Of a stretch of DNA of 64,000 bases, positions 1 through 64,000 are shown piece after piece. Below the pieces are notes generated by a model. That model had not been told where the DNA came from. It did no database searches and saw only the letters and a list, made by a program, of their open reading frames with translations. Source of the DNA: Actinomycetota bacterium (GTDB lineage Bacteria > Actinomycetota > Acidimicrobiia > Acidimicrobiales > Ilumatobacteraceae); contig WLIV01000010.1 in assembly GCA_009702045.1 (NCBI GenBank), forward strand, positions 1 through 64,000, in the 5' to 3' direction. The translations under genes and the position numbers were made by a program. How positions within the stretch are numbered: the first letter of the stretch is position 1; each line of letters opens with the position of its first letter.

Positions 1-296
1 ACGCACACCGAGATATTGGCGTCGATCCCGGCCGCCAGCAGCAGAGCCGTCACCTTCTCCTGATCGACCTCATCGGGCCGCACGGTGCGCGTGATCGGCT
101 CGGCACGTTCGGTCATCCACATGATGTCCTCGGGGCAGCGATCGACACAACGGCCGCACCCGATGCACAACGGATCGTCGATCACTGCCTTCTTCGCGAC
201 CATCGTGATCGCCCCGCTGGGGCAGACGAGATCGCACAGTTTGCAACCGGTACACGGTGCCGCATCCAGTTCGGCGAAGGCCCGAATGACGGCCAT
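1..296 (-). CDS. Dicluster 4Fe-4S ferredoxin-type protein (3' end outside window)
   Basis: The minus strand from ATG 296 reads open to the left edge (about 98 codons), so the C-terminus is missing. Two bacterial ferredoxin motifs are visible: CxxCxxCxxxCP at residues 15-26 and again at 44-55, which should bind two [4Fe-4S] clusters. The protein would act as a cytoplasmic electron carrier or as the ferredoxin module of a larger oxidoreductase. After the second motif the chain continues past residue 60 with a region not typical of a minimal ferredoxin, so a longer protein or fusion is likely. The upstream ribosome site is weak. It is divergent from the epimerase gene at 391, with 94 bases between them. 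The partner enzyme is not visible here. Confidence 0.8.
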   Translation of the reverse strand, partial: MAVIRAFAELDAAPCTGCKLCDLVCPSGAITMVAKKAVIDDPLCIGCGRCVDRCPEDIMWMTERAEPITRTVRPDEVDQEKVTALLLAAGIDANISVC

Positions 297-335
297 CAGG
301 TGGCAACAGCGATGCGGCGAGATGACATGAAACAA

Positions 336-348
336 GGATACTCTATTG
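336..348 (+). promoter_or_regulatory. AT-rich promoter-like element GGATACTSTATTG, copy 1
   Basis: GGATACTCTATTG lies 43 bases upstream of the epimerase start. GATACT (337-342) would serve as a -10 box; no convincing -35 is visible. Twelve of its 13 bases recur on the minus strand at 26608-26620, upstream of the acyl-CoA ligase gene, so it may instead be a regulator site. Confidence 0.35.
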
Positions 349-390
349 AACCATCGAGGGCCAGCAGGCCGCGACACGAGGGGACACCAC

Positions 391-1278
391 ATGCGCGTAC
401 TCATCACCGGCGCTCGAGGCAAGGTCGGATCCTTCGCCGCCGAGGCGTTCCTCGCCGCCGGCCACCGCGTAGTGCTCAGCGACATCAGCCCCGCCCGTTA
501 CGGCCTCACCGGCGAGCGCTTCCGCTACCTGCGCGCGGACCTCACCGACTACGGGCAGACCATCGGCATCGTGATGGCAGCCAAGCCGGACGTCATCGTG
601 CACGCAGCCGGCATCCCCGACAGCTCTCACGACCCGGGCCCGACGATCTTCGCCAACAACTCGCTGGCCAACTTCCACGTCGCTGAAGCCGTCGCCCAGA
701 CCGGCGTCGGGCGCCTCGTCTATCTCTCCAGCGAGACCGCCCTCGGGTTCGTGACCGCCCTGCGTCCGTTCCTGCCCGACTACCTCCCGGTCGACGAGGA
801 GCATCTGCGCCGACCGCAGGAGGCGTATGCGCTCTCCAAGTCGCTCGGCGAAGACATCTGCGACTCGCTCGTGCGACGCTGCGACGCAACGGCTGTCTCC
901 ATCCGTCCGTCGCTGGTGCTGGCCCCGGCCGACTACGCCTTGATCGGTGGCCTCCAACGCGCGACTGGCCGCAGCTTCAACCACTGGTCGTATGTCGACG
1001 TCGAAGACCTGGCCGACCTCATCGTGCTCGCGGCCGCTACACCGACGCCCGGGCACGAGGTCGTCTACGCCGCACAGCCTGACAACCTGCTGGGTGCCTC
1101 GTTCCGCCAACTCGTCGCCGATGCTCTCGGGGATGACGCGCCGCCCGTGCGCGACCTCGAGCGCGAGGACTGCGGCGGCATCAGCATCGCCAAGGCCCGC
1201 CGACTCTTCGGCTGGGCCCCCACCCGCAGTTGGCGCGACCGTACCAACGCGACGAACGACAACGGAGGACACCAATGA
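391..1278 (+). CDS. NAD(P)-dependent epimerase/dehydratase family protein (extended SDR)
   Basis: A 295-residue extended short-chain dehydrogenase. The N-terminal Rossmann fold has the dinucleotide motif TGARGKVG (about residues 6-13) and a YxxxK catalytic pair (YALSK) in the middle, so it should oxidise, reduce or epimerise a substrate using NAD(P). I chose ATG 391 because GAGGGG stands just upstream; a TTG at 346 in frame would put the promoter-like element inside the gene. The stop overlaps the ATG of the aldo/keto reductase (ATGA), so the two are translationally coupled in a three-gene unit with the hydrolase that follows. The substrate is unknown; sugar-nucleotide and steroid-type members share this fold. 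Confidence 0.8.
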   Translation: MRVLITGARGKVGSFAAEAFLAAGHRVVLSDISPARYGLTGERFRYLRADLTDYGQTIGIVMAAKPDVIVHAAGIPDSSHDPGPTIFANNSLANFHVAEAVAQTGVGRLVYLSSETALGFVTALRPFLPDYLPVDEEHLRRPQEAYALSKSLGEDICDSLVRRCDATAVSIRPSLVLAPADYALIGGLQRATGRSFNHWSYVDVEDLADLIVLAAATPTPGHEVVYAAQPDNLLGASFRQLVADALGDDAPPVRDLEREDCGGISIAKARRLFGWAPTRSWRDRTNATNDNGGHQ

Positions 1279-2252
1279 AACAGGTGAAACTGGGGAACAC
1301 AGGACTCGACGTCTCGCGAGTCTGTTTGGGTTGTATGAGCTTCGGCGTCGCCGGTGCCGGCACGCACGAGTGGACACTGGACGAAGCGACCAGCCGGCCG
1401 TTCATCAGCGCTGCGCTGGACGCTGGCATCAACTTCTTCGACACTGCCAACGTCTACTCCGCGGGCACCAGCGAGGAGATCGTCGGCCGAGCATTGGCCG
1501 ACTTCGCCCGGCGCGACGAGGTGGTCATCGCCACCAAGGTGCACGGCCCGATGCGCAAGGGCCCCAACGCTGCCGGTTTGTCACGCAAGGCGATCATGAC
1601 CGAGATCGATGCGAGCCTGCGGCGCCTCGGCACCGACTACATCGACCTCTACCAAATTCACCGCTTCGATCGACGCACTCCCATCGAGGAAACGATGGAG
1701 GCGCTGCACGACGTAGTGAAGGCGGGCAAGGTGCGCTACCTGGGTGCTTCGTCGATGTTCGCCTGGCAGTTCAGCAAGGCCCAGTACACGGCCGAACTGC
1801 ACGGCTGGACCAAGTTCGTCAGCATGCAGAACCACTACAACCTGCTGAACCGCGAGGAGGAGCGGGAGATGATCCCGCTGTGCATCGATCAGCAGGTCGG
1901 CATCATTCCGTGGAGTCCCCTCGCTCGCGGCAAACTGACCCGCGACTGGGACGACACGACGGCACGGTCAGAGACCGACGAGTTCGGCAAGATGCTGTAC
2001 GACACCTCTGCGAGCGACCGGGTGATCGTCGACCGTGTCGCCGATGTCGCGCGTGAGCGCGGGCTACCCCGCGCTCAGGTGGCACTCGCCTGGGTGCTGT
2101 CGAAGCCGTTCATCACCGCACCGATTGTCGGCGCGACCAAGCCCCAGCACATCGCCGACGCTGTCGCCGCCACCACGATCGTGCTCTCCGCTGAGGAGAT
2201 CGCACGGCTCGAGGAGCCGTACACGCCACACCCGGTCGTCGGCTTCGTGTGA
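1275..2252 (+). CDS. Aldo/keto reductase
   Basis: A 325-residue TIM-barrel NADPH-dependent carbonyl reductase of the AKR superfamily. The catalytic tetrad is present: D56 and Y61 in the segment FFDTANVYS, K88 in IATKVHG and H129 in YQIHRFD. GGAGGA stands a few bases before the start, and the start overlaps the previous stop by four bases. Members of this branch reduce aldehydes or ketones, or open cyclic ethers, in the cytosol. In this operon it probably works on the same compound as the epimerase-like SDR before it. The sequence resembles the general YajO/Tas-like actinobacterial AKRs; a specific substrate cannot be assigned. Confidence 0.85.
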   Translation: MKQVKLGNTGLDVSRVCLGCMSFGVAGAGTHEWTLDEATSRPFISAALDAGINFFDTANVYSAGTSEEIVGRALADFARRDEVVIATKVHGPMRKGPNAAGLSRKAIMTEIDASLRRLGTDYIDLYQIHRFDRRTPIEETMEALHDVVKAGKVRYLGASSMFAWQFSKAQYTAELHGWTKFVSMQNHYNLLNREEEREMIPLCIDQQVGIIPWSPLARGKLTRDWDDTTARSETDEFGKMLYDTSASDRVIVDRVADVARERGLPRAQVALAWVLSKPFITAPIVGATKPQHIADAVAATTIVLSAEEIARLEEPYTPHPVVGFV

Positions 2253-2995
2253 TGAAGCTGATCGCACTCGAGACCGGCCGCTTCGAGGCCGACCTGATGC
2301 AACTCGCCGGGATTCCCGGACAAGCGCTGCTGCCGGTGCCCGCCTGGCTGATCGAGCACCCTCGTGGACTGGTGCTGTTCGACACGGGTCTGCACACCAA
2401 GTTGCGAACACCCGAGGGACAGATGAAGGGCTCATTCGAAACGACGGTCGTCGACTTCCCCGTCGGCGAGGAACTGACCGCACGCATCGCGGCGGCCGGC
2501 TACTCGGTGGCCGACATCCAGACCGTGATCTTCAGCCACCTGCACTTCGACCACTGTGGCGGCACCTGGGAGATCCCGAACGCGAAGATCGTGGTCCAGG
2601 AGTCGGAGTGGAAGGCAGGTCACAACCCCAAACTCGTCGAGGTCGGCCTCTACACGCCCGAGGACTTCGACCTGGGTCACGACCGGCTGCTGATCGATGG
2701 CGAGCACGATCTCTTCGGCGACGGCACCATCGTGTGCATCCCCACTCCGGGACACACACGTGGCCATCAGTCACTCCTCGTGCGCCTCGCCTCCGGGCCG
2801 GTTGTGCTGACCTCAGACTGCATCTACTTCGCCACCATGTACGAGCAGATGCGGGTACCGCCTTTTGGAGCCGACCTGACCGCGCAACTGGCGTCGATGC
2901 GCCACCTGCGTGCGCTCGAACAGCAGGGCTGCCGGCTGATCTTCGGCCACGACGCGGAACAGATCCGGGCCCTGCCGATCGGCGGCCTCAGCTAG
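2252..2995 (+). CDS. Metallo-beta-lactamase-fold hydrolase (N-acyl-lactonase-like)
   Basis: A 247-residue MBL-fold protein with the zinc motif HxHxDH at residues 96-101 (SHLHFDH). The later ligands are in PGHTRGH, in a TSDC segment (bridging Asp) and in FGHDAEQ. The spacing resembles the N-acyl-homoserine lactonase/AttM branch, so lactone or thioester hydrolysis is plausible. The ATG overlaps the preceding TGA (TGATG); a GTG three bases earlier is also possible. Coupling with an AKR and an epimerase-like SDR suggests that the natural substrate is a lactone intermediate of catabolism rather than a quorum-sensing signal, but this is inference. It ends just before a strong hairpin. Confidence 0.8.
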   Translation: MKLIALETGRFEADLMQLAGIPGQALLPVPAWLIEHPRGLVLFDTGLHTKLRTPEGQMKGSFETTVVDFPVGEELTARIAAAGYSVADIQTVIFSHLHFDHCGGTWEIPNAKIVVQESEWKAGHNPKLVEVGLYTPEDFDLGHDRLLIDGEHDLFGDGTIVCIPTPGHTRGHQSLLVRLASGPVVLTSDCIYFATMYEQMRVPPFGADLTAQLASMRHLRALEQQGCRLIFGHDAEQIRALPIGGLS

Positions 2996-3016
2996 CTCGC
3001 GGTACACGCCGAACGC

Positions 3017-3060
3017 GTTCGTGTGCCGCGCCGCGGAGGGCCACAACACGGCACACGAAC
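3017..3060. terminator. Bidirectional hairpin between convergent genes
   Basis: A perfect 12-bp inverted repeat (GTTCGTGTGCCG, then CGGCACACGAAC) with a 20-base loop lies between the stops of the hydrolase (+) and the amidohydrolase (-). There is no long T run, so this is a hairpin-type terminator that could serve both strands. Confidence 0.65.
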
Positions 3061-3066
3061 ATCGCG

Positions 3067-4197
3067 TCAGGCGTTGGCCAGCGCAGCCTGCTTCTCAGCG
3101 GCGACGACTTCCGGCGAGGTCTTGAACATGCGGGCCGCGTTCAGACCGAGGATCGAACGCTTCTGCTCGTCGGTGGCATCGGGCATCGCCATGAACGAAT
3201 CAACGATGTCACGCGAGAACGGGAACGTGCCCTCGCTGTGCGGATAGTCCGAGGCGAAACAGAACGCGGTCTCCGGCATGTCCTTCAGCGTGTAGATGAA
3301 CCCGGGATCGTTCTGGAACGAGCACATCACCTGATCGCGAACGATGTCACTGGGCTTACGGCTCAGCTTCGGCAACGCGTACGGGCCGTGGTTGAAGTAC
3401 GACTCGTCGAGCCGCTCGGCGAGCGACAGCAACCAACCGGCACCGCACTCCAGGAACATGATCTTCACGCCGGGGTGACGGTCGAGCACGCCGCCGGCGA
3501 CCAGCGCAGAGGTGGCCTCGATCGCGTCGCTCATCTGGCGGGCGTAGTTGAATACCGCACCGCCGGGGCCACGCATCGCACGGATGTTGACCTTGCCAAC
3601 CGCGGTGTGGAACATCAGCGGAATCTCGTTCGCTTCGGCGACGGAGAACAACGTGTCCCACTCCGGGTCGTTGTACTGCGGGCACGAATCGAGCACCGCA
3701 CACGGCAACATCACCGCACGGAACCCGATCTCGATCACACGCTTCATCTCCGCGACGGCGTCGGGGATGTTCACATTCGGCAGCAACGCGATCGGGATCA
3801 GCGTGTTGCGCAGACCATCCACACGCTGCCACAGCCAATCGTTGTACGTCTGACACGCAACACGCGACGCCTCGGCATCCTCGATCCGCGAGACCATCAG
3901 CCCAAGGCCGGGGAAGATTGCTTCGGCATCGATGCCGTCGCGCTCCATGTCCTTGAGGCGCAGCAACACATCGCGGGCGCCCTTGCGGCCGGTGTCGACG
4001 TCGTCGGGGGTCACCTTGTGGGCGAAGAAGTCGTGCTGGATCTTCATCAGCACGCGCTCACCCAGGCGGGTGGTACGGATCTTGCCCTCGACAGAGGAGT
4101 TCGGCGCGTACTGGGCGAGATCGCCGGTCATGGCGTTGGTGAACAGATCGTTGGGTTCGGCGATGTGGGCATCGCAGCTGAGAATGAACGGACGCAT
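3067..4197 (-). CDS. Amidohydrolase 2 family metal-dependent hydrolase/decarboxylase
   Basis: A 376-residue TIM-barrel protein of the amidohydrolase-2 (ACMSD/gamma-resorcylate decarboxylase-like) family. The N-terminal metal motif is DAH (residues 9-11, SCDAHIAEP), where classic members have HxH, and the C-terminal metal aspartate sits in SDYPHSEG. Family members decarboxylate aromatic or unsaturated acids, or hydrolyse C-C or C-N bonds. ATG 4197 was chosen because AAGGAGCT stands six bases upstream; the open frame continues further but without a ribosome site. It is one of four paralogues in the window (also at 12054, 14022 and 56314). It stands alone, and a 10-bp palindrome lies in its upstream region. 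Confidence 0.8.
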   Translation of the reverse strand: MRPFILSCDAHIAEPNDLFTNAMTGDLAQYAPNSSVEGKIRTTRLGERVLMKIQHDFFAHKVTPDDVDTGRKGARDVLLRLKDMERDGIDAEAIFPGLGLMVSRIEDAEASRVACQTYNDWLWQRVDGLRNTLIPIALLPNVNIPDAVAEMKRVIEIGFRAVMLPCAVLDSCPQYNDPEWDTLFSVAEANEIPLMFHTAVGKVNIRAMRGPGGAVFNYARQMSDAIEATSALVAGGVLDRHPGVKIMFLECGAGWLLSLAERLDESYFNHGPYALPKLSRKPSDIVRDQVMCSFQNDPGFIYTLKDMPETAFCFASDYPHSEGTFPFSRDIVDSFMAMPDATDEQKRSILGLNAARMFKTSPEVVAAEKQAALANA

Positions 4198-4265
4198 TGG
4201 GGAGCTCCTTGAGGTGGACGAATGAAGTGGTGTTGCGACCAAATCAGGACACCCATACCGCGCCC

Positions 4266-4275
4266 TAGGGCCCTA
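4266..4275. promoter_or_regulatory. Ten-base palindrome upstream of amidohydrolase
   Basis: TAGGGCCCTA is a perfect palindrome about 70 bases upstream of the amidohydrolase start at 4197. It could be a regulator half-site pair. No matching promoter boxes are convincing, and a palindrome this short can arise by chance. Confidence 0.2.
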
Positions 4276-4321
4276 AGTCCCAACGACCCGCCGCGGCGAC
4301 CGGAACACCATTCCACTCATC

Positions 4322-4340
4322 GCCGGAAACCCGTTCCGGC
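4322..4340 (-). terminator. Short hairpin downstream of SDR gene
   Basis: GCCGGAA, five bases, TTCCGGC: a 7-bp stem immediately downstream of the SDR stop at 4349. No T tract follows on the minus strand, so termination strength is uncertain. Confidence 0.35.
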
Positions 4341-4348
4341 CAACAGGG

Positions 4349-5173
4349 TTACGCGGTGGGCGCGAGACCGAGCAACCGCGCCACCAACGGCGTGTCGCCG
4401 GAACGAGACACCCTGTACTCGCGCAGCGCCCCTCCAGCGGCGTGCACCACTGCCCCGTTGATATCGCCCGCGTCGTCGGCCACGAGCAGGCCCACGAGTC
4501 GCGCAATATGCTCCGGGCCGAGCGCGTCGGCGGTCCCTGCCGCCTGCAGCATCGCTTCGTTCATCCGTGTGCGCGCCCCCGGCGACACCGCGTTGACGGT
4601 GACTCCCGTGCCGGCGACCTCCGCCGCCATCGCGATCGTTGCCGCCCACACCGCGCCCTTCGCCCCGCCATAGGCGACACCAGCGGTGAAGCGCGTGTCG
4701 AGCGCAGCCTCGGACACCGTATTGACGATACGTCCGTGCCCCTGCGCCAGCATGAACGGCAGCGCGGCGCGCGCAGTGGCGACCGACCCGATGCAATGCA
4801 CTGCGAACAGCCGCAGCAGGTCGGATTCGGTGACGGTGGCAAGTGAGCCAGCGGCCACGATGCCCGCATTGTTGACGACGATGTCGATCCTGCCGAAGGC
4901 CCCGATGGCCGCCTGCACGATGCGTTCGCCACCGACGAACGACGCCACGTCGTCGGAGTTGACCGCAGCGCGGCCGCCAGCGGCCTCGATCTCGGCAACC
5001 ACCTCCATCGCCGGCGTCGCATCCGCCCCCACACCCGCCACTGAGGATCCGACGTCGTTGACGAGCACAGCAGCACCGAGCGATGCAAGGTGGAGGGCGT
5101 GTGCCCTGCCGATTCCGCGGCCGGCTCCGGTGATCACGGCGACACGTCCCGCGAGGGGTTGCGCGGTGCTCAT
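4349..5173 (-). CDS. Short-chain dehydrogenase (MFE-2/HSD17B4-like SDR)
   Basis: A 274-residue classical SDR. It has the cofactor motif TGAGRGIG, the NNAG motif and the catalytic YGGAK. The segment after the first strand (NDVGSSVAGVGAD) resembles the SDR domain of peroxisomal multifunctional enzyme type 2, which oxidises 3-hydroxyacyl-CoA, so a hydroxyacyl-CoA substrate is the best guess. ATG 5173 begins the SDR fold at the expected distance; upstream codons are untypical and no good ribosome site exists. It is divergent from a GntR regulator (start 5267), with about 90 bases between, so that regulator probably controls it. The 47 C-terminal residues are longer than in minimal SDRs. Confidence 0.8.
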   Translation of the reverse strand: MSTAQPLAGRVAVITGAGRGIGRAHALHLASLGAAVLVNDVGSSVAGVGADATPAMEVVAEIEAAGGRAAVNSDDVASFVGGERIVQAAIGAFGRIDIVVNNAGIVAAGSLATVTESDLLRLFAVHCIGSVATARAALPFMLAQGHGRIVNTVSEAALDTRFTAGVAYGGAKGAVWAATIAMAAEVAGTGVTVNAVSPGARTRMNEAMLQAAGTADALGPEHIARLVGLLVADDAGDINGAVVHAAGGALREYRVSRSGDTPLVARLLGLAPTA

Positions 5174-5266
5174 AGCTGACACCGTCGATGATCTGAAGTT
5201 GCACCCATGGCGTCGCACACCTGTCGCTTTCCGCTAGACAATTGAACTGTAGGGCAGGTGAGCAAG

Positions 5267-6049
5267 ATGGCGACGAACGGCGAGTCCGCGTCCAGTGGCG
5301 GTGAAGCGCCTTCATTCAGAGTGCCGAAGACCGGCGAACTCGTTGCCCAGCGGTTGCGCGCTCGCATCATCCGTGGCGAACTCGCAGAGGGTGATTCGCT
5401 GCCGGCGGAAGGCACGCTGATCGAGGAGTTCGGGGTATCACGGCCAACGCTCCGCGAGGCGTACCGCGTGCTGGAGGCCGAACAGTTGATCAGCGTCCGC
5501 CGTGGCGCGCGCGGCGGCGCCCGAGTGCACGCACCCAGCGCGTCAGCGGCTGCTCGCTACGCCGGACTGGTGCTCGAGTACGAAGGGGCCACGCTGGCCG
5601 ATGTCTATGAAGCACGCACACTGGTGGAGACACCATGTGCCGCGCTGCTCGCTCGTCGGCGGACGAAGCACGATTTGAAACTGCTGTGGGAGAGCGTCGA
5701 GTTCGGCGAAAGCCTGGCCGATGATCGACCGCGCCTGATCCGACATCACACGGAGTTCCACGCGCTGGTGGTCCGCTTGTCGGGCAACCACACGATGAAC
5801 CTGCTGAACGGCATCCTGCGGCAGATCATCGACACTGCGAACTACCAACGCGTCGACACCGACCCCGGTGGCGCGGCGCACGATGCAGCGTTCCACCACG
5901 GCCTTCGCGCTCACCGGCGACTCGTCGAACTGATCGAGGCCAAGGATGCTGATGGTGCCAACGCGCTGTGGATGAAGCATCTGGTGGAAGCCAACCGCTA
6001 TCTACTCGAACTGCCCGGAGCCACCACGGTGCTCGACCTGCTGGACTGA
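5267..6049 (+). CDS. GntR-family (FadR/FCD) transcriptional regulator
   Basis: About 260 residues. An N-terminal winged helix-turn-helix (roughly residues 20-90, with LPAEGTLIEEFGVSRPTLREA as recognisable GntR core and a basic Gly/Arg-rich wing) is followed by an all-helical FCD ligand-binding domain. FCD regulators bind carboxylic acids or acyl-CoA and usually repress adjacent genes. ATG 5267 has AGGTGA at a good distance; GTG 5258 in frame is an alternative start. It is divergent from the SDR at 4349-5173 and convergent with the TetR gene at 6054, only four bases apart. The divergent SDR is its most likely target. Confidence 0.85.
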   Translation: MATNGESASSGGEAPSFRVPKTGELVAQRLRARIIRGELAEGDSLPAEGTLIEEFGVSRPTLREAYRVLEAEQLISVRRGARGGARVHAPSASAAARYAGLVLEYEGATLADVYEARTLVETPCAALLARRRTKHDLKLLWESVEFGESLADDRPRLIRHHTEFHALVVRLSGNHTMNLLNGILRQIIDTANYQRVDTDPGGAAHDAAFHHGLRAHRRLVELIEAKDADGANALWMKHLVEANRYLLELPGATTVLDLLD

Positions 6050-6053
6050 GCCG

Positions 6054-6656
6054 TCAGTGGCTGTGCCGCTGCGCCGCCGGCGTTCCGTACAGGAACCGCA
6101 ACCCGGCGATGATCACCTGCAGACCGTGGGCCGTGTAGTCACCGGCGACGAGGCCCTGCGATCGCCACGACGGCTCGTGCGACCGTGCGATCTCCTCAGG
6201 AAATGCGTCCACCGCAAGGCGACCGAGAAGGTACGTGTGGAACGTCGCGGCAGCCAGCAGTGCATCGCGTTCCTCGAATCCTTTGGCCGTGAGCATCTCC
6301 ACCGTCGTCCGCCGGACGGCGGCTCCGGCACGCGTGGAGGGACGCTCCAGCAAGTGCCGGGCCAGACCTCGGTACGCCCGCAAACGGTTCCACAACCCAT
6401 CGTGGTATTCGATCAGCCACTGATCCCACGACAGATCAGCGTGTGGCGTGTCGACGCCCTCGACCACCGCATCGAGTACGAGCTCGACGAGTGCATCCTT
6501 GCTCGCAACGTGGTGGTACAGAGCGGTCGCCGTGACCTCGAGCGCAGTCGCCACCGCCCGCATCGTCAGCGCGTCGAGACCGACTTCCGCGGTGAGCGTG
6601 AGCGTTGTTGCAACGATCTCGTCGACAGTGAGGGGTGGGTCGCGATGGCTCGGCAC
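6054..6656 (-). CDS. TetR-family transcriptional regulator
   Basis: A 200-residue TetR/AcrR regulator. The N-terminal helix-turn-helix spans about residues 8-55 (core TMRAVATALEVTATALYHHVASKDAL), and the C-terminal helical ligand domain resembles the TetR_C type. It starts with GTG at 6656, one base after the stop of the SDR upstream in the same transcript, so it is the last gene of the four-gene unit 9969-6054. That position suggests it senses a metabolite of the acyl-CoA dehydrogenase/HpaB pathway and feeds back on its own operon. The ligand is unknown. Confidence 0.85.
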   Translation of the reverse strand: MPSHRDPPLTVDEIVATTLTLTAEVGLDALTMRAVATALEVTATALYHHVASKDALVELVLDAVVEGVDTPHADLSWDQWLIEYHDGLWNRLRAYRGLARHLLERPSTRAGAAVRRTTVEMLTAKGFEERDALLAAATFHTYLLGRLAVDAFPEEIARSHEPSWRSQGLVAGDYTAHGLQVIIAGLRFLYGTPAAQRHSH

Positions 6657-6657
6657 G

Positions 6658-7389
6658 TCACATGCTCAGTCCACCGTCGACCACGATGGCGGTGCCAGTG
6701 GTGAACGCCGATAGATCGTCGAGCAGGAAGCGGACAGCGTGCGCAACCTCCTCCGGGCGGCCAAGTCGGTGCAATGGAATCTTCCGTGTGATCGCAGCGA
6801 CGAACGCTGGGTCGGTACCGGCGGTGATACCGGTGTCGCCCGTCGGCCCCGGAATCACGAGGTTGACGGTGGTGCCCGAACGAGCAAGTTCACGGGCCAA
6901 CGTCTTGGTCAGCCCCACCAGCCCTGCCTTGCTGGCGGCGTACGCGCCTTGCTGTGCGTTCCCCATCGTCGCGGCGACCGACGAGATCACGACGATTCGG
7001 CCACGCGGGCTTGCCGTGACCGACGGCGTCGCCGCACGCGCCAACCGGAACGGGCCGGACAGATTCGTGGCGACGACGTCGTTCCAGTCGTCGTCGCTCA
7101 ACTCGGCGAGCAGCACATCGCGGGTGATACCCGCCACGGACACCACATGGTCGATCTGTCCGAAGTGCCGCAGGCATTCCTCCACGGCGAACGCACAATC
7201 GGCGGAGGAACTGGCGTCGGAACGCAGCACGCGCAGACCCGGGAACCGCGCCGCGAGTGCCGCTGCGCTCTCCGCGTCATGCACATAGGTCGCCAACACC
7301 GACCACCCATCGGCGAGTAGTCGCTCCGTGATCGCACGGCCGATTCCCCTGGTTCCGCCACTCACTAGAGCGACGCGTGTGTCAGTCAT
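6658..7389 (-). CDS. FabG-like SDR family oxidoreductase
   Basis: A 243-residue classical SDR. It has the cofactor motif SGGTRGIG (residues 10-17) and the catalytic YAASK. The usual NNAG is replaced by SVAG (SVAGITRD), an unusual substitution in the motif that stabilises the central sheet. The C-terminus TGTAIVVDGGLSM is typical of FabG-like 3-oxoacyl reductases, so interconversion of a 3-hydroxy and a 3-oxo acyl thioester is likely. Its start overlaps the end of the HpaB-type monooxygenase by eight bases, which implies coupled translation. The TetR gene follows directly. Substrate specificity is inferred from the operon only. Confidence 0.8.
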   Translation of the reverse strand: MTDTRVALVSGGTRGIGRAITERLLADGWSVLATYVHDAESAAALAARFPGLRVLRSDASSSADCAFAVEECLRHFGQIDHVVSVAGITRDVLLAELSDDDWNDVVATNLSGPFRLARAATPSVTASPRGRIVVISSVAATMGNAQQGAYAASKAGLVGLTKTLARELARSGTTVNLVIPGPTGDTGITAGTDPAFVAAITRKIPLHRLGRPEEVAHAVRFLLDDLSAFTTGTAIVVDGGLSM

Positions 7390-8758
7390 CGATGGGCTCC
7401 ATCAGCGCTCGGGCCGTCGCTTTTGCGTGGGCCATGTCGTAATGGTTGCGCGTCACGGTTCGCTGCGCGAACAGACCGCCGCCCGACTGCAGCCACGACA
7501 CCGCTTCGCGTCCGCCCCACTCGTCAGCCGTCATATTGCGGATGGCATGGAACAACGCCAGACGCTCGTCAGCGCTCACACCCTTCGCCCCCCTGAGGTA
7601 TTTCTCGACGAAGGCACCGGTCTCGGGGTTGGCGAGATCGGCGAAGCTGGGGGCGGTGGCGATCGTGCCACCGGCGATGTCGTGCAGGTGTCGCACCATC
7701 ACCGCATAGTGGTTCGCCGCATGCAGCTTGCCAGCGTTCGTGTACAACTCACTGGGGAGCAGCATCCCGTCTGCGCCGACCTCGGAGTTGGCCAGCGCAG
7801 CCTCAAGACAGGCGTGCGTCATGGTCGCGTAGATCACGATGTCGGCGATCTTGTCCTTGATGTGCGAGATACCCGCCGTGCCATTCGCTTCTGCGACCAG
7901 CTGCGCCATACCAGCGAGCTGATCACCGAGATGCGCCATATGCGCCACACCGCTGAGCCGCTCCCACAGCCCCAACGAATGGGCGATCACAGCAGACCGG
8001 GCGACGTCGCCGTCGAGGAACACCCGCTCGTACGGCACGTGCACATCGTCGAACACCACCATCGAGTCGGGGATCGCCAACTTCGCCGAAATCGGCTTGT
8101 CACGCGGGTGGCCGTGTCGGGCGTGATGGCTGCTGGTGATCTGGATCACCCCTGGAGTGTCGGCCGGCACCGCGCAGGCGATCGCATACTGCTCCTCGCC
8201 CGGCTTCATCCGCTTCGTTGGCAGCACCACCAGTTCGTGAACGATCGGGCCAGCCGTGGTGTGGAACTTCGCGCCGCGGATCACCACACCCGTGCTGTCG
8301 CGGTCGACGACACGCACATACAGATCTGGGTCGTCCTGCTGCGACGGCGCGAGCATACGATCGCCCTTGGCGTCGGTGATCAACTCGGCGAAGCGCACGT
8401 CGCGTGTCGCGCAGTCGTCGAACCAGTGCTGGATCCGCTCGCCGGCTGCCGGGTCTGCATGCGTGAGCTCCGTCGAGGAAGTGAGCAGCGCCATTGCCAC
8501 GGCCGAGAGGCTGAGGGTGACATCGTGTTTGGTCAACAACTCACAACGCGCGCGCAGTTCCTCCGCCGTGCGCGGGATGGTGAACACCGGGTTCCGCGCG
8601 TCCGGCCCAGGACGGTGCAGCGCGTCGTACCCGCGAGCAACGATCCGCGCCGACTGGCCGAGCCCGGCATCAGTCGTGACGTCGTGCACGCGTGCACCGT
8701 CGAGGAACACCGTTCGTCCGTCCTGGAGCGACGCGAGGTACTGCGTACCGGTCATCAT
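7382..8758 (-). CDS. HpaB-type flavin-dependent 4-hydroxyphenylacetate 3-monooxygenase family protein
   Basis: About 458 residues, the normal length for the HpaB/PvcC family: FADH2-dependent two-component monooxygenases with an acyl-CoA-dehydrogenase-like fold that hydroxylate phenols. The N-terminal TGTQYLASLQDGR, the central RGAKFHTTAGPI and the VFDDVHVPYERVF segments are family hallmarks. I chose the first of two adjacent ATGs at 8758, which overlaps the preceding stop (ATGA) and has AAGGGAGC upstream. No HpaC-type flavin reductase is encoded nearby, so reduced flavin must come from elsewhere. Alternatively it could be a 4-hydroxybutyryl-CoA dehydratase-like member, but the cysteines and histidine that bind the iron-sulfur cluster in that branch are not evident. 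Confidence 0.8.
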   Translation of the reverse strand: MMTGTQYLASLQDGRTVFLDGARVHDVTTDAGLGQSARIVARGYDALHRPGPDARNPVFTIPRTAEELRARCELLTKHDVTLSLSAVAMALLTSSTELTHADPAAGERIQHWFDDCATRDVRFAELITDAKGDRMLAPSQQDDPDLYVRVVDRDSTGVVIRGAKFHTTAGPIVHELVVLPTKRMKPGEEQYAIACAVPADTPGVIQITSSHHARHGHPRDKPISAKLAIPDSMVVFDDVHVPYERVFLDGDVARSAVIAHSLGLWERLSGVAHMAHLGDQLAGMAQLVAEANGTAGISHIKDKIADIVIYATMTHACLEAALANSEVGADGMLLPSELYTNAGKLHAANHYAVMVRHLHDIAGGTIATAPSFADLANPETGAFVEKYLRGAKGVSADERLALFHAIRNMTADEWGGREAVSWLQSGGGLFAQRTVTRNHYDMAHAKATARALMEPIDD

Positions 8759-9969
8759 CAGCTGGGCTCCCTTGGTAGGCCGAGCAGGCGCTCGGCGAGC
8801 GTGTTGCGTTGGATCTCGTCGGTGCCGCCGGCGATGCGCATCATCGGAGCGCCAGTGATCCACCGGCCCCAGGCATACGTGCCCCACTCGCCGGAATCGG
8901 CGAGTACCGACAGACCCAGCAGCTCAGCAGCAAGCTCAGCGCACTGCGTTGCCTGCTCACCGAACAACAACTTCAAAATCGAACCCTCTGCGCCGGGCGC
9001 CTTGCCGGCGAGCATCGTCGCCTCGTGACGGCCGATCAGGAGGCGTCGCAACTCGGCGTTGGTGTGCCGCTCCGCCAGTCGCTGACGCACGATCGGGTCG
9101 TGAGCGCGATCAAGGTGGCGCGCCATCTCGATCAGGCGCGCAACTGGATCGACGGCGGAGTTGTTGGCACCGGAACCGACTGCGGCACGCTCGCTCATCA
9201 GCGTGGCCATGACGGCCCGCCATCCCGACCCGGGCTCACCAACCCGGTTGGCATCGGGGATCCGCACTTCGTCGAGGAACACCTCGTTGAAGTGCGTCTC
9301 GCCGGTCATCTGTCGCAGCGGCACCACGGTGACGCCGGGCGCGTCCATGTCGAGCACGAACATCGTGATGCCCTGATGTTTGGGCACGTCGACGTCGGTG
9401 CGCACCAGCAGTTGCCCGACCTGTGAGAGGTGCGCCTGCGATGACCACACCTTCTGGCCGGTGACTATCCAGTCGTCCCCATCTCGCACCGCCTTGGTCT
9501 TCAGCCCGGCGAGGTCGGAGCCCGCTTCGGGCTCGCTGAGCAGTTGGCACACCACCAGTTCTCCGGTGAAGATCCCGGGCAGGTACTTGGCCTGCAGTTC
9601 GGGGCTGCCGTGCGCCATCAGCGCCGGCGCGACGAGGTGCGTCCCGGTGGCAAACGGCTGCTGGTCGGGCACGTCGAACTCGGCCTCCAACCGTCGGTAC
9701 TCCTCGTCCAGTTGCGGGCTGCGGCCTCCCCCGCCGAGTGCAAGCGGGCCACCGACCCACCCGAACCCGTGCTGGAACACGCGGCGCCGCCACTCACGCG
9801 ATCGTTCCAGCGCGGCGGCTTCTTCGGCCCGATCGGTGTGCGAATCAAGCAGCCCGATCGCGTCGGAACCCACACCCCAGCCGGACTGCGTGTCCGCCAC
9901 ACGCCGCAATGCGTTGTCCTCCAAGAAGCGCAGTGCTGCGTCGCGAAACTCGGCCAGTTCATCGCCCAT
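8758..9969 (-). CDS. Acyl-CoA dehydrogenase
   Basis: A 403-residue FAD-dependent acyl-CoA dehydrogenase. Visible family features are LLSEPEAGSDLAGLKTKA and VTGQKVWSS in the beta domain, and the C-terminal GGTDEIQRNTLAERLLGLP motif that contacts FAD across the dimer. It should introduce an alpha-beta double bond into an acyl-CoA and pass electrons to electron-transfer flavoprotein. It is the first gene of the minus-strand unit with HpaB, SDR and TetR. The ATG lies six bases after a -10-like TAGCCT, so the mRNA may be leaderless. The N-terminal domain is shorter and more divergent than in fatty-acid enzymes, as in steroid- or ring-acid-type members. Confidence 0.85.
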   Translation of the reverse strand: MGDELAEFRDAALRFLEDNALRRVADTQSGWGVGSDAIGLLDSHTDRAEEAAALERSREWRRRVFQHGFGWVGGPLALGGGGRSPQLDEEYRRLEAEFDVPDQQPFATGTHLVAPALMAHGSPELQAKYLPGIFTGELVVCQLLSEPEAGSDLAGLKTKAVRDGDDWIVTGQKVWSSQAHLSQVGQLLVRTDVDVPKHQGITMFVLDMDAPGVTVVPLRQMTGETHFNEVFLDEVRIPDANRVGEPGSGWRAVMATLMSERAAVGSGANNSAVDPVARLIEMARHLDRAHDPIVRQRLAERHTNAELRRLLIGRHEATMLAGKAPGAEGSILKLLFGEQATQCAELAAELLGLSVLADSGEWGTYAWGRWITGAPMMRIAGGTDEIQRNTLAERLLGLPREPS

Positions 9970-9975
9970 CCGACG

Positions 9976-10004
9976 AGGCTAGCGGACTGTTTAACGTTGT
10001 TCAA
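9976..10004 (-). promoter_or_regulatory. Sigma-70-type promoter for acyl-CoA dehydrogenase operon
   Basis: On the minus strand TTGAAC (10004-9999), a 17-base spacer and TAGCCT (9981-9976) stand six bases before ATG 9969. This fits a promoter that gives a leaderless transcript. The plus-strand promoter of the Rieske gene begins 18 bases away. Confidence 0.55.
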
Positions 10005-10021
10005 GAGCGTAGATCTCCCTC

Positions 10022-10051
10022 TTGCGGGATTTATCTCGCTTGGGATATCTT
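10022..10051 (+). promoter_or_regulatory. Promoter of Rieske oxygenase gene
   Basis: TTGCGG (10022-10027), an 18-base spacer and TATCTT (10046-10051) are followed six bases later by ATG 10058. The transcript would start at or next to the start codon, that is, leaderless. Confidence 0.5.
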
Positions 10052-10057
10052 TCTGCG

Positions 10058-11053
10058 ATGAACCAGGTACCCGCACACATGACCAAGCCGACCGGCTGGT
10101 TCCAGATCGGCTGGGCCAACGACTTTCCCGTCGGCTCGGTGTCGGCGCGCAAGTTCTTCGGTGACGAACTGGTCGTCTTTCGCACCGAGAGCGGCGAACT
10201 GAAGGCGCTCGAGGCGTACTGCCAACATATGGGTGCGCATCTCGGCTTCGGCGGCACCGTCTGCGGCGAGCTGATCCGCTGTCCGTTCCATCTGTGGGAC
10301 TGGGATGGCGAGGGCCAGAACGCCTGTATTCCCTACCAGGATCGCCCCAACCGAGCCGTGCGGATGCGCACCTGGCAACTGCTCGAACGCAACGACATGG
10401 TGTATCTCTGGCACGACAAGCAGGGGGCACCACCCAGTTGGGAGCCGCCGGAGATTTTCGAGGCGTTGGGTCCGGACGTCGCCGCCGCCGAGTACCACGC
10501 GCCACACCCCAACGGACAGATCCGCTTCGGCGCCCTGCAGCTGAGCCCCTATGTCGTCCTCGACAACGTCGCCGACCCTGCTCACTTCATGGCAGTGCAC
10601 GGCAGCGCCTCGATCCCCACCGTCGTGAGCGCGGAGGCCGACGGGCACCTGTTCAGCGTGAAGCTGGGCTTCGGCAAACGCTGGCTCTCCAACCCCGAGG
10701 ACACCTCAACGCTGGACGCGCTCGACATCATGCAGGTCGGCGTGGGGTTGTCGTACACCGCCCTCGGCAGCCTGACGAACCCGTTCGTCGTGATCGTGCT
10801 CGCCACCACTCCGATCGACGACGAGACGTCCGAGATGTTCCAGACCGTGTGGTTGCAGAAGACCCAGGGAGACGAGGTGCCGGGCCGCCTGGCCGACCGC
10901 ATGTGGCAGGCCACCAACCAACTCCCCGGCGACATCGTCATCTGGGAGCACCAGCGCTACGTGGAGCGCGCTGCGTGGGCGGCGAACGAGGTGAAGGGGT
11001 TCAACGCCCTACGCCGGTGGGCCGCGAACTTCTACGAGCCTGCAGCCGGCTGA
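10058..11053 (+). CDS. Rieske non-heme iron oxygenase (KshA-like)
   Basis: A 331-residue oxygenase. The Rieske [2Fe-2S] motif is C55-x-H57 and C75-x2-H78 (CQHMGAH, CPFHLW). A mononuclear iron site follows in NxxDxxHxxxxH (N170, D173, H176, H181). Such enzymes take electrons from a ferredoxin-type reductase and hydroxylate rings; this branch resembles 3-ketosteroid 9-alpha-hydroxylase KshA and related actinobacterial oxygenases. I chose ATG 10058 because it follows a promoter at leaderless distance; ATG 10079 is an alternative. No reductase component lies in the window. It begins a unit with a SnoaL-like protein and a TetR regulator. A ring-containing substrate is likely, but a steroid is not proven. 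Confidence 0.85.
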   Translation: MNQVPAHMTKPTGWFQIGWANDFPVGSVSARKFFGDELVVFRTESGELKALEAYCQHMGAHLGFGGTVCGELIRCPFHLWDWDGEGQNACIPYQDRPNRAVRMRTWQLLERNDMVYLWHDKQGAPPSWEPPEIFEALGPDVAAAEYHAPHPNGQIRFGALQLSPYVVLDNVADPAHFMAVHGSASIPTVVSAEADGHLFSVKLGFGKRWLSNPEDTSTLDALDIMQVGVGLSYTALGSLTNPFVVIVLATTPIDDETSEMFQTVWLQKTQGDEVPGRLADRMWQATNQLPGDIVIWEHQRYVERAAWAANEVKGFNALRRWAANFYEPAAG

Positions 11054-11083
11054 CCGACCTCCACCAACCCTGAAGGGGTACCA

Positions 11084-11482
11084 ATGCCGCTCGAAGCTGG
11101 AAGTGTCGCCGCGATCGCGTGGTCGTTCTGGGAGCAATTGAACAACGGACACGTCGACGAGGCGCTCGACCTGCTCGACGACGATGGCGTGTACTGGGTT
11201 GCGCTCGCCGGGCCTCGCGTCGATCGGACGATGGCCGCGATGCGGAAACTCTTCCACAGGATCTCCGAACGGTTTCCGATGCAGATGACCTTGCTCGATG
11301 CGATCGAGACAGGCGATCGCGTCGCTCTCGAAGTCGAGAGCTACGTCGAGTTGCCCACCGGGTTGTACAACAACCGCTACGTCTTCATCATGACGGTGCG
11401 TGGCGGCAAGATCGTCGAGGTGCACGAGTACCTCGACACCAACCACGCCGATGCGGTCCTGATCCCTGCGCTCAAAGGCTGA
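11084..11482 (+). CDS. SnoaL-like / ketosteroid isomerase-fold (NTF2-like) protein
   Basis: A 132-residue single-domain protein of the NTF2-like cone fold. The typical opening (FWEQLNNGHVDEALDLLDDDGVYW) and closing segment (GGKIVEVHEYLDT) of the SnoaL-like group are clear. Members isomerise, hydrate or cyclise small hydrophobic substrates, or only bind them. GAAGGGGT precedes the ATG. It follows the Rieske oxygenase by 30 bases, so it may act on the oxygenase product, for example by moving a double bond or opening an unstable ring, but that is inference. A catalytic residue cannot be assigned with certainty from sequence alone. Confidence 0.7.
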   Translation: MPLEAGSVAAIAWSFWEQLNNGHVDEALDLLDDDGVYWVALAGPRVDRTMAAMRKLFHRISERFPMQMTLLDAIETGDRVALEVESYVELPTGLYNNRYVFIMTVRGGKIVEVHEYLDTNHADAVLIPALKG

Positions 11483-11486
11483 CACC

Positions 11487-12047
11487 GTGCCCAAGATCGT
11501 CGACCACGACGAACGGCGCCGCGAGCTCGCCCAGGCCGCGCTGACCGTCATCGGTCGCTCGGGTTTGGAGGCCGCCACCATTCGCGCGGTCGCCGAAGAG
11601 TCCGGTTGGTCGACCGGGGTGCTGAAGCACTACTACGCCGACAAGGACGCGTTGCTGCGCGCAACACTGCGCGAGATGGAACGGGCCAACATGGCCCGCT
11701 TCGACGCGGCGCAGCAACAACCGAACGCCTTCGATGCCATCGCGGCGATCGTGACCGAGATCCTCGCCGCCGACGCCGCCGAGGCGCGCCTGTGGATCGC
11801 GTTCACCGCCCGCGCGAGCACCGACCCCGAGATCGCCGGCTTGATGCGACACGCGATCGACGTGTGGGTGACGCGCTGGGCGGCACTTGTGCGCCGCGGA
11901 CAGTCGGATGGCTCGATCCGCGCCGACCTCGACGCCGAACAGGTGGCCGGCGAGATCCATGCGCTCGTCAACGGTCTACGACTACGCCACCAGTTCCGTC
12001 CGACGCCGGGCAACCCCGTGTTGTTGGAACACCTGCGGACTCGCTGA
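11487..12047 (+). CDS. TetR-family transcriptional regulator (BetI-like C-terminal domain)
   Basis: A 186-residue TetR regulator that begins with GTG. The helix-turn-helix lies in residues 10-55 (AATIRAVAEESGWSTGVLKHYYADKDALL). The C-terminal region (LWIAFTARASTDPEIAGLMR) resembles the BetI/TetR_C_6 type. It is the third gene of the Rieske unit, four bases after the SnoaL-like gene, so it probably controls this unit in response to its substrate or product. It is convergent with the amidohydrolase at 12054. Confidence 0.85.
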   Translation: MPKIVDHDERRRELAQAALTVIGRSGLEAATIRAVAEESGWSTGVLKHYYADKDALLRATLREMERANMARFDAAQQQPNAFDAIAAIVTEILAADAAEARLWIAFTARASTDPEIAGLMRHAIDVWVTRWAALVRRGQSDGSIRADLDAEQVAGEIHALVNGLRLRHQFRPTPGNPVLLEHLRTR

Positions 12048-12053
12048 CAGGGT

Positions 12054-13256
12054 TCAGACGAGTCCGAACAGTTGCATTGCGTTGTCGCGCATCACAAAGC
12101 GCTGCTGCTCGTGGCTGAGCATGCCGAGGTGGTCGACGAGTTGTGTCGGGAAGGCGAGGCCCTCCGAGTGCGGGAAGTCGGAGCCGCCGATGACGACATC
12201 CGTGCCGGTGGCCTCCAAGACCGAGGTGAGATCGTCCTCCCAGTACGGCACCACGCGGAAGTTCCGCTTGAAGGTCGTGCTGGGCCGCTCGGCGAGCTGG
12301 CCGCCGATCCAGCGGCCGTTGCGGCCCATGCCCCGCATCTTGTCCATCTTGGTCAGCAGACCCGGCACCCACTCGGCACCGTGTTCGGCCGACAGAATGC
12401 GCAGGTTCGGGAAACGGCCGAACACGTTGTCGTAGATCAACGCCGAGAAGGTCTCCATCGCCGGCTGATCACCGTAGGCCCACGCCCACTGCCACGCCGA
12501 CTGGGTGTAGAAGGTCGGATCCTCCTCCTGGCCCCACATACCCGATCGGCTGGCCTTGTAGCCGGGCATCGCCTCGTTGATGTGGTAGCAGACCACTGCA
12601 CCAGCTTCTTCGATCCGCGCCCAGAACGGGTCGAAGTGGGGATCGCCGGGCGAACGGCCGTAGGCCGGTCCGGGGCAGATGGAGATGGCCTTGCAGCCAC
12701 GCGCGAAGAGCCAGTCGAGCTGCTCGCACGCCTTGGTGACATCGCGCATGGAGATCGTGGGGCTGGTGAAGATGCGACCCTCGGCGCCGAAGCCCCACAC
12801 CTCTTCCATCCAGCGCAGGTACGCCCACGAGGACGCCCAGTAGACATCGTCGTCAGTGAGGAAGTGCTCGGCGAACAAGCCCATCGAGCCGCTGAACAGG
12901 ACGGCGGCGTCGACATGTTGACGGTCCATTTGCGCGAGACGCAGGTCGCGGTCGAGGAACGCCGGGTCCATCGTCATCCACTGGTAACCACCTTGGTCGG
13001 CGCCAGCCTTCATGCTCTTCAGCATTTCCTTCAGCGAGCCCGGGCGGTAGCACTCGTCGACCTTGTTGTCGAGCTGGATCTGGCGATCCTGCGCCATGAA
13101 CAACTCTTCGCCGTCGCGTTGCACGATCCGCAGCGTGCGATCGGCGTACTTCTTTTCGATCCAGCCCGTGTAGCAGTCGACCGGCTCGTAGATGTGCTGA
13201 TCACAATCGAAGATGCCGTAGTCGGTGTATGTCTCGAACGCGGTGTACTCGGCCAC
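12054..13256 (-). CDS. Amidohydrolase 2 family metal-dependent hydrolase/decarboxylase
   Basis: A 400-residue member of the amidohydrolase-2 family. It has the N-terminal metal motif DQH (FDCDQHIYEP), a barrel histidine in CYHINEAMPG and the C-terminal SDFPHSEG aspartate. It resembles actinobacterial proteins often annotated as 2-amino-3-carboxymuconate semialdehyde decarboxylase-like. I chose GTG 13256 because GGAGGA lies right before it; the open frame extends beyond, into the promoter. A near-consensus promoter (TTGTCA-17-TATAAT) is directly upstream, the best in the window. The divergent TetR gene at 13421 is the probable regulator. The reaction cannot be specified. Confidence 0.8.
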   Translation of the reverse strand: MAEYTAFETYTDYGIFDCDQHIYEPVDCYTGWIEKKYADRTLRIVQRDGEELFMAQDRQIQLDNKVDECYRPGSLKEMLKSMKAGADQGGYQWMTMDPAFLDRDLRLAQMDRQHVDAAVLFSGSMGLFAEHFLTDDDVYWASSWAYLRWMEEVWGFGAEGRIFTSPTISMRDVTKACEQLDWLFARGCKAISICPGPAYGRSPGDPHFDPFWARIEEAGAVVCYHINEAMPGYKASRSGMWGQEEDPTFYTQSAWQWAWAYGDQPAMETFSALIYDNVFGRFPNLRILSAEHGAEWVPGLLTKMDKMRGMGRNGRWIGGQLAERPSTTFKRNFRVVPYWEDDLTSVLEATGTDVVIGGSDFPHSEGLAFPTQLVDHLGMLSHEQQRFVMRDNAMQLFGLV

Positions 13257-13308
13257 TGATCCTCCAACGACGGCGACCACCTGATGGCGATCTTCAAATA
13301 TATGACGG

Positions 13309-13337
13309 ATTATACCCATTACAAGGAAGCATGACAA
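13309..13337 (-). promoter_or_regulatory. Near-consensus sigma-70 promoter for amidohydrolase gene
   Basis: Minus strand: TTGTCA (13337-13332), a 17-base spacer and TATAAT (13314-13309), with predicted start near 13302 and a leader of about 45 bases to GTG 13256. It is the closest match to the housekeeping consensus in the window, so a high basal level or control by a repressor is likely. Confidence 0.8.
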
Positions 13338-13420
13338 GTGGTCGTCGGCACACATCACACGGCGGCACTGTCCAACCGTCGTGGTGCCACCTGACTCGTC
13401 GGGACCAATAGGTTGTCGCC

Positions 13421-14014
13421 ATGTCGATGGACGCTGATGGGGAGCGAGTGATTGCTGCCGCGTGGCGCGTCCTGGAACGATCCAACTTCGAGACCTGCAA
13501 GATCGAGCGGATCATGAAGGAGGCGGACGTCTCGGCGCGCACGTTCTACCGCTACTTCGCCGACAAGGACGAACTCCTCTTGGCATTGATGCGCGACGAA
13601 ATGGCGCGCTCCTCAGTGCACCTCGTTGCGGCGGTTGCCGCCGTCGAGCGGCCGGTCGACAAGGTGGCGGTGTGGATCAGTGCCGTGATCGGAGCCGCCG
13701 CGGATCCGCGCCGCAGCGCCCGGGCACGATTGTTCAGTGCGCAACAGCCGTTGACGCGCAAGTACCCGAACGAACTCGCGGAGGGGGTGGCCCTGCTGAC
13801 AGCGCCACTGCGGGCCGCCCTCACAGAGGGCATCGCCAGCGGCGACTTCAAGTGGGCGAACCCTGAGCGCGACACAGCACTGATCTACTCGCTCACCGGC
13901 GGGGAGATGAGCGAAGCACTCGCCGACCACCCTGCGCTGAGCACCACCGACCGGATCGAGGCGGCCGTGGCGTTCGTGCTGCGTTCGCTGGGAGTTCCAC
14001 CCAGCGAACGCTGA
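13421..14014 (+). CDS. TetR-family transcriptional regulator
   Basis: A 197-residue TetR regulator. The helix-turn-helix is in residues 10-55 (IERIMKEADVSARTFYRYFADKDELL); the C-terminal helical domain is of unassigned ligand class. ATG 13421 is used; ATG 13427 is also possible. No Shine-Dalgarno site is visible, so a leaderless transcript is conceivable. It lies between two divergently and convergently placed amidohydrolase genes (12054-13256 and 14022-15149), and the upstream gene's promoter is in its upstream region, so that gene is the likeliest target. Confidence 0.85.
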   Translation: MSMDADGERVIAAAWRVLERSNFETCKIERIMKEADVSARTFYRYFADKDELLLALMRDEMARSSVHLVAAVAAVERPVDKVAVWISAVIGAAADPRRSARARLFSAQQPLTRKYPNELAEGVALLTAPLRAALTEGIASGDFKWANPERDTALIYSLTGGEMSEALADHPALSTTDRIEAAVAFVLRSLGVPPSER

Positions 14015-14021
14015 ACCGGGT

Positions 14022-15149
14022 TCAGCCCGCCGGCGGCGACGAGACGTGCGGGAACAGTTCCTCGAACGCACCCCTGGTGATGCGCTCGCGCACCGCCGGG
14101 GCGACGTCGTCGAGCAGGCCGTGCAACGTCTCCTGAGTGTGGCCGAAGGTGCCCTCGATGTGCGGGTAGTCGCTGCCGAACATCACGTTCTGGTAGCCCA
14201 TCGCGGACATCGCGGCCGGGGCTGACTCATCGTGCTGGAAACTGGCGTAGACCTGGCCGTACAGGTATTCCTTCGGCGGTTTGCTGAGCTGCGGACGAAC
14301 GAACATGAAGTGCTGGCGGTAGGCCTCGTTCATGCGATCGCCGACCTGCGGCACCCACGTGGCCCCGCCTTCGGCAATCAGCACCTTCAGCCCGGGGTGA
14401 CGTTCGAGCGCGCCACTGGTGACCATCTTCATCGCTGCGAACTGCCCGCCGTACGTGGTGTTCACGTAGTTGAGGATTGCACCGCCGGCGCCGCGGAACA
14501 TCTGGTTGGTATCGGCTGCGCCGTCGGTACCGATGTGGAACGCGACCACCATGCCCGTTTCCTCGGCGGTGGCCCACAGCGGTTCCCACGACTCGTGGTT
14601 GTAGTCGCGGGTACCGGGAGGGTTGCCCGTGGGCAAACTGATCAGCTTCAGCCCGATCTCAGCGGCGTGAATGCATTCGGCAACGGCATCCTCGACCTGC
14701 AGCATTGGCATCAGGGCGGCAGGAACCAAGCGATCCGGCGCGACCGGCAGGATCTCCGACACGAGCCAGTCGTTCTCCGCCCGTGCTGCGTCGCGGATCA
14801 ACTGCGGATCCTCGATCAGCGAGCACCACAGACCGATCGATTGGAACATCACCTCGGCCCAGATGCCCTCCTGGTCGAGGTCCTTCATGCGCAGGTTGAT
14901 GTCGCGCGAACCCGGCGGCCGCTGCGACAGCTGACCGATGGTCTCCCCGGTGGTGCCCTTCGCCGTCATCATCTTGGGCACCGGACGAGTGAACGACTTC
15001 CCGTCGACGGTGACTCGTTCCTCGGTGTCGGAGAGCATCTCCGTCTGGGGCATGCGGTCGGCCTGGGCCTTGGGCATGATCTGGTGCCAAAGGTCGGCGG
15101 GCTCGAGGAAGTGCGAATCGGCGGAGTGCGCCCAGATCTTGTTACTCAT
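14022..15149 (-). CDS. Amidohydrolase 2 family metal-dependent hydrolase/decarboxylase
   Basis: A 375-residue amidohydrolase-2 protein. The metal motif DSH is in SADSHFLEP near the N-terminus, a barrel histidine is in VVAFHIGTDG and the C-terminal aspartate is in FGSDYPHIEG. It is the third paralogue in the window. I chose ATG 15149 because a promoter-like TTCACC-17-TACAGT lies just upstream, at a leaderless distance; GTG 15167 in frame would fall inside that promoter. It is divergent from the decayed DUF35 and thiolase genes, sharing an upstream region of less than 100 bases. It may therefore be controlled together with that cluster. Confidence 0.8.
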   Translation of the reverse strand: MSNKIWAHSADSHFLEPADLWHQIMPKAQADRMPQTEMLSDTEERVTVDGKSFTRPVPKMMTAKGTTGETIGQLSQRPPGSRDINLRMKDLDQEGIWAEVMFQSIGLWCSLIEDPQLIRDAARAENDWLVSEILPVAPDRLVPAALMPMLQVEDAVAECIHAAEIGLKLISLPTGNPPGTRDYNHESWEPLWATAEETGMVVAFHIGTDGAADTNQMFRGAGGAILNYVNTTYGGQFAAMKMVTSGALERHPGLKVLIAEGGATWVPQVGDRMNEAYRQHFMFVRPQLSKPPKEYLYGQVYASFQHDESAPAAMSAMGYQNVMFGSDYPHIEGTFGHTQETLHGLLDDVAPAVRERITRGAFEELFPHVSSPPAG

Positions 15150-15156
15150 TCGGCTG

Positions 15157-15185
15157 ACTGTAGTCACCGTGTTCGGCGAGGTGAA
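15157..15185 (-). promoter_or_regulatory. Promoter for amidohydrolase gene
   Basis: Minus strand: TTCACC (15185-15180), a 17-base spacer and TACAGT (15162-15157), seven bases before ATG 15149. The geometry fits a leaderless mRNA. Confidence 0.45.
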
Positions 15186-15245
15186 GGGGCCCGAGCGGAA
15201 TGGGATTCCACCCGCAGCTCGACGGTTTCGAACTAGACAGTGCCG

Positions 15246-15448
15246 ATGCCCGAAACGATCACCGACGAGGAGCTGGCAACGGCACGATCCACCTTGCGGT
15301 GTTCCTCCACCAAGGCCCTCCCGCTGAAGGTGTCGACTATTCGACGCCGTATCCCGTGGTGACCGTCGAGCTCGACGAGCAGCCCGGTCTGCGCTTCACC
15401 GGCACACCGGTTCCCGCATTTCGCCTCATCAAGAGCAGCACATCATGA
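15246..15448 (+). pseudogene. Decayed DUF35 OB-fold protein gene (partner of thiolase)
   Basis: A start-like segment MPETITDEELAT (15246 onward) is followed, after a frame change near 15275, by GTIHLAVFLHQGPPAEG and YPVVTVELDEQPGLRFTGT, the core strands of a DUF35 OB-fold protein. It then jumps to PVPAFRLIKSSTS, which looks like the normal C-terminus. The zinc-ribbon region with its four cysteines and about 20 residues of the OB-fold are missing. The frame from 15246 stops at 15362; the other frame is open from ATG 15200, but its first 25 residues look random. The stop still overlaps the thiolase ATG, so the ancestral coupling survives. Two deletions, or an assembly error, would explain this. 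The family comparison is from memory. Confidence 0.65.
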
Positions 15449-16608
15449 TCAGCACCCGCAACCCAGCCAAGAACACCGTCGCCTTCGCCGGCGCGTCCAC
15501 CACCGGCTTCTCCTCCAAGAACACGCCGCGCAGCCAGGCCTCGTACGCCGCTGAAGCGTGCACCGCGGTCATGAGGGCCTGCGGCCTCCAGGCCTCGGAC
15601 ATCGATGGCATCATCGGCACCAACCCCAGCGCGGCAGACGTACAGGCGATGCTCGGCATCCCCGAGATCACCTACTTCGCCAACCCGCCGATTCCCGTGG
15701 GCAACCACATGGCCGCCGCCGTGGCCGCGGTACACAGCGGTCAGTGCGACACCGTGCTCGTCTACCACGCGGCATACCGACTGCCCTGGAACACGGCGTC
15801 GTCGCTCAAGGACCCGTTCCGTGGCCTCGGCCCCACTGCACCCGGCCCTGGTCCCGACACCGTGGCCGGTGTCATCGGCTACACCGCCTGGGCATCGCGC
15901 TACATGCACGAGTTCGGCGTGCCGAAGGAGACGTTCGGCCGTATCGCGATCAACGGCCGCTCGAACGCGGTCAACAACCCGGCGGCAGCGATGCGCACGC
16001 CGATGACGATGGACGACTACCTGTCGGCACGCATGATCCGCTGGCCGCTGTGCCTGCTCGACATGGACGTTCCCGTCGACGGCGCAGATGCGTTCATCAT
16101 CACCACCACCGAACGTGCCCGCGACCTGGCGCTACCACCGGTGCTGATCAACGCCTGCACACTGGGCATGATCGACAAGGTTCAGGAAGAGCAGACTCCC
16201 AGCCTGCGGCATCACGGCCATCACGTCGTAGTCAACAACCTCAAGGCCAAGAGCGATTTCTGGACCGACGGTTGCGACCTCTACTACGCGTACGACGGCT
16301 TCACCCCGATCACGCTGAACTGGCTGGAGAACGCCGGATGGTGCGGCCCCGGCGAGGCCGGTGCGTTCATCGAGTCCAACTGGGACGCAGCGAACTCGCG
16401 CATCATGATCAACGGCCGTGTGCCGCTGAACTCCCATGGCGGAGCGCTCTCGGAAGGTGGCACGCAGGGTTCGGGCTACATCCGCGAGGCGGTGCAGCAG
16501 CTCCAAGGGCTGGCCGGTGATCGTCAGGTCGCCGGAGCGCGAACTGCACTGCTGACCCTTGGCGGCTTCTTCTTCAACGCTCAGGGCCTCACGCTCGTGC
16601 GCGACTGA
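15445..16608 (+). CDS. Thiolase-like protein (SCP-x thiolase / Ltp2-type aldolase family)
   Basis: A 387-residue member of the lipid-transfer-protein thiolase group. The conserved YDGFTPITLNWLE and the HGGALSEGGTQGSG glycine-rich segment are typical. A nucleophilic cysteine at the usual N-terminal thiolase position is not evident (GTNPSAADVQ there), as in the Ltp2-type retro-aldolases, where tyrosines act. Those enzymes cleave a side-chain hydroxyacyl-CoA and work only in complex with a DUF35 protein. Here the DUF35 gene immediately upstream is broken. A thiolytic or purely structural role remains possible. The ATG overlaps the upstream stop by four bases. Confidence 0.75.
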   Translation: MISTRNPAKNTVAFAGASTTGFSSKNTPRSQASYAAEACTAVMRACGLQASDIDGIIGTNPSAADVQAMLGIPEITYFANPPIPVGNHMAAAVAAVHSGQCDTVLVYHAAYRLPWNTASSLKDPFRGLGPTAPGPGPDTVAGVIGYTAWASRYMHEFGVPKETFGRIAINGRSNAVNNPAAAMRTPMTMDDYLSARMIRWPLCLLDMDVPVDGADAFIITTTERARDLALPPVLINACTLGMIDKVQEEQTPSLRHHGHHVVVNNLKAKSDFWTDGCDLYYAYDGFTPITLNWLENAGWCGPGEAGAFIESNWDAANSRIMINGRVPLNSHGGALSEGGTQGSGYIREAVQQLQGLAGDRQVAGARTALLTLGGFFFNAQGLTLVRD

Positions 16609-16639
16609 GACCCTCACGACCCTGGTCTATGGTGACGGC

Positions 16640-16669
16640 TGTCACTCAATTGCCACAATCGGGTACAAT
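16640..16669 (+). promoter_or_regulatory. Putative promoter of CoA transferase/SDR unit
   Basis: TGTCAC (16640-16645), an 18-base spacer and TACAAT (16664-16669) lie 45 bases upstream of ATG 16714, which has its own AAGGGG ribosome site. The -35 is only a partial match. Confidence 0.4.
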
Positions 16670-16713
16670 CCGTCAGCTGATTCGGATCGGCTACGAACTT
16701 CAAGGGGACACTG

Positions 16714-19119
16714 ATGGCAGACATCTGCGCGGGACTCAACGTACTCGAGCTCGGCTCGGGCAGTGTGGCCGCTTCGATGGTGGGCATGGTGCTCGCCGAT
16801 GGTGGCGCGCGCGTGCTCAAGATCGAGTCCCCCGACGGTGACCGTCTGCGCACGGTGAACCCCAGTGGCTTCCTGGTCTGGAACCGCGGCAAAGAGAGCC
16901 TCGTCGCCGACCTGCGCACCGCCGCCGGTCAGGCCTCGATAAAGGAACTCGTCGCGCAGGCCGACGTCGTGATCGAGGCATTCACCCCCGGCACCACCAC
17001 CGCGTGGGGTATCGACGCCGACGCGCTGCGAGCGATCAACCCCGCCCTCGTGCACCTGTCGATCACCGGCTTCGGCAAGACCGGGCCGCTGGCCCACCTG
17101 AAGGGCTACGACTCACTGGTCGCCGCCAAGGCCGGCCTGTGGGCTCGCGGCGGCTTTGGTCACCGCGAGGGTGCGCTGCTGTACCCGGTGCCGTGGGGCA
17201 GCTTTGGCGCGGCGATGCAGTCGGTCGCCGGCGTGATGGCCGCATTGCGCGTCCGCGACCTCACCGGTCGGGGCCAAGCACTCGACGCCAACCTCGTGTC
17301 CGGCCTCGACCCGCTCGATTACTTCGTCAGCACGATCGTGCAGTTGGCGGCCAAGAAGGGGGGCGCTCCCAGCGGCGACATGCGCGCATCGATGAGCGCC
17401 AGCCGCTTCGGCGTGCTGCTGGTCACCAAGGACGGCCGCTTCATGCAGACGTCCACGATGCTGCCCCACCAGGGCAAGGCGCTGTGCGAGGTCACCGGCG
17501 TGACGCATGCGCTCGCCGATCCCCGATTCGCGAAGTTGCCGATTTTCGACAGCGCCGATGACGCCCAGGAGTGGGAGGACATGATGCTCGAGGCCACCCG
17601 CGAGCACGACCTCGACTACTGGCTGCCGAGGTTCCTCGCCTCGCCCGATATCGCGTTCGAGGTGGCAGTCACCAGCGAGGAGGGTCTCGACCACCCGCAG
17701 TTCATCCACAACGGCGATGTGATCACCATCGACGACCCGGTGCACGGCCCGATTCGCCAAGTTGGCCCGGTCTGTCATCCCAGAACGACACCGATGCACC
17801 CCACCCGCTCGGCACCAAGGCTCGGCGAGCACGACGGCACGTTCGCGGCCCACGCCTTCCCCGCGGGAGGTCAGCCCACGCCAGCCCACCCGTTCACCGG
17901 TGTCACGATCGTCGAGTTCGGGTACTTCTACGCGATGCCGTACGGCGTGGCAATGGCCGCCTCGATGGGTGCGCGCGTGATCAAGCTGGAAGACGGCAAC
18001 GGCGACCCACACCGCAGCTCCTTCGGTCCCGAGGTTGCCTCCAACAAGACCACCGCCGGCAAGGAGAGCGTGTCGGTCAACCTGCGCACCCCCGAGGGGC
18101 GCAAGCTGGCGCAAGAGATCATCGCCACGGCCGACGTGTTCCTCACCGGCTTCCGCACCGGCGTGGCCGAGAAGTTGGGCCTTGGGTACGAGGATCTCCG
18201 CGCGATCAACCCACGTCTGGTCTACGTGCACGCCGGCGGTTACGGCACCGACGGCCCGTACGCCCACCGCGCGCTGTACGCGCAGGCTGCGCAGGCTGCG
18301 GCAGGTAGCTTCGGCCGCCAGGTGGGTTACTGGTCGGCGCCCGAGCAGAACGCCGACATGAGCGTCATCGAGATGCAGGCCGTCGTACTGCCCCGCCTCG
18401 GCCAGGTCACCGATGGCGACTCGAACGCCGCACTGGCAGTCGTGGCTGCGCTCGGCCTGGCGATCTACCACCAGCAGCGCACCGGCGAAGGTCAGTTCGT
18501 TTCCACCTCGATGATCGCGGGGAACGCATGGGCCTACTCCGACGACTTCTGCTCCTACGCGGGCAAGCCGCCGGCCCAACTGTGCGACGACGAGTACTTC
18601 GGCACCAGCGCGCTCGAGCGTGTCTACACCGGCGCCGAAGGCAGCTGGCTGTGCCTCGTCGTGCGCACCGACGGCGAGTTCGCCCGCATGGCCGGGGTGC
18701 TGAACCCCAGCCTGGCCGCCGACGACCGGTTCTCGACCGCTACGGCCAGAGCCGCGAACGACGGGGCCTTGATCAGTGAACTGCAGAAGGCGTTCAGCAC
18801 ACGCACTGCCAAGGAGTGGGAGGCCACACTCAGCGCCGTACGGGTCGGCTGTGTGGAGGCCGACCTGCGCGGCCAACCGATGGTCACCAGCTTCGAGCCG
18901 GCGCTGCGCGAGGCAGGGCTGACGATCGCGTTCGATCATCCGTTCTACGGCGAGATGGTGCGCGCCGCGCCGCCGATCACCTTCTCGGAGACACCCAGTC
19001 GCGTCGGCCTGCCCGCAGCCCGCGGCCAGCACAACCGTTCGGTACTCACCGAGATCGGTTACGACAGCGCCACCATCGATGCCCTCGAGGCCAGTGGCGT
19101 CATCACACCTCCGGTCTGA
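16714..19119 (+). CDS. Tandem-domain family III CoA transferase (CaiB/BaiF)
   Basis: 801 residues with two complete CaiB/BaiF domains in one chain. Domain 1 begins at LNVLELGSGSVAASM (residues about 8-390) and domain 2 at VTIVEFGYFYAMPYG (about 393-801). Each repeats the family pattern: ADGGARVLKIE / ASMGARVIKLE, then RGKESLVADLR / AGKESVSVNLR, then NPALVHLSITGFG / NPRLVYVHAGGYG. Family III enzymes move CoA between carboxylic acids without ATP. Single-chain double-domain forms are known in actinobacterial catabolic clusters. AAGGGG precedes the start. A mycofactocin-type SDR follows by 35 bases, the same pairing as at 50733-55116. Donor and acceptor acids are unknown. Confidence 0.85.
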   Translation: MADICAGLNVLELGSGSVAASMVGMVLADGGARVLKIESPDGDRLRTVNPSGFLVWNRGKESLVADLRTAAGQASIKELVAQADVVIEAFTPGTTTAWGIDADALRAINPALVHLSITGFGKTGPLAHLKGYDSLVAAKAGLWARGGFGHREGALLYPVPWGSFGAAMQSVAGVMAALRVRDLTGRGQALDANLVSGLDPLDYFVSTIVQLAAKKGGAPSGDMRASMSASRFGVLLVTKDGRFMQTSTMLPHQGKALCEVTGVTHALADPRFAKLPIFDSADDAQEWEDMMLEATREHDLDYWLPRFLASPDIAFEVAVTSEEGLDHPQFIHNGDVITIDDPVHGPIRQVGPVCHPRTTPMHPTRSAPRLGEHDGTFAAHAFPAGGQPTPAHPFTGVTIVEFGYFYAMPYGVAMAASMGARVIKLEDGNGDPHRSSFGPEVASNKTTAGKESVSVNLRTPEGRKLAQEIIATADVFLTGFRTGVAEKLGLGYEDLRAINPRLVYVHAGGYGTDGPYAHRALYAQAAQAAAGSFGRQVGYWSAPEQNADMSVIEMQAVVLPRLGQVTDGDSNAALAVVAALGLAIYHQQRTGEGQFVSTSMIAGNAWAYSDDFCSYAGKPPAQLCDDEYFGTSALERVYTGAEGSWLCLVVRTDGEFARMAGVLNPSLAADDRFSTATARAANDGALISELQKAFSTRTAKEWEATLSAVRVGCVEADLRGQPMVTSFEPALREAGLTIAFDHPFYGEMVRAAPPITFSETPSRVGLPAARGQHNRSVLTEIGYDSATIDALEASGVITPPV

Positions 19120-19154
19120 CGAACTCGTCACGCCATAACGTTCAGGAGCACACC

Positions 19155-19964
19155 ATGGGAATTCTCGACGGCAAGGTTGCATTCATCACCGGCGCCGCGC
19201 GTGCACAGGGCCGCAGCCATGCCATCCGCCTGGCCGAGGAAGGTGCCGACATCATCGCCTTCGACATCTGCGCACCCGCGGCCAAGGTCGGCTACCCCAC
19301 CGCAACCCCCGACGATCTCGACGAGACCGTCCGCCTGGTCGAGGCACTCGGCCGTCGGATCGTCGCGCGGATCGGGGACGTCCGCAGTCAGAGCGACCTC
19401 GACGGCGCGGTCGCCGACGGTGTCGCTGCACTGGGTCGGCTCGACATCGTCGTCGCCAACGCCGGTATTTCGTCGTGGGGTCGGTTCTGGGAAATGTCCG
19501 ATGAGCGTTGGCAGGACATGATCGACATCAACCTCACCGGTGTGTGGCGCACGCTGCGTGCCGCTGCCCCGACGATGATCGAACAGGGCAGCGGCGGTTC
19601 GATGATCACCATCTCGTCGGTGGCCGGCATCAAGTCGCTGCCCGGCCAAGGTCACTACAGCGCGGCCAAGCACGGCGTCGTCGGCCTCACCAAGACTGCG
19701 GCAATCGAGTTGGGGCCACACGAGATCCGCGTGAACTCGATTCACCCGTGGGGCGTGCAGTCCCCGATGACCGAGGATGCCGAGCTGGTGCCGGTGCTGG
19801 AGAAGCACCCCGAGTTCCTCAGCAGCTTCGGCTCGATCATGCCGCAGTTGGGCGTTGCTCAGCCACGCGACATCTCCGAGACCGTGTTGTTCCTGGCCTC
19901 GGACGCATCGAGGTTCATGACCGGCGCCCAGCTCACCGTGGACATGGGCGCCACCAAGGTCTGA
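19155..19964 (+). CDS. Mycofactocin-coupled SDR family oxidoreductase
   Basis: A 269-residue SDR. The cofactor loop GAARAQGRSHA and the inserted stretch DICAPAAKVGYPTATPDDLDE after the second strand are the marks of the subfamily in which tightly held NAD is re-oxidised by the peptide cofactor mycofactocin. ANAG and the catalytic YSAAK are present. It likely oxidises a secondary alcohol, perhaps a hydroxyacyl-CoA. CAGGAG precedes the ATG. It sits at the end of the CoA-transferase unit. No mycofactocin biosynthesis gene is in the window, so the cofactor link is by subfamily only. A close paralogue is at 51946-52755. Confidence 0.8.
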   Translation: MGILDGKVAFITGAARAQGRSHAIRLAEEGADIIAFDICAPAAKVGYPTATPDDLDETVRLVEALGRRIVARIGDVRSQSDLDGAVADGVAALGRLDIVVANAGISSWGRFWEMSDERWQDMIDINLTGVWRTLRAAAPTMIEQGSGGSMITISSVAGIKSLPGQGHYSAAKHGVVGLTKTAAIELGPHEIRVNSIHPWGVQSPMTEDAELVPVLEKHPEFLSSFGSIMPQLGVAQPRDISETVLFLASDASRFMTGAQLTVDMGATKV

Positions 19965-19980
19965 GCGACCAGCGGCGGCG

Positions 19981-20904
19981 TTAACGAGCGGCGAAGTCGC
20001 GAATCATCTCCGCCAGCTCGACGGGGGTATCACCCTGCACGCTGTGGCCTGCTTCGACGACCTCGATCACCACGGCATCCGGTCGGCGGCGCATCAGTTC
20101 AGCGACGTCGGCGTCGTCCACCACCGACTGAACGCGCATGCCGCGCACCAGCAGCACCGGCGCGGTATTCGCACCCAGCAGGTCCCAGAGTGGCGCCCAG
20201 TTCGGGTGTTCGGTGGCGGTGACTACGCCACCGACGACGCCACCACCGGGGAAGCGGCGATAGCGCCACATCCAGCTGCCGTCCTCGAGCTGGAACGCGT
20301 TGTGCAGGATGCCGCGGCGCAGCGACTCGACCGTGCGTGTGGAGTTGTGCTCGATCGTGCGCGCCAGCAGCTCCTCGAAGCTGGGGAACGTGGCTGGCCC
20401 CCTGATGAAGTCGGAGATGGCCTTCGACTTGTCGGAGTTGACGCCGGGGGTGACGTCGACGATCACGGCGCGCCGCACCAGCTCGGGCGCGTGTGCTGCG
20501 AGTGCGATCGTGGTGAGACCACCCAGCGACATACCCACGATCACCTTCGCGTTCGGCGCGACAGCACGCACCACGTGGGCCACGTCGGCTGCATTGTCCT
20601 GCGGCGACAGACGGCTGGGGTCGGCGACATCATCGGAGTGCCCGTGGCCGGGCAAGTCGATCGCCACCAGGGGACGCCCGAGCGCCAGCGCCACGGTGTC
20701 CCACGTGTGTGCGTTCTGGCCGCCACCGTGCAGGAACACGTACTCGGGCTCGCCCTCGCCCCAGACCAGGAAGCTCACGCGGCGACCTGGTGCGACTTCA
20801 ATCGACTCGCGGCGCACGATCGGCGGCGCGTCGTAAGGGATTCCGTATTCACTCGCGTTCTCATGGAAGTACGCGAACTCGTCGTAGTGGATGCGCTCAG
20901 TCAT
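19981..20904 (-). CDS. Alpha/beta-fold hydrolase
   Basis: 307 residues. The oxyanion loop is HGGGQN (59-64), the nucleophile elbow is GMSLGG with S126, and the catalytic His is in EAGHSVQGD near the end. This is a complete serine hydrolase of the epoxide-hydrolase/meta-cleavage-product hydrolase type; it has the HGGGQ form of the oxyanion motif. It may hydrolyse an ester, a thioester or a C-C bond of a ring-cleavage product. AAGGGG is upstream of the ATG. It is divergent from the acyl-CoA dehydrogenase operon at 21006 and shares its symmetric promoter region. Substrate unknown. Confidence 0.8.
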   Translation of the reverse strand: MTERIHYDEFAYFHENASEYGIPYDAPPIVRRESIEVAPGRRVSFLVWGEGEPEYVFLHGGGQNAHTWDTVALALGRPLVAIDLPGHGHSDDVADPSRLSPQDNAADVAHVVRAVAPNAKVIVGMSLGGLTTIALAAHAPELVRRAVIVDVTPGVNSDKSKAISDFIRGPATFPSFEELLARTIEHNSTRTVESLRRGILHNAFQLEDGSWMWRYRRFPGGGVVGGVVTATEHPNWAPLWDLLGANTAPVLLVRGMRVQSVVDDADVAELMRRRPDAVVIEVVEAGHSVQGDTPVELAEMIRDFAAR

Positions 20905-20939
20905 CGAGAACCCCTTGCTCGTTGTGCTGACCGTTCAAC

Positions 20940-20967
20940 TTGTGACCGGTCGTTCAATAAGTATACT
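20940..20967. promoter_or_regulatory. Divergent promoter region with symmetric AGTATACT box and GACCGGTC palindrome
   Basis: Plus strand: TTGTGA (20940-20945), a 16-base spacer and TATACT (20962-20967) before the acyl-CoA dehydrogenase. The core AGTATACT is a perfect palindrome, so the minus strand reads TATACT as well, toward the hydrolase at 20904. GTTCAA recurs at 20933 and 20952 (19 bases apart), and GACCGGTC (20944-20951) is a perfect 8-bp palindrome inside the promoter, a plausible TetR-type operator. Confidence 0.5.
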
Positions 20968-21005
20968 CATATCCACACCGGCACGCTGATCAGAGGAGCC
21001 ACGGT

Positions 21006-22253
21006 ATGGAGACAGCCCAGACGGTCGCCGCATGGATCGCCGACAACTGGAGTAACGATCTCACGTTGGCCGAGTGGTGGCAGCGGCTCGCCGACGCAGG
21101 CTACGCGTTCCCCACCTGGCCCGCAGGCCTCGGCGGCATGAACGCTTCGGCCGCGCAGGCGCGCCAGATCAGCTCGGCGATCACTGCCGCTGGCGTCATC
21201 GGCGCCCCCATCGGCAACGGTCCGTCGATGGGCGGTCCGACGGTGCTGGCACACGGCACCCCCGAGCAACAGCAACGCTTCGTCGGCCCGCTGGCCCGTG
21301 GCCGCGAAGCCTGGGCGCAGTTGTTCTCCGAGCCCGGCGCAGGGTCCGACCTCGCCAGCCTGGCCACCAGCGCCGTGCGCGACGGTGACGAGTTCGTGAT
21401 CAACGGTCAGAAGGTGTGGAACTCGTTCGCCGACATGAGCGACTGGGGCATGCTGCTGGCCCGCACCGACCCCGATGTGCCCAAGCACAAGGGCATCACT
21501 TACATGATGATCGACATGAACCAGCCCGGAGTCGAAGTCCGCCCGCTGGTGCAAATGAACGGCTACCCGGAGTTCTGCGAAGTGTTCTTCACCGATGCGC
21601 GGGTACCTGTCGCGAACGTGATCGGCAATATCGGCGAGGGCTGGAACGTGGCCAAGACCACGCTGGCGTTCGAGCGCGCCGGCGCCGGTGGCAGCCGCGC
21701 CGCAGGAGCGATCAACATCGGTGCCGGTTCGAAGGCGGGCAACCTCCACCAACCCGTCGGCGAGCTGCTGGCGAAGGCCAAGCAGGAGGCCAACGACCCG
21801 ACGATGCGCACCGAGGTGCTGCTCAGCTCGCGCACGCTGATCAAGATGGCGCGGCAACTTGGGTGCACCACCGACCCGGTGTTGCGCGACCGGCTGATGC
21901 GGTACTACGCCAACAGCCAGGTGTACTCGTGGACCGGACAACGCGGCCGCGACAACGCCAAGTCCGGCCGCCCCGGGCCCGAGGTCTCCACGCTGAAGCT
22001 GCAGATCGCCCAGTTGGCCCACGAGTCACGCGACCTGTCGATGGCGATGCTCGGGGCGGAGGCGACGCTGATGGGGGACGCCACTTTCGAGGGTGGGCGC
22101 ATCCAGCGCGCAGCACTTGCCAGCCCAGTGCCGTCGCTCGGTGGCGGCACGAACGAAATCCAGCGCAACATCATCGGCGAGCAAACCCTCGGGCTGCCGC
22201 GCGAGCCGTCGAACGACAACGTCATCCCATTCCGCGAACTGCGACGATCCTGA
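21006..22253 (+). CDS. Acyl-CoA dehydrogenase
   Basis: 415 residues. LFSEPGAGSDLASLATSA and INGQKVWNSF mark the beta domain, and GGTNEIQRNIIGEQTLGLPREP the C-terminal FAD/dimer motif. It should desaturate an acyl-CoA and reduce electron-transfer flavoprotein. GAGGAG lies before the ATG. First gene of a four-gene unit with a PNPOx-fold protein, a Nudix CoA pyrophosphatase-like hydrolase and an EthD-type protein. The insertion around GRDNAKSGRPGPE in the C-terminal helical domain is typical of actinobacterial steroid-type members. Chain length specificity is not readable. Confidence 0.85.
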   Translation: METAQTVAAWIADNWSNDLTLAEWWQRLADAGYAFPTWPAGLGGMNASAAQARQISSAITAAGVIGAPIGNGPSMGGPTVLAHGTPEQQQRFVGPLARGREAWAQLFSEPGAGSDLASLATSAVRDGDEFVINGQKVWNSFADMSDWGMLLARTDPDVPKHKGITYMMIDMNQPGVEVRPLVQMNGYPEFCEVFFTDARVPVANVIGNIGEGWNVAKTTLAFERAGAGGSRAAGAINIGAGSKAGNLHQPVGELLAKAKQEANDPTMRTEVLLSSRTLIKMARQLGCTTDPVLRDRLMRYYANSQVYSWTGQRGRDNAKSGRPGPEVSTLKLQIAQLAHESRDLSMAMLGAEATLMGDATFEGGRIQRAALASPVPSLGGGTNEIQRNIIGEQTLGLPREPSNDNVIPFRELRRS

Positions 22254-22266
22254 GAGAGAAGAGCAT

Positions 22267-22719
22267 ATGCCCAGCCCGCGCATGACCGAGGACGAGATCT
22301 GGTCGTTCATCACCGACTCACACTCAGGTGTGATGACCACATTGCGCCGCGATGGCTCACCGGTCTCGCTGCCGCTGTGGTTCGTGTGCCTCGACCGTCA
22401 GATCTACTGCCGCACACGTGGCAAGAAGCTCGACCGCATCCGCCACGACTCGCGGGCAGCTTTCCTCGTCGAGGCCGGCTTGAAGTGGGGCGAGCTCAAG
22501 GCGGTGCACCTCTCCGGTATCGCGGAGATCGTCGACATCGACGCCGACCTGGCACAGCGCTTCCGCGAAGAGACTGCGCTCAAGTACACCGGCTTTCGCA
22601 CCGCGAACGAGGACATGCCGACCGAGACTGCGGCGCACTACCGGGAGTCCATGGGCGGCATCGTCCGGTTCACGCCCACGGGCAAGATCCTGAACTGGGA
22701 CAACGCGAAACTTCAATGA
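22267..22719 (+). CDS. Pyridoxamine 5'-phosphate oxidase-fold (FMN/F420-binding) protein
   Basis: A 150-residue split-barrel protein. The opening TEDEIWSFITDSHSGVMTTLRRDGSPVSLPLWFV is typical of PNPOx-like flavin or deazaflavin (F420) binding proteins in actinobacteria. These reduce enoate-type or aromatic substrates or bind haem; which cofactor is used here cannot be told. The start lies 13 bases after the acyl-CoA dehydrogenase stop with AGAGAAGAG upstream. Its stop overlaps the ATG of the Nudix gene. A role in reducing an unsaturated acyl-CoA intermediate is possible but is inference. Confidence 0.75.
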   Translation: MPSPRMTEDEIWSFITDSHSGVMTTLRRDGSPVSLPLWFVCLDRQIYCRTRGKKLDRIRHDSRAAFLVEAGLKWGELKAVHLSGIAEIVDIDADLAQRFREETALKYTGFRTANEDMPTETAAHYRESMGGIVRFTPTGKILNWDNAKLQ

Positions 22720-23354
22720 TCACTTCAGGAGGGTTCACCCTGCAGCAGGTCATCGACGGCTGCCGCACCCTGCCTGCGCCCGGTTTCAACCAGATCATGC
22801 GCGAGCACCCGCGGCCCCGTCCGGCGGCGACGCTGATCCCGGTCGTCGAGGTGGACGGGCAGGCGGCAGTGGTGCTGACGCGGCGCACACAGGGGATGGA
22901 CCACGGTGGCGACTGGGTATTCCCCGGCGGCCGCCTCGACGATCAGGACACATCGCACGCCGACGCTGCCCGTCGCGAGACGGCCGAGGAACTGGGTGTC
23001 GATCCCGAGCGGATCGAGGTCATCGGTCAGCTGACCACCCACGGGCCGATCATCACCGGCTACGTGGTGGAGGTGTACATCGGCGTGCTCAGCGGCACCG
23101 GGCGACTGGACCCCGATGCAGGTGAGGTGTCCGAGATCGCCACGATTCCGCTGGGCGATTTCCTCCAGCCCGGGCGCGCATTTCGCGCGGCCATGAAACC
23201 GACGAACCGGCATCCGGCCGAAACTGCTTCCCAGCTCAGTATGTCCAGCCTGCGCCACTACTCGATCGATGAGGAACACGACCTGTGGGGCCTGCAGGCC
23301 GAGATCCTGTTCGAGTTGCTCCACCACCTCACCGGCGGCGCGCACGACTTCTGA
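22716..23354 (+). CDS. Nudix hydrolase, CoA pyrophosphatase-like
   Basis: A 212-residue Nudix protein. The Nudix box is recognisable as GGRLDDQD... AARRETAEELGV, with the REtaEE core intact and Asp in place of the first Glu. Just before it, LTRRTQGMDHGGDWVFPGG resembles the UPF0035 motif that marks CoA and acyl-CoA pyrophosphatases (NUDT7/NudL group), which cut CoA esters to 4'-phosphopantetheine and 3',5'-ADP. In an acyl-CoA operon it would clear stalled CoA esters. The ATG overlaps the previous stop. An alternative is a generic nucleoside-diphosphate hydrolase. Confidence 0.75.
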   Translation: MITSGGFTLQQVIDGCRTLPAPGFNQIMREHPRPRPAATLIPVVEVDGQAAVVLTRRTQGMDHGGDWVFPGGRLDDQDTSHADAARRETAEELGVDPERIEVIGQLTTHGPIITGYVVEVYIGVLSGTGRLDPDAGEVSEIATIPLGDFLQPGRAFRAAMKPTNRHPAETASQLSMSSLRHYSIDEEHDLWGLQAEILFELLHHLTGGAHDF

Positions 23355-23391
23355 CAGGATGCAGGCCGGCACCGACCAACTGGAGCAACGA

Positions 23392-24114
23392 GTGGACGTC
23401 CGACAAGTTCCCGCGAAGATGATCTACCTCGCCAACCGGCACCCCCGGCTCACCCGCGCCGAGTTCGCCGAGCGGTGGAGGCGACACGCCACGATCGGCG
23501 GCTCGCTCGACCCTCGAATTCGTGAGGTGGCGGCCCTGCGCTACTGCCTCACGAACGACCCCGCCGGCATCCTGCCCTCGGCGACCAACGAGCACGACGG
23601 AGTGGCACTTCTGGCACTGCGCAGCCTGCTGTCGACACCCGCGATGGCCTCCCTGCTCGTGGAGAACGAAGTTGCCTACGCCGACGAACTGCGCACGTTC
23701 GAACGCCCCGTGGAGGACTTCACGTTGTTCACCGCCAGCGAGTTGCTCGTGGCTGGCGACGAGACGCCAGTCGTGGTCATCGATCTTGTGCGTCGTCGGC
23801 CGGAGCTGGCACCGAACACATACTTCCGCACCGACGACGAGGCTCGCGAGACCAACCTGGCCGAGAGTGGGCTGCTCGAACTCGGGCTACGACGATGGGT
23901 TCGCAACGCGCTCGTGGGCACACCCGCGCGCGGCTTCGCGTACGACGCGGTGCACGAGCTGTGGTTCGACTCACTCGCCGCCGTTGCCGATGCCCGCACA
24001 GGCCTCGAGACCTATTTCGGTCGATTGGCGTCCACCACAGATCGCCGCAACTCGACACTGTTGGTCACGACGGTGATCGAGCAGATCGGACCTGATCTGC
24101 CGGCATCGAGCTGA
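23392..24114 (+). CDS. Tandem EthD-like ferredoxin-fold protein
   Basis: About 240 residues. The first half (VPAKMIYLANRHPRLTRAEFAERWRRHA) is a clear EthD-type dimeric alpha/beta-barrel unit; the second half (PVVVIDLVRRRPELAPNTYFRTDD) looks like a second, more divergent copy. EthD-like proteins are small helper or lyase-type proteins in ether, polyketide and steroid catabolism with no common reaction. I chose GTG 23392 because GGAG lies at a good distance; ATG 23359 in frame has no ribosome site. Last gene of the acyl-CoA dehydrogenase unit. Function is unknown. Confidence 0.65.
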   Translation: MDVRQVPAKMIYLANRHPRLTRAEFAERWRRHATIGGSLDPRIREVAALRYCLTNDPAGILPSATNEHDGVALLALRSLLSTPAMASLLVENEVAYADELRTFERPVEDFTLFTASELLVAGDETPVVVIDLVRRRPELAPNTYFRTDDEARETNLAESGLLELGLRRWVRNALVGTPARGFAYDAVHELWFDSLAAVADARTGLETYFGRLASTTDRRNSTLLVTTVIEQIGPDLPASS

Positions 24115-24123
24115 CGCGGTCCG

Positions 24124-24927
24124 TCACCGCCGACGCGGCAACACACCCTGCTCGACCAGTTCGGCGAAGTCGATGATGCGACCGGAGACCGCTGTCGGCT
24201 GCTCGAGCATCCAGCACACTGCGGCGGCCACTTCCTCGGGGGTGTGCACCGACTCCACCGGGTCGTCGAACCCCGTGGCAGTGTGCATCAGGTGCCATCC
24301 TTCGGTGGACATCTGCCCCGCGCGGAGGTTGTTGAACGCCACGCCGCGGCTGGCGAACTCATCGTGCAGGCCCACCGTCATGCGCTCGAGGGCGGATTTC
24401 GTGACGCCGTACATCAACGGTGCCCCACCGGTCTGATACTGGTGAGCGCCCGTCTCGGCATCCGAGTAGGCACCCGCCTCCGAGCCGATGTTCAGCACAC
24501 GGCCGTCGCCACGCTCCAGCATCCCCGGCAACAGACCCTGGCACAGTCGCACCGGAGCGAGCACGGTGATACCCATCCCTGTCGCCCAGCGGTTGAGCGA
24601 CACCTCGAAGAACCCACCTGCAGGGGTGTACGACGCGTTGTTCACCAGGATGTCGCACCGGCCCTTCCACGCGAGCACCCGCTCTACGATGGCGTCGACC
24701 TGCGCCAGGTCGTTGAGATCGGCCTGCACGGTGATGGCCTCAGCGCCGATGGCGTCGAGCTCAGCCTGTACCTGCTGGAGTGTTCCTGGCATCACACGAT
24801 GTGGGGTGTCGGTGGTACTGCGGCCCACTGCCACCACGTGAGCACCCCGACGCGCCAGCTGAAGTGCGATCGCCCGGCCGAGGCCACGTGTCGCACCGGT
24901 GACCACAGCGACGTGTCCTTTGATCAT
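24124..24927 (-). CDS. SDR family oxidoreductase
   Basis: A 267-residue classical SDR. It has TGATRGLG, an NNAS in place of NNAG (LVNNASYTP) and the catalytic YGVTK. A long insert near ADLNDLAQ and GSEAGAYSDAETGAHQYQTGG before the active site gives it a larger substrate cover than FabG. The ATG overlaps the stop of the acyl-CoA ligase upstream (ATGA), so the two form one unit controlled from the promoter region near 26600. It probably oxidises a hydroxy group on the CoA ester made by the ligase; the compound is unknown. Confidence 0.8.
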   Translation of the reverse strand: MIKGHVAVVTGATRGLGRAIALQLARRGAHVVAVGRSTTDTPHRVMPGTLQQVQAELDAIGAEAITVQADLNDLAQVDAIVERVLAWKGRCDILVNNASYTPAGGFFEVSLNRWATGMGITVLAPVRLCQGLLPGMLERGDGRVLNIGSEAGAYSDAETGAHQYQTGGAPLMYGVTKSALERMTVGLHDEFASRGVAFNNLRAGQMSTEGWHLMHTATGFDDPVESVHTPEEVAAAVCWMLEQPTAVSGRIIDFAELVEQGVLPRRR

Positions 24928-26570
24928 GCCGTTACTCCGGTGACGGGCAACAGCACTGGAGCCTGCAACCCCTCCGGCAGTTCGCCGGTCTCCAGCCACT
25001 TGCGCAACGTCGGCTTGACCACTTTGCCCATCGCGTTGCGCGGGTACTGCTCGACGACGTACCACTCGACCGGCCACTTGTAGCGGGCGAGTTGCTCCTC
25101 ACAGGTGGCGGCGAGCACCGCGCGCGACAGGTCGGCGCCGGCTGCGCCCGCGGCGGGCAGGACGAAGCCGACGACTTCTTCACCCAGCCGCGGATGTTCG
25201 CGCCCGACGACCACAATCTCAGCCACACAGGACAAACCCTCGACGGCACGCTCGACCTCTGCCGGATAGACGTTCGCACCGCCGCGGATGATCAGGTCGG
25301 AGCGACGGTCGAGCACCCACAGGTTGCCCTCGGCATCGAAGCGGCCGACGTCGCCGGTATGCAGTACCCCGCCGCGCAGCGCGGCCTGTGTGGCCTCGGG
25401 CCGATCCCAGTAACCGAGCATCGTGGAGTAGCAGTTGGCGAAGTACCCGATGGGCGTGGGGCCGACACAGATCTCCCCGTCGTCCCCCGCGGGGACCTCC
25501 GCACCATCAGCGTCGCGAATCGTGACCGAAACCTGTTCGTGCTCGACACCCGACGATCCCAACGGTCCGGCGGACCCGTCAGCAGCTCCACCGGTCACGC
25601 TCGTCGGCGCCTCGGTGAGCCCGTAGCCGAAGCCGAAGTCCGACCCGAAATGCTCGCGATACCGCTCGCGCAAACCTTCGGGGCACTTTGCCCCGCCGAC
25701 GCCCAGATGTGTCAGTGATGCGAGCGAGGCCGGATCGATATCGGGCCGGGTCAACAGGTCGTACACCGTCGGTGGGGTCGAGTACATCCGTTGCACGCCG
25801 AACTCCTGAATCCACTCGGCGACACCGACCGCATCGATGCGATCCATCGGCACGATGACACCGCCGTTGAGCATCGTCTGCACGGTCGACAAGACCTGCA
25901 TGTTCAAGATGGTGAGCGGAAGACACACACCCTGTATCAGCGCCGCGGGGTCGCGCCGCAGCAGCGCCGCTCCGGGCAGCAACATGTTGTGCTGACTGTG
26001 CACGACACCTTTCGGCGAACCCGTCGTACCGCTGGTGTACGAAATCGCCGCCGGTGCCAGCGGGTCGACGTCCCCTTGGGGTCGGCTCGCCGGGTCGGTA
26101 TCCCGCCACCAGGACCCGGGGTCGGTGATCTCGACGGCGATCGCCGGCACCGCGGTCCACGGGCGAACGGAGGTGATGGTCTGTTCGGTGGCGACGAGCA
26201 GGGACGCACCGCTGTCGGCGAGGAGGAAGCACTTCTCCGGGACGGCCAGGTGGGTGTTGATGCCCACCCAGATCGCGCCGAGACGCATCGTGGCGAGGAA
26301 GGTGATCACGACATCGCTGGTGTTCGGAAGGCAGGACGCCACCCGATCGAGCGGCCGGACGCCAGCAATGTGCAGCGCAGCTGCGGCGCGGTCGACGGCA
26401 CCGCGCAGTTGTTCATAGGTGTACGACACGCGACGGTCGGCAAGTGCCGGTCGCGACCCGTACGTCGCTGCCGCGTGGTCGACGAGCGATGCAACAGAGG
26501 CAGGAACCCCTGGAATTGCCTGCGGCTGGCGCCGAATCAAACCGTGGACGGCCAAGAACTCGTCACTCAT
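24924..26570 (-). CDS. AMP-dependent acyl-CoA synthetase/ligase
   Basis: 548 residues of the ANL (acyl-activating) superfamily. The P-loop is YTSGTTGSPKG, the A5 motif GYGLTEAP, the A7 motif HTGDVGRFD, the A8 hinge DRRSDLIIRGGANVYPAEVE and the A10 lysine PRNAMGKVVK, so it should be fully active: acid plus ATP gives an acyl-adenylate, then acyl-CoA. I chose ATG 26570 with GCGGAG upstream. It opens the minus-strand ligase/SDR unit and is divergent from the fused GntR regulator. A medium-size hydrophobic or cyclic acid is a reasonable substrate class, by context only. Confidence 0.85.
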   Translation of the reverse strand: MSDEFLAVHGLIRRQPQAIPGVPASVASLVDHAAATYGSRPALADRRVSYTYEQLRGAVDRAAAALHIAGVRPLDRVASCLPNTSDVVITFLATMRLGAIWVGINTHLAVPEKCFLLADSGASLLVATEQTITSVRPWTAVPAIAVEITDPGSWWRDTDPASRPQGDVDPLAPAAISYTSGTTGSPKGVVHSQHNMLLPGAALLRRDPAALIQGVCLPLTILNMQVLSTVQTMLNGGVIVPMDRIDAVGVAEWIQEFGVQRMYSTPPTVYDLLTRPDIDPASLASLTHLGVGGAKCPEGLRERYREHFGSDFGFGYGLTEAPTSVTGGAADGSAGPLGSSGVEHEQVSVTIRDADGAEVPAGDDGEICVGPTPIGYFANCYSTMLGYWDRPEATQAALRGGVLHTGDVGRFDAEGNLWVLDRRSDLIIRGGANVYPAEVERAVEGLSCVAEIVVVGREHPRLGEEVVGFVLPAAGAAGADLSRAVLAATCEEQLARYKWPVEWYVVEQYPRNAMGKVVKPTLRKWLETGELPEGLQAPVLLPVTGVTA

Positions 26571-26607
26571 GTTCGGCTGCTCCGCATCCCGTCTAAGGTC
26601 CCCATCG

Positions 26608-26633
26608 CAATACAGTATCCTGGATGCCAGGAT
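26608..26633. promoter_or_regulatory. Divergent promoter with inverted repeat (candidate GntR operator)
   Basis: GGATACTGTATTG on the minus strand (26620-26608) resembles the promoter-like element at 336-348. It partly overlaps a perfect inverted repeat ATCCTGG-ATG-CCAGGAT (26617-26633). Seven-base arms with a three-base centre, placed between a GntR gene and its divergent neighbours, fit an FCD-type GntR operator. Confidence 0.5.
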
Positions 26634-26712
26634 CGATGCATACCGGTGCTGCAGATAGCATGCGTCACCGTTTGGAGAGCACGTTGCGCGGCACAACCGG
26701 GATGACAACCAC

Positions 26713-28146
26713 ATGGTGAGCACCGACGACCGAGCCGCAGCGACCAACGCGATGCCGCAGGATCGAAAGCTCGCGTCACGTCTGGCGAGTCAGATCATGC
26801 GCGATCTCCAGGCATCCGACTGGACCGTCGGGGCCGTGATCGGGTCGGAAACTGAGTTGCTCGAGCGCTACGCCGTCAGCCGCGCCGTACTCCGCGAGGC
26901 GGAACGACTGCTGGAACACTTCGGAGCCACCACCACGCGGCGCGGCCCGGGCGGCGGGCTCATCGTTGCCGCACCCTCCACGGGCGCCGTGGTGCAGGCA
27001 GTGATGGTGTACCTCACGTACACGGGTATCTCCCTTGGCGATCTCATGGAAGCCCGCACGTGCCTCGAACGCACGATCACTCGGGCAGCGGCGCTCCACG
27101 CCACGGAGGAGCAAGTCGAGGCCCTGCGCCAACGGGTTCGTGAGGAACAGTCGCGCAGCACCTCAGACCCCACCGATCACCATGTGCTGCACACGATGAT
27201 CGGTGCCGCTGCGAATAATCCAGCGGCGGAGTTGTTCATCGACATCCTCGGACGGCTCACGGCACGGTGGTCGTACCCCAGCGTCGCCGAGACGACGAAT
27301 CTGGAGGCACTGCGCAGTTCTGGCCGTGCGCATGAATTGCTCGTCGACGCGATCACAGCAGGGAACAGCTCCCTCGCAGAACGACGGATGAACGCCCACC
27401 TCACGGCGCTCGGCGACTGGCTGGGCCGCAATCGCGAATCGCCGAGATCGCTCGAAGGTGTGCTCGAGTCGGCCGATGACGTGAAGCTCGGCACGAAGGT
27501 TGCTCGACTGCTGATGGTCGACATCGTCGACCGTGGCTGGCCGATCGGTGAAGTGCTGGGCTCGGAGGCTCACCTCGTGGGGCAATACGGCGTCAGCCGC
27601 GCTGCGCTGCGCGAGGCTGTCCGCCTTCTCGAGTACCTACGCGTCGCCGCGATGAAGCCGGGGCCGCGCGGCGGTCTGATCATCACCGAGCCGAGTGTCG
27701 ACCCAATTGTCGAGGCCGCAACGGTGTTCCTCGAGTACCGCCGCATCAAGACTGGCCAGCTGCTGGAGTTGCGGATCGGCCTCGAGACAGATGCAATCGC
27801 GCTCGTCGTCGAACGTGCGACCGACGACGACATCGAATCACTCAGGTCCCTCAATGAAGACGCGACGCTGCGCCACTACGCAGGTTCGATCGCCGATGAT
27901 CTTCATCTGCGGATTGCCGACCTCAGCGGGAACCCGGCAATCGCACTCTTCGTTCGCGTCCTTGCCCATCTCACCCGCGTCCATGCCACCGGAACGAACG
28001 TCTCCAACCGACAGCGCGTGGCCTACGCCGCCGAATCTGGTCACGCGCATGATGGCATCGTCGACGCGATCGCCCAGCGCGACACCGCCTTGGCACGCCG
28101 CCGGATGATGAAACACCTCGACCTGATGGCCCCGGTGCTGCAATAG
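26713..28146 (+). CDS. Fused double GntR (FadR/FCD) transcriptional regulator
   Basis: 477 residues, about twice the normal FadR-type length. Two GntR-FCD units follow one another. DNA-binding domain 1 is at residues 18-92 (GSETELLERYAVSRAVLREAERLL, then RRGPGGGLIV). DNA-binding domain 2 starts near residue 255 (GSEAHLVGQYGVSRAALREAVRLL, then KPGPRGGLII). Each is followed by an FCD-like helical domain; the second FCD appears shorter. A single chain could act as a built-in dimer. There is no strong ribosome site; ATG 26713 is the best start. It is divergent from the ligase/SDR unit, with a perfect inverted repeat between. Repression of that unit, relieved by an acyl-CoA or acid, is the likely role. 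Confidence 0.85.
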   Translation: MVSTDDRAAATNAMPQDRKLASRLASQIMRDLQASDWTVGAVIGSETELLERYAVSRAVLREAERLLEHFGATTTRRGPGGGLIVAAPSTGAVVQAVMVYLTYTGISLGDLMEARTCLERTITRAAALHATEEQVEALRQRVREEQSRSTSDPTDHHVLHTMIGAAANNPAAELFIDILGRLTARWSYPSVAETTNLEALRSSGRAHELLVDAITAGNSSLAERRMNAHLTALGDWLGRNRESPRSLEGVLESADDVKLGTKVARLLMVDIVDRGWPIGEVLGSEAHLVGQYGVSRAALREAVRLLEYLRVAAMKPGPRGGLIITEPSVDPIVEAATVFLEYRRIKTGQLLELRIGLETDAIALVVERATDDDIESLRSLNEDATLRHYAGSIADDLHLRIADLSGNPAIALFVRVLAHLTRVHATGTNVSNRQRVAYAAESGHAHDGIVDAIAQRDTALARRRMMKHLDLMAPVLQ

Positions 28147-28174
28147 CTCAGCGCTGTCGTGCTCAGGTCTCCGC

Positions 28175-28972
28175 TTACTGCTCCTGGCGCATCTTCAGCA
28201 ATCTGCGGCGAGTCCCGGCGATCCATTCGTCGTAGTTCGTTGCCTTGCGCAGGAACGAGTCCGCCACCCGAGTGTGCGGCAACACGAGGAACGGTTCGGT
28301 GGTCATCATTGCGTCGATCGTGAAATTGGCGACGTCGCTGGACTTCATCACCTCGCCGAGGGCGCCCATATCCGGAGGTGTACTCGAGATGTCGCCGGCC
28401 TCGAGGCCGAACATCCCGGTGTACACCGCGTTCGGGCACAGGCACGAGACACGGACGCCGAGATGGCCGTAGTTCAGGGTCACCCACTCGGCGAAGCCCA
28501 GCGCGCCGTGCTTGGTGAGGGTGTACCCCGGTGCCGACGGGCCGGTGATCAGCGACGCGGACGAGATCGTCTGCAGCAGGTAGCCGCCACCACGCTCGAC
28601 CATCGAGGGCACCACTGCCTTCGCCGCCCACACATGCGCCAACAGGTTCACATCGACGATGCGCTGGTAGTCCTCCACAGAGCCGGTGAGACCCGCTGTC
28701 GGCGCGTCGCTGTAGCCGGCGTTCGAGCAGAAGATGTCCACGGGGCCGTACTCGGCGGTGGCGGCCGCGACGAGCGCATCGACTGCGGCAGCATCGCCGA
28801 CATCCGTGGTGACACCGAGCGCCCCGAGACGAGACGCCACGAGGGCGACACCGTCGGAGTTCACGTCGGAGATCACCACCTTCGCGCCCAACTCCGAGAA
28901 GCGCGAGGCCAACGCGCATCCGATACCGCTCGCGGCACCAGTGACCACGACAACCTTGCCAGCTACTTCCAT
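28175..28972 (-). CDS. SDR family oxidoreductase
   Basis: 265 residues. It has TGAASGIG, SNAG (usual NNAG) and the catalytic YTLTK. The C-terminal 40 residues (TRVADSFLRKATNYDEWIAGTRRR) are longer than in FabG. I chose ATG 28972 because GGAGGA lies seven bases upstream; several upstream GTG/ATG codons in frame have no such site. It is divergent from another SDR at 29081, with the promoter and candidate operator at 29026-29073 between. It likely interconverts an alcohol and a ketone on a hydrophobic substrate; no more can be said. Confidence 0.8.
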   Translation of the reverse strand: MEVAGKVVVVTGAASGIGCALASRFSELGAKVVISDVNSDGVALVASRLGALGVTTDVGDAAAVDALVAAATAEYGPVDIFCSNAGYSDAPTAGLTGSVEDYQRIVDVNLLAHVWAAKAVVPSMVERGGGYLLQTISSASLITGPSAPGYTLTKHGALGFAEWVTLNYGHLGVRVSCLCPNAVYTGMFGLEAGDISSTPPDMGALGEVMKSSDVANFTIDAMMTTEPFLVLPHTRVADSFLRKATNYDEWIAGTRRRLLKMRQEQ

Positions 28973-29025
28973 CTCGGAATCCTCCATCATCGTGGTCACG
29001 GCGTTCGTCACCGATACCGGTTACG

Positions 29026-29073
29026 TGACACAAACCGTCACTCTTGACACATCATGTCACCTGCTCGTAACGT
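29026..29073 (+). promoter_or_regulatory. Promoter TTGACA-18-TAACGT with overlapping TGACA repeats
   Basis: TTGACA (29044-29049, a perfect -35), an 18-base spacer and TAACGT (29068-29073) end seven bases before ATG 29081, a leaderless geometry. TGACACA repeats at 29026 and 29045 (19 bases apart), and TGACA...TGTCA (29045-29059) forms an inverted repeat over the -35 and spacer. This is a plausible operator for the TetR protein encoded at 29876. Confidence 0.55.
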
Positions 29074-29080
29074 GCGCAAG

Positions 29081-29857
29081 ATGTCGATCGCCACGAGTCT
29101 TCCGTCCTTCGATCTCACCGGCAAGGTGGCCGTCGTGACCGGCGGCAGCCGCGGGATCGGCCGCTCGATCGTGCTCGGCTACGCCGCCGCCGGCGCCGAC
29201 GTGGTGATCGCCAGCCGCAAGATCGACAACTGCGAGTCGGTCGCTGCCGAAGTGCGCGAGCGCTTCGGACGACGAGCATTGGCCGTCGCCACGCATGTGG
29301 CCCGCTGGGACGAATGCGACCGCCTCGTCGACACCGTGTACGACACCTTCGGTCGCTGCGATGTGTTCGTCAACAACGCGGGTCTCTCACCGCTGTACCC
29401 CGATCTCGCCTCGATCACCGAGGACTACTTCGACAAGGTGGTCGGTATCAACCTGAAGGGGCCGTTCCGGTTGGGTGCGCTGGTCGGCACCCGCATGGCT
29501 GCCGGCGATGGCGGTTCGATCATCAACGTCAGCACCATCGGGTCATTGCGGCCCAGCGGGAACGAGTTGGTGTACGCGTGCGCGAAGGCAGGCCTGAACG
29601 CCCTCACGATCGGCTTGGCGGATGCATTCGGCCCCAAGGTGCGCAGTAACGGCATCCTGCCCGGCGGTGTGCGCACGGACATCACCGCTGTCTGGCCCCC
29701 CGAGATGTTCGCGTCGGCTGCGGCGGTGCCACTGGGACGGATCGGGGAGGCGGACGACTTCGTCGGCCCGGCGCTGTGGCTCGCCACGGAAGCATCGGCC
29801 TACGTCACCGGCGTGTTGCTACGCGTTGACGGTGGCGCGTTTCGGCAGATGAGCTGA
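29081..29857 (+). CDS. SDR family oxidoreductase
   Basis: 258 residues. It has TGGSRGIG, NNAG and the catalytic YACAK, with the closing LRVDGGAFRQ of FabG-like SDRs. It resembles gluconate 5-dehydrogenase-like or 3-oxoacyl reductase members. ATG 29081 stands seven bases after the -10 box, so the message may lack a leader; upstream ATG 29054 would lie within the promoter. The TetR gene follows after 18 bases in the same direction. Substrate is unknown. Confidence 0.8.
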   Translation: MSIATSLPSFDLTGKVAVVTGGSRGIGRSIVLGYAAAGADVVIASRKIDNCESVAAEVRERFGRRALAVATHVARWDECDRLVDTVYDTFGRCDVFVNNAGLSPLYPDLASITEDYFDKVVGINLKGPFRLGALVGTRMAAGDGGSIINVSTIGSLRPSGNELVYACAKAGLNALTIGLADAFGPKVRSNGILPGGVRTDITAVWPPEMFASAAAVPLGRIGEADDFVGPALWLATEASAYVTGVLLRVDGGAFRQMS

Positions 29858-29875
29858 GGCCGGAGGTACTGTGGC

Positions 29876-30481
29876 GTGATGACGAGGCTGGAGACACGCA
29901 GGGCCTTCGCCGCCAGCGAGATCGCGCGCACCGCAATGGCCCTGTTCGCCGAGCGCGGGTTTCACGCCGTCACCGTGGAAGAAATCGCTGAGGCGGCGGA
30001 GATCTCGCCCCGCACGTTCTTCCGGTACTTCCCGGCGAAGGAAGATGTCGTCCTGCTCGAGCAGCGACGGATGCAGGAGCGGTTGGTGGATGCCTTCACC
30101 GCTCGACCAACTGAGGAGCCGCCGATCACTGCGCTCCGCAACGCGTACCTCGCCACTTCCGACGTCCCCGCCAATCGGCGCAAGGCGGTGCTGCAGCACA
30201 ACCGGGTACGCCTCGACGTGCCTGCAATCCTGGCGCGCGGCTACGGCGAGGATGTGTTCGGCAATGACGCGATCGTCGATGCGCTCGCGTCGCGAATGGG
30301 CGTCGACTCGGTCCACGATTCGCGGCCCGCAATCGCCGCTGCAGTGATGGCGGCGGCGGCAGCGACCGCCTTCGACCGTTGGCTGCGCACGACCGGGCGC
30401 GGCAATCCGGCCGACGCCGTAGGAGTCGCCCTCGCGATGGTGGAGTCCGGTTTGCGCTCAATGGACACACCGTCCGACTGA
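29876..30481 (+). CDS. TetR-family transcriptional regulator
   Basis: 201 residues. The helix-turn-helix lies at about residues 20-60 (AVTVEEIAEAAEISPRTFFRYFPAKEDVVLLEQ), a form common in actinobacterial TetR proteins of the MftR/TetR_C_17 type. GTG 29876 has GGAGGT eight bases upstream; ATG 29879 is an alternative. It is co-transcribed with the SDR at 29081 and probably acts on the operator-like repeats in the 28973-29080 region, controlling both divergent SDR genes. It ends just before the promoter of the next SDR. Confidence 0.85.
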   Translation: MMTRLETRRAFAASEIARTAMALFAERGFHAVTVEEIAEAAEISPRTFFRYFPAKEDVVLLEQRRMQERLVDAFTARPTEEPPITALRNAYLATSDVPANRRKAVLQHNRVRLDVPAILARGYGEDVFGNDAIVDALASRMGVDSVHDSRPAIAAAVMAAAAATAFDRWLRTTGRGNPADAVGVALAMVESGLRSMDTPSD

Positions 30482-30485
30482 GGCC

Positions 30486-30514
30486 TGGAACCGCCGGGCG
30501 GAATACCGTACACT
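30486..30514 (+). promoter_or_regulatory. Promoter of SDR gene with GTACACTCA element
   Basis: TGGAAC (30486-30491), a 17-base spacer and TACACT (30509-30514). The recurring CGTACACTCA element forms the -10. The start would fall at about 30521, next to an in-frame ATG at 30522. Confidence 0.55.
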
Positions 30515-30563
30515 CAGTTGAATGAATGTGCCGATGGTCACATCGCGTCGTCAAGGAGGAAAC

Positions 30564-31433
30564 ATGGGCCGGTTCGAGGGCAAAGTCATCGTCATCACGG
30601 GTGGTGGTGCCGGGCTAGGGCGCCTGTGCGGATTGCAGTGGGCTGCGGAAGGTGCCTCGGTTGTCGTCACCGACGTCGTCGAGCAGCGGGCACACGTCCT
30701 CGCGGCCCTCATCAACGATAAGGGCGGCAAGGCGATCGGCTTGAAGGCCGACGTCTCCGTCGAGGCCGAAGTCGAGGCCGCCGTGGCTGCCGCCGTGGCC
30801 AAGTACGGCCGACTCGACATCATGTTCGCCAATGCCGGCAAGGCGCCGGCAGGTATGGGCACGATCGCCCTCGAAGACATCACGAGCGCCGAATGGGACG
30901 ACGTCAACGACGTGGTCTACAAGGGTGTGTTCTACGCCGGCAAGCATGCGTGCCGGCAGATGAAGACGCAGGAAGAGGGCGGCAACATCGTCGTCACCGT
31001 CTCGGCCGGTGGCCACAACGCGTACCCCGGCTTCGGTCCGTACACCTCCGGCAAGGCCGGCGCGATCGGCATCGTCCGTGCGATGGCCTACGACTGGGGT
31101 CGCTACGGCATCCGCGTCAACGGCCTCTCACCCACACATGGCATGTCGGTGAACTTCGCCCTCCCGCCCGACACTCCTGCCCTGGGTATGTCGTACGAGG
31201 AAGCGGCGCTGGCCGAGTCCGGTGCCACCTGGGACGCGGCCACGATGTTCCCCGGCCCGCTCAAGGTGAAGCGCCCGCCGTCGCTCCAGGACAATGCCAA
31301 CGTCGCCACGTTCCTGGCCTCCGACGACTCGGCCTACATGTCGGGCATCGTCATCAAGTCCTGTGACGGCGGCAACTTCGCCCGCACCTCGATTCCGATC
31401 CCGGAGAACTGGTCGCTCGAAGACGAGGCCTGA
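30564..31433 (+). CDS. SDR family oxidoreductase
   Basis: 289 residues. It has TGGGAGLG, ANAG and the catalytic YTSGK. An insertion of about 35 residues before the C-terminal motif (SYEEAALAESGATWDAATMFPGPLK) is not found in FabG. AAGGAGG lies four bases before ATG 30564, which I use. An in-frame ATG at 30522 stands at the predicted transcription start and could give a form longer by 14 residues by leaderless initiation. It is monocistronic and ends at a strong hairpin. It likely acts on a bulky alcohol or ketone; the substrate is unknown. Confidence 0.8.
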   Translation: MGRFEGKVIVITGGGAGLGRLCGLQWAAEGASVVVTDVVEQRAHVLAALINDKGGKAIGLKADVSVEAEVEAAVAAAVAKYGRLDIMFANAGKAPAGMGTIALEDITSAEWDDVNDVVYKGVFYAGKHACRQMKTQEEGGNIVVTVSAGGHNAYPGFGPYTSGKAGAIGIVRAMAYDWGRYGIRVNGLSPTHGMSVNFALPPDTPALGMSYEEAALAESGATWDAATMFPGPLKVKRPPSLQDNANVATFLASDDSAYMSGIVIKSCDGGNFARTSIPIPENWSLEDEA

Positions 31434-31463
31434 GTCCTCGGTCGACCTCGCTCGGCATCAGCG

Positions 31464-31501
31464 ACAGCCCCGTGGCACTCACCCGAGTGCCACGGGGCTG
31501 T
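31464..31501. terminator. Strong bidirectional hairpin terminator
   Basis: A perfect 17-bp inverted repeat, ACAGCCCCGTGGCACTC and its complement, with a 4-base loop, lies between the convergent SDR (+) and VOC (-) genes. A TT follows the stem on the plus strand. This is the most stable hairpin seen in the window apart from those near the transporter. Confidence 0.8.
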
Positions 31502-31518
31502 TGCGCGTTCAGCGGCGG

Positions 31519-32004
31519 TCAGAGCGCGTCGACGAGCGCGATGACGTGTTGCGCCATCGGCGTGTGCACCAACTCGAGGAAGAACCCCAGGGCCCCCAGC
31601 GTGTCGAGGTACACGATCCCGTACGTGCCATCCGGCCGGAGTGAGCTGCCCACCTCGAAGCAGGCCTCGACGCCGCCCGGCCGCTGCGTCGGGTCGTCAG
31701 TGGCGTAACCGACGTGGAACACGCCCTCGCCGCGCGCATCAAGGAACTCGCGCGCGGGCCCCTGCCCCTGGCCGGGTTCCACCAGCTCAACCACCAGCGA
31801 CCCCCACCGGCCGAACGCATTCCGGTTCGCGATCGTGCCCTCCCACTCGCGGTGCCGGGCCTGGTAGTTGGTGTCGAGACGGTGGAACTTCGGGACACCG
31901 AGCAGTGTTCGGTACGTGGCCATCCCCACGTCGATGTCGCGGACGGCGACACCGAGGTGGTAGAGCTGCCCGTCAATGGCGGGGGTCGAGAACACATCGT
32001 TCAT
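31519..32004 (-). CDS. VOC (glyoxalase/dioxygenase) superfamily protein
   Basis: 161 residues with the vicinal-oxygen-chelate fold. The first half has YHLGVAVRDIDVGMATYRTLLGV (metal His in HLGVAV) and the second FHVGYATDD with a second His. A metal-binding Glu is probable near the C-terminus (FFLELVH). This resembles methylmalonyl-CoA epimerase-like and glyoxalase-like members. AAGGAGGT gives a strong start at 32004, and the ATG overlaps the stop of the DUF1214 gene. It is the last gene of the SDR-sulfotransferase-DUF1214-VOC unit. The reaction (epimerisation, isomerisation or oxygenation) cannot be decided. Confidence 0.75.
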   Translation of the reverse strand: MNDVFSTPAIDGQLYHLGVAVRDIDVGMATYRTLLGVPKFHRLDTNYQARHREWEGTIANRNAFGRWGSLVVELVEPGQGQGPAREFLDARGEGVFHVGYATDDPTQRPGGVEACFEVGSSLRPDGTYGIVYLDTLGALGFFLELVHTPMAQHVIALVDAL

Positions 32005-33233
32005 GATTGGAACCTCCTTGCGTACCAGCGGTGACGCTCTGCTAGTTGCACGTCGCGTGCCGCCTGATCGAACAAGGGGTGCTCGAGCGGCAGGTGGGCA
32101 CGCACGTCGGCCAGTGGCGTCAGAACAGCCACCGGGGTCGGCATCGGGGTCGTCGGGCGCAACCAGCGATAGAACAGGAACCCACGGCGATTCCCTCCGA
32201 CGTCGAGCCAGTTTGGCGTACCCGGATCGCGGTGGGCCAGCACACAGCGGAACCGTCCGTCGGTGTCGACATGCGCGTGGTGATCGTTGATGCTGGTCTG
32301 GCGATGCTGGTTGTCCGGAGCCTCCCACCATGCCGTGTTCAGCTGGAAGCTCCAGTAGTCGGCGACCGGCAGTTCAGAGGTAATCACCAGTGCCTGATCC
32401 GGGTCGAGTTCCCAGCAGCACACTCCGTAGTTGAGCGGGCTGTTCGCCGGCGGGGTGAACGTCGGCACACCAGGGGGGCGCGTGCCGGGCGGGCCGACGA
32501 CGTTCGGCTCGTTCTCCGCCCTGATGTTCGTCGAGCGCTGGAACCACCACGTGGTCATCGCGTCGAGCAACTCGCGTGACGAATCGAGTTGCTCAGCCAA
32601 CCGCTGCGGGGTGAGCGGCGCCGGTTGGCGCGGACGCTTGTCGTCGACGCGTTCGATCGTCAGCCGAGTCGGGCGATCGTCGTGCGGGTCGGTGTGGTAG
32701 ATCCGTCCGCCGAAACCTCCGTCGACCATCGGGTACAGCTCTGGAACCGTGCGCCGCGAGCGACCGCTGTCCTGGGTCAGCGGTTGCCAGTTCGCAGGCC
32801 CCGACTCGGCATCGGGTGCCGCCGCGCTGGCAATGATGTCGACGGTGCCATCCTCGTTCGGTACGAGATCCCGCGACCAGAATTTCCCCAGCTGCAGATC
32901 TCGTCCGCCGTGGTCGACGTTCACCCGGTACGTCGCCTCCGGTCGCACCGGTGCGGTGACGTACGTGATGTAGGTGTCCGGCCCGGCGTACTTGAAACGG
33001 TCGTCGAGTGAGCGGAAGAACGTCGGGAAGTCGGGGTCGTCGAACTCCATGCGCTGCTGCAGGGTCATCAACGCCATGCGCGCGACGCTGCGCAGGGCCT
33101 CGGCCAACTCCTGCGGGTTGTCGACATCGTCGAGCTCGTCGATCGTGCGCGTGCCGAACATACGCAGGTCGTCGCACAGCCCCTGCCACGCGTCGCGCAG
33201 GACCACTCGGTCGTCAGGGTTGATGGTGCTCAT
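32001..33233 (-). CDS. DUF1214-domain protein
   Basis: 410 residues. The C-terminal half (LVITSELPVADYWSFQLNTAWWEA and the RFRCVLAHRDPGTPNWLD-GFLFYRWL stretch) matches the DUF1214 family, found in actinobacteria and proteobacteria beside lipid or steroid genes and of unknown activity. The N-terminal 150 residues are helical and then beta-rich, without a signal peptide or membrane helix. GGGGAG precedes the ATG. It lies 24 bases after the sulfotransferase gene, and its stop overlaps the VOC start, so the three are translated together. No function is proposed beyond a part in the same pathway. Confidence 0.75.
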   Translation of the reverse strand: MSTINPDDRVVLRDAWQGLCDDLRMFGTRTIDELDDVDNPQELAEALRSVARMALMTLQQRMEFDDPDFPTFFRSLDDRFKYAGPDTYITYVTAPVRPEATYRVNVDHGGRDLQLGKFWSRDLVPNEDGTVDIIASAAAPDAESGPANWQPLTQDSGRSRRTVPELYPMVDGGFGGRIYHTDPHDDRPTRLTIERVDDKRPRQPAPLTPQRLAEQLDSSRELLDAMTTWWFQRSTNIRAENEPNVVGPPGTRPPGVPTFTPPANSPLNYGVCCWELDPDQALVITSELPVADYWSFQLNTAWWEAPDNQHRQTSINDHHAHVDTDGRFRCVLAHRDPGTPNWLDVGGNRRGFLFYRWLRPTTPMPTPVAVLTPLADVRAHLPLEHPLFDQAARDVQLAERHRWYARRFQS

Positions 33234-33257
33234 GGTGCTCCCCCATTGCTCGCCCGC

Positions 33258-34385
33258 TCAGTCAATGTCGTATCGCTCGATGTAGCCCGCCATGCGATCT
33301 CGGATCGCCCCCGCTGTCAGACCGAAGTCCGCCGCCGCGTAACGGTGTGCCCCGTGCTTGTCCTTGGGTCGGTCGCGCCTCCACTGCTGCATCGCCGCCT
33401 CCGCAACAGGGGTGTACTCGCGGCCCAGGCGGGCGTAGATCTCGCGTGCCGTGCCCACGGGGTCGGCGATGAAGCGTCGATAGCTCACGTCGATGATCGT
33501 CCGCTCGGGTGCTGCCGCGCGGGCACTCTCCATTCGGTCGGCAGCAAGTGACCAGATGCGCAGGCGATGCGCGCCGAGTTCCTGCGCCGTGAACCCCCCG
33601 GGGCCGAAGCCCATCGAGCCGATCAGGCTGCAGCCCGACACGATCGTGTCGGCGGGGTCGCGGTAGATGTGTACGAAGACTGCATCGGGGAACTCGTGGA
33701 GCATCGCACTCAGACCGAACGTGTGGCTGGGGTTCTTCAGCAGCCATGTGCGGTCCGTATCGTCCGCGCCGATCAGACGCAGGTTGTCGGCGTAGCGACG
33801 GTACGAGGGCCGTTCGTCCTGGGTGACGAACCACTCGTGATACGCGGGAAGGGCCAGCGACGACACCCACAGCATGCTGACGAACGACTGCCGCATGATC
33901 TGCAGGCACTCCTCAGGATCCTCGGGGCCGACGTCGTGCAGCGCGTTGGGACCATTGACCCGATAGGCCTCGACAGCCCGCTGGTACTCGGGTTGATCGG
34001 CCCACTTGTCCGGTGTCGGCCGGGGGCGGGGGCGCGGCGCCAACCATGCGGGGATCCATTGATGCGCGGGATCGGCGGCGAGGATCTGATGCAGTGCGGT
34101 CGTGCCCGAGCGGGGTAAGCCGAGCACCACCAGTTGCGGAGCCAGCGGCGCAGTGAGGCACTGCGGCCGGGCAGCCCAGGCGGCGTGCGAGCACAGCCGG
34201 GAGGCGAGCGCATCGACAGCCGTGTAGCGCACGCGCGCGTCCAGTGCCTGACCCGCGTGCGGACTTGTCGCAGCTGCGGTGATCAGCGCTGCCAGCCCAG
34301 GCCGGTGGTCGTCGTTGCCGAAGTCGGTGAGCCCGCCCACCGCCGCCGATGCAGCCGACTCGAGCTCATCGATCGACAACGTCAC
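33258..34385 (-). CDS. Sulfotransferase family protein
   Basis: 375 residues. The PAPS 5'-phosphosulfate loop LPRSGTT is at residues 90-96. The 3'-phosphate segment is in FVHIYRDPADTIVSGCSLIGS, with the expected Arg and Ser. These are the two defining motifs of PAPS-dependent sulfotransferases, and the length fits the actinobacterial Sulfotransfer_3 group. It should sulfate a hydroxyl group of a small lipid-like molecule. The start overlaps the upstream SDR stop by four bases. Proteins of this group are also found in catabolic clusters without a proven sulfonated product. Confidence 0.8.
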   Translation of the reverse strand: MTLSIDELESAASAAVGGLTDFGNDDHRPGLAALITAAATSPHAGQALDARVRYTAVDALASRLCSHAAWAARPQCLTAPLAPQLVVLGLPRSGTTALHQILAADPAHQWIPAWLAPRPRPRPTPDKWADQPEYQRAVEAYRVNGPNALHDVGPEDPEECLQIMRQSFVSMLWVSSLALPAYHEWFVTQDERPSYRRYADNLRLIGADDTDRTWLLKNPSHTFGLSAMLHEFPDAVFVHIYRDPADTIVSGCSLIGSMGFGPGGFTAQELGAHRLRIWSLAADRMESARAAAPERTIIDVSYRRFIADPVGTAREIYARLGREYTPVAEAAMQQWRRDRPKDKHGAHRYAAADFGLTAGAIRDRMAGYIERYDID

Positions 34386-35224
34386 GACGGTTCTGCCGCC
34401 CGCGTGCGCATCACCTGGGTGACGGCGAGCACTGAGGTGACCCCGCCGTCGACGATCAGCGACTGGCCGGTGATGAACCGCGACTCGTCACCGGCGAGGA
34501 ACAACGCGGCCCACGCCGCATCCCAACCGTCACCCTCGATGCCCAGGACGTTCAGGTCGTTACGCAGATCACGAGCCAGCGCGCCGCCGCCACCGAGTCG
34601 CTCGACATGCGGAGTGTGCAGGTGGCCGGGGACCACACAGTTCACCCGGATGCCATCCTTGCCGAGGTTCACGGCCATGTCGCGGGTGAGCGGGCCGACG
34701 GCGGCCTTGGCGGTGCCGTAGCCGACCACACCGGTGGCCTGCACGCCGGCGACGGAACCGATGTTGATGATCGATCCGTGGCCAGACGCGCGCAGATGGG
34801 GTAAGGCGTACGACGCCATACGGACGATGACCTTGAGGTTGCCGTCGTAGATCTGGTCCCACACGTCCTCGTCGAACTGATCGAGCGATACGTGCTGGTG
34901 CACCGCAACGTTGTTGACCACGATGTCCAGCCGGCCGAAATGCTCGACGGTCGTTTGCACGGCGCGGGCGCAGTCCGCGCCGCTGGTCGTATCGCCCACC
35001 ACGCCGATCGCGTTGCCACCCTCGCCGATGATGTCCGCGACGGTGGTCGCCGTTCGTTCCGCCGTACGCCCCATCACCACGATGCCTGCGCCGTGTGCTG
35101 CGAACAGGCGGGCGATGGCCGAGCCGGTTCCGGGGTAGTCGCCCGTCGTTCCGCCGCCGACGATGAGTGCAACACGGCCGGTGAGGCGGCCCTCGGGATG
35201 ATGGGGAACCGAGTCCGCGCTCAC
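34382..35224 (-). CDS. SDR family oxidoreductase with extended cofactor loop
   Basis: 280 residues. The cofactor motif is unusual: VGGGTTGDYPGTGSA in place of TGxxxGxG, an insertion of about four to five residues in the first glycine loop. The NNVA stretch replaces NNAG. The YGTAK catalytic pair and the closing IVDGGVTSV are normal. GTG 35224 was chosen with AGGGG upstream; the frame is open to 35260. It leads the minus-strand unit with sulfotransferase, DUF1214 and VOC genes, and is divergent from the molybdenum hydroxylase operon, with about 200 bases between. It may oxidise the hydroxyl that the sulfotransferase uses, but this is inference. Confidence 0.75.
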   Translation of the reverse strand: MSADSVPHHPEGRLTGRVALIVGGGTTGDYPGTGSAIARLFAAHGAGIVVMGRTAERTATTVADIIGEGGNAIGVVGDTTSGADCARAVQTTVEHFGRLDIVVNNVAVHQHVSLDQFDEDVWDQIYDGNLKVIVRMASYALPHLRASGHGSIINIGSVAGVQATGVVGYGTAKAAVGPLTRDMAVNLGKDGIRVNCVVPGHLHTPHVERLGGGGALARDLRNDLNVLGIEGDGWDAAWAALFLAGDESRFITGQSLIVDGGVTSVLAVTQVMRTRAAEPS

Positions 35225-35427
35225 GCGCCCCTCACGATCGATGAAGCACCAACACAACACGCCACGCTCATACCCCCCGGGACACGGTTCGGCCGCGCCG
35301 ACGTGCCGGAGAAAACGCTACACCATTGTCCTCTTTGTGGCAGTTGGCGCAGTCGGCGGATTGGGGTTGATTCAGGACACTCAGTAGTCTCAGCCGCTGA
35401 CGTCGACATGCCGGAGGATCTCCCACG

Positions 35428-36111
35428 ATGGAGAATTTGCAGAACGAGTTCGTAGTGAACCGCCCGATCGAGCAGGCCTGGGCAGTGCTCACCGACCTGG
35501 AGCGCATCGCGCCGTGTCTTCCTGGCGCGCAGCTACAAGAGATCGAGGGCGAGTTCTACCGCGGCGTCGTCAAGGTCAAGCTGGGCCCGATCTCCACCGC
35601 CTTCAAGGGACAGGCCCAGTTCCTCGAACGCGACGATGCCGGCCACCGCGCCGTCCTTCGCGGCGAGGGCCGCGACACCGGCGGCAAGGGCAACGCCGAC
35701 GCGTTGATCACCGCTGAACTGCAGTCACTCACCGACACCACCACGAAGTGTGTCGTCACCACCGAGTTGCGCGTCACCGGCAAGGTCGCCCAGTTCGGTC
35801 GCGGCATCATGGGCGATATCAGCGAGAAGCTGATGACCCAGTTCGCCAACAACCTCAACACGATGCTCGACGCCGATCAGACTCCGGCCGTCGAAGCGAC
35901 GACCACACCCGCCGTCGACGCCGAACCCACAGTCGTTGCCGTTTCCGGCGAGGCACCCGCACCCGCACCCGCGGTGCGCACGGTGAACGGCCCGGAGGCT
36001 GCACCCATTCAGCTCAGTGGCCTCGCCGGTGGTGCAGTGCTGAAGCGGGTCGTCCCGCTGCTCGCCGCTGTCGCCGCGATCGTGGTCGCCGCGGTGCTGA
36101 TCTGGGGTTGA
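35428..36111 (+). CDS. CoxG-like SRPBCC protein with C-terminal membrane anchor
   Basis: 227 residues. An SRPBCC (START-like) domain fills residues 1-150 (FVVNRPIEQAWAVLTDLERIAPCLPGAQLQEIEG is the CoxG signature). A Pro/Ala-rich linker follows, then one hydrophobic helix at the C-terminus (VVPLLAAVAAIVVAAVLIWG) for membrane attachment. In CO dehydrogenase clusters CoxG recruits the enzyme to the membrane. Here it precedes CoxL/M/S-like genes and should play the same role. GGAGGA precedes the ATG. The L subunit has its own promoter 12 bases after the CoxG stop, so the four genes may be one or two transcripts. Confidence 0.85.
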   Translation: MENLQNEFVVNRPIEQAWAVLTDLERIAPCLPGAQLQEIEGEFYRGVVKVKLGPISTAFKGQAQFLERDDAGHRAVLRGEGRDTGGKGNADALITAELQSLTDTTTKCVVTTELRVTGKVAQFGRGIMGDISEKLMTQFANNLNTMLDADQTPAVEATTTPAVDAEPTVVAVSGEAPAPAPAVRTVNGPEAAPIQLSGLAGGAVLKRVVPLLAAVAAIVVAAVLIWG

Positions 36112-36122
36112 CCAACTCGGCC

Positions 36123-36150
36123 TTGAGCCAATGAGTTATATAAGTGTACT
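36123..36150 (+). promoter_or_regulatory. Promoter of molybdenum hydroxylase large-subunit gene
   Basis: TTGAGC (36123-36128), a 16-base spacer and TGTACT (36145-36150), with the recurring AAGTGTACTC element as -10. ATG 36159 is eight bases downstream, so the message would be leaderless or nearly so. Confidence 0.55.
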
Positions 36151-36158
36151 CTGCGACA

Positions 36159-38486
36159 ATGAGCTCCCCGGTTGCAGCGCGTTTCGTCGGCTCGGCGGTC
36201 CACCGAAAGGAGGATCGCCGTCTCCTGACCGGCCATGGTCAGTACGTCGCTGACGCCTCGGCGCCGCGCATGGTGCACGCGGCCTTCTTGCGCAGCGAAC
36301 ACGCCAAGGCGCGGCTCAACAGCGTCAACATCGAGGCCGCCCTGTCGGCCCCCGGCGTCGTCGCCGTGTACCTGTGGTCCGACTTCCACGAGAAGTTCGG
36401 CGAGGCGTGGCATGCGATGCTCGGCCAGGAACTGGTCGTCCCGCCGCCGCTGGCGATCATGGACGTGCGCTACGTGGGCGACCCGATCGCCCTGGTGATC
36501 GCCGAGAGCCGCGCTCTCGCCGAGGATGCATGCGGCCTGATCGAGGTCGACTACGAAGCAGAACAGGCCACCGTCGATTACGCCACGGCAGCTGCCGACG
36601 GCAATGTGGTCCACGCCGCGTGGGGCCTGCCGTCGAACGTGATGGTCGACATGCCGTTCACACCCATGTCGCCCGACCTCGACGAGACGTTCAACTCGGT
36701 GCAACATGTGGTCGAGACCACCATCATCCAGAACCGCTACCTGTGCGTCCCGATGGAAACTCGCGGCGTGCTCGCATCCTGGGTTCCGGGCCTCGAGGAA
36801 CTCGACCTGATTGTCTCTACGCAGTCGGTGCACGAAACCCGCAACTTCTTCGCCCGCTACCTCGGTCTCGATGAGGGTGCCGTACGTGTGAGCGCTCGCG
36901 ACGTCGGCGGCGGATTCGGCCAGAAGATGTTCGTGTTCCGCGAGGAGTGCGCCGTCGTGCTGGCGACGAAGCTGCTCGGTCGCCCGGTGAAGTGGATCGA
37001 AGACCGTCTGGAGAACCTCACCAGCGCAGGCCACTCGCGCAACGAACTGGGCAAAGTCCGCATGGCGATCAGCGCCGACGGCATCATCGAGGCGATCACC
37101 GTCGACCACGTTGCCGACGTGGGTGCCTACACACCCTGCCCGGCCGTGATGGACCCCACGCTGCTGCCCGGGCCGTACCGCATCCCCCGCCTCGGTTTCT
37201 CCACGCAGATGGTGTGGACCAACACGATGGGCAAGGCCGCCTACCGCGGCCCATGGATGTTCGAGACAACGGCCCGTGAGATGGCCATCGACATCGCCGC
37301 CCGCCAGATCGGGATGGACCCCGCAGAACTGCGTCGCCGCAACCTGCTCTCGCTCGCCGAACTGCCATTCACCTCGCCCGGCGGGAAGGTGTTCCAGGAG
37401 ATCACCCCGCTCGAAACCCTTGAGCAGGCGCTCGGGATGCTCGGCTACGAGGAGTTCCGTAAGGAGCAGGCTGAGGCCCGCGAGCAAGGCCGTTGGCTCG
37501 GTGTTGGCATCTGTGTCTATGTCGAACCCACCTCGATGGAGCAGGCGACGCTGGGCACCGAGGGCGCCACGATTCGCATCGACTCCAACGGCAAGGTGGT
37601 GGCCTACCTGAGCACCAGCTCGCACGGACAGAGCGTCGAGACGACGATGGCGCAGATCATCGCCGACGATCTCGGCGTCGCCTACGACGACGTGACGGTG
37701 GTGCAGGGCGACACACAATCGACGCCGTATGGTCCCGGCACCGGCGGCAGCCGCACAGCGGTCATCGCCGGCGGCGCGGCCCACGACGCAGCAGTCGCCG
37801 TGCGCGACAAGGTGCTCGCCATCGCGGCGCACATGATGGAGGCCGCCCCGGAAGATCTGCAGATCGCCGAAGGCGTGATCGCCGTACGCGGCACACCGGA
37901 TCGTTCGCTGACGATGAAGGAAGTGGCCACCCAGGCGTACACCAACGCCCACACGCTGCCGGGCGACGTGGGCAGCGGGCTGGAAGCCACGATCCGCTTC
38001 AAGCCGACGCGGTTCCCCACGTGGTCGAACGCGACGCACGTGTGCGTCGTCGAGATCGACCCCGACACGTTCATCCCCCGCATCCTGCGCTACATCGTGT
38101 CGGAGGACTGCGGCAAGATGATCAACCCGCAGGTCGTCGAAGGTCAGATTTTCGGCGGTGTCGTACAAGGGCTGGGCGGTGTGCTCTACGAGGACTTCCG
38201 CTACGACCCGGATGGCAACCCGCAGACCACGACGTTCCTCGACTACCTGCTGCCCACCACCGGCGAGACGCCGCTGATCGAGATCGGCCACATCGAGTCC
38301 GTGTCCACCACCAACCCCGGTGGTTTCAAGGGGATGGGTGAAGGCGGCGCGATCGGCGCCCATGCAGCGGTCGCCAATGCCGTTGGCGACGCGCTCGCAC
38401 ACCTCGGTGTGAATGTGACGAGCACGCCCCTCGGCCCCGAGGACATCTTCCAACTCGTGCAAGCCAGCCAGAAGGAGCGCGCGTGA
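36159..38486 (+). CDS. Xanthine-dehydrogenase-family molybdopterin-binding (CoxL-like) subunit
   Basis: 775 residues, full length for the molybdenum-cofactor subunit of three-part hydroxylases. GGGFGQK (Moco contact) and the C-terminal GMGEGGAIG with the catalytic Glu are present. The active-site loop reads AYRGPWM (residues 361-367). Form I CO dehydrogenase has AYxCSFR and form II AYRGAGR, so this is neither; a hydroxylase of a heterocycle, aldehyde or other organic molecule is more likely than CO oxidation. ATG 36159 is preferred over GTG 36144, which lies in the promoter. M and S subunits follow with overlaps of four bases. No maturation genes (CoxD/E/F) are in the window. Confidence 0.85.
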   Translation: MSSPVAARFVGSAVHRKEDRRLLTGHGQYVADASAPRMVHAAFLRSEHAKARLNSVNIEAALSAPGVVAVYLWSDFHEKFGEAWHAMLGQELVVPPPLAIMDVRYVGDPIALVIAESRALAEDACGLIEVDYEAEQATVDYATAAADGNVVHAAWGLPSNVMVDMPFTPMSPDLDETFNSVQHVVETTIIQNRYLCVPMETRGVLASWVPGLEELDLIVSTQSVHETRNFFARYLGLDEGAVRVSARDVGGGFGQKMFVFREECAVVLATKLLGRPVKWIEDRLENLTSAGHSRNELGKVRMAISADGIIEAITVDHVADVGAYTPCPAVMDPTLLPGPYRIPRLGFSTQMVWTNTMGKAAYRGPWMFETTAREMAIDIAARQIGMDPAELRRRNLLSLAELPFTSPGGKVFQEITPLETLEQALGMLGYEEFRKEQAEAREQGRWLGVGICVYVEPTSMEQATLGTEGATIRIDSNGKVVAYLSTSSHGQSVETTMAQIIADDLGVAYDDVTVVQGDTQSTPYGPGTGGSRTAVIAGGAAHDAAVAVRDKVLAIAAHMMEAAPEDLQIAEGVIAVRGTPDRSLTMKEVATQAYTNAHTLPGDVGSGLEATIRFKPTRFPTWSNATHVCVVEIDPDTFIPRILRYIVSEDCGKMINPQVVEGQIFGGVVQGLGGVLYEDFRYDPDGNPQTTTFLDYLLPTTGETPLIEIGHIESVSTTNPGGFKGMGEGGAIGAHAAVANAVGDALAHLGVNVTSTPLGPEDIFQLVQASQKERA

Positions 38487-39343
38487 AGCCGAGCCAGTTC
38501 CAGCACCATGCACCCGAGCGGGTCGACGAGGTTGTCGCCCTGCTCGCGGAGTACGGCGACGATGCCAAGGTGCTCGCCGGAGGTCAGAGCCTGATCCCGA
38601 TCATGGCCCTGCGCATGGCGACATATCCGCACCTGGTGGATATCGCCCGCGTCCCCGACCTATCCAAGATCTCGGCCACGCCGAACGCGGTGCGCGTGGG
38701 TGCGATGGTGCGCCAGTCACACGCTGAGCGAGACGCTGCGGTGGCAACCGTGCCGTTGCTCGCCAAGGCACTTCCGCACATCGGCCACTTCCAGATCCGC
38801 AACCGAGGCACCGTCGGTGGTTCCATCGCCCACGCCGATCCGGCCAGCGAGTTGCCGGCAGTAGCGCTCGCGCTCGACGCACGCATCGAGGCCACCGGCC
38901 CGGGCGGCGTGCGGTTCATCGACGCCTCCGAGTTCTTCCTCTCCACGTGGCAGACCGCACTGGATGACGGCGAGATTCTCAGCGCCGTGGAGTTCCCCGT
39001 GTGGGGTGCCGGGTCGGGTTTCGGTGTCGAGGAGATCGCCCGCCGCAAGGGCGACTTCGCACTGGTCGGGGCGCTTGCGGGCGTCACGCTCGACGGCGAC
39101 CGGGTTACCCGAGCATGTATCACGATGATCGGCGTCGGCTCGACGCCGGTGCGCTGCCACGAGGCAGAAGCTGCACTCATCGCCGGTGGCGCCAACGCCG
39201 ACCTCAATGAGATCGGGCGCATCGCCGCCGCTCCCCTCACCCCCACCCACGATGTTCACGCGTCCGCCGCGTATCGCAAACACGTCAGCCCGGCCATCGT
39301 GCGCCGCGCCCTGACCGCCGCCCTGAAGGAGGCCCGCTCATGA
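38483..39343 (+). CDS. CoxM-like FAD-binding subunit
   Basis: 286 residues. The two FAD motifs of the medium subunit are present: AGGQSLIPIMALR near residue 32 and TVGGSIAHADPASE near 112. It carries electrons from the iron-sulfur subunit to the final acceptor. The start is GTG, which overlaps the stop of the large subunit (GTGA). The ATG of the small subunit overlaps its own stop. The length and motif order match CoxM, but as the large subunit is not a CO dehydrogenase form, only the family role is claimed. Confidence 0.9.
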   Translation: MKPSQFQHHAPERVDEVVALLAEYGDDAKVLAGGQSLIPIMALRMATYPHLVDIARVPDLSKISATPNAVRVGAMVRQSHAERDAAVATVPLLAKALPHIGHFQIRNRGTVGGSIAHADPASELPAVALALDARIEATGPGGVRFIDASEFFLSTWQTALDDGEILSAVEFPVWGAGSGFGVEEIARRKGDFALVGALAGVTLDGDRVTRACITMIGVGSTPVRCHEAEAALIAGGANADLNEIGRIAAAPLTPTHDVHASAAYRKHVSPAIVRRALTAALKEARS

Positions 39344-39822
39344 ACGACCGGACACGAGTGCGACTCACTGTCAACGGCCACGCCGAACAGGTCGAGGTGG
39401 AGCCTCGCGCGATCCTCGCCGACGTATTGCGCGACAACCTCGGCCTCACCGGCACCCACCTCGCGTGCGAGCACGGGGTCTGCGGTGCCTGCACAGTGTT
39501 GATCGACGGCGAGGCTGCCCGTTCCTGCCTCGTGTTCGCGGTGCAAGCCGAGGGCGCATCGATCACCACTGTCGAAGGCATCGCGCCCGACGGCGGCCTC
39601 AGCCCGGTGCAGGAGGCCATGCGCGACTGCCATGGTCTGCAGTGCGGCTTCTGCACACCCGGCATCGTGGTCTCGATGACGGCGTACCTGAACACCCACC
39701 CCAACCCGAGCGATGCCGATCTCAAGGAAGCCATGTCCGGCAACCTGTGCCGCTGCACCGGGTACCAGGGCATCCTCGCCGCCGCACGTCAGGCAGCAGA
39801 CCGGATGAACGCTTCGTCCTAG
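39340..39822 (+). CDS. CoxS-like 2Fe-2S subunit
   Basis: 160 residues. The N-terminal plant-ferredoxin-type cluster is bound by C43, C48, C51 and C63 (CEHGVCGAC). The C-terminal helical cluster is bound by C102, C105, C137 and C139 (QCGFC, CRC). It passes electrons from the molybdenum centre to the FAD subunit. It is the last gene of the operon. Its TAG stop shares the tetramer CTAG with the stop of the convergent ligase gene, so the two genes overlap by four bases with no terminator between. Confidence 0.9.
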   Translation: MNDRTRVRLTVNGHAEQVEVEPRAILADVLRDNLGLTGTHLACEHGVCGACTVLIDGEAARSCLVFAVQAEGASITTVEGIAPDGGLSPVQEAMRDCHGLQCGFCTPGIVVSMTAYLNTHPNPSDADLKEAMSGNLCRCTGYQGILAAARQAADRMNASS

Positions 39823-41360
39823 ACGACGAACAGGTTCCTGACTTCTACCTGGCTGACCTTCATCGACGGCGTCCGCGGTAGCTCTGCCACAATCCGTAGC
39901 TCCACCGGCACCTGGTAGCCGCTGAGCTTCTCGCGCGCCCAGATCAGCAGCGCTTCGGAGGTGATCGGCTCGGCGTCGTCGCGGAGTTGCACCGCGGCGA
40001 CCGGCACCTGACCGAGACGCTGATCGGGCAGCCCAATGACACAGGCCTCAAGAACCGAAGGGTGTCCGGCCAGCACCTTGCCGACCTCGCCGGTGGCCAC
40101 CTTGAAGCCACCGCGAATGATGACATCGTCGGCACGGCCGGTGATCCAGAGGAACTGGTCGTCGTCCATATGTGCAAGGTCGGTGGTTCGCGTCCAACCT
40201 GACTGAGCAAGCTGCGGTGCACGAACTTCGAGCAGGCCGACCGAGCCGTTCGGTACCGACTCACCGGTCTCTGCGTCGACCACCCGCACTTCGACACCTT
40301 GGTTGGGTCGGCCGACACTGCCGGTCTTCGTGTCGCCGAACTGACGACGATCGCTCAACGTCCAACCCGCGACTCCTCCGGCGAACTCTGTCGCGCCGTA
40401 CACCTCCAGGACGGGCACACCGTATTTCTCCTCGAACGCGCGCCCCAGCTCGGGGTCGAGCGGCGAAGTGCCCGCAAACACTGCCTGCACATGCTCGAAC
40501 AGGTCGCGCGGTAGGTCGGCCGCCAGCACCATCGCCAGCGCAGTGGGCACCAGCCCGACGACGCGTAGCCGGTGCTCGCGGACGTTCTTCGCCCACTGGT
40601 CGACGTTGAACCGCTCCATCAGCGCCACCGAGCGACCGGCGACGAGTGACGAGGTGAGGGCACGTAGGCCACCCATGTGCAACAGCGGATTCCACACCAG
40701 CGAGACACCGGAGCTGAGCCGCGGTGCCGACAGGTCGGAGTTGCGGCTGTACGACGCGGTGCTGACAATCTCGTGTTCCAGACTGCGGTACAGCAGGTCG
40801 ATGCGCTTCGGCGGGCCGGTGGTGCCGCTGGTGAGCATCTGCACGGCCACCCCGGGTGCGATGGTGGGAGCGTCTCCACGCTCACCGGCAGCGACCACGA
40901 TCGCGAAGGGCACATCGCTCTCGTCCGCAAGGAGCGCAAGCGAGCCTGCGTCGCGAGCTGCTTCGAGGATCGACTCGTTGGCCCAGTCGCTCGCCGTGGC
41001 GACAATCACCGGCAGACGGAGTCGGCGGATCTCATCCGCGAGCTTGTCTGCTGGAATGGCAGAGCTGAGTGTGACCAGGCAACGACCCGTGGCCAATGCT
41101 CCAGTGATTGCGCGCACGATCTCCGGCCGATTCCGCATCAGCACACCGACCATCGAACCTTCACCGAAGCCGGCCGCGTCGAGCCGCTCGTGCAGCGCGC
41201 GCACGCCGGCGCCGAGCCAGCCCCATGTTCGCCAGGTGTCTTCGAAGTGCAGCGCGTTCGCGGCCGGATCGAGCTCGATCACCTGCGTCAGCCAACTCGG
41301 GAGGTGAAGCGACGGGGCGGCCCCCTCGTCGATTTGCTCCTGATCAGTTGCCCCGTTCAT
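39819..41360 (-). CDS. AMP-dependent acyl-CoA synthetase/ligase
   Basis: About 513 residues of the ANL superfamily. The P-loop is LTSGTTGPPK, the A5 motif VYGATEFAGG, the hinge GRADDVIIRGG and the final lysine PSMKVSQVEVR. The A7 motif is TTDLAHMD, with TTD in place of the usual TGD. It should activate a carboxylic acid to its CoA ester. The frame is open to ATG 41417, close to the divergent promoter box, but the 19 extra residues look unlike the family; ATG 41360 is my choice, without a strong ribosome site. It is divergent from a crotonase unit, which may use its product. Confidence 0.8.
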   Translation of the reverse strand: MNGATDQEQIDEGAAPSLHLPSWLTQVIELDPAANALHFEDTWRTWGWLGAGVRALHERLDAAGFGEGSMVGVLMRNRPEIVRAITGALATGRCLVTLSSAIPADKLADEIRRLRLPVIVATASDWANESILEAARDAGSLALLADESDVPFAIVVAAGERGDAPTIAPGVAVQMLTSGTTGPPKRIDLLYRSLEHEIVSTASYSRNSDLSAPRLSSGVSLVWNPLLHMGGLRALTSSLVAGRSVALMERFNVDQWAKNVREHRLRVVGLVPTALAMVLAADLPRDLFEHVQAVFAGTSPLDPELGRAFEEKYGVPVLEVYGATEFAGGVAGWTLSDRRQFGDTKTGSVGRPNQGVEVRVVDAETGESVPNGSVGLLEVRAPQLAQSGWTRTTDLAHMDDDQFLWITGRADDVIIRGGFKVATGEVGKVLAGHPSVLEACVIGLPDQRLGQVPVAAVQLRDDAEPITSEALLIWAREKLSGYQVPVELRIVAELPRTPSMKVSQVEVRNLFVV

Positions 41361-41398
41361 CACGCGCCCACTGCTGTTGCTGGTGTGACGCTGTGCTG

Positions 41399-41428
41399 TT
41401 CGGTACCCATGCCCCATAAGAGTACACT
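41399..41428. promoter_or_regulatory. Symmetric divergent promoter (GAGTACACTC box)
   Basis: Plus strand: TTCGGT (41399-41404), an 18-base spacer and TACACT (41423-41428), with ATG 41435 six bases downstream (leaderless crotonase). The box GAGTACACTC has matching arms GAGT/ACTC, so the minus strand reads TGTACT toward the ligase gene. One -10-like box may serve both directions. Confidence 0.5.
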
Positions 41429-41434
41429 CATCAC

Positions 41435-42262
41435 ATGGACGCCGCCGCGGTGAAGATGGACACAGCGGACGTCGAGGAGCACCTGCTGGTGGCCCACGAC
41501 GGCCCAGTGATGACCATCACGCTCAACCGGCCCCGGCAGCGCAACGCCATCACCAAAGAGATGATCTCGGGGATCGCCGCTGCTGCGCGCGCTGCCGGGA
41601 ATGACGACCGGACGCGGGCTGTGCTGATCACATCCAACGGCGACGACTTCTGCGCCGGGATCGACCTCGTACAGTCGAACGCCGAGCAGACCAAGCCGCG
41701 CACCGGGCACCTCGAACGCCGGATGCAGTATGGCGCGCACGAGATGATCCTCGAACTCGACGCCCTGCAGGTACCCGTCGTCGCCGCCGTGCGCGGCTGG
41801 GCGGCCGGAATCGGCAACATGATCGCGCTCAGCGCCGATGTCGTCGTTGCCACCCCTTCCACGAAGTTCTGGGTGCCCATGGTGAAGCGGGGCTTCACCC
41901 CCGACAGCGGCAACACCTGGCTGTTGCCCCGCCTCGTCGGCCTTGCCCGCGCGAAGGAGATGGTGCTGCGCGGTGAACCCGTGGACGGACGTCAGGCCGT
42001 CGAGTGGGGCCTGATCACGCGGTGCGTACCGGAGGACGAACTGGACAGCACCGCCGCCACGCTCGTGCACGAGTTCGCGAACGCGGCGACAGTCGCGATC
42101 GGGCTGTCGAAGAGGCTGTTGCACGCGAACCTCGCGGTCGACCTGCGCACGGGCCTGCACAACGAGGCGATGCACGAGGAGTTGGCCACTCGCTCCGACG
42201 ATTTCAAGGAGGGGATGCGCTCCTTCGTCCAGCGACGCACCCCCGACTACACCGGCCGCTGA
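41435..42262 (+). CDS. Enoyl-CoA hydratase/isomerase family protein (PaaG-like)
   Basis: 275 residues of the crotonase fold. Oxyanion-hole segments are CAGIDL and the RGWAAGIGNMIAL glycine turn. The catalytic segment reads GFTPDSGNTWLLPRLVG, which matches isomerase-type members (PaaG-like) with one Asp in place of the two Glu of hydratases, so double-bond isomerisation is more likely than hydration. ATG 41435 is six bases after the -10 box, so the message would be leaderless. A second crotonase and an APH-type kinase follow at short distances. Confidence 0.8.
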   Translation: MDAAAVKMDTADVEEHLLVAHDGPVMTITLNRPRQRNAITKEMISGIAAAARAAGNDDRTRAVLITSNGDDFCAGIDLVQSNAEQTKPRTGHLERRMQYGAHEMILELDALQVPVVAAVRGWAAGIGNMIALSADVVVATPSTKFWVPMVKRGFTPDSGNTWLLPRLVGLARAKEMVLRGEPVDGRQAVEWGLITRCVPEDELDSTAATLVHEFANAATVAIGLSKRLLHANLAVDLRTGLHNEAMHEELATRSDDFKEGMRSFVQRRTPDYTGR

Positions 42263-42278
42263 CCGAAAGGCTCTGCAG

Positions 42279-43064
42279 ATGACCAATCCGATCACGATCA
42301 CCGTTGACGAGCACATTGCGCTCGTCACCCTCGACCGGCCACCGGTCAACGCGGTCAATCGCGCCACCCTGGCGGCGATCCGCGATGCATTCCGGTCGCT
42401 CGACGACCGTCGCGATGTGCGCGCCGCTGTGTTCACCGCCACCGGCACCAGAGCCTTCATGGGCGGCGCAGACCTCGACTCGGTCGGCGATCGCGGCGGT
42501 CCAGATTCCACGCCCCCGACCGACGTGACCGACAGCGGACGCGTGGCCCGCGACGCGATGTGGGCCATCACCGACTGCGCCGTCCCTGTCGTGGGCGCAA
42601 TCAATGGTCCCGCAGTCGGAGCCGGTGTTGCCTTTGCCACCTGCTGCGACATCCTGCTCGCCGCCGACCACGCGTGGTTCGGGGCGCTGGAGATCAACGT
42701 TGGTCTGCTCGGTGCCAGTGCCCACCTGATGCAGCTCGTCGGCCGGCACAAGGCCCGCGAGATGTTCCTGCTCGGCGAGAGAGTCACTGCCCAAGAACTC
42801 CACCGGCTTGGCGTCGTTCGCGAGGTGCTCCCTGCTGACCAACTGCTCCCGGCCGCAATGGAAGTCGCCCGAGTGCTGGCGCAGAAAAGCCCGATTGCGA
42901 TGCGGCTGGCGAAGGACTCGATGAACCGCATCGAGGGTCTGACGCTGAAAGACGCCTACCGGACGGAGCAGGACTACACCAACCGACTGCTCGGTTTCGA
43001 GGACAGCCTCGAGGCCCGCGAGGCGTTCAAGAACAAACGTGATCCCGAGTGGAAGTGGCGTTGA
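42279..43064 (+). CDS. Enoyl-CoA hydratase/isomerase family protein
   Basis: 261 residues, crotonase fold. Oxyanion-hole segments are MGGADL and NGPAVGAGVAF. The active-site region FGALEINVGLLGASAHL has one Glu, and the position of the second hydratase Glu is Ala or Ser. It may therefore be an isomerase, a hydrolase or a ring-opening member; a classic hydratase is less likely. AAAGG precedes the ATG. Its stop overlaps the ATG of the kinase-like gene (TGATG). Confidence 0.8.
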   Translation: MTNPITITVDEHIALVTLDRPPVNAVNRATLAAIRDAFRSLDDRRDVRAAVFTATGTRAFMGGADLDSVGDRGGPDSTPPTDVTDSGRVARDAMWAITDCAVPVVGAINGPAVGAGVAFATCCDILLAADHAWFGALEINVGLLGASAHLMQLVGRHKAREMFLLGERVTAQELHRLGVVREVLPADQLLPAAMEVARVLAQKSPIAMRLAKDSMNRIEGLTLKDAYRTEQDYTNRLLGFEDSLEAREAFKNKRDPEWKWR

Positions 43065-44179
43065 TGGCTCCCGAAGTGTCACGCGCCGGCGATGCGGTTG
43101 CTCCGTTGCAGGACCTCGACGACTTGACCCCTGGCTGGATGACCGATGCACTCCAAGTGCATCACCCCGATGTCGAGGTCACCGGCCTGCACCTCGGTGC
43201 CGTCCGCCACGGTTCGGAGTCCACGGTGCGGGTCATGCTCGACTACAACAGCGCCGGCCATGAGCAGCAGCTGCCACCGACGATGTACGTCAAGGGGCAA
43301 CTGAGCACGCGTGCCACCGAGGGCATCCTCGGGCCAATGACGCTCACCGAGGCTCGGTTCTTCCAGGATGTCGCCCCCTTGCTCCCGGAGCTCAACATCA
43401 CGAAGTGTTACTTCGCCTCGGTTGCCGACGGACGGCGCTCAACAATCGTGATGGAAGACCTATTCGCGCGCAACGCGACACTCGGCGCTGCGGGAACCAC
43501 CGTCACCCCTGCGACCGCCTATTTGATGGCAGAGCAGTTCGCCCAGTTACATGCGTTGTGGTTCGACGCACCTGAGTTGGACTCCACGGATTGGCTGGCC
43601 AACAGCTCCGCACGCGATGTCGACCTCGACAAGATGGCTACGGAGGAGACCGGAATCTTCGGCTCGTTCAAGGAGGGCTGGTGGGCCCGTCGCACACAAC
43701 TTCCCCACTGTGCCTTCCTGCCCGCAGAGCTGACCCACCGAGCCACGATGAAGCAGGCGCTGGTGAGCAAGTACCGAGCGGAGGGCTCGCTGCCGCACTG
43801 CTTGATCCACGGCGACCCACATCTGGGCAACATCTTCTTCGATGCCGACGGTCGACCGGGCCTGTACGACTGGTCACCCATGGTCGGGCGCTGGGGAGAT
43901 GATCTCAATTACGCGATCGTGGGCTCGCTCGACATCGACGATCGTCGAGAGCACGAGCAACCCATCCTGCGCCATTACCTCCACCATTTGGTGCTGCACG
44001 GCGGTCCCGTCATCCCTTGGGACGACGCATGGCTCTCGTGGCGTCGACAGACCATCCACGGGTTCATGTACATGCTCTGCAGCCCACGTCAGCAGCCCGA
44101 AGACCTAATCACCGTGCAGACGCTGCGCTTCGGCTGGAATGCCATCGACAACGACATGCTCGGCGCGCTGGGAATCTGA
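43064..44179 (+). CDS. Aminoglycoside phosphotransferase (APH)-fold kinase-like protein
   Basis: 371 residues with the APH/choline-kinase fold. The catalytic loop HGDPHLGNIFF and the metal-binding LYDWSP are intact, so it should be an active small-molecule kinase. ATG 43064 overlaps the crotonase stop; GTG 43049 is an alternative. In animals ACAD10/ACAD11 join such a kinase domain to an acyl-CoA dehydrogenase, and phosphorylate 4-hydroxyacyl-CoA so that the group can be eliminated. A similar role on a hydroxyacyl-CoA, here with two crotonases, is a reasonable inference. There is no reason to call this antibiotic resistance. Confidence 0.75.
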   Translation: MAPEVSRAGDAVAPLQDLDDLTPGWMTDALQVHHPDVEVTGLHLGAVRHGSESTVRVMLDYNSAGHEQQLPPTMYVKGQLSTRATEGILGPMTLTEARFFQDVAPLLPELNITKCYFASVADGRRSTIVMEDLFARNATLGAAGTTVTPATAYLMAEQFAQLHALWFDAPELDSTDWLANSSARDVDLDKMATEETGIFGSFKEGWWARRTQLPHCAFLPAELTHRATMKQALVSKYRAEGSLPHCLIHGDPHLGNIFFDADGRPGLYDWSPMVGRWGDDLNYAIVGSLDIDDRREHEQPILRHYLHHLVLHGGPVIPWDDAWLSWRRQTIHGFMYMLCSPRQQPEDLITVQTLRFGWNAIDNDMLGALGI

Positions 44180-44194
44180 ACACCAGCGTGGTGC

Positions 44195-44911
44195 TCAGTC
44201 ACCACCGAGGTAACGCCGGAACACATCGTCGTTCTCGAGGTCGGACGGCTTCCCGGTGAACACAATCTCACCACGGTTCATCACGTACACCTTGGACGCC
44301 AATGCCAACGCGCGGGTGATGAACTGATCCACGATCAGCAACGCGGCTCCCTCGTCGGCAACTTGCCGCAGGAAGTGGAAGATCTCGTCGACCAGGATCG
44401 GTGCGAGTCCGAGCGATGCCTCGTCCACCAGAATCAGCTTGGGGTTATGGGCATATGCGCGGCACATGGCAAGCATCTGCTGCTGGCCACCGCTCATCGA
44501 GCCAGCACGCTGGTTCAGCCGCTGCCCCAGGATCGGGAACGCCTCTGTGCAGCGTGCCAACAACTCGTCCTCGTGACCAGGGCCAGCCTGCAGCAGCAGG
44601 TTCTCCCGAACGGTCAGGTGGCGGAAGATTGCGCGGCCCTCGGGGATGTGACACAACCCCTTCTGCGCTCGACGGTTGGTGGGAAGGTTGGTGATCTCCT
44701 CACCGCCCAGGCGGATGGTGCCCTGTGTCGAGTGAACGAGGCCCGACACCGTCTTCAACAGGGTGGATTTGCCGGCACCGTTCGAACCCAACAGTGCGGT
44801 CACCGAACCGGCAGGCACAGTGAGGTCGACGTTGCGCAAGATGGTGGTGGTGCCGTAGCCGCTGGTGACACCGACGAGTTCCAGGGAGTTTGTTTCGACT
44901 GTTGTGTTCAT
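44195..44911 (-). CDS. Branched-chain-amino-acid-type ABC transporter ATPase (LivF-like)
   Basis: 238 residues. Walker A GSNGAGKST, signature SMSGGQQQMLA, Walker B LILVDEAS, then the LGLAPILVDEIF segment typical of LivF. It would drive, with the fused permease/ATPase protein, uptake of a small acid across the membrane. The ATG overlaps the stop of the fusion gene (ATGA). It is the last gene of the transporter unit. In catabolic clusters LIV-type systems often import aromatic or cyclic acids rather than amino acids. Confidence 0.9.
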   Translation of the reverse strand: MNTTVETNSLELVGVTSGYGTTTILRNVDLTVPAGSVTALLGSNGAGKSTLLKTVSGLVHSTQGTIRLGGEEITNLPTNRRAQKGLCHIPEGRAIFRHLTVRENLLLQAGPGHEDELLARCTEAFPILGQRLNQRAGSMSGGQQQMLAMCRAYAHNPKLILVDEASLGLAPILVDEIFHFLRQVADEGAALLIVDQFITRALALASKVYVMNRGEIVFTGKPSDLENDDVFRRYLGGD

Positions 44912-47625
44912 GACAGGTTCTCCTCGAACTCCTCAAGCACCTCAGACTCAGAACCGAGGTACGCCGCCCGGACGATCTCACTGGTGGCCACCTCTGCAGG
45001 TGTCCCGTCGAAGATGGGCCGACCGAAGTCGAGCACGAAGATGTAACTGCACACCTTCATCACCAAGGCCATGTCGTGCTCGACGAGCAGGATGCCACAG
45101 CCCCGGCTTTCCACCACATGCTGCAACACCTCCGCGAAACGGGCGGTCTCCTCACGATCGAGACCAGAGGATGGTTCGTCGAGCAGCAGCAGATCGAACG
45201 GACCGGCGAGGCACCGGGCGAGCTCGACCAAACGGCGCTCACCCGTGGACAACGAGCCGGCCTGCTGATCAGCGAGGTGGCTGATTCCACACAGATCGAG
45301 CGACTGCGCCGTGCATTCCCTCATCGACCTGCGCTCGTGCGGTGGAGCCAAGACCTGGCGAACGATACGCGAACCCACCGTGGGCGCTTCGTACCCGAGC
45401 GACACGTTCTCGCGGACAGTCAGTTCGTCGCACAACTCCATCAGCTGGAAGGTGCGGCCGATTCCCATACGACCTCGTGCGGGGGCCGACAAGCCGGAGA
45501 TCGTCTTGCCGTGGAACCTGATGTCGCCGTCGACGTTGCGGTTGATACCGCTGACCGCATTGAACGTGGTGGTCTTGCCAGCGCCGTTGGGGCCGATGAG
45601 ACCGGTGATGCGGCCCAGCGGCGCCCGCAAGCTGAACTGATCGACAGCGCGGATACCGCCGAACTGCACGCTCAGGTCGTCGACCTCGAGGCCCGGACTG
45701 TCCGAGGCCACCGACCGGATCGGGCGGGTCAGTTGCACCTCGGCGTGAGTGCGCTGACGGCCGAAGCGACCGAAGAACGCGGCCAACTTGGGGGACATCG
45801 GCGGGTGGCCGCCACGCAGCGCGATCATGATCGCAAACAGCCCGAACAGCGCGTTGAGCACGTTGGGTGTCTTGTCACCGCCGATGTAGGCGGGGATGAC
45901 CGCCGTGACGGCAGCGAAGATTGCATACCACGGCTCACGGAACGGAGCCAGCGCGAGAATCGCGATCAACACCAGCGAGTTGAACGGCTGGAACACCGTG
46001 GTGGATCCATCCACCGTGGTGAGCGCCATGCCATACATCACACCGGCGATACCGGCGATGAACGCCGAGATGCAGAACACGATCACCTTGGTGACACTGG
46101 TGGAGAGGCCCATCGTGGACACCGCCGCGGGGCTACCCGACAAACCGCGCAGCACACGACCCAATCGCGAGGCTGAGATCAGCGCGATCGTGATCGCCAC
46201 AATGACGAGCACCGCGAGGATCACGTAGTAGCGGGTGTGTGGGTCGGTGGTGCCGAACGGTGAGGTGATCTTGCGGCCACCGGCGAACGAGAAGAACATC
46301 CAGTTCTGCGCAAAGAACAGGCGCGTTACGAGGATGCCGAAGCCGTAGGTCGCCAATGCGAGGTACACGCCGTGGAGTCGGATCGCAGGGAGCGCGACCA
46401 GGGCGCCCACCGGTACCGCCACCAAGCCGGCGAGGATCAGCGCCGGAAGCCAGGGAAGTCCGGCACCGACAGTGAACTGTGAGAACGCTGCAGCGCTGAT
46501 TGCGGCGAACGTTCCGTGGCACAGCGACACCTGGCCACTGGTCTTCACCAGCAAACCCAACGACAGCATCAAGATTGCCTGACAGAGCCCAAACGTGAAG
46601 AACGGCAACTTGTTGCCGACGACCTGCGGAATGATCATCATCAGACCCAGCACGACAACACCGGTTCCGAGGCGCAACTCGATCGGGCCTGTCCATGTCA
46701 GCGGTGGGCGAGCCTCAGCGCTGGCGCGAGGTGCGAGCCGATGCTTCGGCAGCACCAGGAGGACGACGAACAGCACCAGGAACGGCAGCGCGTCGGGGAG
46801 TCCGTCGACGCTGGTCCACTTCTGGTCGTTGACCACGTAGCCAATGACGTCCTGCAGGATGCCGATGGCGAGGCCGCCGACGAATGTGAGCGGGATGCTG
46901 GTGAAGCCACCGATCGCTGCGGCGCCGAAGGCATACGTCGCCAGGAAGACAAGGCTGAACGGCTCCAGGCTGGCGTACGGCAACACGAGGATGCCGGAGA
47001 CTGCAGCGAACGTGCTGCCGATCATCCACGCCATGCGCTGCACGCGGACGGTGCTGGTGCCGAGGAGTTCCAGCAGGTCGGGGTCGTCGACTGCGGCGCG
47101 CATCTTCAAGCCCAGGCGACTGAAGCGGAACACGCAGTACAGCGCAACCACGGCGACGATCGCGATTCCGGCGGTGAGCAACTGATCACCAAAGATGTTC
47201 ACGTCCAGAATGCGGTAGCGGTAGCGCGCGCGGTTGCTGAACGGTATGAAACGCTCCACTTTCAGCCCGTTGTTGGAGAGCGGGTAGAAGACGAGGCACA
47301 GCGCTGGCACGACCACCGTCAGTCCGACGGTGCCGACGATCTTCATCGTCGTTCGCTGCCGGGAGAGGTTCCTGGCCATGAGCTCGAGCACGATGCCCAG
47401 CAGTGGGCCGGCGATCAGCAGGCTGACGAAGACGCCAACCTTCCAATCCCAGCCCAGAGTGATGCGCATCCAGTAGAAGAGAAGACAGGCTGCGGTGAGG
47501 ATTGCGCCGTGCCCGAAGTTGAAAATACCTGATGTCTTGTAGGTCAGTACGAGGCCGGTGCCAGCAAGGCCGTAGATCATGCCGGTGACAAGACCGGTGA
47601 TGATGAAGGGGAGCAGACTACTCAT
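44908..47625 (-). CDS. Single-chain LivH-LivM-LivG transporter fusion
   Basis: 905 residues from ATG 47625 (GAGG upstream). Three parts follow one another: LivH-like permease (residues 1-295, NFGHGAI loop), LivM-like permease (about 315-610, TSGQVSLCHGTF), and LivG-like ATPase (about 643-905, Walker A GPNGAGKTT near 678, signature LSTGERRLVEL, Walker B LLLDEPSS). About 16 or more hydrophobic helices lie in the first two parts. Two-part LivM-LivG fusions are common; fusion of both permeases and one ATPase is less so. It begins 168 bases after a binding-protein gene, with a strong hairpin between, so the permease is probably made at a lower level than the binding proteins. Confidence 0.9.
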   Translation of the reverse strand: MSSLLPFIITGLVTGMIYGLAGTGLVLTYKTSGIFNFGHGAILTAACLLFYWMRITLGWDWKVGVFVSLLIAGPLLGIVLELMARNLSRQRTTMKIVGTVGLTVVVPALCLVFYPLSNNGLKVERFIPFSNRARYRYRILDVNIFGDQLLTAGIAIVAVVALYCVFRFSRLGLKMRAAVDDPDLLELLGTSTVRVQRMAWMIGSTFAAVSGILVLPYASLEPFSLVFLATYAFGAAAIGGFTSIPLTFVGGLAIGILQDVIGYVVNDQKWTSVDGLPDALPFLVLFVVLLVLPKHRLAPRASAEARPPLTWTGPIELRLGTGVVVLGLMMIIPQVVGNKLPFFTFGLCQAILMLSLGLLVKTSGQVSLCHGTFAAISAAAFSQFTVGAGLPWLPALILAGLVAVPVGALVALPAIRLHGVYLALATYGFGILVTRLFFAQNWMFFSFAGGRKITSPFGTTDPHTRYYVILAVLVIVAITIALISASRLGRVLRGLSGSPAAVSTMGLSTSVTKVIVFCISAFIAGIAGVMYGMALTTVDGSTTVFQPFNSLVLIAILALAPFREPWYAIFAAVTAVIPAYIGGDKTPNVLNALFGLFAIMIALRGGHPPMSPKLAAFFGRFGRQRTHAEVQLTRPIRSVASDSPGLEVDDLSVQFGGIRAVDQFSLRAPLGRITGLIGPNGAGKTTTFNAVSGINRNVDGDIRFHGKTISGLSAPARGRMGIGRTFQLMELCDELTVRENVSLGYEAPTVGSRIVRQVLAPPHERRSMRECTAQSLDLCGISHLADQQAGSLSTGERRLVELARCLAGPFDLLLLDEPSSGLDREETARFAEVLQHVVESRGCGILLVEHDMALVMKVCSYIFVLDFGRPIFDGTPAEVATSEIVRAAYLGSESEVLEEFEENLS

Positions 47626-47737
47626 TGCACGCCTCGTGATCTGTGGCACTAATTCGAGCTGGCATCGGTGGACTCCCCCAAGTCAGAGCGCTACCGCGAG
47701 TGCGGAAGCTGCGGAGATGAAATCAATTGCACTGCGG

Positions 47738-47771
47738 GAAGGGGGGCGGACCACTCGGCCCGCCCCCCTTC
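47738..47771 (-). terminator. GC-rich hairpin downstream of binding-protein gene 1
   Basis: A 15-bp stem (GAAGGGGGGCGG...) with one mismatch and a 4-base loop follows the stop of the first binding-protein gene, before the LivHMG fusion. It would lower read-through into the permease gene. It is nearly identical to the hairpin at 49204-49237. Confidence 0.75.
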
Positions 47772-47792
47772 GAGTTCGTCAGGTGAGGTGAC

Positions 47793-49097
47793 TCACGCAG
47801 CCGGGTAGCACTGGATGGTGAGGCCGCCCAGCGGGTTGCTGAACTTGCCGTCCTTCAGGGTGTAGGGCCAGAAGCAGGCACGGTTCTTGGACGGGCCAGG
47901 CTGGCCCTTCGAGAACGTGGTGGGGGCGATCAGGCCGCCCAGCGTCTCGTTGGTGACGGTGTGCATGTTCGCCAGCGTGTCGGTCGCGGTCGGCTCGTCG
48001 ACGAGCGACGCATTGGCCTTGGCGAACAACTGCAGCACGCTCCACAGACCGGTGGCGGTCGGGTCGTTGATGCCGCCATCGCTGACACCACCAGCCGTCA
48101 TGGCATCGCGGTACTCGGTCACGAGCGGGTCGTCGACAAACCACGGGAAGGCGTTGAGGCCACCGGCGAGGCTGATGCCATCGATGACGATGAGCTTGCC
48201 GCTCACCGAGCCAGCCGATGCACCCCACAGACCCGTGTAACCCTGATCTGTGCACGACTTGTACAGGCCTTCACCCAGCGCGGCTCCACCACTGATCTGG
48301 ATGAAGTCGACACCGTCGGCAATCCACTTGATGCACTCAGCCGAGTAGTCGGGTGCATTTGCGGTCACCTTGGTGGTGCCCACAGACAGCATTCCCTCGG
48401 CCTTGGCCGTCGCCTCGAACACGGGGCCGGCCTGCGAGCAGGCCTCGACCTCGGCGCAGGCGGCGATGGCGAGCTTGGTGGCGCCGGCAGCCTTGGCACC
48501 CAGCACCTGCTCGTCGACGACCGCACCGAACGTGGTGGTGATCGGGAACACATTGTCAGCAGCGCACGGGATCGGAGCCGGCTTCGGGCCGCACTCGATC
48601 TTGAACGCGGCGATGCTGCCGCCCCACAGGGCCGGGCTGTAGCCGACACCCATGATCGGGATACCGGACGCGATCAGCGCCTCGGCCTGGCTGCTCTCGG
48701 TTTGGGACGACTCGACGAGGAACAGCACGGGCTTCTTGCCCAGCAGGTCGGTGGTTGCGGAGGCAGCCTTGGCCGGGTCGCCCCCAGTCTCGCGGAGGTC
48801 GAGCTCGACCGGGTGGCCGTTGATGCCGCCCTTGGCGTTGATGTATGCGCCCCAGGCCTCTACGACCTTGATGGCCTCCGGACGACCGGTGGGGCCGGTG
48901 GAGTCGAACGTGCCGCCGATGAGGATCGACGACTTCGGCGGAAGGGTCGTTTCCGCAGGAGCAGCGTCGGTGGCGACCGGAGCGGCGGTGGTGGTGGTCG
49001 TTGCGGTCTTGTCGTCGCTGCACGCAGCGAGGACTGAGGCGGCGACGACAACGCCCGCCACCAGTCGACGACGAATGGATCTAGCTGTAGAAATCAA
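47793..49097 (-). CDS. ABC transporter substrate-binding lipoprotein (LIV type), copy 1
   Basis: 434 residues. A lipoprotein signal (MISTARSIRRRLVAGVVVAA, lipobox LAAC) is followed by a Thr/Ala/Pro linker and a type I periplasmic-binding fold (SSILIGGTFDSTGPTGRP opening), as in Leu/Ile/Val-binding proteins. I place the start at TTG 49097 because AAGGGGG lies just upstream and the signal begins there; no ATG fits. It is about 84% identical by hand count to the next gene upstream. It should deliver the substrate to the LivHMG/LivF proteins. The ligand is unknown; the adjacent CoA-transferase genes suggest a carboxylic acid. Confidence 0.85.
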   Translation of the reverse strand: MISTARSIRRRLVAGVVVAASVLAACSDDKTATTTTTAAPVATDAAPAETTLPPKSSILIGGTFDSTGPTGRPEAIKVVEAWGAYINAKGGINGHPVELDLRETGGDPAKAASATTDLLGKKPVLFLVESSQTESSQAEALIASGIPIMGVGYSPALWGGSIAAFKIECGPKPAPIPCAADNVFPITTTFGAVVDEQVLGAKAAGATKLAIAACAEVEACSQAGPVFEATAKAEGMLSVGTTKVTANAPDYSAECIKWIADGVDFIQISGGAALGEGLYKSCTDQGYTGLWGASAGSVSGKLIVIDGISLAGGLNAFPWFVDDPLVTEYRDAMTAGGVSDGGINDPTATGLWSVLQLFAKANASLVDEPTATDTLANMHTVTNETLGGLIAPTTFSKGQPGPSKNRACFWPYTLKDGKFSNPLGGLTIQCYPAA

Positions 49098-49140
49098 TAT
49101 CTTCCCCCTTGGTATGTGACAGATGACACTGCCCATCAGC

Positions 49141-49169
49141 ATAATAGGTGTACTGATTGCGAATGTCCA
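49141..49169 (-). promoter_or_regulatory. Promoter of binding-protein gene 1
   Basis: Minus strand: TGGACA (49169-49164), a 17-base spacer and TATTAT (49146-49141). The recurring AGTACACC element lies in the spacer right before the -10. The leader is about 37 bases to TTG 49097. Confidence 0.65.
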
Positions 49170-49203
49170 GCGAGATTCGCTTCATTATCAGCCTGCAGGT
49201 GGT

Positions 49204-49237
49204 GAAGGGGGGCGGGCCACTCGGCCCGCCCCCCTTC
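49204..49237 (-). terminator. GC-rich hairpin downstream of binding-protein gene 2
   Basis: A perfect 15-bp inverted repeat (GAAGGGGGGCGGGCC and its complement) with loop ACTC, after the stop at 49259 and before the promoter at 49141-49169. It separates the two binding-protein transcripts. Confidence 0.8.
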
Positions 49238-49258
49238 GAGTTCGTCAGGTGAGGTGAC

Positions 49259-50560
49259 TCACGCAGCCGGGTAGCACTGGATGGTGAGGCCACCCAGCGG
49301 GTTGGTCATCTTGCCGTCCTTGAGGATGTACGGCCAGAAGCAGTTGCGGTTCTTCGACGGGCCAGGCTGGCCCTTCGAGAACGTCGTCGGGGCGATCAGG
49401 CCGCCCAGCGTCTCGTCCTTGATGGTGTACATGTTCGCCAGCGTGTCGCTCGCGGTCGGCTCGTCGACGAGCGACGCATTGGCCTTGGCGAACAACTGCA
49501 ACACGCTCCACAGAGCGGTGGAGCTCGGGTCGTTGATGCCGTCATCGGTGACGCCGCTGGCCTTCATCGCATCGAGGTACTCGGTGACGAGCGGGTCGTC
49601 GACGAACCACGGGAATCCGTTGAGACCACCGGCGAGGGTGATGCCCTTGGTCAGCAGCAACGGACCGGACACCGAACCTGCGGACGCGCCCCAGATGCCC
49701 GTGTAGCCCTGATCGGTGCACGAGGCAACGAGGCCAGTGGCCAGCGAGCGACCGCCGCTGATCTGGATGAAGTCGACGCCATCGGCAATCCACTTGATGC
49801 ACTCAGCCGAGTAGTCGGTCGCGGTCGAGCTGACCTTGGTGGTGCCGCCGACCTCGAGGCCCTCAGCCTTCGTGGTGGCTTCGAACACGGGGCCAGCCTG
49901 CGAGCAGGCCTCGACCTCGGCACACGCGGCAACAGCCAACTTGGTGGCGCCGGCTGCCTTGGCACCCAGCACCTGCTCATCGACCACGGCACCGAACGTG
50001 GTGGTGATCGGGAACACAGTGTCAGCAGCGCACGGGATCGGAGCCGGCTTCGGGCCGCACTCGACCTTGAACGCCGCGATGCCGCCGCCCCACAGGGCCG
50101 GGCTGTAGCCGACACCCATGATCGGGATACCGGACGCGATCAGCGCCTCGGCCTGGCTGGCTTCGGTGCTGCTCGAGTTCGACAGGAACAGCACCGGCTT
50201 CTTGGCCAGGATTTCAGTGGTCTGCGAAGCAGCCTTGGCCGGATCGCCGCCCGTATCACGAATGTCGAGCTCTACGGGGTGACCGTTGATACCGCCCTTG
50301 GCGTTGATGTAGGCGACCCACGCCTCGGCGACCTTGATGCCCTCGGGACGGCTGGTGACGCCCGTGGTGTCCATCGTGCCACCGATCAGGATCGACGACT
50401 TCGGCGGAAGGGTCGTCTCTGCCGGAGCAGCGTCGGTGGCGACCGGCGCGGCGGTCGTCGTCGATGCGGTCTTGTCATCGCTGCACGCGGCGAGGACTGA
50501 GGCGGCGACGACAACGCCCGCCACCAGTCGACGACGAATGGATTTAGTCGTAGAAATCAA
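49259..50560 (-). CDS. ABC transporter substrate-binding lipoprotein (LIV type), copy 2
   Basis: 433 residues, the same design as the downstream paralogue: signal MISTTKSIRRRLVAGVVVAA with lipobox LAAC, a linker and a type I binding fold. It starts at TTG 50560 behind AAGGGGG. By hand count about 70 positions differ between the two. Changes cluster at residues around SSSTEAS, EVGGTTKVSST, RSLATGLVAS and LLLTKGIT, loops that may shape the ligand pocket, while the stretch from PPKSSILIGG to the hinge is conserved. Two receptors with different ligand ranges feeding one permease is the likely meaning. Confidence 0.85.
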   Translation of the reverse strand: MISTTKSIRRRLVAGVVVAASVLAACSDDKTASTTTAAPVATDAAPAETTLPPKSSILIGGTMDTTGVTSRPEGIKVAEAWVAYINAKGGINGHPVELDIRDTGGDPAKAASQTTEILAKKPVLFLSNSSSTEASQAEALIASGIPIMGVGYSPALWGGGIAAFKVECGPKPAPIPCAADTVFPITTTFGAVVDEQVLGAKAAGATKLAVAACAEVEACSQAGPVFEATTKAEGLEVGGTTKVSSTATDYSAECIKWIADGVDFIQISGGRSLATGLVASCTDQGYTGIWGASAGSVSGPLLLTKGITLAGGLNGFPWFVDDPLVTEYLDAMKASGVTDDGINDPSSTALWSVLQLFAKANASLVDEPTASDTLANMYTIKDETLGGLIAPTTFSKGQPGPSKNRNCFWPYILKDGKMTNPLGGLTIQCYPAA

Positions 50561-50603
50561 TATCTTCCCCCTTGTGAGTAGCGGCCAACTGCCGCTGCCG
50601 AAC

Positions 50604-50633
50604 ATATTAGGTGTACTCATTCAGCTCTGTCCA
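50604..50633 (-). promoter_or_regulatory. Promoter of binding-protein gene 2
   Basis: Minus strand: TGGACA (50633-50628), an 18-base spacer and TAATAT (50609-50604). GAGTACACC lies in the spacer, as in copy 1. Confidence 0.65.
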
Positions 50634-50732
50634 GCGATTCCTCACCATGGTCAGGGCTGCTCCAGCAAGATAGGGACACCGAATAACGATCGATAGCCCA
50701 CATCGTCATCATCGTGCGCACGCACGCCGCCA

Positions 50733-51935
50733 TCAAACGATGCCGGCACTGTGCAGTCTCGCGATCTGCTCCTGGTTGAGGCCGAGTTCGGCGAGCACTT
50801 CGTCCGTGTGCTCGCCCAGCAGTGGCGCCGGGTGCTCGATCGCGAACGGTTGCCCTTTCACGGGGGCTGCCCAGCCGACGCTGGTGAACGGCCCGGCGTG
50901 CGGGTGCACCGATTCGTGGATGATGCCGCGCGACTTCAGATGCGGATCGTCGCGCAGGTCGGCGACCTGGTTGGCCGGCCCGAGCGCAATGTCGGCCTCC
51001 AGCGCCAGCGCGGTCCACTGGGCCTGTGTGCGCGTGTGGAAGATCTCCTGCAACACGTGCGCCAGGCTGTCGCCGCCGACACCAGAACCAAAATCGACCG
51101 GGGCACTCTCGTCGTTGCTGGACAGCAGATCGTCGCGACCGACCGCCCGGCAGAAGTTGCCCCAGAACTTCGACTCGATCGCGCAGAACAACATGAACTT
51201 GTTGTCGCTCGTCTCGTAGAAGTGGTACTTCGCACTGGGACCGTTCTGCGGCATGCCACGCCGATCGGTGAGCCGGGCAGCGTTCCACTCGTACGTCGCG
51301 TGGAACCACTGCGTCGCCAGCACGGCGTCCGAACCGGCACCGTCGATGTATGCGCCTTCACCGGTGCGATCGCGCTGGATCAATGCAGCCACCGCGGTGA
51401 GGGCCGTATTGGTCGCCGCGACAGTGGTGCCGTCGCTCATGCCACCGAGTTCCTTCGCCAGACCGTCGTCGCCCATCCCCAGCGACACACCTCCACCGAG
51501 CGCGCCCATCATCTGTCCGTGGGTCGGGATCTCGGCGTACGGGCCTGTGGCGCCGAACCCGCTGCACTGGGCGTAGACGATGTCGGGCTTGACGGCCCGT
51601 TGCTGCTCGTAGCCGATCCCCAGTCGCGTGCAGGCGTCGCCGGCGAAACCGTCGATGAAGATGTCTGCCGTGCGGATCAGGTCGAAGAAGATCGCCTTGC
51701 CCTCGTCGGAACGCAGGTTCAGCGTCATCGACCGCTTGTTGCGGTTGACATACATGTGCGCCGGACTGTGGTGCGGTGTGATCTGACCGAGGAAGTCGCG
51801 CAGGTAGTCACCGACCCCCGGTGCCTCCACCTTGATCACTGTCGCACCCAGATCGCCAAGTAGTCGGCTGGTCTGGTCGCCGTTGAACAACACCGCGCAC
51901 TCCACGACGCGCACACCTTCGAGCAGTTTGATCAT
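50733..51935 (-). CDS. Family III CoA transferase (CaiB/BaiF)
   Basis: 400 residues, one CaiB/BaiF domain. The opening LEGVRVVECAVLFNGDQTSRLLGDLGATVIKVEAPG, then NRNKRSMTLNLRSDEGK and KPDIVYAQCSGFGATGPYAE, are typical. It should transfer CoA between carboxylates without ATP. GGAGGA precedes the ATG. It follows a mycofactocin-type SDR by ten bases and ends the catabolic part of the minus-strand block; the duplicated binding-protein units follow with their own promoters. Its N-terminal glycine loop differs from the tandem enzyme upstream, so the two probably handle different steps or donors. Confidence 0.85.
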   Translation of the reverse strand: MIKLLEGVRVVECAVLFNGDQTSRLLGDLGATVIKVEAPGVGDYLRDFLGQITPHHSPAHMYVNRNKRSMTLNLRSDEGKAIFFDLIRTADIFIDGFAGDACTRLGIGYEQQRAVKPDIVYAQCSGFGATGPYAEIPTHGQMMGALGGGVSLGMGDDGLAKELGGMSDGTTVAATNTALTAVAALIQRDRTGEGAYIDGAGSDAVLATQWFHATYEWNAARLTDRRGMPQNGPSAKYHFYETSDNKFMLFCAIESKFWGNFCRAVGRDDLLSSNDESAPVDFGSGVGGDSLAHVLQEIFHTRTQAQWTALALEADIALGPANQVADLRDDPHLKSRGIIHESVHPHAGPFTSVGWAAPVKGQPFAIEHPAPLLGEHTDEVLAELGLNQEQIARLHSAGIV

Positions 51936-51945
51936 CGCGTTCCTC

Positions 51946-52755
51946 CTAGGGCTTGTTGGTGTTGCCGGCGTCGACGGGCAGCGCCACGCCGGTGACCCAC
52001 TGGGCTTGATCGGACATCAGCCACACGACCGCGTTGGAGACGTCCTCGGGCTGGATGACGTCGATCGGCAGCATGTTCGCCGCGCCCATCAAGAACAGCG
52101 GCTCCTTCTCCACCATCTCTGCCACGACCGGCTGCATGCCCATGAACGTGGCAACGCCGGTGGGGTGCACCGTGTTGACGCGAATGCTGTGTTTCGCCAG
52201 TTCGTTGGCGAGCGACCGCATCAGGCCGACGACCGCGTGCTTGGCTGCGGCGTAGTGCGCCCACGGGGCTTGGCCACGGATTCCAGCAGCGGAGCTGGTG
52301 ATCACGATCGAGCCACCTCGCCCGTTGGCGATCATCGAGGGCACCACTGCCTTGCACGTGTTCCACGCGCCGCGCATGGAGGTATCGACGATCGCGTCGT
52401 ACTCATCGTCCTCGATGTCGAGGAACGGGGTCGGCTTCCAGATCCCGGCGTTGGCCGACACGACGTCGACCGAGCCGAACTTGGCCAGACCCTTGTCGAC
52501 GATCGCCTGCACGGCCGCCCGGTCGCGCACATCGGCGATACCGAACACGACCTGCCCACCTGCGGCTTCGACGAGGCGGGCGGTCTCCTCCAGCTCCTCG
52601 TACGTGGCCATCGGCGCCTGCGTCTGCGGAATCGGTGCGCAGATGTCGCACAGGATCAGGTTGGCCCCCTCCTGCGCCATCCGCACTGCGTGCGTGCGAC
52701 CTTGGCCATGGCCGGCGCCGGTGACGAAACCGACCTTGCCTTCGAGTAGCTGCAT
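51946..52755 (-). CDS. Mycofactocin-coupled SDR family oxidoreductase
   Basis: 269 residues. GAGHGQGRTHAVRMAQEGA and the insert DICAPIPQTQAPMATYEELEE mark the mycofactocin-dependent SDR group, as in the paralogue at 19155. ANAG and the catalytic YAAAK are present. It would oxidise an alcohol while holding its nicotinamide cofactor tightly. CGGAG precedes the ATG. It lies between two CoA-transferase genes, the same association as in the 16714-19964 unit. No mycofactocin synthesis genes are visible in the window. Confidence 0.8.
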   Translation of the reverse strand: MQLLEGKVGFVTGAGHGQGRTHAVRMAQEGANLILCDICAPIPQTQAPMATYEELEETARLVEAAGGQVVFGIADVRDRAAVQAIVDKGLAKFGSVDVVSANAGIWKPTPFLDIEDDEYDAIVDTSMRGAWNTCKAVVPSMIANGRGGSIVITSSAAGIRGQAPWAHYAAAKHAVVGLMRSLANELAKHSIRVNTVHPTGVATFMGMQPVVAEMVEKEPLFLMGAANMLPIDVIQPEDVSNAVVWLMSDQAQWVTGVALPVDAGNTNKP

Positions 52756-52803
52756 GATGAACTCCGTGTTCGTGATGGGTTGGGCGAAGAGGGGGTGACG
52801 GTG

Positions 52804-55116
52804 TCAGCGAACGAGCCGCTGCTCGCGGAAGGCGTCGATCGATTCGGGCGACAGACCCGCCTCGAGCAGGATCTCGGTGGTGTGTGCTCCGAGCTCAGGT
52901 GCAAGTCGGTACGCAGGCATCTGCGCGGAGGTCATCCGCAGCAACTGATCGATGCCGCGCACCTTCACGTCGCGCGAGTGATCCACCTCGGCGGCTCGAC
53001 GCGTGCGCTGGTTCTCGGGGTCGCGCAGGAACGTCGCTGTCTGCCGCTCGGTCTTCGGTGCTACCGCAGGAACACCGGCAGCCGTCAGCTCGGCCACCCA
53101 GTCGGCAGTGCCGCGGGCCTCGAAGAGTGCGCCGAGTGCATCGCCGAGGTCGTCGCTGTCGATGTCGGTCAACTCAGCACCGGTCCACTCCGCGGGCAAC
53201 CGGTTGCCCAGTGCAGCGCGCAACGCCGCCGCATCGCGCGGCATCTGCGCGGAGAGGCACAGCCAGCCGTCAGCAGTGGGGTACAGCCGCTCGAGCGCGG
53301 AGAAGCCGTACTGCAACGGGTCGAGCCGCTCGGCGCCCAGCACCTCGCCGTCGGCGCGGCGGACGATGTGCGAGATGCCATCGAGCGCCGCGTTGATCTG
53401 GGGACTCTCGACATACTGGCCCTTGCCGGTCTGCTGGCGGTGCAGCAGGCCCATCAGGGTCGCGATCGCACCCACCAACCCGCCGCCCGGGTCTTCGTTG
53501 CCGGTGGGGTACATCGGTGGGTTGAAGCGACCGGCCACCTCGAAGCAACCACCGACGAAGCCCGACATGTTCGGGGCGAAGCTCTGCCGCAGGTGGTCGG
53601 GCCCGGAGGAACCCCAGCCGGGTGAGTACACGTACACGACAGCGGGGTTCAGCGCCGCCGCCTGCTCATAACCCACACCCAACCGCTCGGCCGCTCCCGG
53701 CCGCATGTTGTGGTGAATCACGTCGGCGTTGGCAATCAGATGCTGGCGAACACCGGCCAGTGCGTCGGCCTTCATGTCGGCGGCGATCGAGCGCTTCCCC
53801 GCCTGTGCCGAGCGAAAGACGACCGCCAGCCCACGGAGCGGATCGCCCGCCAGGGGTTCCAGCTTCACCACGTCGGCACCGAGGTCGGCCATCAGGCGCG
53901 GCGCGTACGGCCCGGCGTAGTAGGCGCCGAGGTCGAGGATGCGCACGCCGGCCAGGGGTGCGACGTCGGCACCACCGGTCGGGGCGGGGCGCGCCATGGG
54001 CGTCCAATCGGCCACGAGGGCGGTGCCACCCTCGCCGACCCGGGGGGCAGGCCGGGGGGCGACATGCGGTGACGCCGCGAAGCGGATCGGCGGAGCGACC
54101 TGCTGCAACGCGCCCAACACCGGGTCGTCGACCTGGACCACCATGCCGTTGTGCAGCACCTGCGGCTGGTCGAACGACTGGCACCGTCGAAGGTGCTCGA
54201 CCGCGCAGACGTCGGCCGCGCCCAGCAGCGCCAGCCACTCGTGGCGCGGGCGTTGGAGGAACAGCGCGGGAATCTCCTCCGCGACGATCAGCGCCTGCTC
54301 GGGCGTCAACGGCACACCCATCTCGTGCGCGGTCTCTCCAGCGGGGATTCGATCGGTGAGATCGAGCACCTTCATCAGTCGGCCGAACGCGCCGACCGCC
54401 CCGGTGTGGACACCGAGGTATTCCTCGTCTGCACAGAGGAACGTGCGGGTGACCAGACGGTTCGCGCCCGGCACGTGCATCCCTTGGCCCGAGTCGGTGT
54501 CGCCCCAGAGCATCATCAAGTACGCGAGCGCGCCGTCATAGAGCGAGGTCTCGACGTGTCGGCCAATACCGTCGATGTTGCGGCGGTAGAGCGCTGCGAG
54601 GACGCCGGCCGCACCGAGATACGACGCGCCGGCGGAAGCGAACGGCATGCCCTCGAAGATCGGCGCGGGACGGTAGCCGGGCTGCTCGGCCATCGTGCCG
54701 ACCAACGCATGGACGAGAGCCTCCTGGCCTGGCACATCGCGCCACGGGCCGTCGACGCCGAAGCCACTGATCGAGCACGACACGACGTGCGGCGCGCGTG
54801 CACGGATCGCCGCTTCGCCAAGACCCAGTCGCTCGGCGACGCCCGGGCGCCAGCTCTCCACGACCACATCTGCTCGCGAGATGAGGTCCAACACCTGCTC
54901 GACGCCCGCTTCGCTGTGCAGGTCGACGGTGAGGCTGCGCTTGTTACGCAGGTTGACTGCGTAGTCGATCGCAAGTTGCTCGCGCGACGGGTGGCCGCCG
55001 GGCGGCTCAACCCACACGACATCCGCGCCGTAGTCGGCCAACATGCGCGTCATTCGCGGGCCAGCAGTCCCTCTGCTGCAATCCACCACGCGCAGCCCTG
55101 CGAGCGGTCCGGTCAT
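52804..55116 (-). CDS. Tandem-domain family III CoA transferase (CaiB/BaiF)
   Basis: 770 residues with two CaiB/BaiF domains. Domain 1 starts at LAGLRVVDCSRGTAGPRMTRMLADYGADVVWVEPP. Domain 2 starts near residue 385 at LAGVRILDLGAYYAGPYAPRLMADLGADVVKLEP, closest to the standard family sequence. In domain 1 the opening is less typical (CSRGTAGPR), which may mean that one half is structural. AGGAGG stands before the ATG. It follows the racemase by 31 bases. It probably activates the imported acid by taking CoA from a pathway product. The paralogue at 16714 has the same design. Confidence 0.85.
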   Translation of the reverse strand: MTGPLAGLRVVDCSRGTAGPRMTRMLADYGADVVWVEPPGGHPSREQLAIDYAVNLRNKRSLTVDLHSEAGVEQVLDLISRADVVVESWRPGVAERLGLGEAAIRARAPHVVSCSISGFGVDGPWRDVPGQEALVHALVGTMAEQPGYRPAPIFEGMPFASAGASYLGAAGVLAALYRRNIDGIGRHVETSLYDGALAYLMMLWGDTDSGQGMHVPGANRLVTRTFLCADEEYLGVHTGAVGAFGRLMKVLDLTDRIPAGETAHEMGVPLTPEQALIVAEEIPALFLQRPRHEWLALLGAADVCAVEHLRRCQSFDQPQVLHNGMVVQVDDPVLGALQQVAPPIRFAASPHVAPRPAPRVGEGGTALVADWTPMARPAPTGGADVAPLAGVRILDLGAYYAGPYAPRLMADLGADVVKLEPLAGDPLRGLAVVFRSAQAGKRSIAADMKADALAGVRQHLIANADVIHHNMRPGAAERLGVGYEQAAALNPAVVYVYSPGWGSSGPDHLRQSFAPNMSGFVGGCFEVAGRFNPPMYPTGNEDPGGGLVGAIATLMGLLHRQQTGKGQYVESPQINAALDGISHIVRRADGEVLGAERLDPLQYGFSALERLYPTADGWLCLSAQMPRDAAALRAALGNRLPAEWTGAELTDIDSDDLGDALGALFEARGTADWVAELTAAGVPAVAPKTERQTATFLRDPENQRTRRAAEVDHSRDVKVRGIDQLLRMTSAQMPAYRLAPELGAHTTEILLEAGLSPESIDAFREQRLVR

Positions 55117-55147
55117 GGTCGACCCTCCTGGTGAGATCTTCTGCATG

Positions 55148-56317
55148 TCATGAAAGTGGTGGCGCGCTGATCGTGCCCGCGTCCACGAGCGCTTCGACTG
55201 CGGCACCGTCGAGACCCCATCCGGCCAACGTGTCGGCCAACGGCACGGCACATTCGGCCCACGGGCGGATAGCCGCCGGTGTCGCACTAAAGCGCGGAAC
55301 TGGCGCAGTCTGCATCGCGCCCTCGTACTCCACGAAGGTGCCGCGAGAGACGTTGTGCGGGTGTTCCCACGACTCCCTCATCGACAGCACCGGAGCGAAG
55401 CAGGCGTCGAAGCCATCCATGATTGCGACCCACTCGTCGCGGGTCTTGGTGAGGAACACCCGCGTGAAGGCACGACGGATGTCGTCGAACCGGCTCTCGT
55501 CGAACTGCCCGGGCAAGTCGGCCTCGGTCAGACCCATCCGCGAGATGAGCGTGACGTAGAACTTGGGCTCGAGCGCGCCGACTGCGACGTGCTGGCCATC
55601 CGCGGTCTCGTAGAGGGCGTAGTAGGGCGTGCCACCGTCGGTGAGGTTCGACCCAGGAGTATCGCTCCAGTCGCCCAACGACAGACCGGCCTGCAGCACG
55701 GACGACAGCACCGCGGCGCTGTCGAGCATGGAGCAGTCGATGACCTGCCCGCGACCCGTGGTGCCAACTGCGTGCAGCGCAGTGGTGATGCCGAACGCGA
55801 GCAACATGCCGCCCGCCCAGTCGCCCAGGTAGTTCACCGGCAGCACCGGTGGTCCGCCCTTGGAACCGACCGTGTGCAGCGTGCCCGAGATGGCCGAGTA
55901 GTTGATGTCGTGTCCGGCCTTCATCGCCCAGTCGCCGTCTTGACCCCACCCGGTCATGCGCGCATAGACAAGCCGAGGGTTGTTCGCGAGGCACTCGTCT
56001 GGGCCGACGCCCATCCGTTCGACGACGCCCGGGCGGAACCCTTCGATGAACACGTCGGCGCGACTGATCAGTTCGCGCAACACCTGCACCCCATCGGGGC
56101 GACTGAGATCGATCGAGACCGCACGCTTGCCACGGTCCAACGGCTGGCCACGGGTGAGGCCCACCGTTGCACCGACCGAGGCCCCGGCCGCGGGGCGACC
56201 GATACGCAACACTTCGGCCCCGTGGTCGGCGAGGAACATCGAGCCGAACGAGCCCGGGGGCCCGCCCATCTCAATTACCTTTACGCCGTGCAACGCACTG
56301 TGCGACAACACCGTCAC
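55148..56317 (-). CDS. Alpha-methylacyl-CoA racemase-like protein
   Basis: 389 residues of the CaiB/BaiF fold, in the alpha-methylacyl-CoA racemase branch. The expected catalytic residues are visible: His136 in GHDINYSAISG, Asp166 in LGDWAGGM and the Glu in VGALEPKFY. It would exchange R and S forms of a 2-methylacyl-CoA, which is needed before beta-oxidation of branched side chains such as those of sterols and isoprenoids. GTG 56317 overlaps the upstream stop (GTGA); GTG 56311 is an alternative. This is the best substrate hint in the block: a methyl-branched acyl-CoA. Confidence 0.85.
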   Translation of the reverse strand: MTVLSHSALHGVKVIEMGGPPGSFGSMFLADHGAEVLRIGRPAAGASVGATVGLTRGQPLDRGKRAVSIDLSRPDGVQVLRELISRADVFIEGFRPGVVERMGVGPDECLANNPRLVYARMTGWGQDGDWAMKAGHDINYSAISGTLHTVGSKGGPPVLPVNYLGDWAGGMLLAFGITTALHAVGTTGRGQVIDCSMLDSAAVLSSVLQAGLSLGDWSDTPGSNLTDGGTPYYALYETADGQHVAVGALEPKFYVTLISRMGLTEADLPGQFDESRFDDIRRAFTRVFLTKTRDEWVAIMDGFDACFAPVLSMRESWEHPHNVSRGTFVEYEGAMQTAPVPRFSATPAAIRPWAECAVPLADTLAGWGLDGAAVEALVDAGTISAPPLS

Positions 56318-57447
56318 CCCGGGAGCAACGACTTGTTGATGGTGAAGCCGAACAGTTCCTCTGCATTGCGATAGGTGATCGCGTCGATTTCGTCCTGCGG
56401 CACACCGGCGAACAGGTCGGTACACGCCTGCTGCGTATTGGGGAACGGCGTGTCGGCGTGCGGGTAGTCCGACTCCCACAGAATGCGATCCATTGCGAAG
56501 TCGTGGCGATACTTCAACCCCACCGGCTCCTCGATCATGCAGAACCACATGTTCCGGCGGGCGACCTCGGACGGCATGATGTGCGCATCGGGGATGTGGG
56601 TCCAGCCCTGGTGGCGCAGCCACTGACGGTCGGCACGCTCCAGCGCGGCGGTGATCCAGCCGATACCGCCTTCCGACCACACCAGCTTGATGCCGGGGAA
56701 CTTGCGCGGCACCGGGCTCACCATCATGCTCACCGATGAGCGGGCGGCACCGGCGAACGCGGCAGCGATCTCGACCATCGGGATCGTGCCGGCCAGCGAC
56801 ACCTGCGCGGACGCCCCACCGATGTGCATGCAGATCGGCAGACCGGCCGCCTCGCACAGCTCGAACAACGGGTACCAGTACTCGGTGTGATACCCGGGCA
56901 GACCGAGGTTGGAGGGATCCTCCATCCAGCACAGCGCCTTCGAGCCACGATCGATCATCCGCTCGGTCTCCGCGACTGCGAGGGCGACGTCCCACACCGG
57001 TGCGATGTGCATCGGCACGAAGACATCAGGCTTGGCCGCGCACCACTCGTCGATCATGTAGTCGTTCCACGCACGCACGCAGGTGACGGCCAACTCCTTG
57101 TCGGCGAACGTCTCGAACTTGCGACCGGCGAACCCGGGCAATGTCGGGAACGACACGCTGGCGAGAATGCCGTTGCTGATGAGATCCTTGGCGCGTTCGT
57201 GCGGGTCGTAGCAGCCCTTGCGCATCTCATCGAAACGCACGGGCTCGGCGCCCCAGGTCTCGTACGGGCGGCCGGCGACGGCGTTGAGGCCCATCGTCGT
57301 TTCTTGGCCGCCCTCCCACACCCAGATCTGGCGGCCGTCGGCCTCCACCACGTGCGGCACGCGGTCCTTCAGCTTCTGCGGAACGCGGTCGACCCACACC
57401 CCGGCCGACTCGATGATGTGATCGTCGACGCTGAACAGACTGAACAT
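56314..57447 (-). CDS. Amidohydrolase 2 family metal-dependent hydrolase/decarboxylase
   Basis: 377 residues. The N-terminal metal motif is DDH (FSVDDHIIES), a barrel histidine is in ICMHIGGASAQ and the C-terminal aspartate in WESDYPHADT. It is the fourth amidohydrolase-2 paralogue in the window. AAGGGA precedes ATG 57447. It is the first gene of the minus-strand run with racemase, CoA transferases, SDR and transporter, so it may act on the same compound, for instance by decarboxylation or hydrolysis. The divergent TetR gene starts at 57589. Confidence 0.8.
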   Translation of the reverse strand: MFSLFSVDDHIIESAGVWVDRVPQKLKDRVPHVVEADGRQIWVWEGGQETTMGLNAVAGRPYETWGAEPVRFDEMRKGCYDPHERAKDLISNGILASVSFPTLPGFAGRKFETFADKELAVTCVRAWNDYMIDEWCAAKPDVFVPMHIAPVWDVALAVAETERMIDRGSKALCWMEDPSNLGLPGYHTEYWYPLFELCEAAGLPICMHIGGASAQVSLAGTIPMVEIAAAFAGAARSSVSMMVSPVPRKFPGIKLVWSEGGIGWITAALERADRQWLRHQGWTHIPDAHIMPSEVARRNMWFCMIEEPVGLKYRHDFAMDRILWESDYPHADTPFPNTQQACTDLFAGVPQDEIDAITYRNAEELFGFTINKSLLPG

Positions 57448-57535
57448 GGTGTTCCCTTCGAGAACGCTGGCCGTTTCCCCCGAAACAGCACGATGATTGC
57501 ACCGCAACAATGCAAACGGTAGTGGACTACTATTC

Positions 57536-57551
57536 GTGTGTCAACATACAC
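57536..57551. promoter_or_regulatory. Imperfect inverted repeat in TetR/amidohydrolase divergent region
   Basis: GTGTGT-CAAC-ATACAC: arms match in five of six bases. It lies just after a possible -10 TACTAT (57528-57533) for the TetR gene, a usual place for an autoregulatory TetR operator. No -35 was recognised. Confidence 0.3.
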
Positions 57552-57588
57552 TTCGACGAGTATCCGCAGGACCGCAGAAGGGAGCCCG

Positions 57589-58230
57589 ATGCTTGCGAAC
57601 ACCGCACGACGCACACCGGCCGAGCAGGGATTGCGCGAACGCAAGAAGGAACGCACGAAGTCGGCGATGATCGATGCCGCACTCGAACTGTTCGCTGAGC
57701 GGGGCTACGACAACGTCACTGTGCAGGACATCGCCGACGCCGCACAGGTGTCGGCCACCACGTTCTTCCGCTACTTCCCCACCAAGGAGGACGTGCTGTT
57801 CACGGTGGGGCCCGCCTTCGCGCCGTTGCTCGAAGCCGCCGTCGACGCGGCACCGCCCGAACTCGACGACCTGGAGGTCTTCCACCTCACCGCCCGCCAA
57901 GTGCTCGCCGAACGCTTCAACCTCGACCACGTGCGCAAGCGCTACCGCGTGTCCGTCAGCACCCCCGAGTTACGGGGCCGCGTCTCCGACACGGGGCGCG
58001 TCTGGCGCGACGCCGTCTCTGTCGCGTTGCAGCGACGGCACGGACTCTCCTCACCGACACGCGAGATCGAGCTCACCGTGCGCATCGGCAACGCCGTGCT
58101 GAACGCCGCGCTCGACGAATGGAGCGCCGACGCCTCGGGGATGTTCACCGAGGAGCACCTGCTCACCCTGCTCGACGAATGGTTCGCCGCCATGCGGGCC
58201 GCCAGCGGCCAGTGGTCAGCTGGGGACTGA
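57589..58230 (+). CDS. TetR-family transcriptional regulator
   Basis: 213 residues. The helix-turn-helix lies at about residues 28-72 (NVTVQDIADAAQVSATTFFRYFPTKEDVL), a close match to the regulator at 29876 in this region. The C-terminal part is a helical ligand domain of unknown specificity. GAAGGGAG supports ATG 57589; an in-frame start at 57538 lies in the promoter region. It is divergent from the 13-kb minus-strand catabolic and transport block, and is the obvious candidate to control it. It is convergent with the SDR at 58235. Confidence 0.85.
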   Translation: MLANTARRTPAEQGLRERKKERTKSAMIDAALELFAERGYDNVTVQDIADAAQVSATTFFRYFPTKEDVLFTVGPAFAPLLEAAVDAAPPELDDLEVFHLTARQVLAERFNLDHVRKRYRVSVSTPELRGRVSDTGRVWRDAVSVALQRRHGLSSPTREIELTVRIGNAVLNAALDEWSADASGMFTEEHLLTLLDEWFAAMRAASGQWSAGD

Positions 58231-58234
58231 TCCC

Positions 58235-59020
58235 TCACAAGTCCGTCAGCGTGCCTCCGTCGACGGCCACGTCCGTACCCGTCACCCAACTGGCGCGCTC
58301 GGAGCACAGGAACACGATCATCGCGGCGACCTCCTCGGGTTCACCCACGCGGCCGGCGGCGATCGGCTGGCGCTCCATCATCCGCCGCTCGATGTCGTCC
58401 TCCGTCCGGCCCGTCGCCGCCGCGGCCGCGGCGTAACCACCCAGCACACTGGACGTGCGGGTCAGCCCGGGCAGTACGCAGTTCGTCAGCACGCCATCTC
58501 GTGAGTACGCCTGGGCCAGGTTGCGCGTGACATGCAACAGCGCGGCCTTCGCCGCGCCGTAGGGGCCGAAGCGCGGGTCGGCGTGGCGCGACATCGTCGA
58601 CCCGACGTTCACCACCCGGCCCCAGCGCTGACCCACCATCAGCGGCATGCACTCCATCGTCAGCCGCAGCGCACTGGTGACATTGAGCGTGTACAGGTCG
58701 TGCCACTCGTCCTCGTCGAAGTCCTTCAGCGCGCTGCCACCGCCACCGGCGTTGTTGACCACGATGTCGACGCCGCCGAACGACGCGACCGCGGCGTCGC
58801 TCAGCGCCGCTGACGACTCGCGCTCCATCACGTCGGCACACACCGCAACCACCGAGGTCAGCTCGGCCAGCTCGTCGCGTACCTCGTTCAGCGGACCCTG
58901 CTCGCGAGCGCACAACACCAGTGACACACCCTCGGCGGCCAAGAGATGCGCCGTCGCCCGGCCAATACCCTTGCTCGCACCGGTGACGATGGCCCGGCGA
59001 CCGTTGAGACCGAGATCCAT
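58235..59020 (-). CDS. SDR family oxidoreductase
   Basis: 261 residues. It has TGASKGIG (13-20), NNAG (NNAGGGGSA) and the catalytic YGAAK, ending DVAVDGGTLTDL. A long alanine-rich insert (GGYAAAAAATGRTEDDIERRM) before the C-terminal strand is unusual and may form part of the substrate lid. It follows the cyclase gene by three bases on the minus strand. Likely reaction: alcohol/ketone interconversion on a CoA ester; the substrate is unknown. Confidence 0.8.
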   Translation of the reverse strand: MDLGLNGRRAIVTGASKGIGRATAHLLAAEGVSLVLCAREQGPLNEVRDELAELTSVVAVCADVMERESSAALSDAAVASFGGVDIVVNNAGGGGSALKDFDEDEWHDLYTLNVTSALRLTMECMPLMVGQRWGRVVNVGSTMSRHADPRFGPYGAAKAALLHVTRNLAQAYSRDGVLTNCVLPGLTRTSSVLGGYAAAAAATGRTEDDIERRMMERQPIAAGRVGEPEEVAAMIVFLCSERASWVTGTDVAVDGGTLTDL

Positions 59021-59023
59021 CGC

Positions 59024-60079
59024 TCAGGCCCCGGGCTCGACGTTGGCCAGCGCGGTCGGCGCGGCATTCGTGGAGACCGCGCCCTCCGCCCGGATCGGAT
59101 TGTGGATCAGCACGAACCGGTCGACGCCAGCGGCGCTCAGTTCGTCGAGCGCCATACTTTCCGCGATCCTGACGCCCTCGTGAACCAGCAATTCTTGATG
59201 GCACGCGGCCAGATTGCCCTGCGTCACTGACGATGACGTCGAGCCCCAGCACCAACTGTCCGTACCCACCATCGCCGGCCGGAACGACGCCAACCAGCGT
59301 GTCTCGCGCAGCCACACACCAGGGCTGCCGCGCAGGTAGCGCTTCGGTTCGGTGCGCAACAGGCGCCTCCAACCAGTGCGCAGGAAGATCGCGTCTCCCG
59401 GCTCGAACGAGGGCAACGACTGCCGCTCGATCGCGCCCAGCAGTTCCTCCAACGTGATCCGATGATCGCCGGCCAGCACCGCCCGACCATCGGCCGCAGC
59501 GGCGAGCGCCGGGCTCCCAGCTGGCGCGGACTCGAGCAGGTACGACAACACATCGATGACGTACCCGCGGGTGACCAACGGTGCGCCCCACTCAGTGGTG
59601 TCGAGATCGGTGACCCCGCCCGTGGCGAGTAGATCCTCGATCCGCCGACCGCCGTAATACACGCGGCCCACACCGACATGGGCGAGTCCGTTCACCTTGG
59701 AGCCGAGGTTGAAGCTGAGCGACACCACCTCCTCCAGCGTCGAGGCACGGTTGCGACCACTCGCTTCAGCAGCGAGGACCACCCCTTCGAAATCGGGGGA
59801 TGGCTGGTACCCGTTCACCACGAGCTGCTGGGAGTACGCGCGCTCACCCCAACCCGGATATCCGACGTACAAGGTCTCGCCGAGGGAGAACGATCGAACC
59901 GGCCGGCTGAGATCGAGCAGCGAGAGTGCCCGCTGTGCGGTGTCGGGGCCAACTTCGTGATAGCTACCGAGCCGATCGCCGCGGCCATAGCGCGGCGTGT
60001 CCCACGCGCCGGCCTCGATCGCGTCGGCGTCCGGGACATCGTCCGTGAACCTCGTCAACTCGTGGTCAGTGATCAACAC
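59024..60079 (-). CDS. Cyclase family protein (kynurenine formamidase-like fold)
   Basis: 351 residues of the putative-cyclase family, metal-dependent hydrolases related to kynurenine formamidase. The characteristic LGSKVNGLAHVGVG replaces the HxGTHxD metal motif, the same form as in long actinobacterial members. The DVLSYLLES and FLRTGWRRLL stretches support the family. It may hydrolyse an amide or lactone. GTG 60079 with GGGAG upstream is the start. The gene lies between an acyl-CoA ligase and an SDR. Loss of some metal ligands means that the activity is uncertain. Confidence 0.7.
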   Translation of the reverse strand: MLITDHELTRFTDDVPDADAIEAGAWDTPRYGRGDRLGSYHEVGPDTAQRALSLLDLSRPVRSFSLGETLYVGYPGWGERAYSQQLVVNGYQPSPDFEGVVLAAEASGRNRASTLEEVVSLSFNLGSKVNGLAHVGVGRVYYGGRRIEDLLATGGVTDLDTTEWGAPLVTRGYVIDVLSYLLESAPAGSPALAAAADGRAVLAGDHRITLEELLGAIERQSLPSFEPGDAIFLRTGWRRLLRTEPKRYLRGSPGVWLRETRWLASFRPAMVGTDSWCWGSTSSSVTQGNLAACHQELLVHEGVRIAESMALDELSAAGVDRFVLIHNPIRAEGAVSTNAAPTALANVEPGA

Positions 60080-60127
60080 ACCACACTCCCTCTGGGTACC
60101 CCGGCATCAGCGTAGGAGACACCGCGC

Positions 60128-61675
60128 TCAGGCCCAGTACGGGTCGCGGAGTTCGCGGCGCAACAGTTTCCCTGCGCCGGAGTACGGCAACTCGACACGG
60201 AACTCGTACGTCCGCGGGCACTTGAAGCGAGCAAGGCCTGCGTCGCAGTGTGCCCGCAGCGCCGCGACCAGATCATCGTCGCCGCGCACCCCGGCGACGG
60301 GCACGACCACCGCGATCACACGCTGCCCCCATTCGGCATCGGGGGCCCCAATCACCGCGACATCAGCGACATCAGAATGACGTGCGAGATGCTGTTCGAT
60401 CTCGGCCGGGTAGACGTTCACACCACCGGACAGAATCATGTCCGTACGTCGATCGACGAGGAACAACCAACCGTCGGCATCGAGGTACCCCATGTCGCCG
60501 AACGTGCGGAACCCGTCAGCACCACGACTCGCGGCGGTCTTGTCGGGGTCACCGAGGTAACTGCTCTCGCTCACCCCCGGCAGACGCAGGTACACCATGC
60601 CGACCTCATCGGCCGGTAGCACCTCGCCGGCATCGTCGAGGATCCGCACTTCGGCACCATCGGACGACATGTGCCCCACACTGCCGCGATGCGCCAACCA
60701 ATCATTCGGCCCAATCGATGTACCGAAGCCCTCACTCGCCGCGTAGTACTCGTAGAGCACCGGGCCGAACCAATCGAACATCGCCTGTTTGGTGTCGACC
60801 GGGCAGCCCGAACCGGCGTGCGTGACAGCACGCAATGACGACACGTCGTAACGATTGCGCACATCCTGCGGAAGTTGCAGCAAGCGGTGGAAGTGGATCG
60901 GTGCCATCTGCACATGTGTGACTCGGTGCTCCTCGATCAACTGCAGCACACGTTCACCGTCCCACCGGTCGAGCAGCACGACGGATTGGCCCCAGTTGAG
61001 CGCCTGCAGTCCTTGAGAACCAGGCGCTCCGTGGTACAGCGGCCCGCACACCAGCGAGACGCCACCGACCGACATCCCTCGGCGGGCGAACATCGGCCGC
61101 CCGCCGCGGGCAGCGAGTTCCGGGGTCACCCCTGGCGTCGCCGGCCAGAGCACACCTTTGGGCCGACCCGTGGTGCCCGACGTGTAGAGCATCGCGTTGG
61201 CGTTCACTCGCTCGTCGGGGGCGCCCGAACCACCGGCCGCAAGGAAGTCGGCATACGGCACGTAGCCATCGGCGACATCCAGCGCAACCCTCGTGCCCTC
61301 GAACCCGATGGAGGTGAGCGCGACATCGGCCACCTCCTTGAGCGACGAGCCGACGGCGATCACCTTCGACGACGAGTTGTCCACGATGTAGGCGATCTCA
61401 TCGGACACCGAGTGGAAGTTGAGCGGAACCGCGTGCACGCCGATCTGTGAGCAACCCAACACCCAGTCGAAATAGCGGACCGAGTTGGTGACGAGAATCG
61501 CCGAGCGGTCGTCGAGCACCAGACCTGCCCGCCGCAACGTATTCGACACTGCGTTTGCCCGTGCCGCCAGTGCACCGCGCGTGGTGCGGGTTCCGTCGAC
61601 ATCGATCACCGCGACGGCTTCCGGGTCGGCGGCGGCGAACTGCCAGAAACCGAAGCACTCCTGGTCGTCATTCAT
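60128..61675 (-). CDS. AMP-dependent acyl-CoA synthetase/ligase
   Basis: 515 residues of the ANL superfamily. The P-loop is LYTSGTTGRPKG, the A5 motif YYAASEGFG, the A7 motif TFGDMGYLD, the hinge DRRTDMILSGGVNVYPAEIE and the A10 lysine YSGAGKLLRREL, so all catalytic parts are present. It should form an acyl-CoA from a free acid and ATP. ATG 61675 stands seven bases after a -10-like TAGTCT. It is divergent from the acyl-CoA dehydrogenase pair at 61773, which may use its product. GYG in A5 is replaced by YAAS, an uncommon variant. Confidence 0.85.
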   Translation of the reverse strand: MNDDQECFGFWQFAAADPEAVAVIDVDGTRTTRGALAARANAVSNTLRRAGLVLDDRSAILVTNSVRYFDWVLGCSQIGVHAVPLNFHSVSDEIAYIVDNSSSKVIAVGSSLKEVADVALTSIGFEGTRVALDVADGYVPYADFLAAGGSGAPDERVNANAMLYTSGTTGRPKGVLWPATPGVTPELAARGGRPMFARRGMSVGGVSLVCGPLYHGAPGSQGLQALNWGQSVVLLDRWDGERVLQLIEEHRVTHVQMAPIHFHRLLQLPQDVRNRYDVSSLRAVTHAGSGCPVDTKQAMFDWFGPVLYEYYAASEGFGTSIGPNDWLAHRGSVGHMSSDGAEVRILDDAGEVLPADEVGMVYLRLPGVSESSYLGDPDKTAASRGADGFRTFGDMGYLDADGWLFLVDRRTDMILSGGVNVYPAEIEQHLARHSDVADVAVIGAPDAEWGQRVIAVVVPVAGVRGDDDLVAALRAHCDAGLARFKCPRTYEFRVELPYSGAGKLLRRELRDPYWA

Positions 61676-61682
61676 CCGGCCG

Positions 61683-61710
61683 AGACTACGCACCACGTGC
61701 GCAGCGTCCA
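61683..61710 (-). promoter_or_regulatory. Promoter of acyl-CoA ligase gene
   Basis: Minus strand: TGGACG (61710-61705), a 16-base spacer and TAGTCT (61688-61683). ATG 61675 is seven bases downstream, which fits leaderless transcription. Confidence 0.4.
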
Positions 61711-61772
61711 TCTGCGCCCGCGGGTCGATCACGTGGTCTGCGATGCTTGTCTTCGGGGAAAGTGAGGGTGCA

Positions 61773-62915
61773 ATGGAATTTGCATGGACCGAGGAAGAGA
61801 CCGCGTACCGCGAGCAGGTGCGAACGTTGGTCGACGACCGCTATCCCGGGTGGCGGGACAAGCCCGTGCACCACTCCTTCGCTCGCAGCGAACGTAACCA
61901 AGTCACTGAACTCACTCACGAACTCCGCGATCGCAAGTTGCTGACGGCGCACTGGCCAGCCGAGTACGGCGGCGCCGATCAGTCCGCCTGGATGCACATC
62001 ATCCTCGGCGAGGAGATGTGGTCGGTCGGCGAGCCCCGTGGCCCTCAGTACATGAGCGTCAACTGGATCGGCCCGGCGATCATGGCCAACGGCACCGAGG
62101 AGCAGAAGCAGGAGCACCTGGGGCGCATCTCCGACGGTGAAGCATTCTGGTGCCAAGGCTTCTCCGAACCCGACTCCGGTTCCGATCTCGCCTCGCTGAA
62201 GTGCCGCGCCGTCCCCGACGGTGACGAGTACATCGTCAACGGACAGAAGATCTGGACCTCGCACACACAGCTCGCCGAATGGTGCTTCCTCCTCGTGCGC
62301 ACCGACCCGGATGCTGAACCGCACAAGGGCATTTCCGTGCTGCTCGTCTCGATGGACACACCCGGTATCGAGGTTCGCTCGATCGCGAACGTCGCTGGTG
62401 AGTCGTCGTTCGCCGAGGTGTTCTTCACCGACGTGCGAGTGCCGGCCGCGAATCGCCTCGGCCCCGAGAACGGCGGCTGGGACATCGTTCGTGCCGCGCT
62501 GACCTACGAGCGAGTGGGCGCGCCGCGGTGGCACCGCGGCAGCGTGGTGCTCGATGCGCTGGTGGTGTGGGCCAAGGAGCACGACCGGTTCGACGACCCG
62601 ATTGTGCAGAGCCGACTCGGCGAGGCGAAAGCCGCAATCGAGGCCGCTCGGATGCTCGCCTACCGGGTGGTCGACGAACGTGCCCACAAGGTGCCGCCCA
62701 GCCCGAATGCCTACGTCGCTCGTGTCTCGATGGTGCGTGCGGAGAAGCAAGTCGCCGAGTTGGCACTGTGGTTGATGGGCGAGCAGGGCATCGACGGCGA
62801 GTCGCTGGCCGGCCACACGTTCTATCCCACGCTCACCGCCGGAGTCGCCGGCGGCACCTACGAGGTGCAGTTGAACCTCGTCGCTGGCCTCGTCCTTCAA
62901 CTCCCCAGGCGCTGA
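61773..62915 (+). CDS. Acyl-CoA dehydrogenase (large partner)
   Basis: 380 residues. The N-terminal helical domain, FSEPDSGSDLASLKCRA and VNGQKIWTSHTQ in the beta domain, and GGTYEVQLNLVAGLVLQLPRR at the end are typical of FadE enzymes; the C-terminal motif has V-Q-L-N in place of I-Q-R-N. GAGGGT precedes the ATG. The next gene, four bases later, is a short, degenerate acyl-CoA dehydrogenase. Such neighbours form alpha2-beta2 heterotetramers in mycobacterial steroid catabolism (ChsE1-ChsE2 type), where FAD sites lie at the interface. A bulky acyl-CoA is thus a likely substrate. Confidence 0.85.
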   Translation: MEFAWTEEETAYREQVRTLVDDRYPGWRDKPVHHSFARSERNQVTELTHELRDRKLLTAHWPAEYGGADQSAWMHIILGEEMWSVGEPRGPQYMSVNWIGPAIMANGTEEQKQEHLGRISDGEAFWCQGFSEPDSGSDLASLKCRAVPDGDEYIVNGQKIWTSHTQLAEWCFLLVRTDPDAEPHKGISVLLVSMDTPGIEVRSIANVAGESSFAEVFFTDVRVPAANRLGPENGGWDIVRAALTYERVGAPRWHRGSVVLDALVVWAKEHDRFDDPIVQSRLGEAKAAIEAARMLAYRVVDERAHKVPPSPNAYVARVSMVRAEKQVAELALWLMGEQGIDGESLAGHTFYPTLTAGVAGGTYEVQLNLVAGLVLQLPRR

Positions 62916-62919
62916 CACC

Positions 62920-63831
62920 ATGGACTTCACACTCGATCAAGACCAGCAGGGGATCGTCGACGCTGTCACCACCATCCTCACCCGCCACGCCGGCACCGAG
63001 CGCGCCCGGGCGGTGGGTGCCGCCGGCCACGACGACACCCTGCTGAGCACACTCGCCGACGCGGGGTTCCTCGACCTCGCGGCCGACCCGGCCATCGGCC
63101 CACTCGGTGCCGTACTGGTGGCCGAGTTGGCATCGCGGCACCACGCACGGGCGAACGTCGCCATCCGCGCGCTCGTCGGGCCAATGCTGCTCGGCGACGA
63201 GACACCAGCGCGGCTGGCAGTGATGGACGCCTCGCGGCCCGGACCCGTCCGCTTCGGGCAACACGCCGACGTCGCACTTATCCTCGACGGCGACGAGGCT
63301 CATCTGGCCAGGATCACTGATGCCACACCCATCGACAGCCCCTACGGGTACCCCTTCGCCCACATCGAGACCTCGCGGACCCGTTCGCTCGGACCCGGTT
63401 CGGGCGCCACCCTTGCCAACTGGTGGCGGGTCGCGTTGGCTGCCGAGATCTCCGGAGCGCTCGACGGCGCCATCGCGCACACCGTTGCGTACCTCCGCGA
63501 CCGGCAACAGTTCAAGAAGCCACTTGGCTCCTTGCAGGCGTTGCAGCACCGACTGGCTGAGGCGTACGTGACTGCCGAAGGCGCGCGCTGGCTCGCCCGG
63601 CGAGCTGCGTTCGAGGGCGCCCCTGCCGAGTCCGCCGCCGCAGCTGCCGCGTATGCGGCACAGGCGGCACAACTCATTGGCACCGACATGCACCAACTCA
63701 GCGGAGCGATCGGGTTCACCATCGAGTTCGATCTGCAGCTGTGGACCAGTCGCCTGCACGCGCTGCGCGTCGAGTTCGGCGGCGTCACCGCACACCAGTT
63801 GGCCACCACGCGCGCTCAGTGGCCGTCGTGA
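62920..63831 (+). CDS. Short acyl-CoA dehydrogenase (small partner)
   Basis: 303 residues, about 80 fewer than usual. The N-terminal helical part (MDFTLDQDQQGIVDAVTTIL) and the C-terminal bundle (YLRDRQQFKKPLGSLQALQHRLAEAY) are clear. The middle beta domain is reduced and lacks the GSDLA and NGQK motifs that hold FAD. It probably does not act alone but completes the active site or substrate pocket of the enzyme encoded just before it. It starts four bases after that gene. The next gene (epimerase-like) overlaps its stop by four bases. Confidence 0.8.
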   Translation: MDFTLDQDQQGIVDAVTTILTRHAGTERARAVGAAGHDDTLLSTLADAGFLDLAADPAIGPLGAVLVAELASRHHARANVAIRALVGPMLLGDETPARLAVMDASRPGPVRFGQHADVALILDGDEAHLARITDATPIDSPYGYPFAHIETSRTRSLGPGSGATLANWWRVALAAEISGALDGAIAHTVAYLRDRQQFKKPLGSLQALQHRLAEAYVTAEGARWLARRAAFEGAPAESAAAAAAYAAQAAQLIGTDMHQLSGAIGFTIEFDLQLWTSRLHALRVEFGGVTAHQLATTRAQWPS

Positions 63832-64000
63832 GTGACAGCAGCCCAACGACACTGCGGAACTCGACGGTGCTCGTCACGGGCGCGTCGGGTCTGTTCGGGT
63901 CGGCGCTCGCGCTCGCCCTTGCGGCAGACAACGAAGTCATCGCTGCCGCCCGATTCGGCGATGCCGACACCCGCCGACGGCTCGAGGACGCCGGAGCGAC
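63828..64000 (+). CDS. NAD-dependent epimerase/dehydratase family protein (3' end outside window)
   Basis: GTG 63828 overlaps the preceding stop (GTGA), and the frame is open to the right edge (57 codons). The dinucleotide-binding motif TGASGLFGSALA near residues 18-29 shows a Rossmann fold of the extended-SDR type. Only the N-terminus is visible, so the reaction is unknown. It is the third gene of the acyl-CoA dehydrogenase unit and may oxidise or reduce a hydroxyl group of the same substrate. Confidence 0.65.
   Translation, partial: MSDSSPTTLRNSTVLVTGASGLFGSALALALAADNEVIAAARFGDADTRRRLEDAGA

Follow-up and report, generated by a model that had tools for sequence, protein, structure and literature searches.

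A tandem GntR-FCD regulator predicted to act as a covalent pseudo-dimer on a 12-bp operator in an actinobacterial catabolic cluster

Related regulators and the architecture of the fused chain

Switches built of GntR and FCD domains usually act as a pair of identical proteins (a homodimer), and dimeric repressors are locked into symmetry. By sequence and by fold, each half of the protein described here is matched best by FCD (FadR) subfamily regulators of the type of LldR/CGL2915 (PDB structure: 2di3), NanR (6on4) and Streptococcus agalactiae GntR (6az6), which share its domains, its fold and its metal triad. One GntR-FCD unit per chain is the norm in this subfamily, and the PDB matches from it have one GntR and one FCD domain in at most 265 residues, whereas the fused regulator contains two of each. 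E. coli FadR, like the fused regulator, joins a GntR winged helix to an all-helical effector domain, but it is an acyl-CoA sensor and, in the available sections of PMC7674646, is described as lacking the metal histidines.

Precedents for such a chain are found in other families. SarS of Staphylococcus (MarR/SarA family) has two homologous winged-helix halves per chain and is a natural single chain standing in for a dimer (PMC10715151, in part), although it belongs to another family and is without the FCD sensor domain. PafBC of actinobacteria is likewise a natural fusion of two HTH-bearing halves, but it is a WYL-domain activator derived from two distinct genes, and its motif is described as non-palindromic in the available part of PMC6789036. 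Like SarS, the fused regulator is a single chain that carries a winged helix in each of its two homologous halves, and pseudo-dimeric action is predicted for it. No description of a GntR or FCD tandem layout was found in the open-access literature; the architecture is real, widespread and apparently undescribed, though of a known kind.

The gene occupies positions 26713..28146 (+) of the window, i.e., of the whole stretch of 64,000 nucleotides that was analysed. It encodes 477 amino acids with the layout GntR-FCD-GntR-FCD, as seen from the ORF list, from Pfam searches with the whole protein and its two halves, and from intact orthologues (see below). The halves align with each other at 37% identity (E 6e-40). 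The first winged helix (residues 21-86, 26773..26970 +; recognition helix about 55-69, with Arg57 and Arg61) is followed by the first FCD domain (residues 110-231, 27040..27405 +; metal triad His160/His207/His229). A linker of low identity (residues about 236-256, 27418..27480 +) leads to the second winged helix (residues 261-325, 27493..27687 +; recognition helix about 294-308, with Arg296 and Arg300) and to the second FCD domain (residues 349-470, 27757..28122 +; metal triad His398/His446/His468). The Pfam stretches are residues 21-80 and 261-316 for GntR, and 110-231 and 349-470 for FCD. PF00392 (GntR) scores 54.9 bits on the whole protein and 27.7 and 30.5 bits on the halves, passing the curated cut-off of 27; for PF07729 (FCD) the scores are 95.2, 52.0 and 62.4 bits against a cut-off of 24.3. 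Two GntR and FCD sets in one chain of 477 residues, as proposed in the initial annotation, are thereby confirmed, but the second FCD, described there as shorter, is not so: both FCD matches are 122 residues long and cover profile positions 1-124 of 125. The FadR_C acyl-CoA sensor family, PF07840, stays below its cut-off (11.7 bits versus 23.6, E 0.25, in the N half only), as does the NanR model NF003011 of NCBIfam (136.9 bits versus 260), and the WYL family is absent from the Pfam list of the protein up to E 1.

Among 27 aligned fused members, mean pairwise identity is 86% and 87% in the two recognition helices, 39% in each FCD domain and 18% in the linker. Arg61, Arg296 and Arg300 are present in all 27 rows and Arg57 in 26; His160, His207, His398, His446 and His468 are found in every row, and His229 in 26 of 27. 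The histidines are spaced by 47/22 residues in the N half and 48/22 in the C half, which matches the 48/22 spacing of the LldR triad, His148/196/218. The metal triad of TM0439 is His134/174/196, and E. coli FadR has Phe149/Tyr193/Tyr215 at the places of the metal histidines (PMC7674646 and PMC4746285, in part). Both FCD halves carry a three-histidine site, a feature of many members of the subfamily, and metal binding is predicted for both. An additional metal ligand, an Asp located four positions ahead of the first His, was considered and dropped, as this residue is not conserved and the literature describes three histidines.

AlphaFold models were obtained for the window protein (mean pLDDT 86.1, pTM 0.86) and for the Thermomonospora member L048 (mean pLDDT 86.9, pTM 0.86); pLDDT of the linker is low in the former and below 50 in the latter. 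By our own estimate, pTM nearer to 0.5 would be expected for freely placed halves. The structure prediction proposed in the initial annotation thus places the halves confidently relative to each other in both models, and a pTM of 0.86 is as expected of a packed pseudo-dimer and compatible with an intramolecular pair. The best match in a fold search, which tested mainly residues 15-244, was 6az6_A (Z 19.0, rmsd 2.5 over 203 residues), and the fold matches each cover a single half of the model. At E <= 1e-6, 12 PDB sequences were matched; none of them is a fused protein, and the longest has 265 residues. Because the DNA-binding helix and the FCD metal site are conserved in each half, and because the halves are confidently placed in the models, a covalent pseudo-dimer seems to be the best reading of the fused regulator.

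Distribution and history of the fusion

We searched 61 genomes (own, genus, family and order), of which 8 matched at E <= 1e-20. Full-length double matches were found in G000, the 3.65 Mb genome of the window, and in two close relatives, G007 (81%) and G014 (79%), and the divergent CoA ligase and convergent short-chain dehydrogenase (SDR) recur as neighbours of the fused gene in both relatives. In a further close relative, G009, the regulator is 96-97% identical and sits in two overlapping contig-end pieces, residues 1-245 and 218-477. G014 also carries a second fused regulator, 38% identical (L010, G014:C3, 1486-2886 -), with AGTACCCT immediately before its start.

A scan of one genome per species, from which the best 80 of 259 relatives were kept, extended the family. 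Counting matches of more than 400 residues in all loci collected, there are at least 84 distinct double-length ORFs, the window's included; three of 87 (L002, L003 and L059) had been removed as duplicates of L015, L016 and L058. The search for other GntR-FCD-GntR-FCD proteins suggested by the initial annotation was thus productive, and the hits are nearly all actinobacterial (76 Actinomycetota and one Acidobacteriota MAG among the doubles listed). Of 31 family loci, 23 are flanked by relatives of the ligase, dehydrogenase, SDR, hydratase or CaiB genes found in the window. The frequency of fused regulators across genomes is low. In the class sample, 8 of 395 genomes match at 1e-50, four of these with full-length doubles, and in the phylum sample 6 of 396 match at 1e-70, both samples omitting some genomes known to hold a fused regulator.

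The initial annotation had named a frameshift or misassembly as a danger to its reading. A frameshift, chimera or misassembly fusing two genes might be suspected from the division of the G009 gene between two contigs; these contigs, however, stop inside the gene with overlapping coverage, and the G007 and G014 orthologues are intact. Given these orthologues and at least 84 doubles, nearly all of them actinobacterial, a frameshift or chimera is excluded, and we assign this explanation a negligible probability.

In a first tree of 66 half and single-chain rows, the N and C halves separate with two exceptions: L011, a single chain, groups with the N halves, and L006, a tandem, branches outside. 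A smaller tree of 60 rows, from which L006 and L011 were omitted among others, has the N halves as one group (83/80); the C halves do not, but a single C clade is not rejected (p-AU 0.386). N or C halves are not monophyletic in every half-tree. As the N and C halves mostly sort apart, one old fusion would be the simplest reading, with L006 possibly a second, independent one. L006 (G024:C39, ORF 1486-3063 -) represents a second kind of GntR-FCD tandem, with halves branching outside the main N and C groups. In L098 and L101, GntR-FCD ends C-terminally open frames of about 750 amino acids with no further Pfam match, and these long frames may be readthrough of a non-coding frame.

A candidate 12-bp operator

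The initial annotation also drew attention to a perfect inverted repeat, ATCCTGG-ATG-CCAGGAT, in the divergent promoter of the regulator. The repeat indeed exists, at 26617..26633, and is the sole perfect match in the 3.65 Mb of G000. With 2 mismatches allowed there are nine further places in this genome, as compared with one forward and one reverse match for the reversed control; of two such places inspected, one is within a gene and the other near a gene start. The right arm of the repeat is present only in G009 (96-97%) and absent in G007 and G014 (79-81% orthologues). Of the original interpretation, the fused double regulator stands, and the perfect repeat as its operator was rejected. The right arm may be an extra half-site, since weaker additional half-sites are common near GntR palindromes (PMC4494728, section 17).

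We infer instead that the site of the fused regulator is a conserved 12-bp quasi-palindrome, WVAGTRYMCTND. In the regulator/ligase divergent promoter, the proposed operator is ACAGTATCCTGG at 26612..26623 (+), the right half of which overlaps the left arm of the repeat. Its core AGTATCCT, at 26614-26621, is kept in G009, G007 and G014, and, unlike the right arm of the repeat, AATASAGTATCCT is retained in the promoter alignment with these genomes. The divergent gene, 24924..26570 (-), encodes an AMP-forming acyl-CoA ligase (Pfam), with the start placed at ATG 26570 and the longest ORF from 26747.

A symmetric 12-bp matrix, built from 7 sites of G007 and G014, was scored on the window. The best score, 19.9, belongs to TAAGTATACTCA at 20958..20969, between a hydrolase gene (19981-20904 -) and an acyl-CoA dehydrogenase gene (21006..22253 +), with a counterpart in G007, G009 and G014. 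It is followed by CAAGGATACTCT at 333..344 (16.7), upstream of a gene for an NAD-dependent epimerase/dehydratase (391..1278 +) that is preceded by a corresponding site in G009 and G014 as well; by AGAGTACACTCA at 41419..41430 (14.9), between genes for a CoA ligase (39819-41417 -) and an enoyl-CoA hydratase (41435..42262 +); by TAAGTGTACTCT at 36141..36152 (14.3), at the start of the gene for a molybdopterin (xanthine/CO dehydrogenase-like) large subunit (36159..38486 +, longest ORF from 36144), with counterparts in G007 and G014; and by the site in the regulator's own promoter, fifth in the window with 11.6. These five proposed operators are all intergenic, on a hand-set map in which intergenic DNA makes up 5.4% of the window, and the next hits, 33913 and 57557, are both within genes. 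In 20 sets of Markov controls, the best score had a mean of 11.8 and a maximum of 16.7. None of 60 column-permuted matrices reaches the mean score of the five hits (15.5 versus at most 15.0), and two of 60 have four of five hits in intergenic DNA. Only the site at 41419 is an independent prediction, because the other four have orthologues among the training sites; it has no counterpart in the training set, and a similar site is found in the matching region of G014. A matrix made from the window sites and run on G014 gives 20.0 for the Mo-dehydrogenase site and 15.9 for the site in the ligase/hydratase region. Two tentative weak sites, at 35372..35383 upstream of a CoxG-like gene (35428-36111; score 8.6) and at 50608..50619, where a gene for a periplasmic binding protein starts (49262-50620 -; 7.1), are within the chance range of the control.

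The shorter pattern AGTATMCT is found at 5 places in G000 (3 of them in the window), 4 in G007, 5 in G009 and 7 in G014. Its bare count is not raised over the reversed control (strand hits 6 versus 10 in G000, 6 versus 4 in G007, 6 versus 2 in G009, and 9 versus 6 in G014), and only its placement is telling: 13 of the 21 places are at four promoters recurring in at least two genomes, namely the regulator's own (4), that of the acyl-CoA dehydrogenase (4), of the epimerase (3) and of the Mo-dehydrogenase (2). The rest are at a paralogous dehydrogenase/ligase pair (3), beside another FCD gene (2), or unassigned (3). In the window, there are 4 strand hits as against 0.28 expected. The pattern TASAGTATCCTSG, with at most 1 mismatch, occurs at two places in G000, in the regulator's own promoter and upstream of the epimerase gene, and a control pattern likewise at two; the G014 match lies upstream of the same epimerase gene despite a different neighbour on the other side. 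At G000:C14:3949, AATAGTATCCTGTTTAA lies between the paralogous acyl-CoA dehydrogenase and ligase genes and is kept in G009 and G014; it is possibly a distant member of the regulon.

Farther afield, fused genes of Actinomadura, Pseudonocardia and Streptomyces are preceded by AGTATMCT at a distance of at most 600 nt. Of 41 representatives (below 80% identity; L093 was left out of an earlier upstream count), 7 have the relaxed pattern AGTRYMCT in the 300 nt upstream of the gene, so most members are without such a site there; that number is reached by 28 of 3000 permuted patterns. No common palindrome of at least 6 pairs was found within 350 nt upstream across the family. The FadR-subfamily operator consensus is NyGTM-N0-1-KACNy, in which GT and AC are usually 3 nt apart (PMC4494728, in part). 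Of the predicted sites, AGTATACT fits this consensus and AGTATCCT does so in one half only, the GT-AC gap being 2 nt. Half-site types in the family loci, which are related and not independent, number 9 for AGTATACT, 14 for AGTATCCT and 2 for AGGATCCT; these counts are about as for independent half-sites, and the idea of an enforced operator asymmetry was dropped. Single-chain relatives have comparable sites: L099 has a 12-bp site, TGAGTATCCTCA, nearby, and AGAGTGTACTCT is located at an acyl-CoA dehydrogenase promoter (L177, G000:C12, 2346-2357) about 6 kb from single-chain L011. A palindrome of the same size near single-chain and fused relatives argues that the double chain replaces a homodimer.

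Fused genes of Streptomyces, Nocardia and Amycolatopsis (L019, L026-L041, L046, L049, L068) share TAGACTGrGGATCCGcAA just upstream of the start, which consists of a -10 box and an unexplained GGATCC element. A merger of this element with the window motif as SAGKATCCKS gave 8 of 81 hits within 300 nt upstream (0.96 in shuffles) and was dropped.

Proposed mode of action and gene content of the cluster

We suppose, with moderate confidence, that the fused protein is a single-chain pseudo-dimer that represses the CoA-thioester catabolic cluster via the 12-bp site and is released by a carboxylate. The sequences show a chain in which an old duplication-fusion has brought together two winged helices and two FCD domains, all of them retained. 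The models and the conservation suggest that the FCD halves pack like the protomers of an ordinary FCD dimer, which would place both recognition helices on one quasi-palindrome. Comparative evidence suggests that the chain recognises the predicted WVAGTRYMCTND at its own and about four other promoters of the cluster, and it would repress these promoters from a site overlapping the promoter region. Judging by the triads, a carboxylate may bind metal in one or both FCD halves, whereupon DNA would be released; this carboxylate is probably the free acid activated by the CoA ligases of the cluster. A free carboxylate is likelier than a CoA ester, because both halves have the triad of the FCD carboxylate sensors and the acyl-CoA sensor FadR is without it in the available sections of PMC7674646 and PMC4746285.

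It is possible that the two FCD halves have diverged into two sensors. The fuller version of this idea, in which the fusion allowed the halves to specialise, so that two metal-dependent pockets recognise two acids of one pathway and the winged helices read unequal half-sites (AGTA/AGGA), is more tentative, and we would give it a minor share of the probability; the half-site counts given above speak against its DNA part. If true, it would make the protein a two-input switch, impossible for a symmetric homodimer, and the family a widespread, undescribed actinobacterial class of such switches. A little less probable still is a dimer of doubles, with two fused chains and four winged helices binding two operators cooperatively or by looping. 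Several predicted operators along the same cluster would suit it, a tetrameric GntR protein, Atu1419/VanR, is known (PMC7797058, in part), and the right arm of the repeat may be an extra half-site of the kind seen near GntR sites (PMC4494728, section 17); but the top five hits put a single 12-bp site at each promoter of the window, and the extra arm of the regulator's own promoter is missing in G007 and G014.

Equally doubtful, in our estimate, is the notion that the 12-bp sites are -10 elements or belong to another regulator and that the fused protein acts elsewhere. AGTATACT does include TATACT, a -10-like hexamer, and TATCCT also resembles a -10 box; but AGTATMCT, with five places in 3.65 Mb and three of these in the window, is therefore not a general promoter element. 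As for other owners, the window contains a single-chain FCD gene (5258-6046) and a TetR-like gene (29876-30481), and one AGTATCCT place adjoins another FCD gene (G000:C56). Against this, each of the four genomes has the exact core in the promoter of the fused regulator itself, no top matrix hit adjoins the gene at 5258, and AGTATMCT also precedes fused members in the three genera mentioned above. That one half alone is active, the other being a scaffold or a degenerate copy, is very unlikely: the second wing in the window's clade is KPGPRGG and not RRGPGGG, and at residue 316 three of the 27 rows have Pro and 24 have Arg, but the arginines of the recognition helices and the metal histidines are near-invariant in both halves.

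The natural and widely kept fusion allows each half to be mutated alone, which makes the need for both sensors and both DNA readers of an FCD dimer directly testable, and two-input biosensors could be built on it as a scaffold. For the large, uncharacterised cluster of CoA-thioester catabolism in this uncultured acidimicrobial lineage, the predicted operator would define a regulon for the first time. By Pfam, this cluster contains two CoA ligases at the predicted sites, an acyl-CoA dehydrogenase, an enoyl-CoA hydratase and SDRs, one of which (28175..29011 -) is convergent with the regulator; it also contains a Mo-hydroxylase set, CaiB-type transferases and a branched-chain-type ABC transporter. 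None of the listed NCBIfam models reached its cut-off with the cluster proteins tried. A 913-aa ORF at 44911-47649 unites two branched-chain-type permease stretches with an ABC ATPase, and the long ORFs at 16714-19116 (801 aa) and 52807-55287 (827 aa) match CaiB-type CoA transferases; the former has two Pfam stretches and is another fused tandem in the same cluster.
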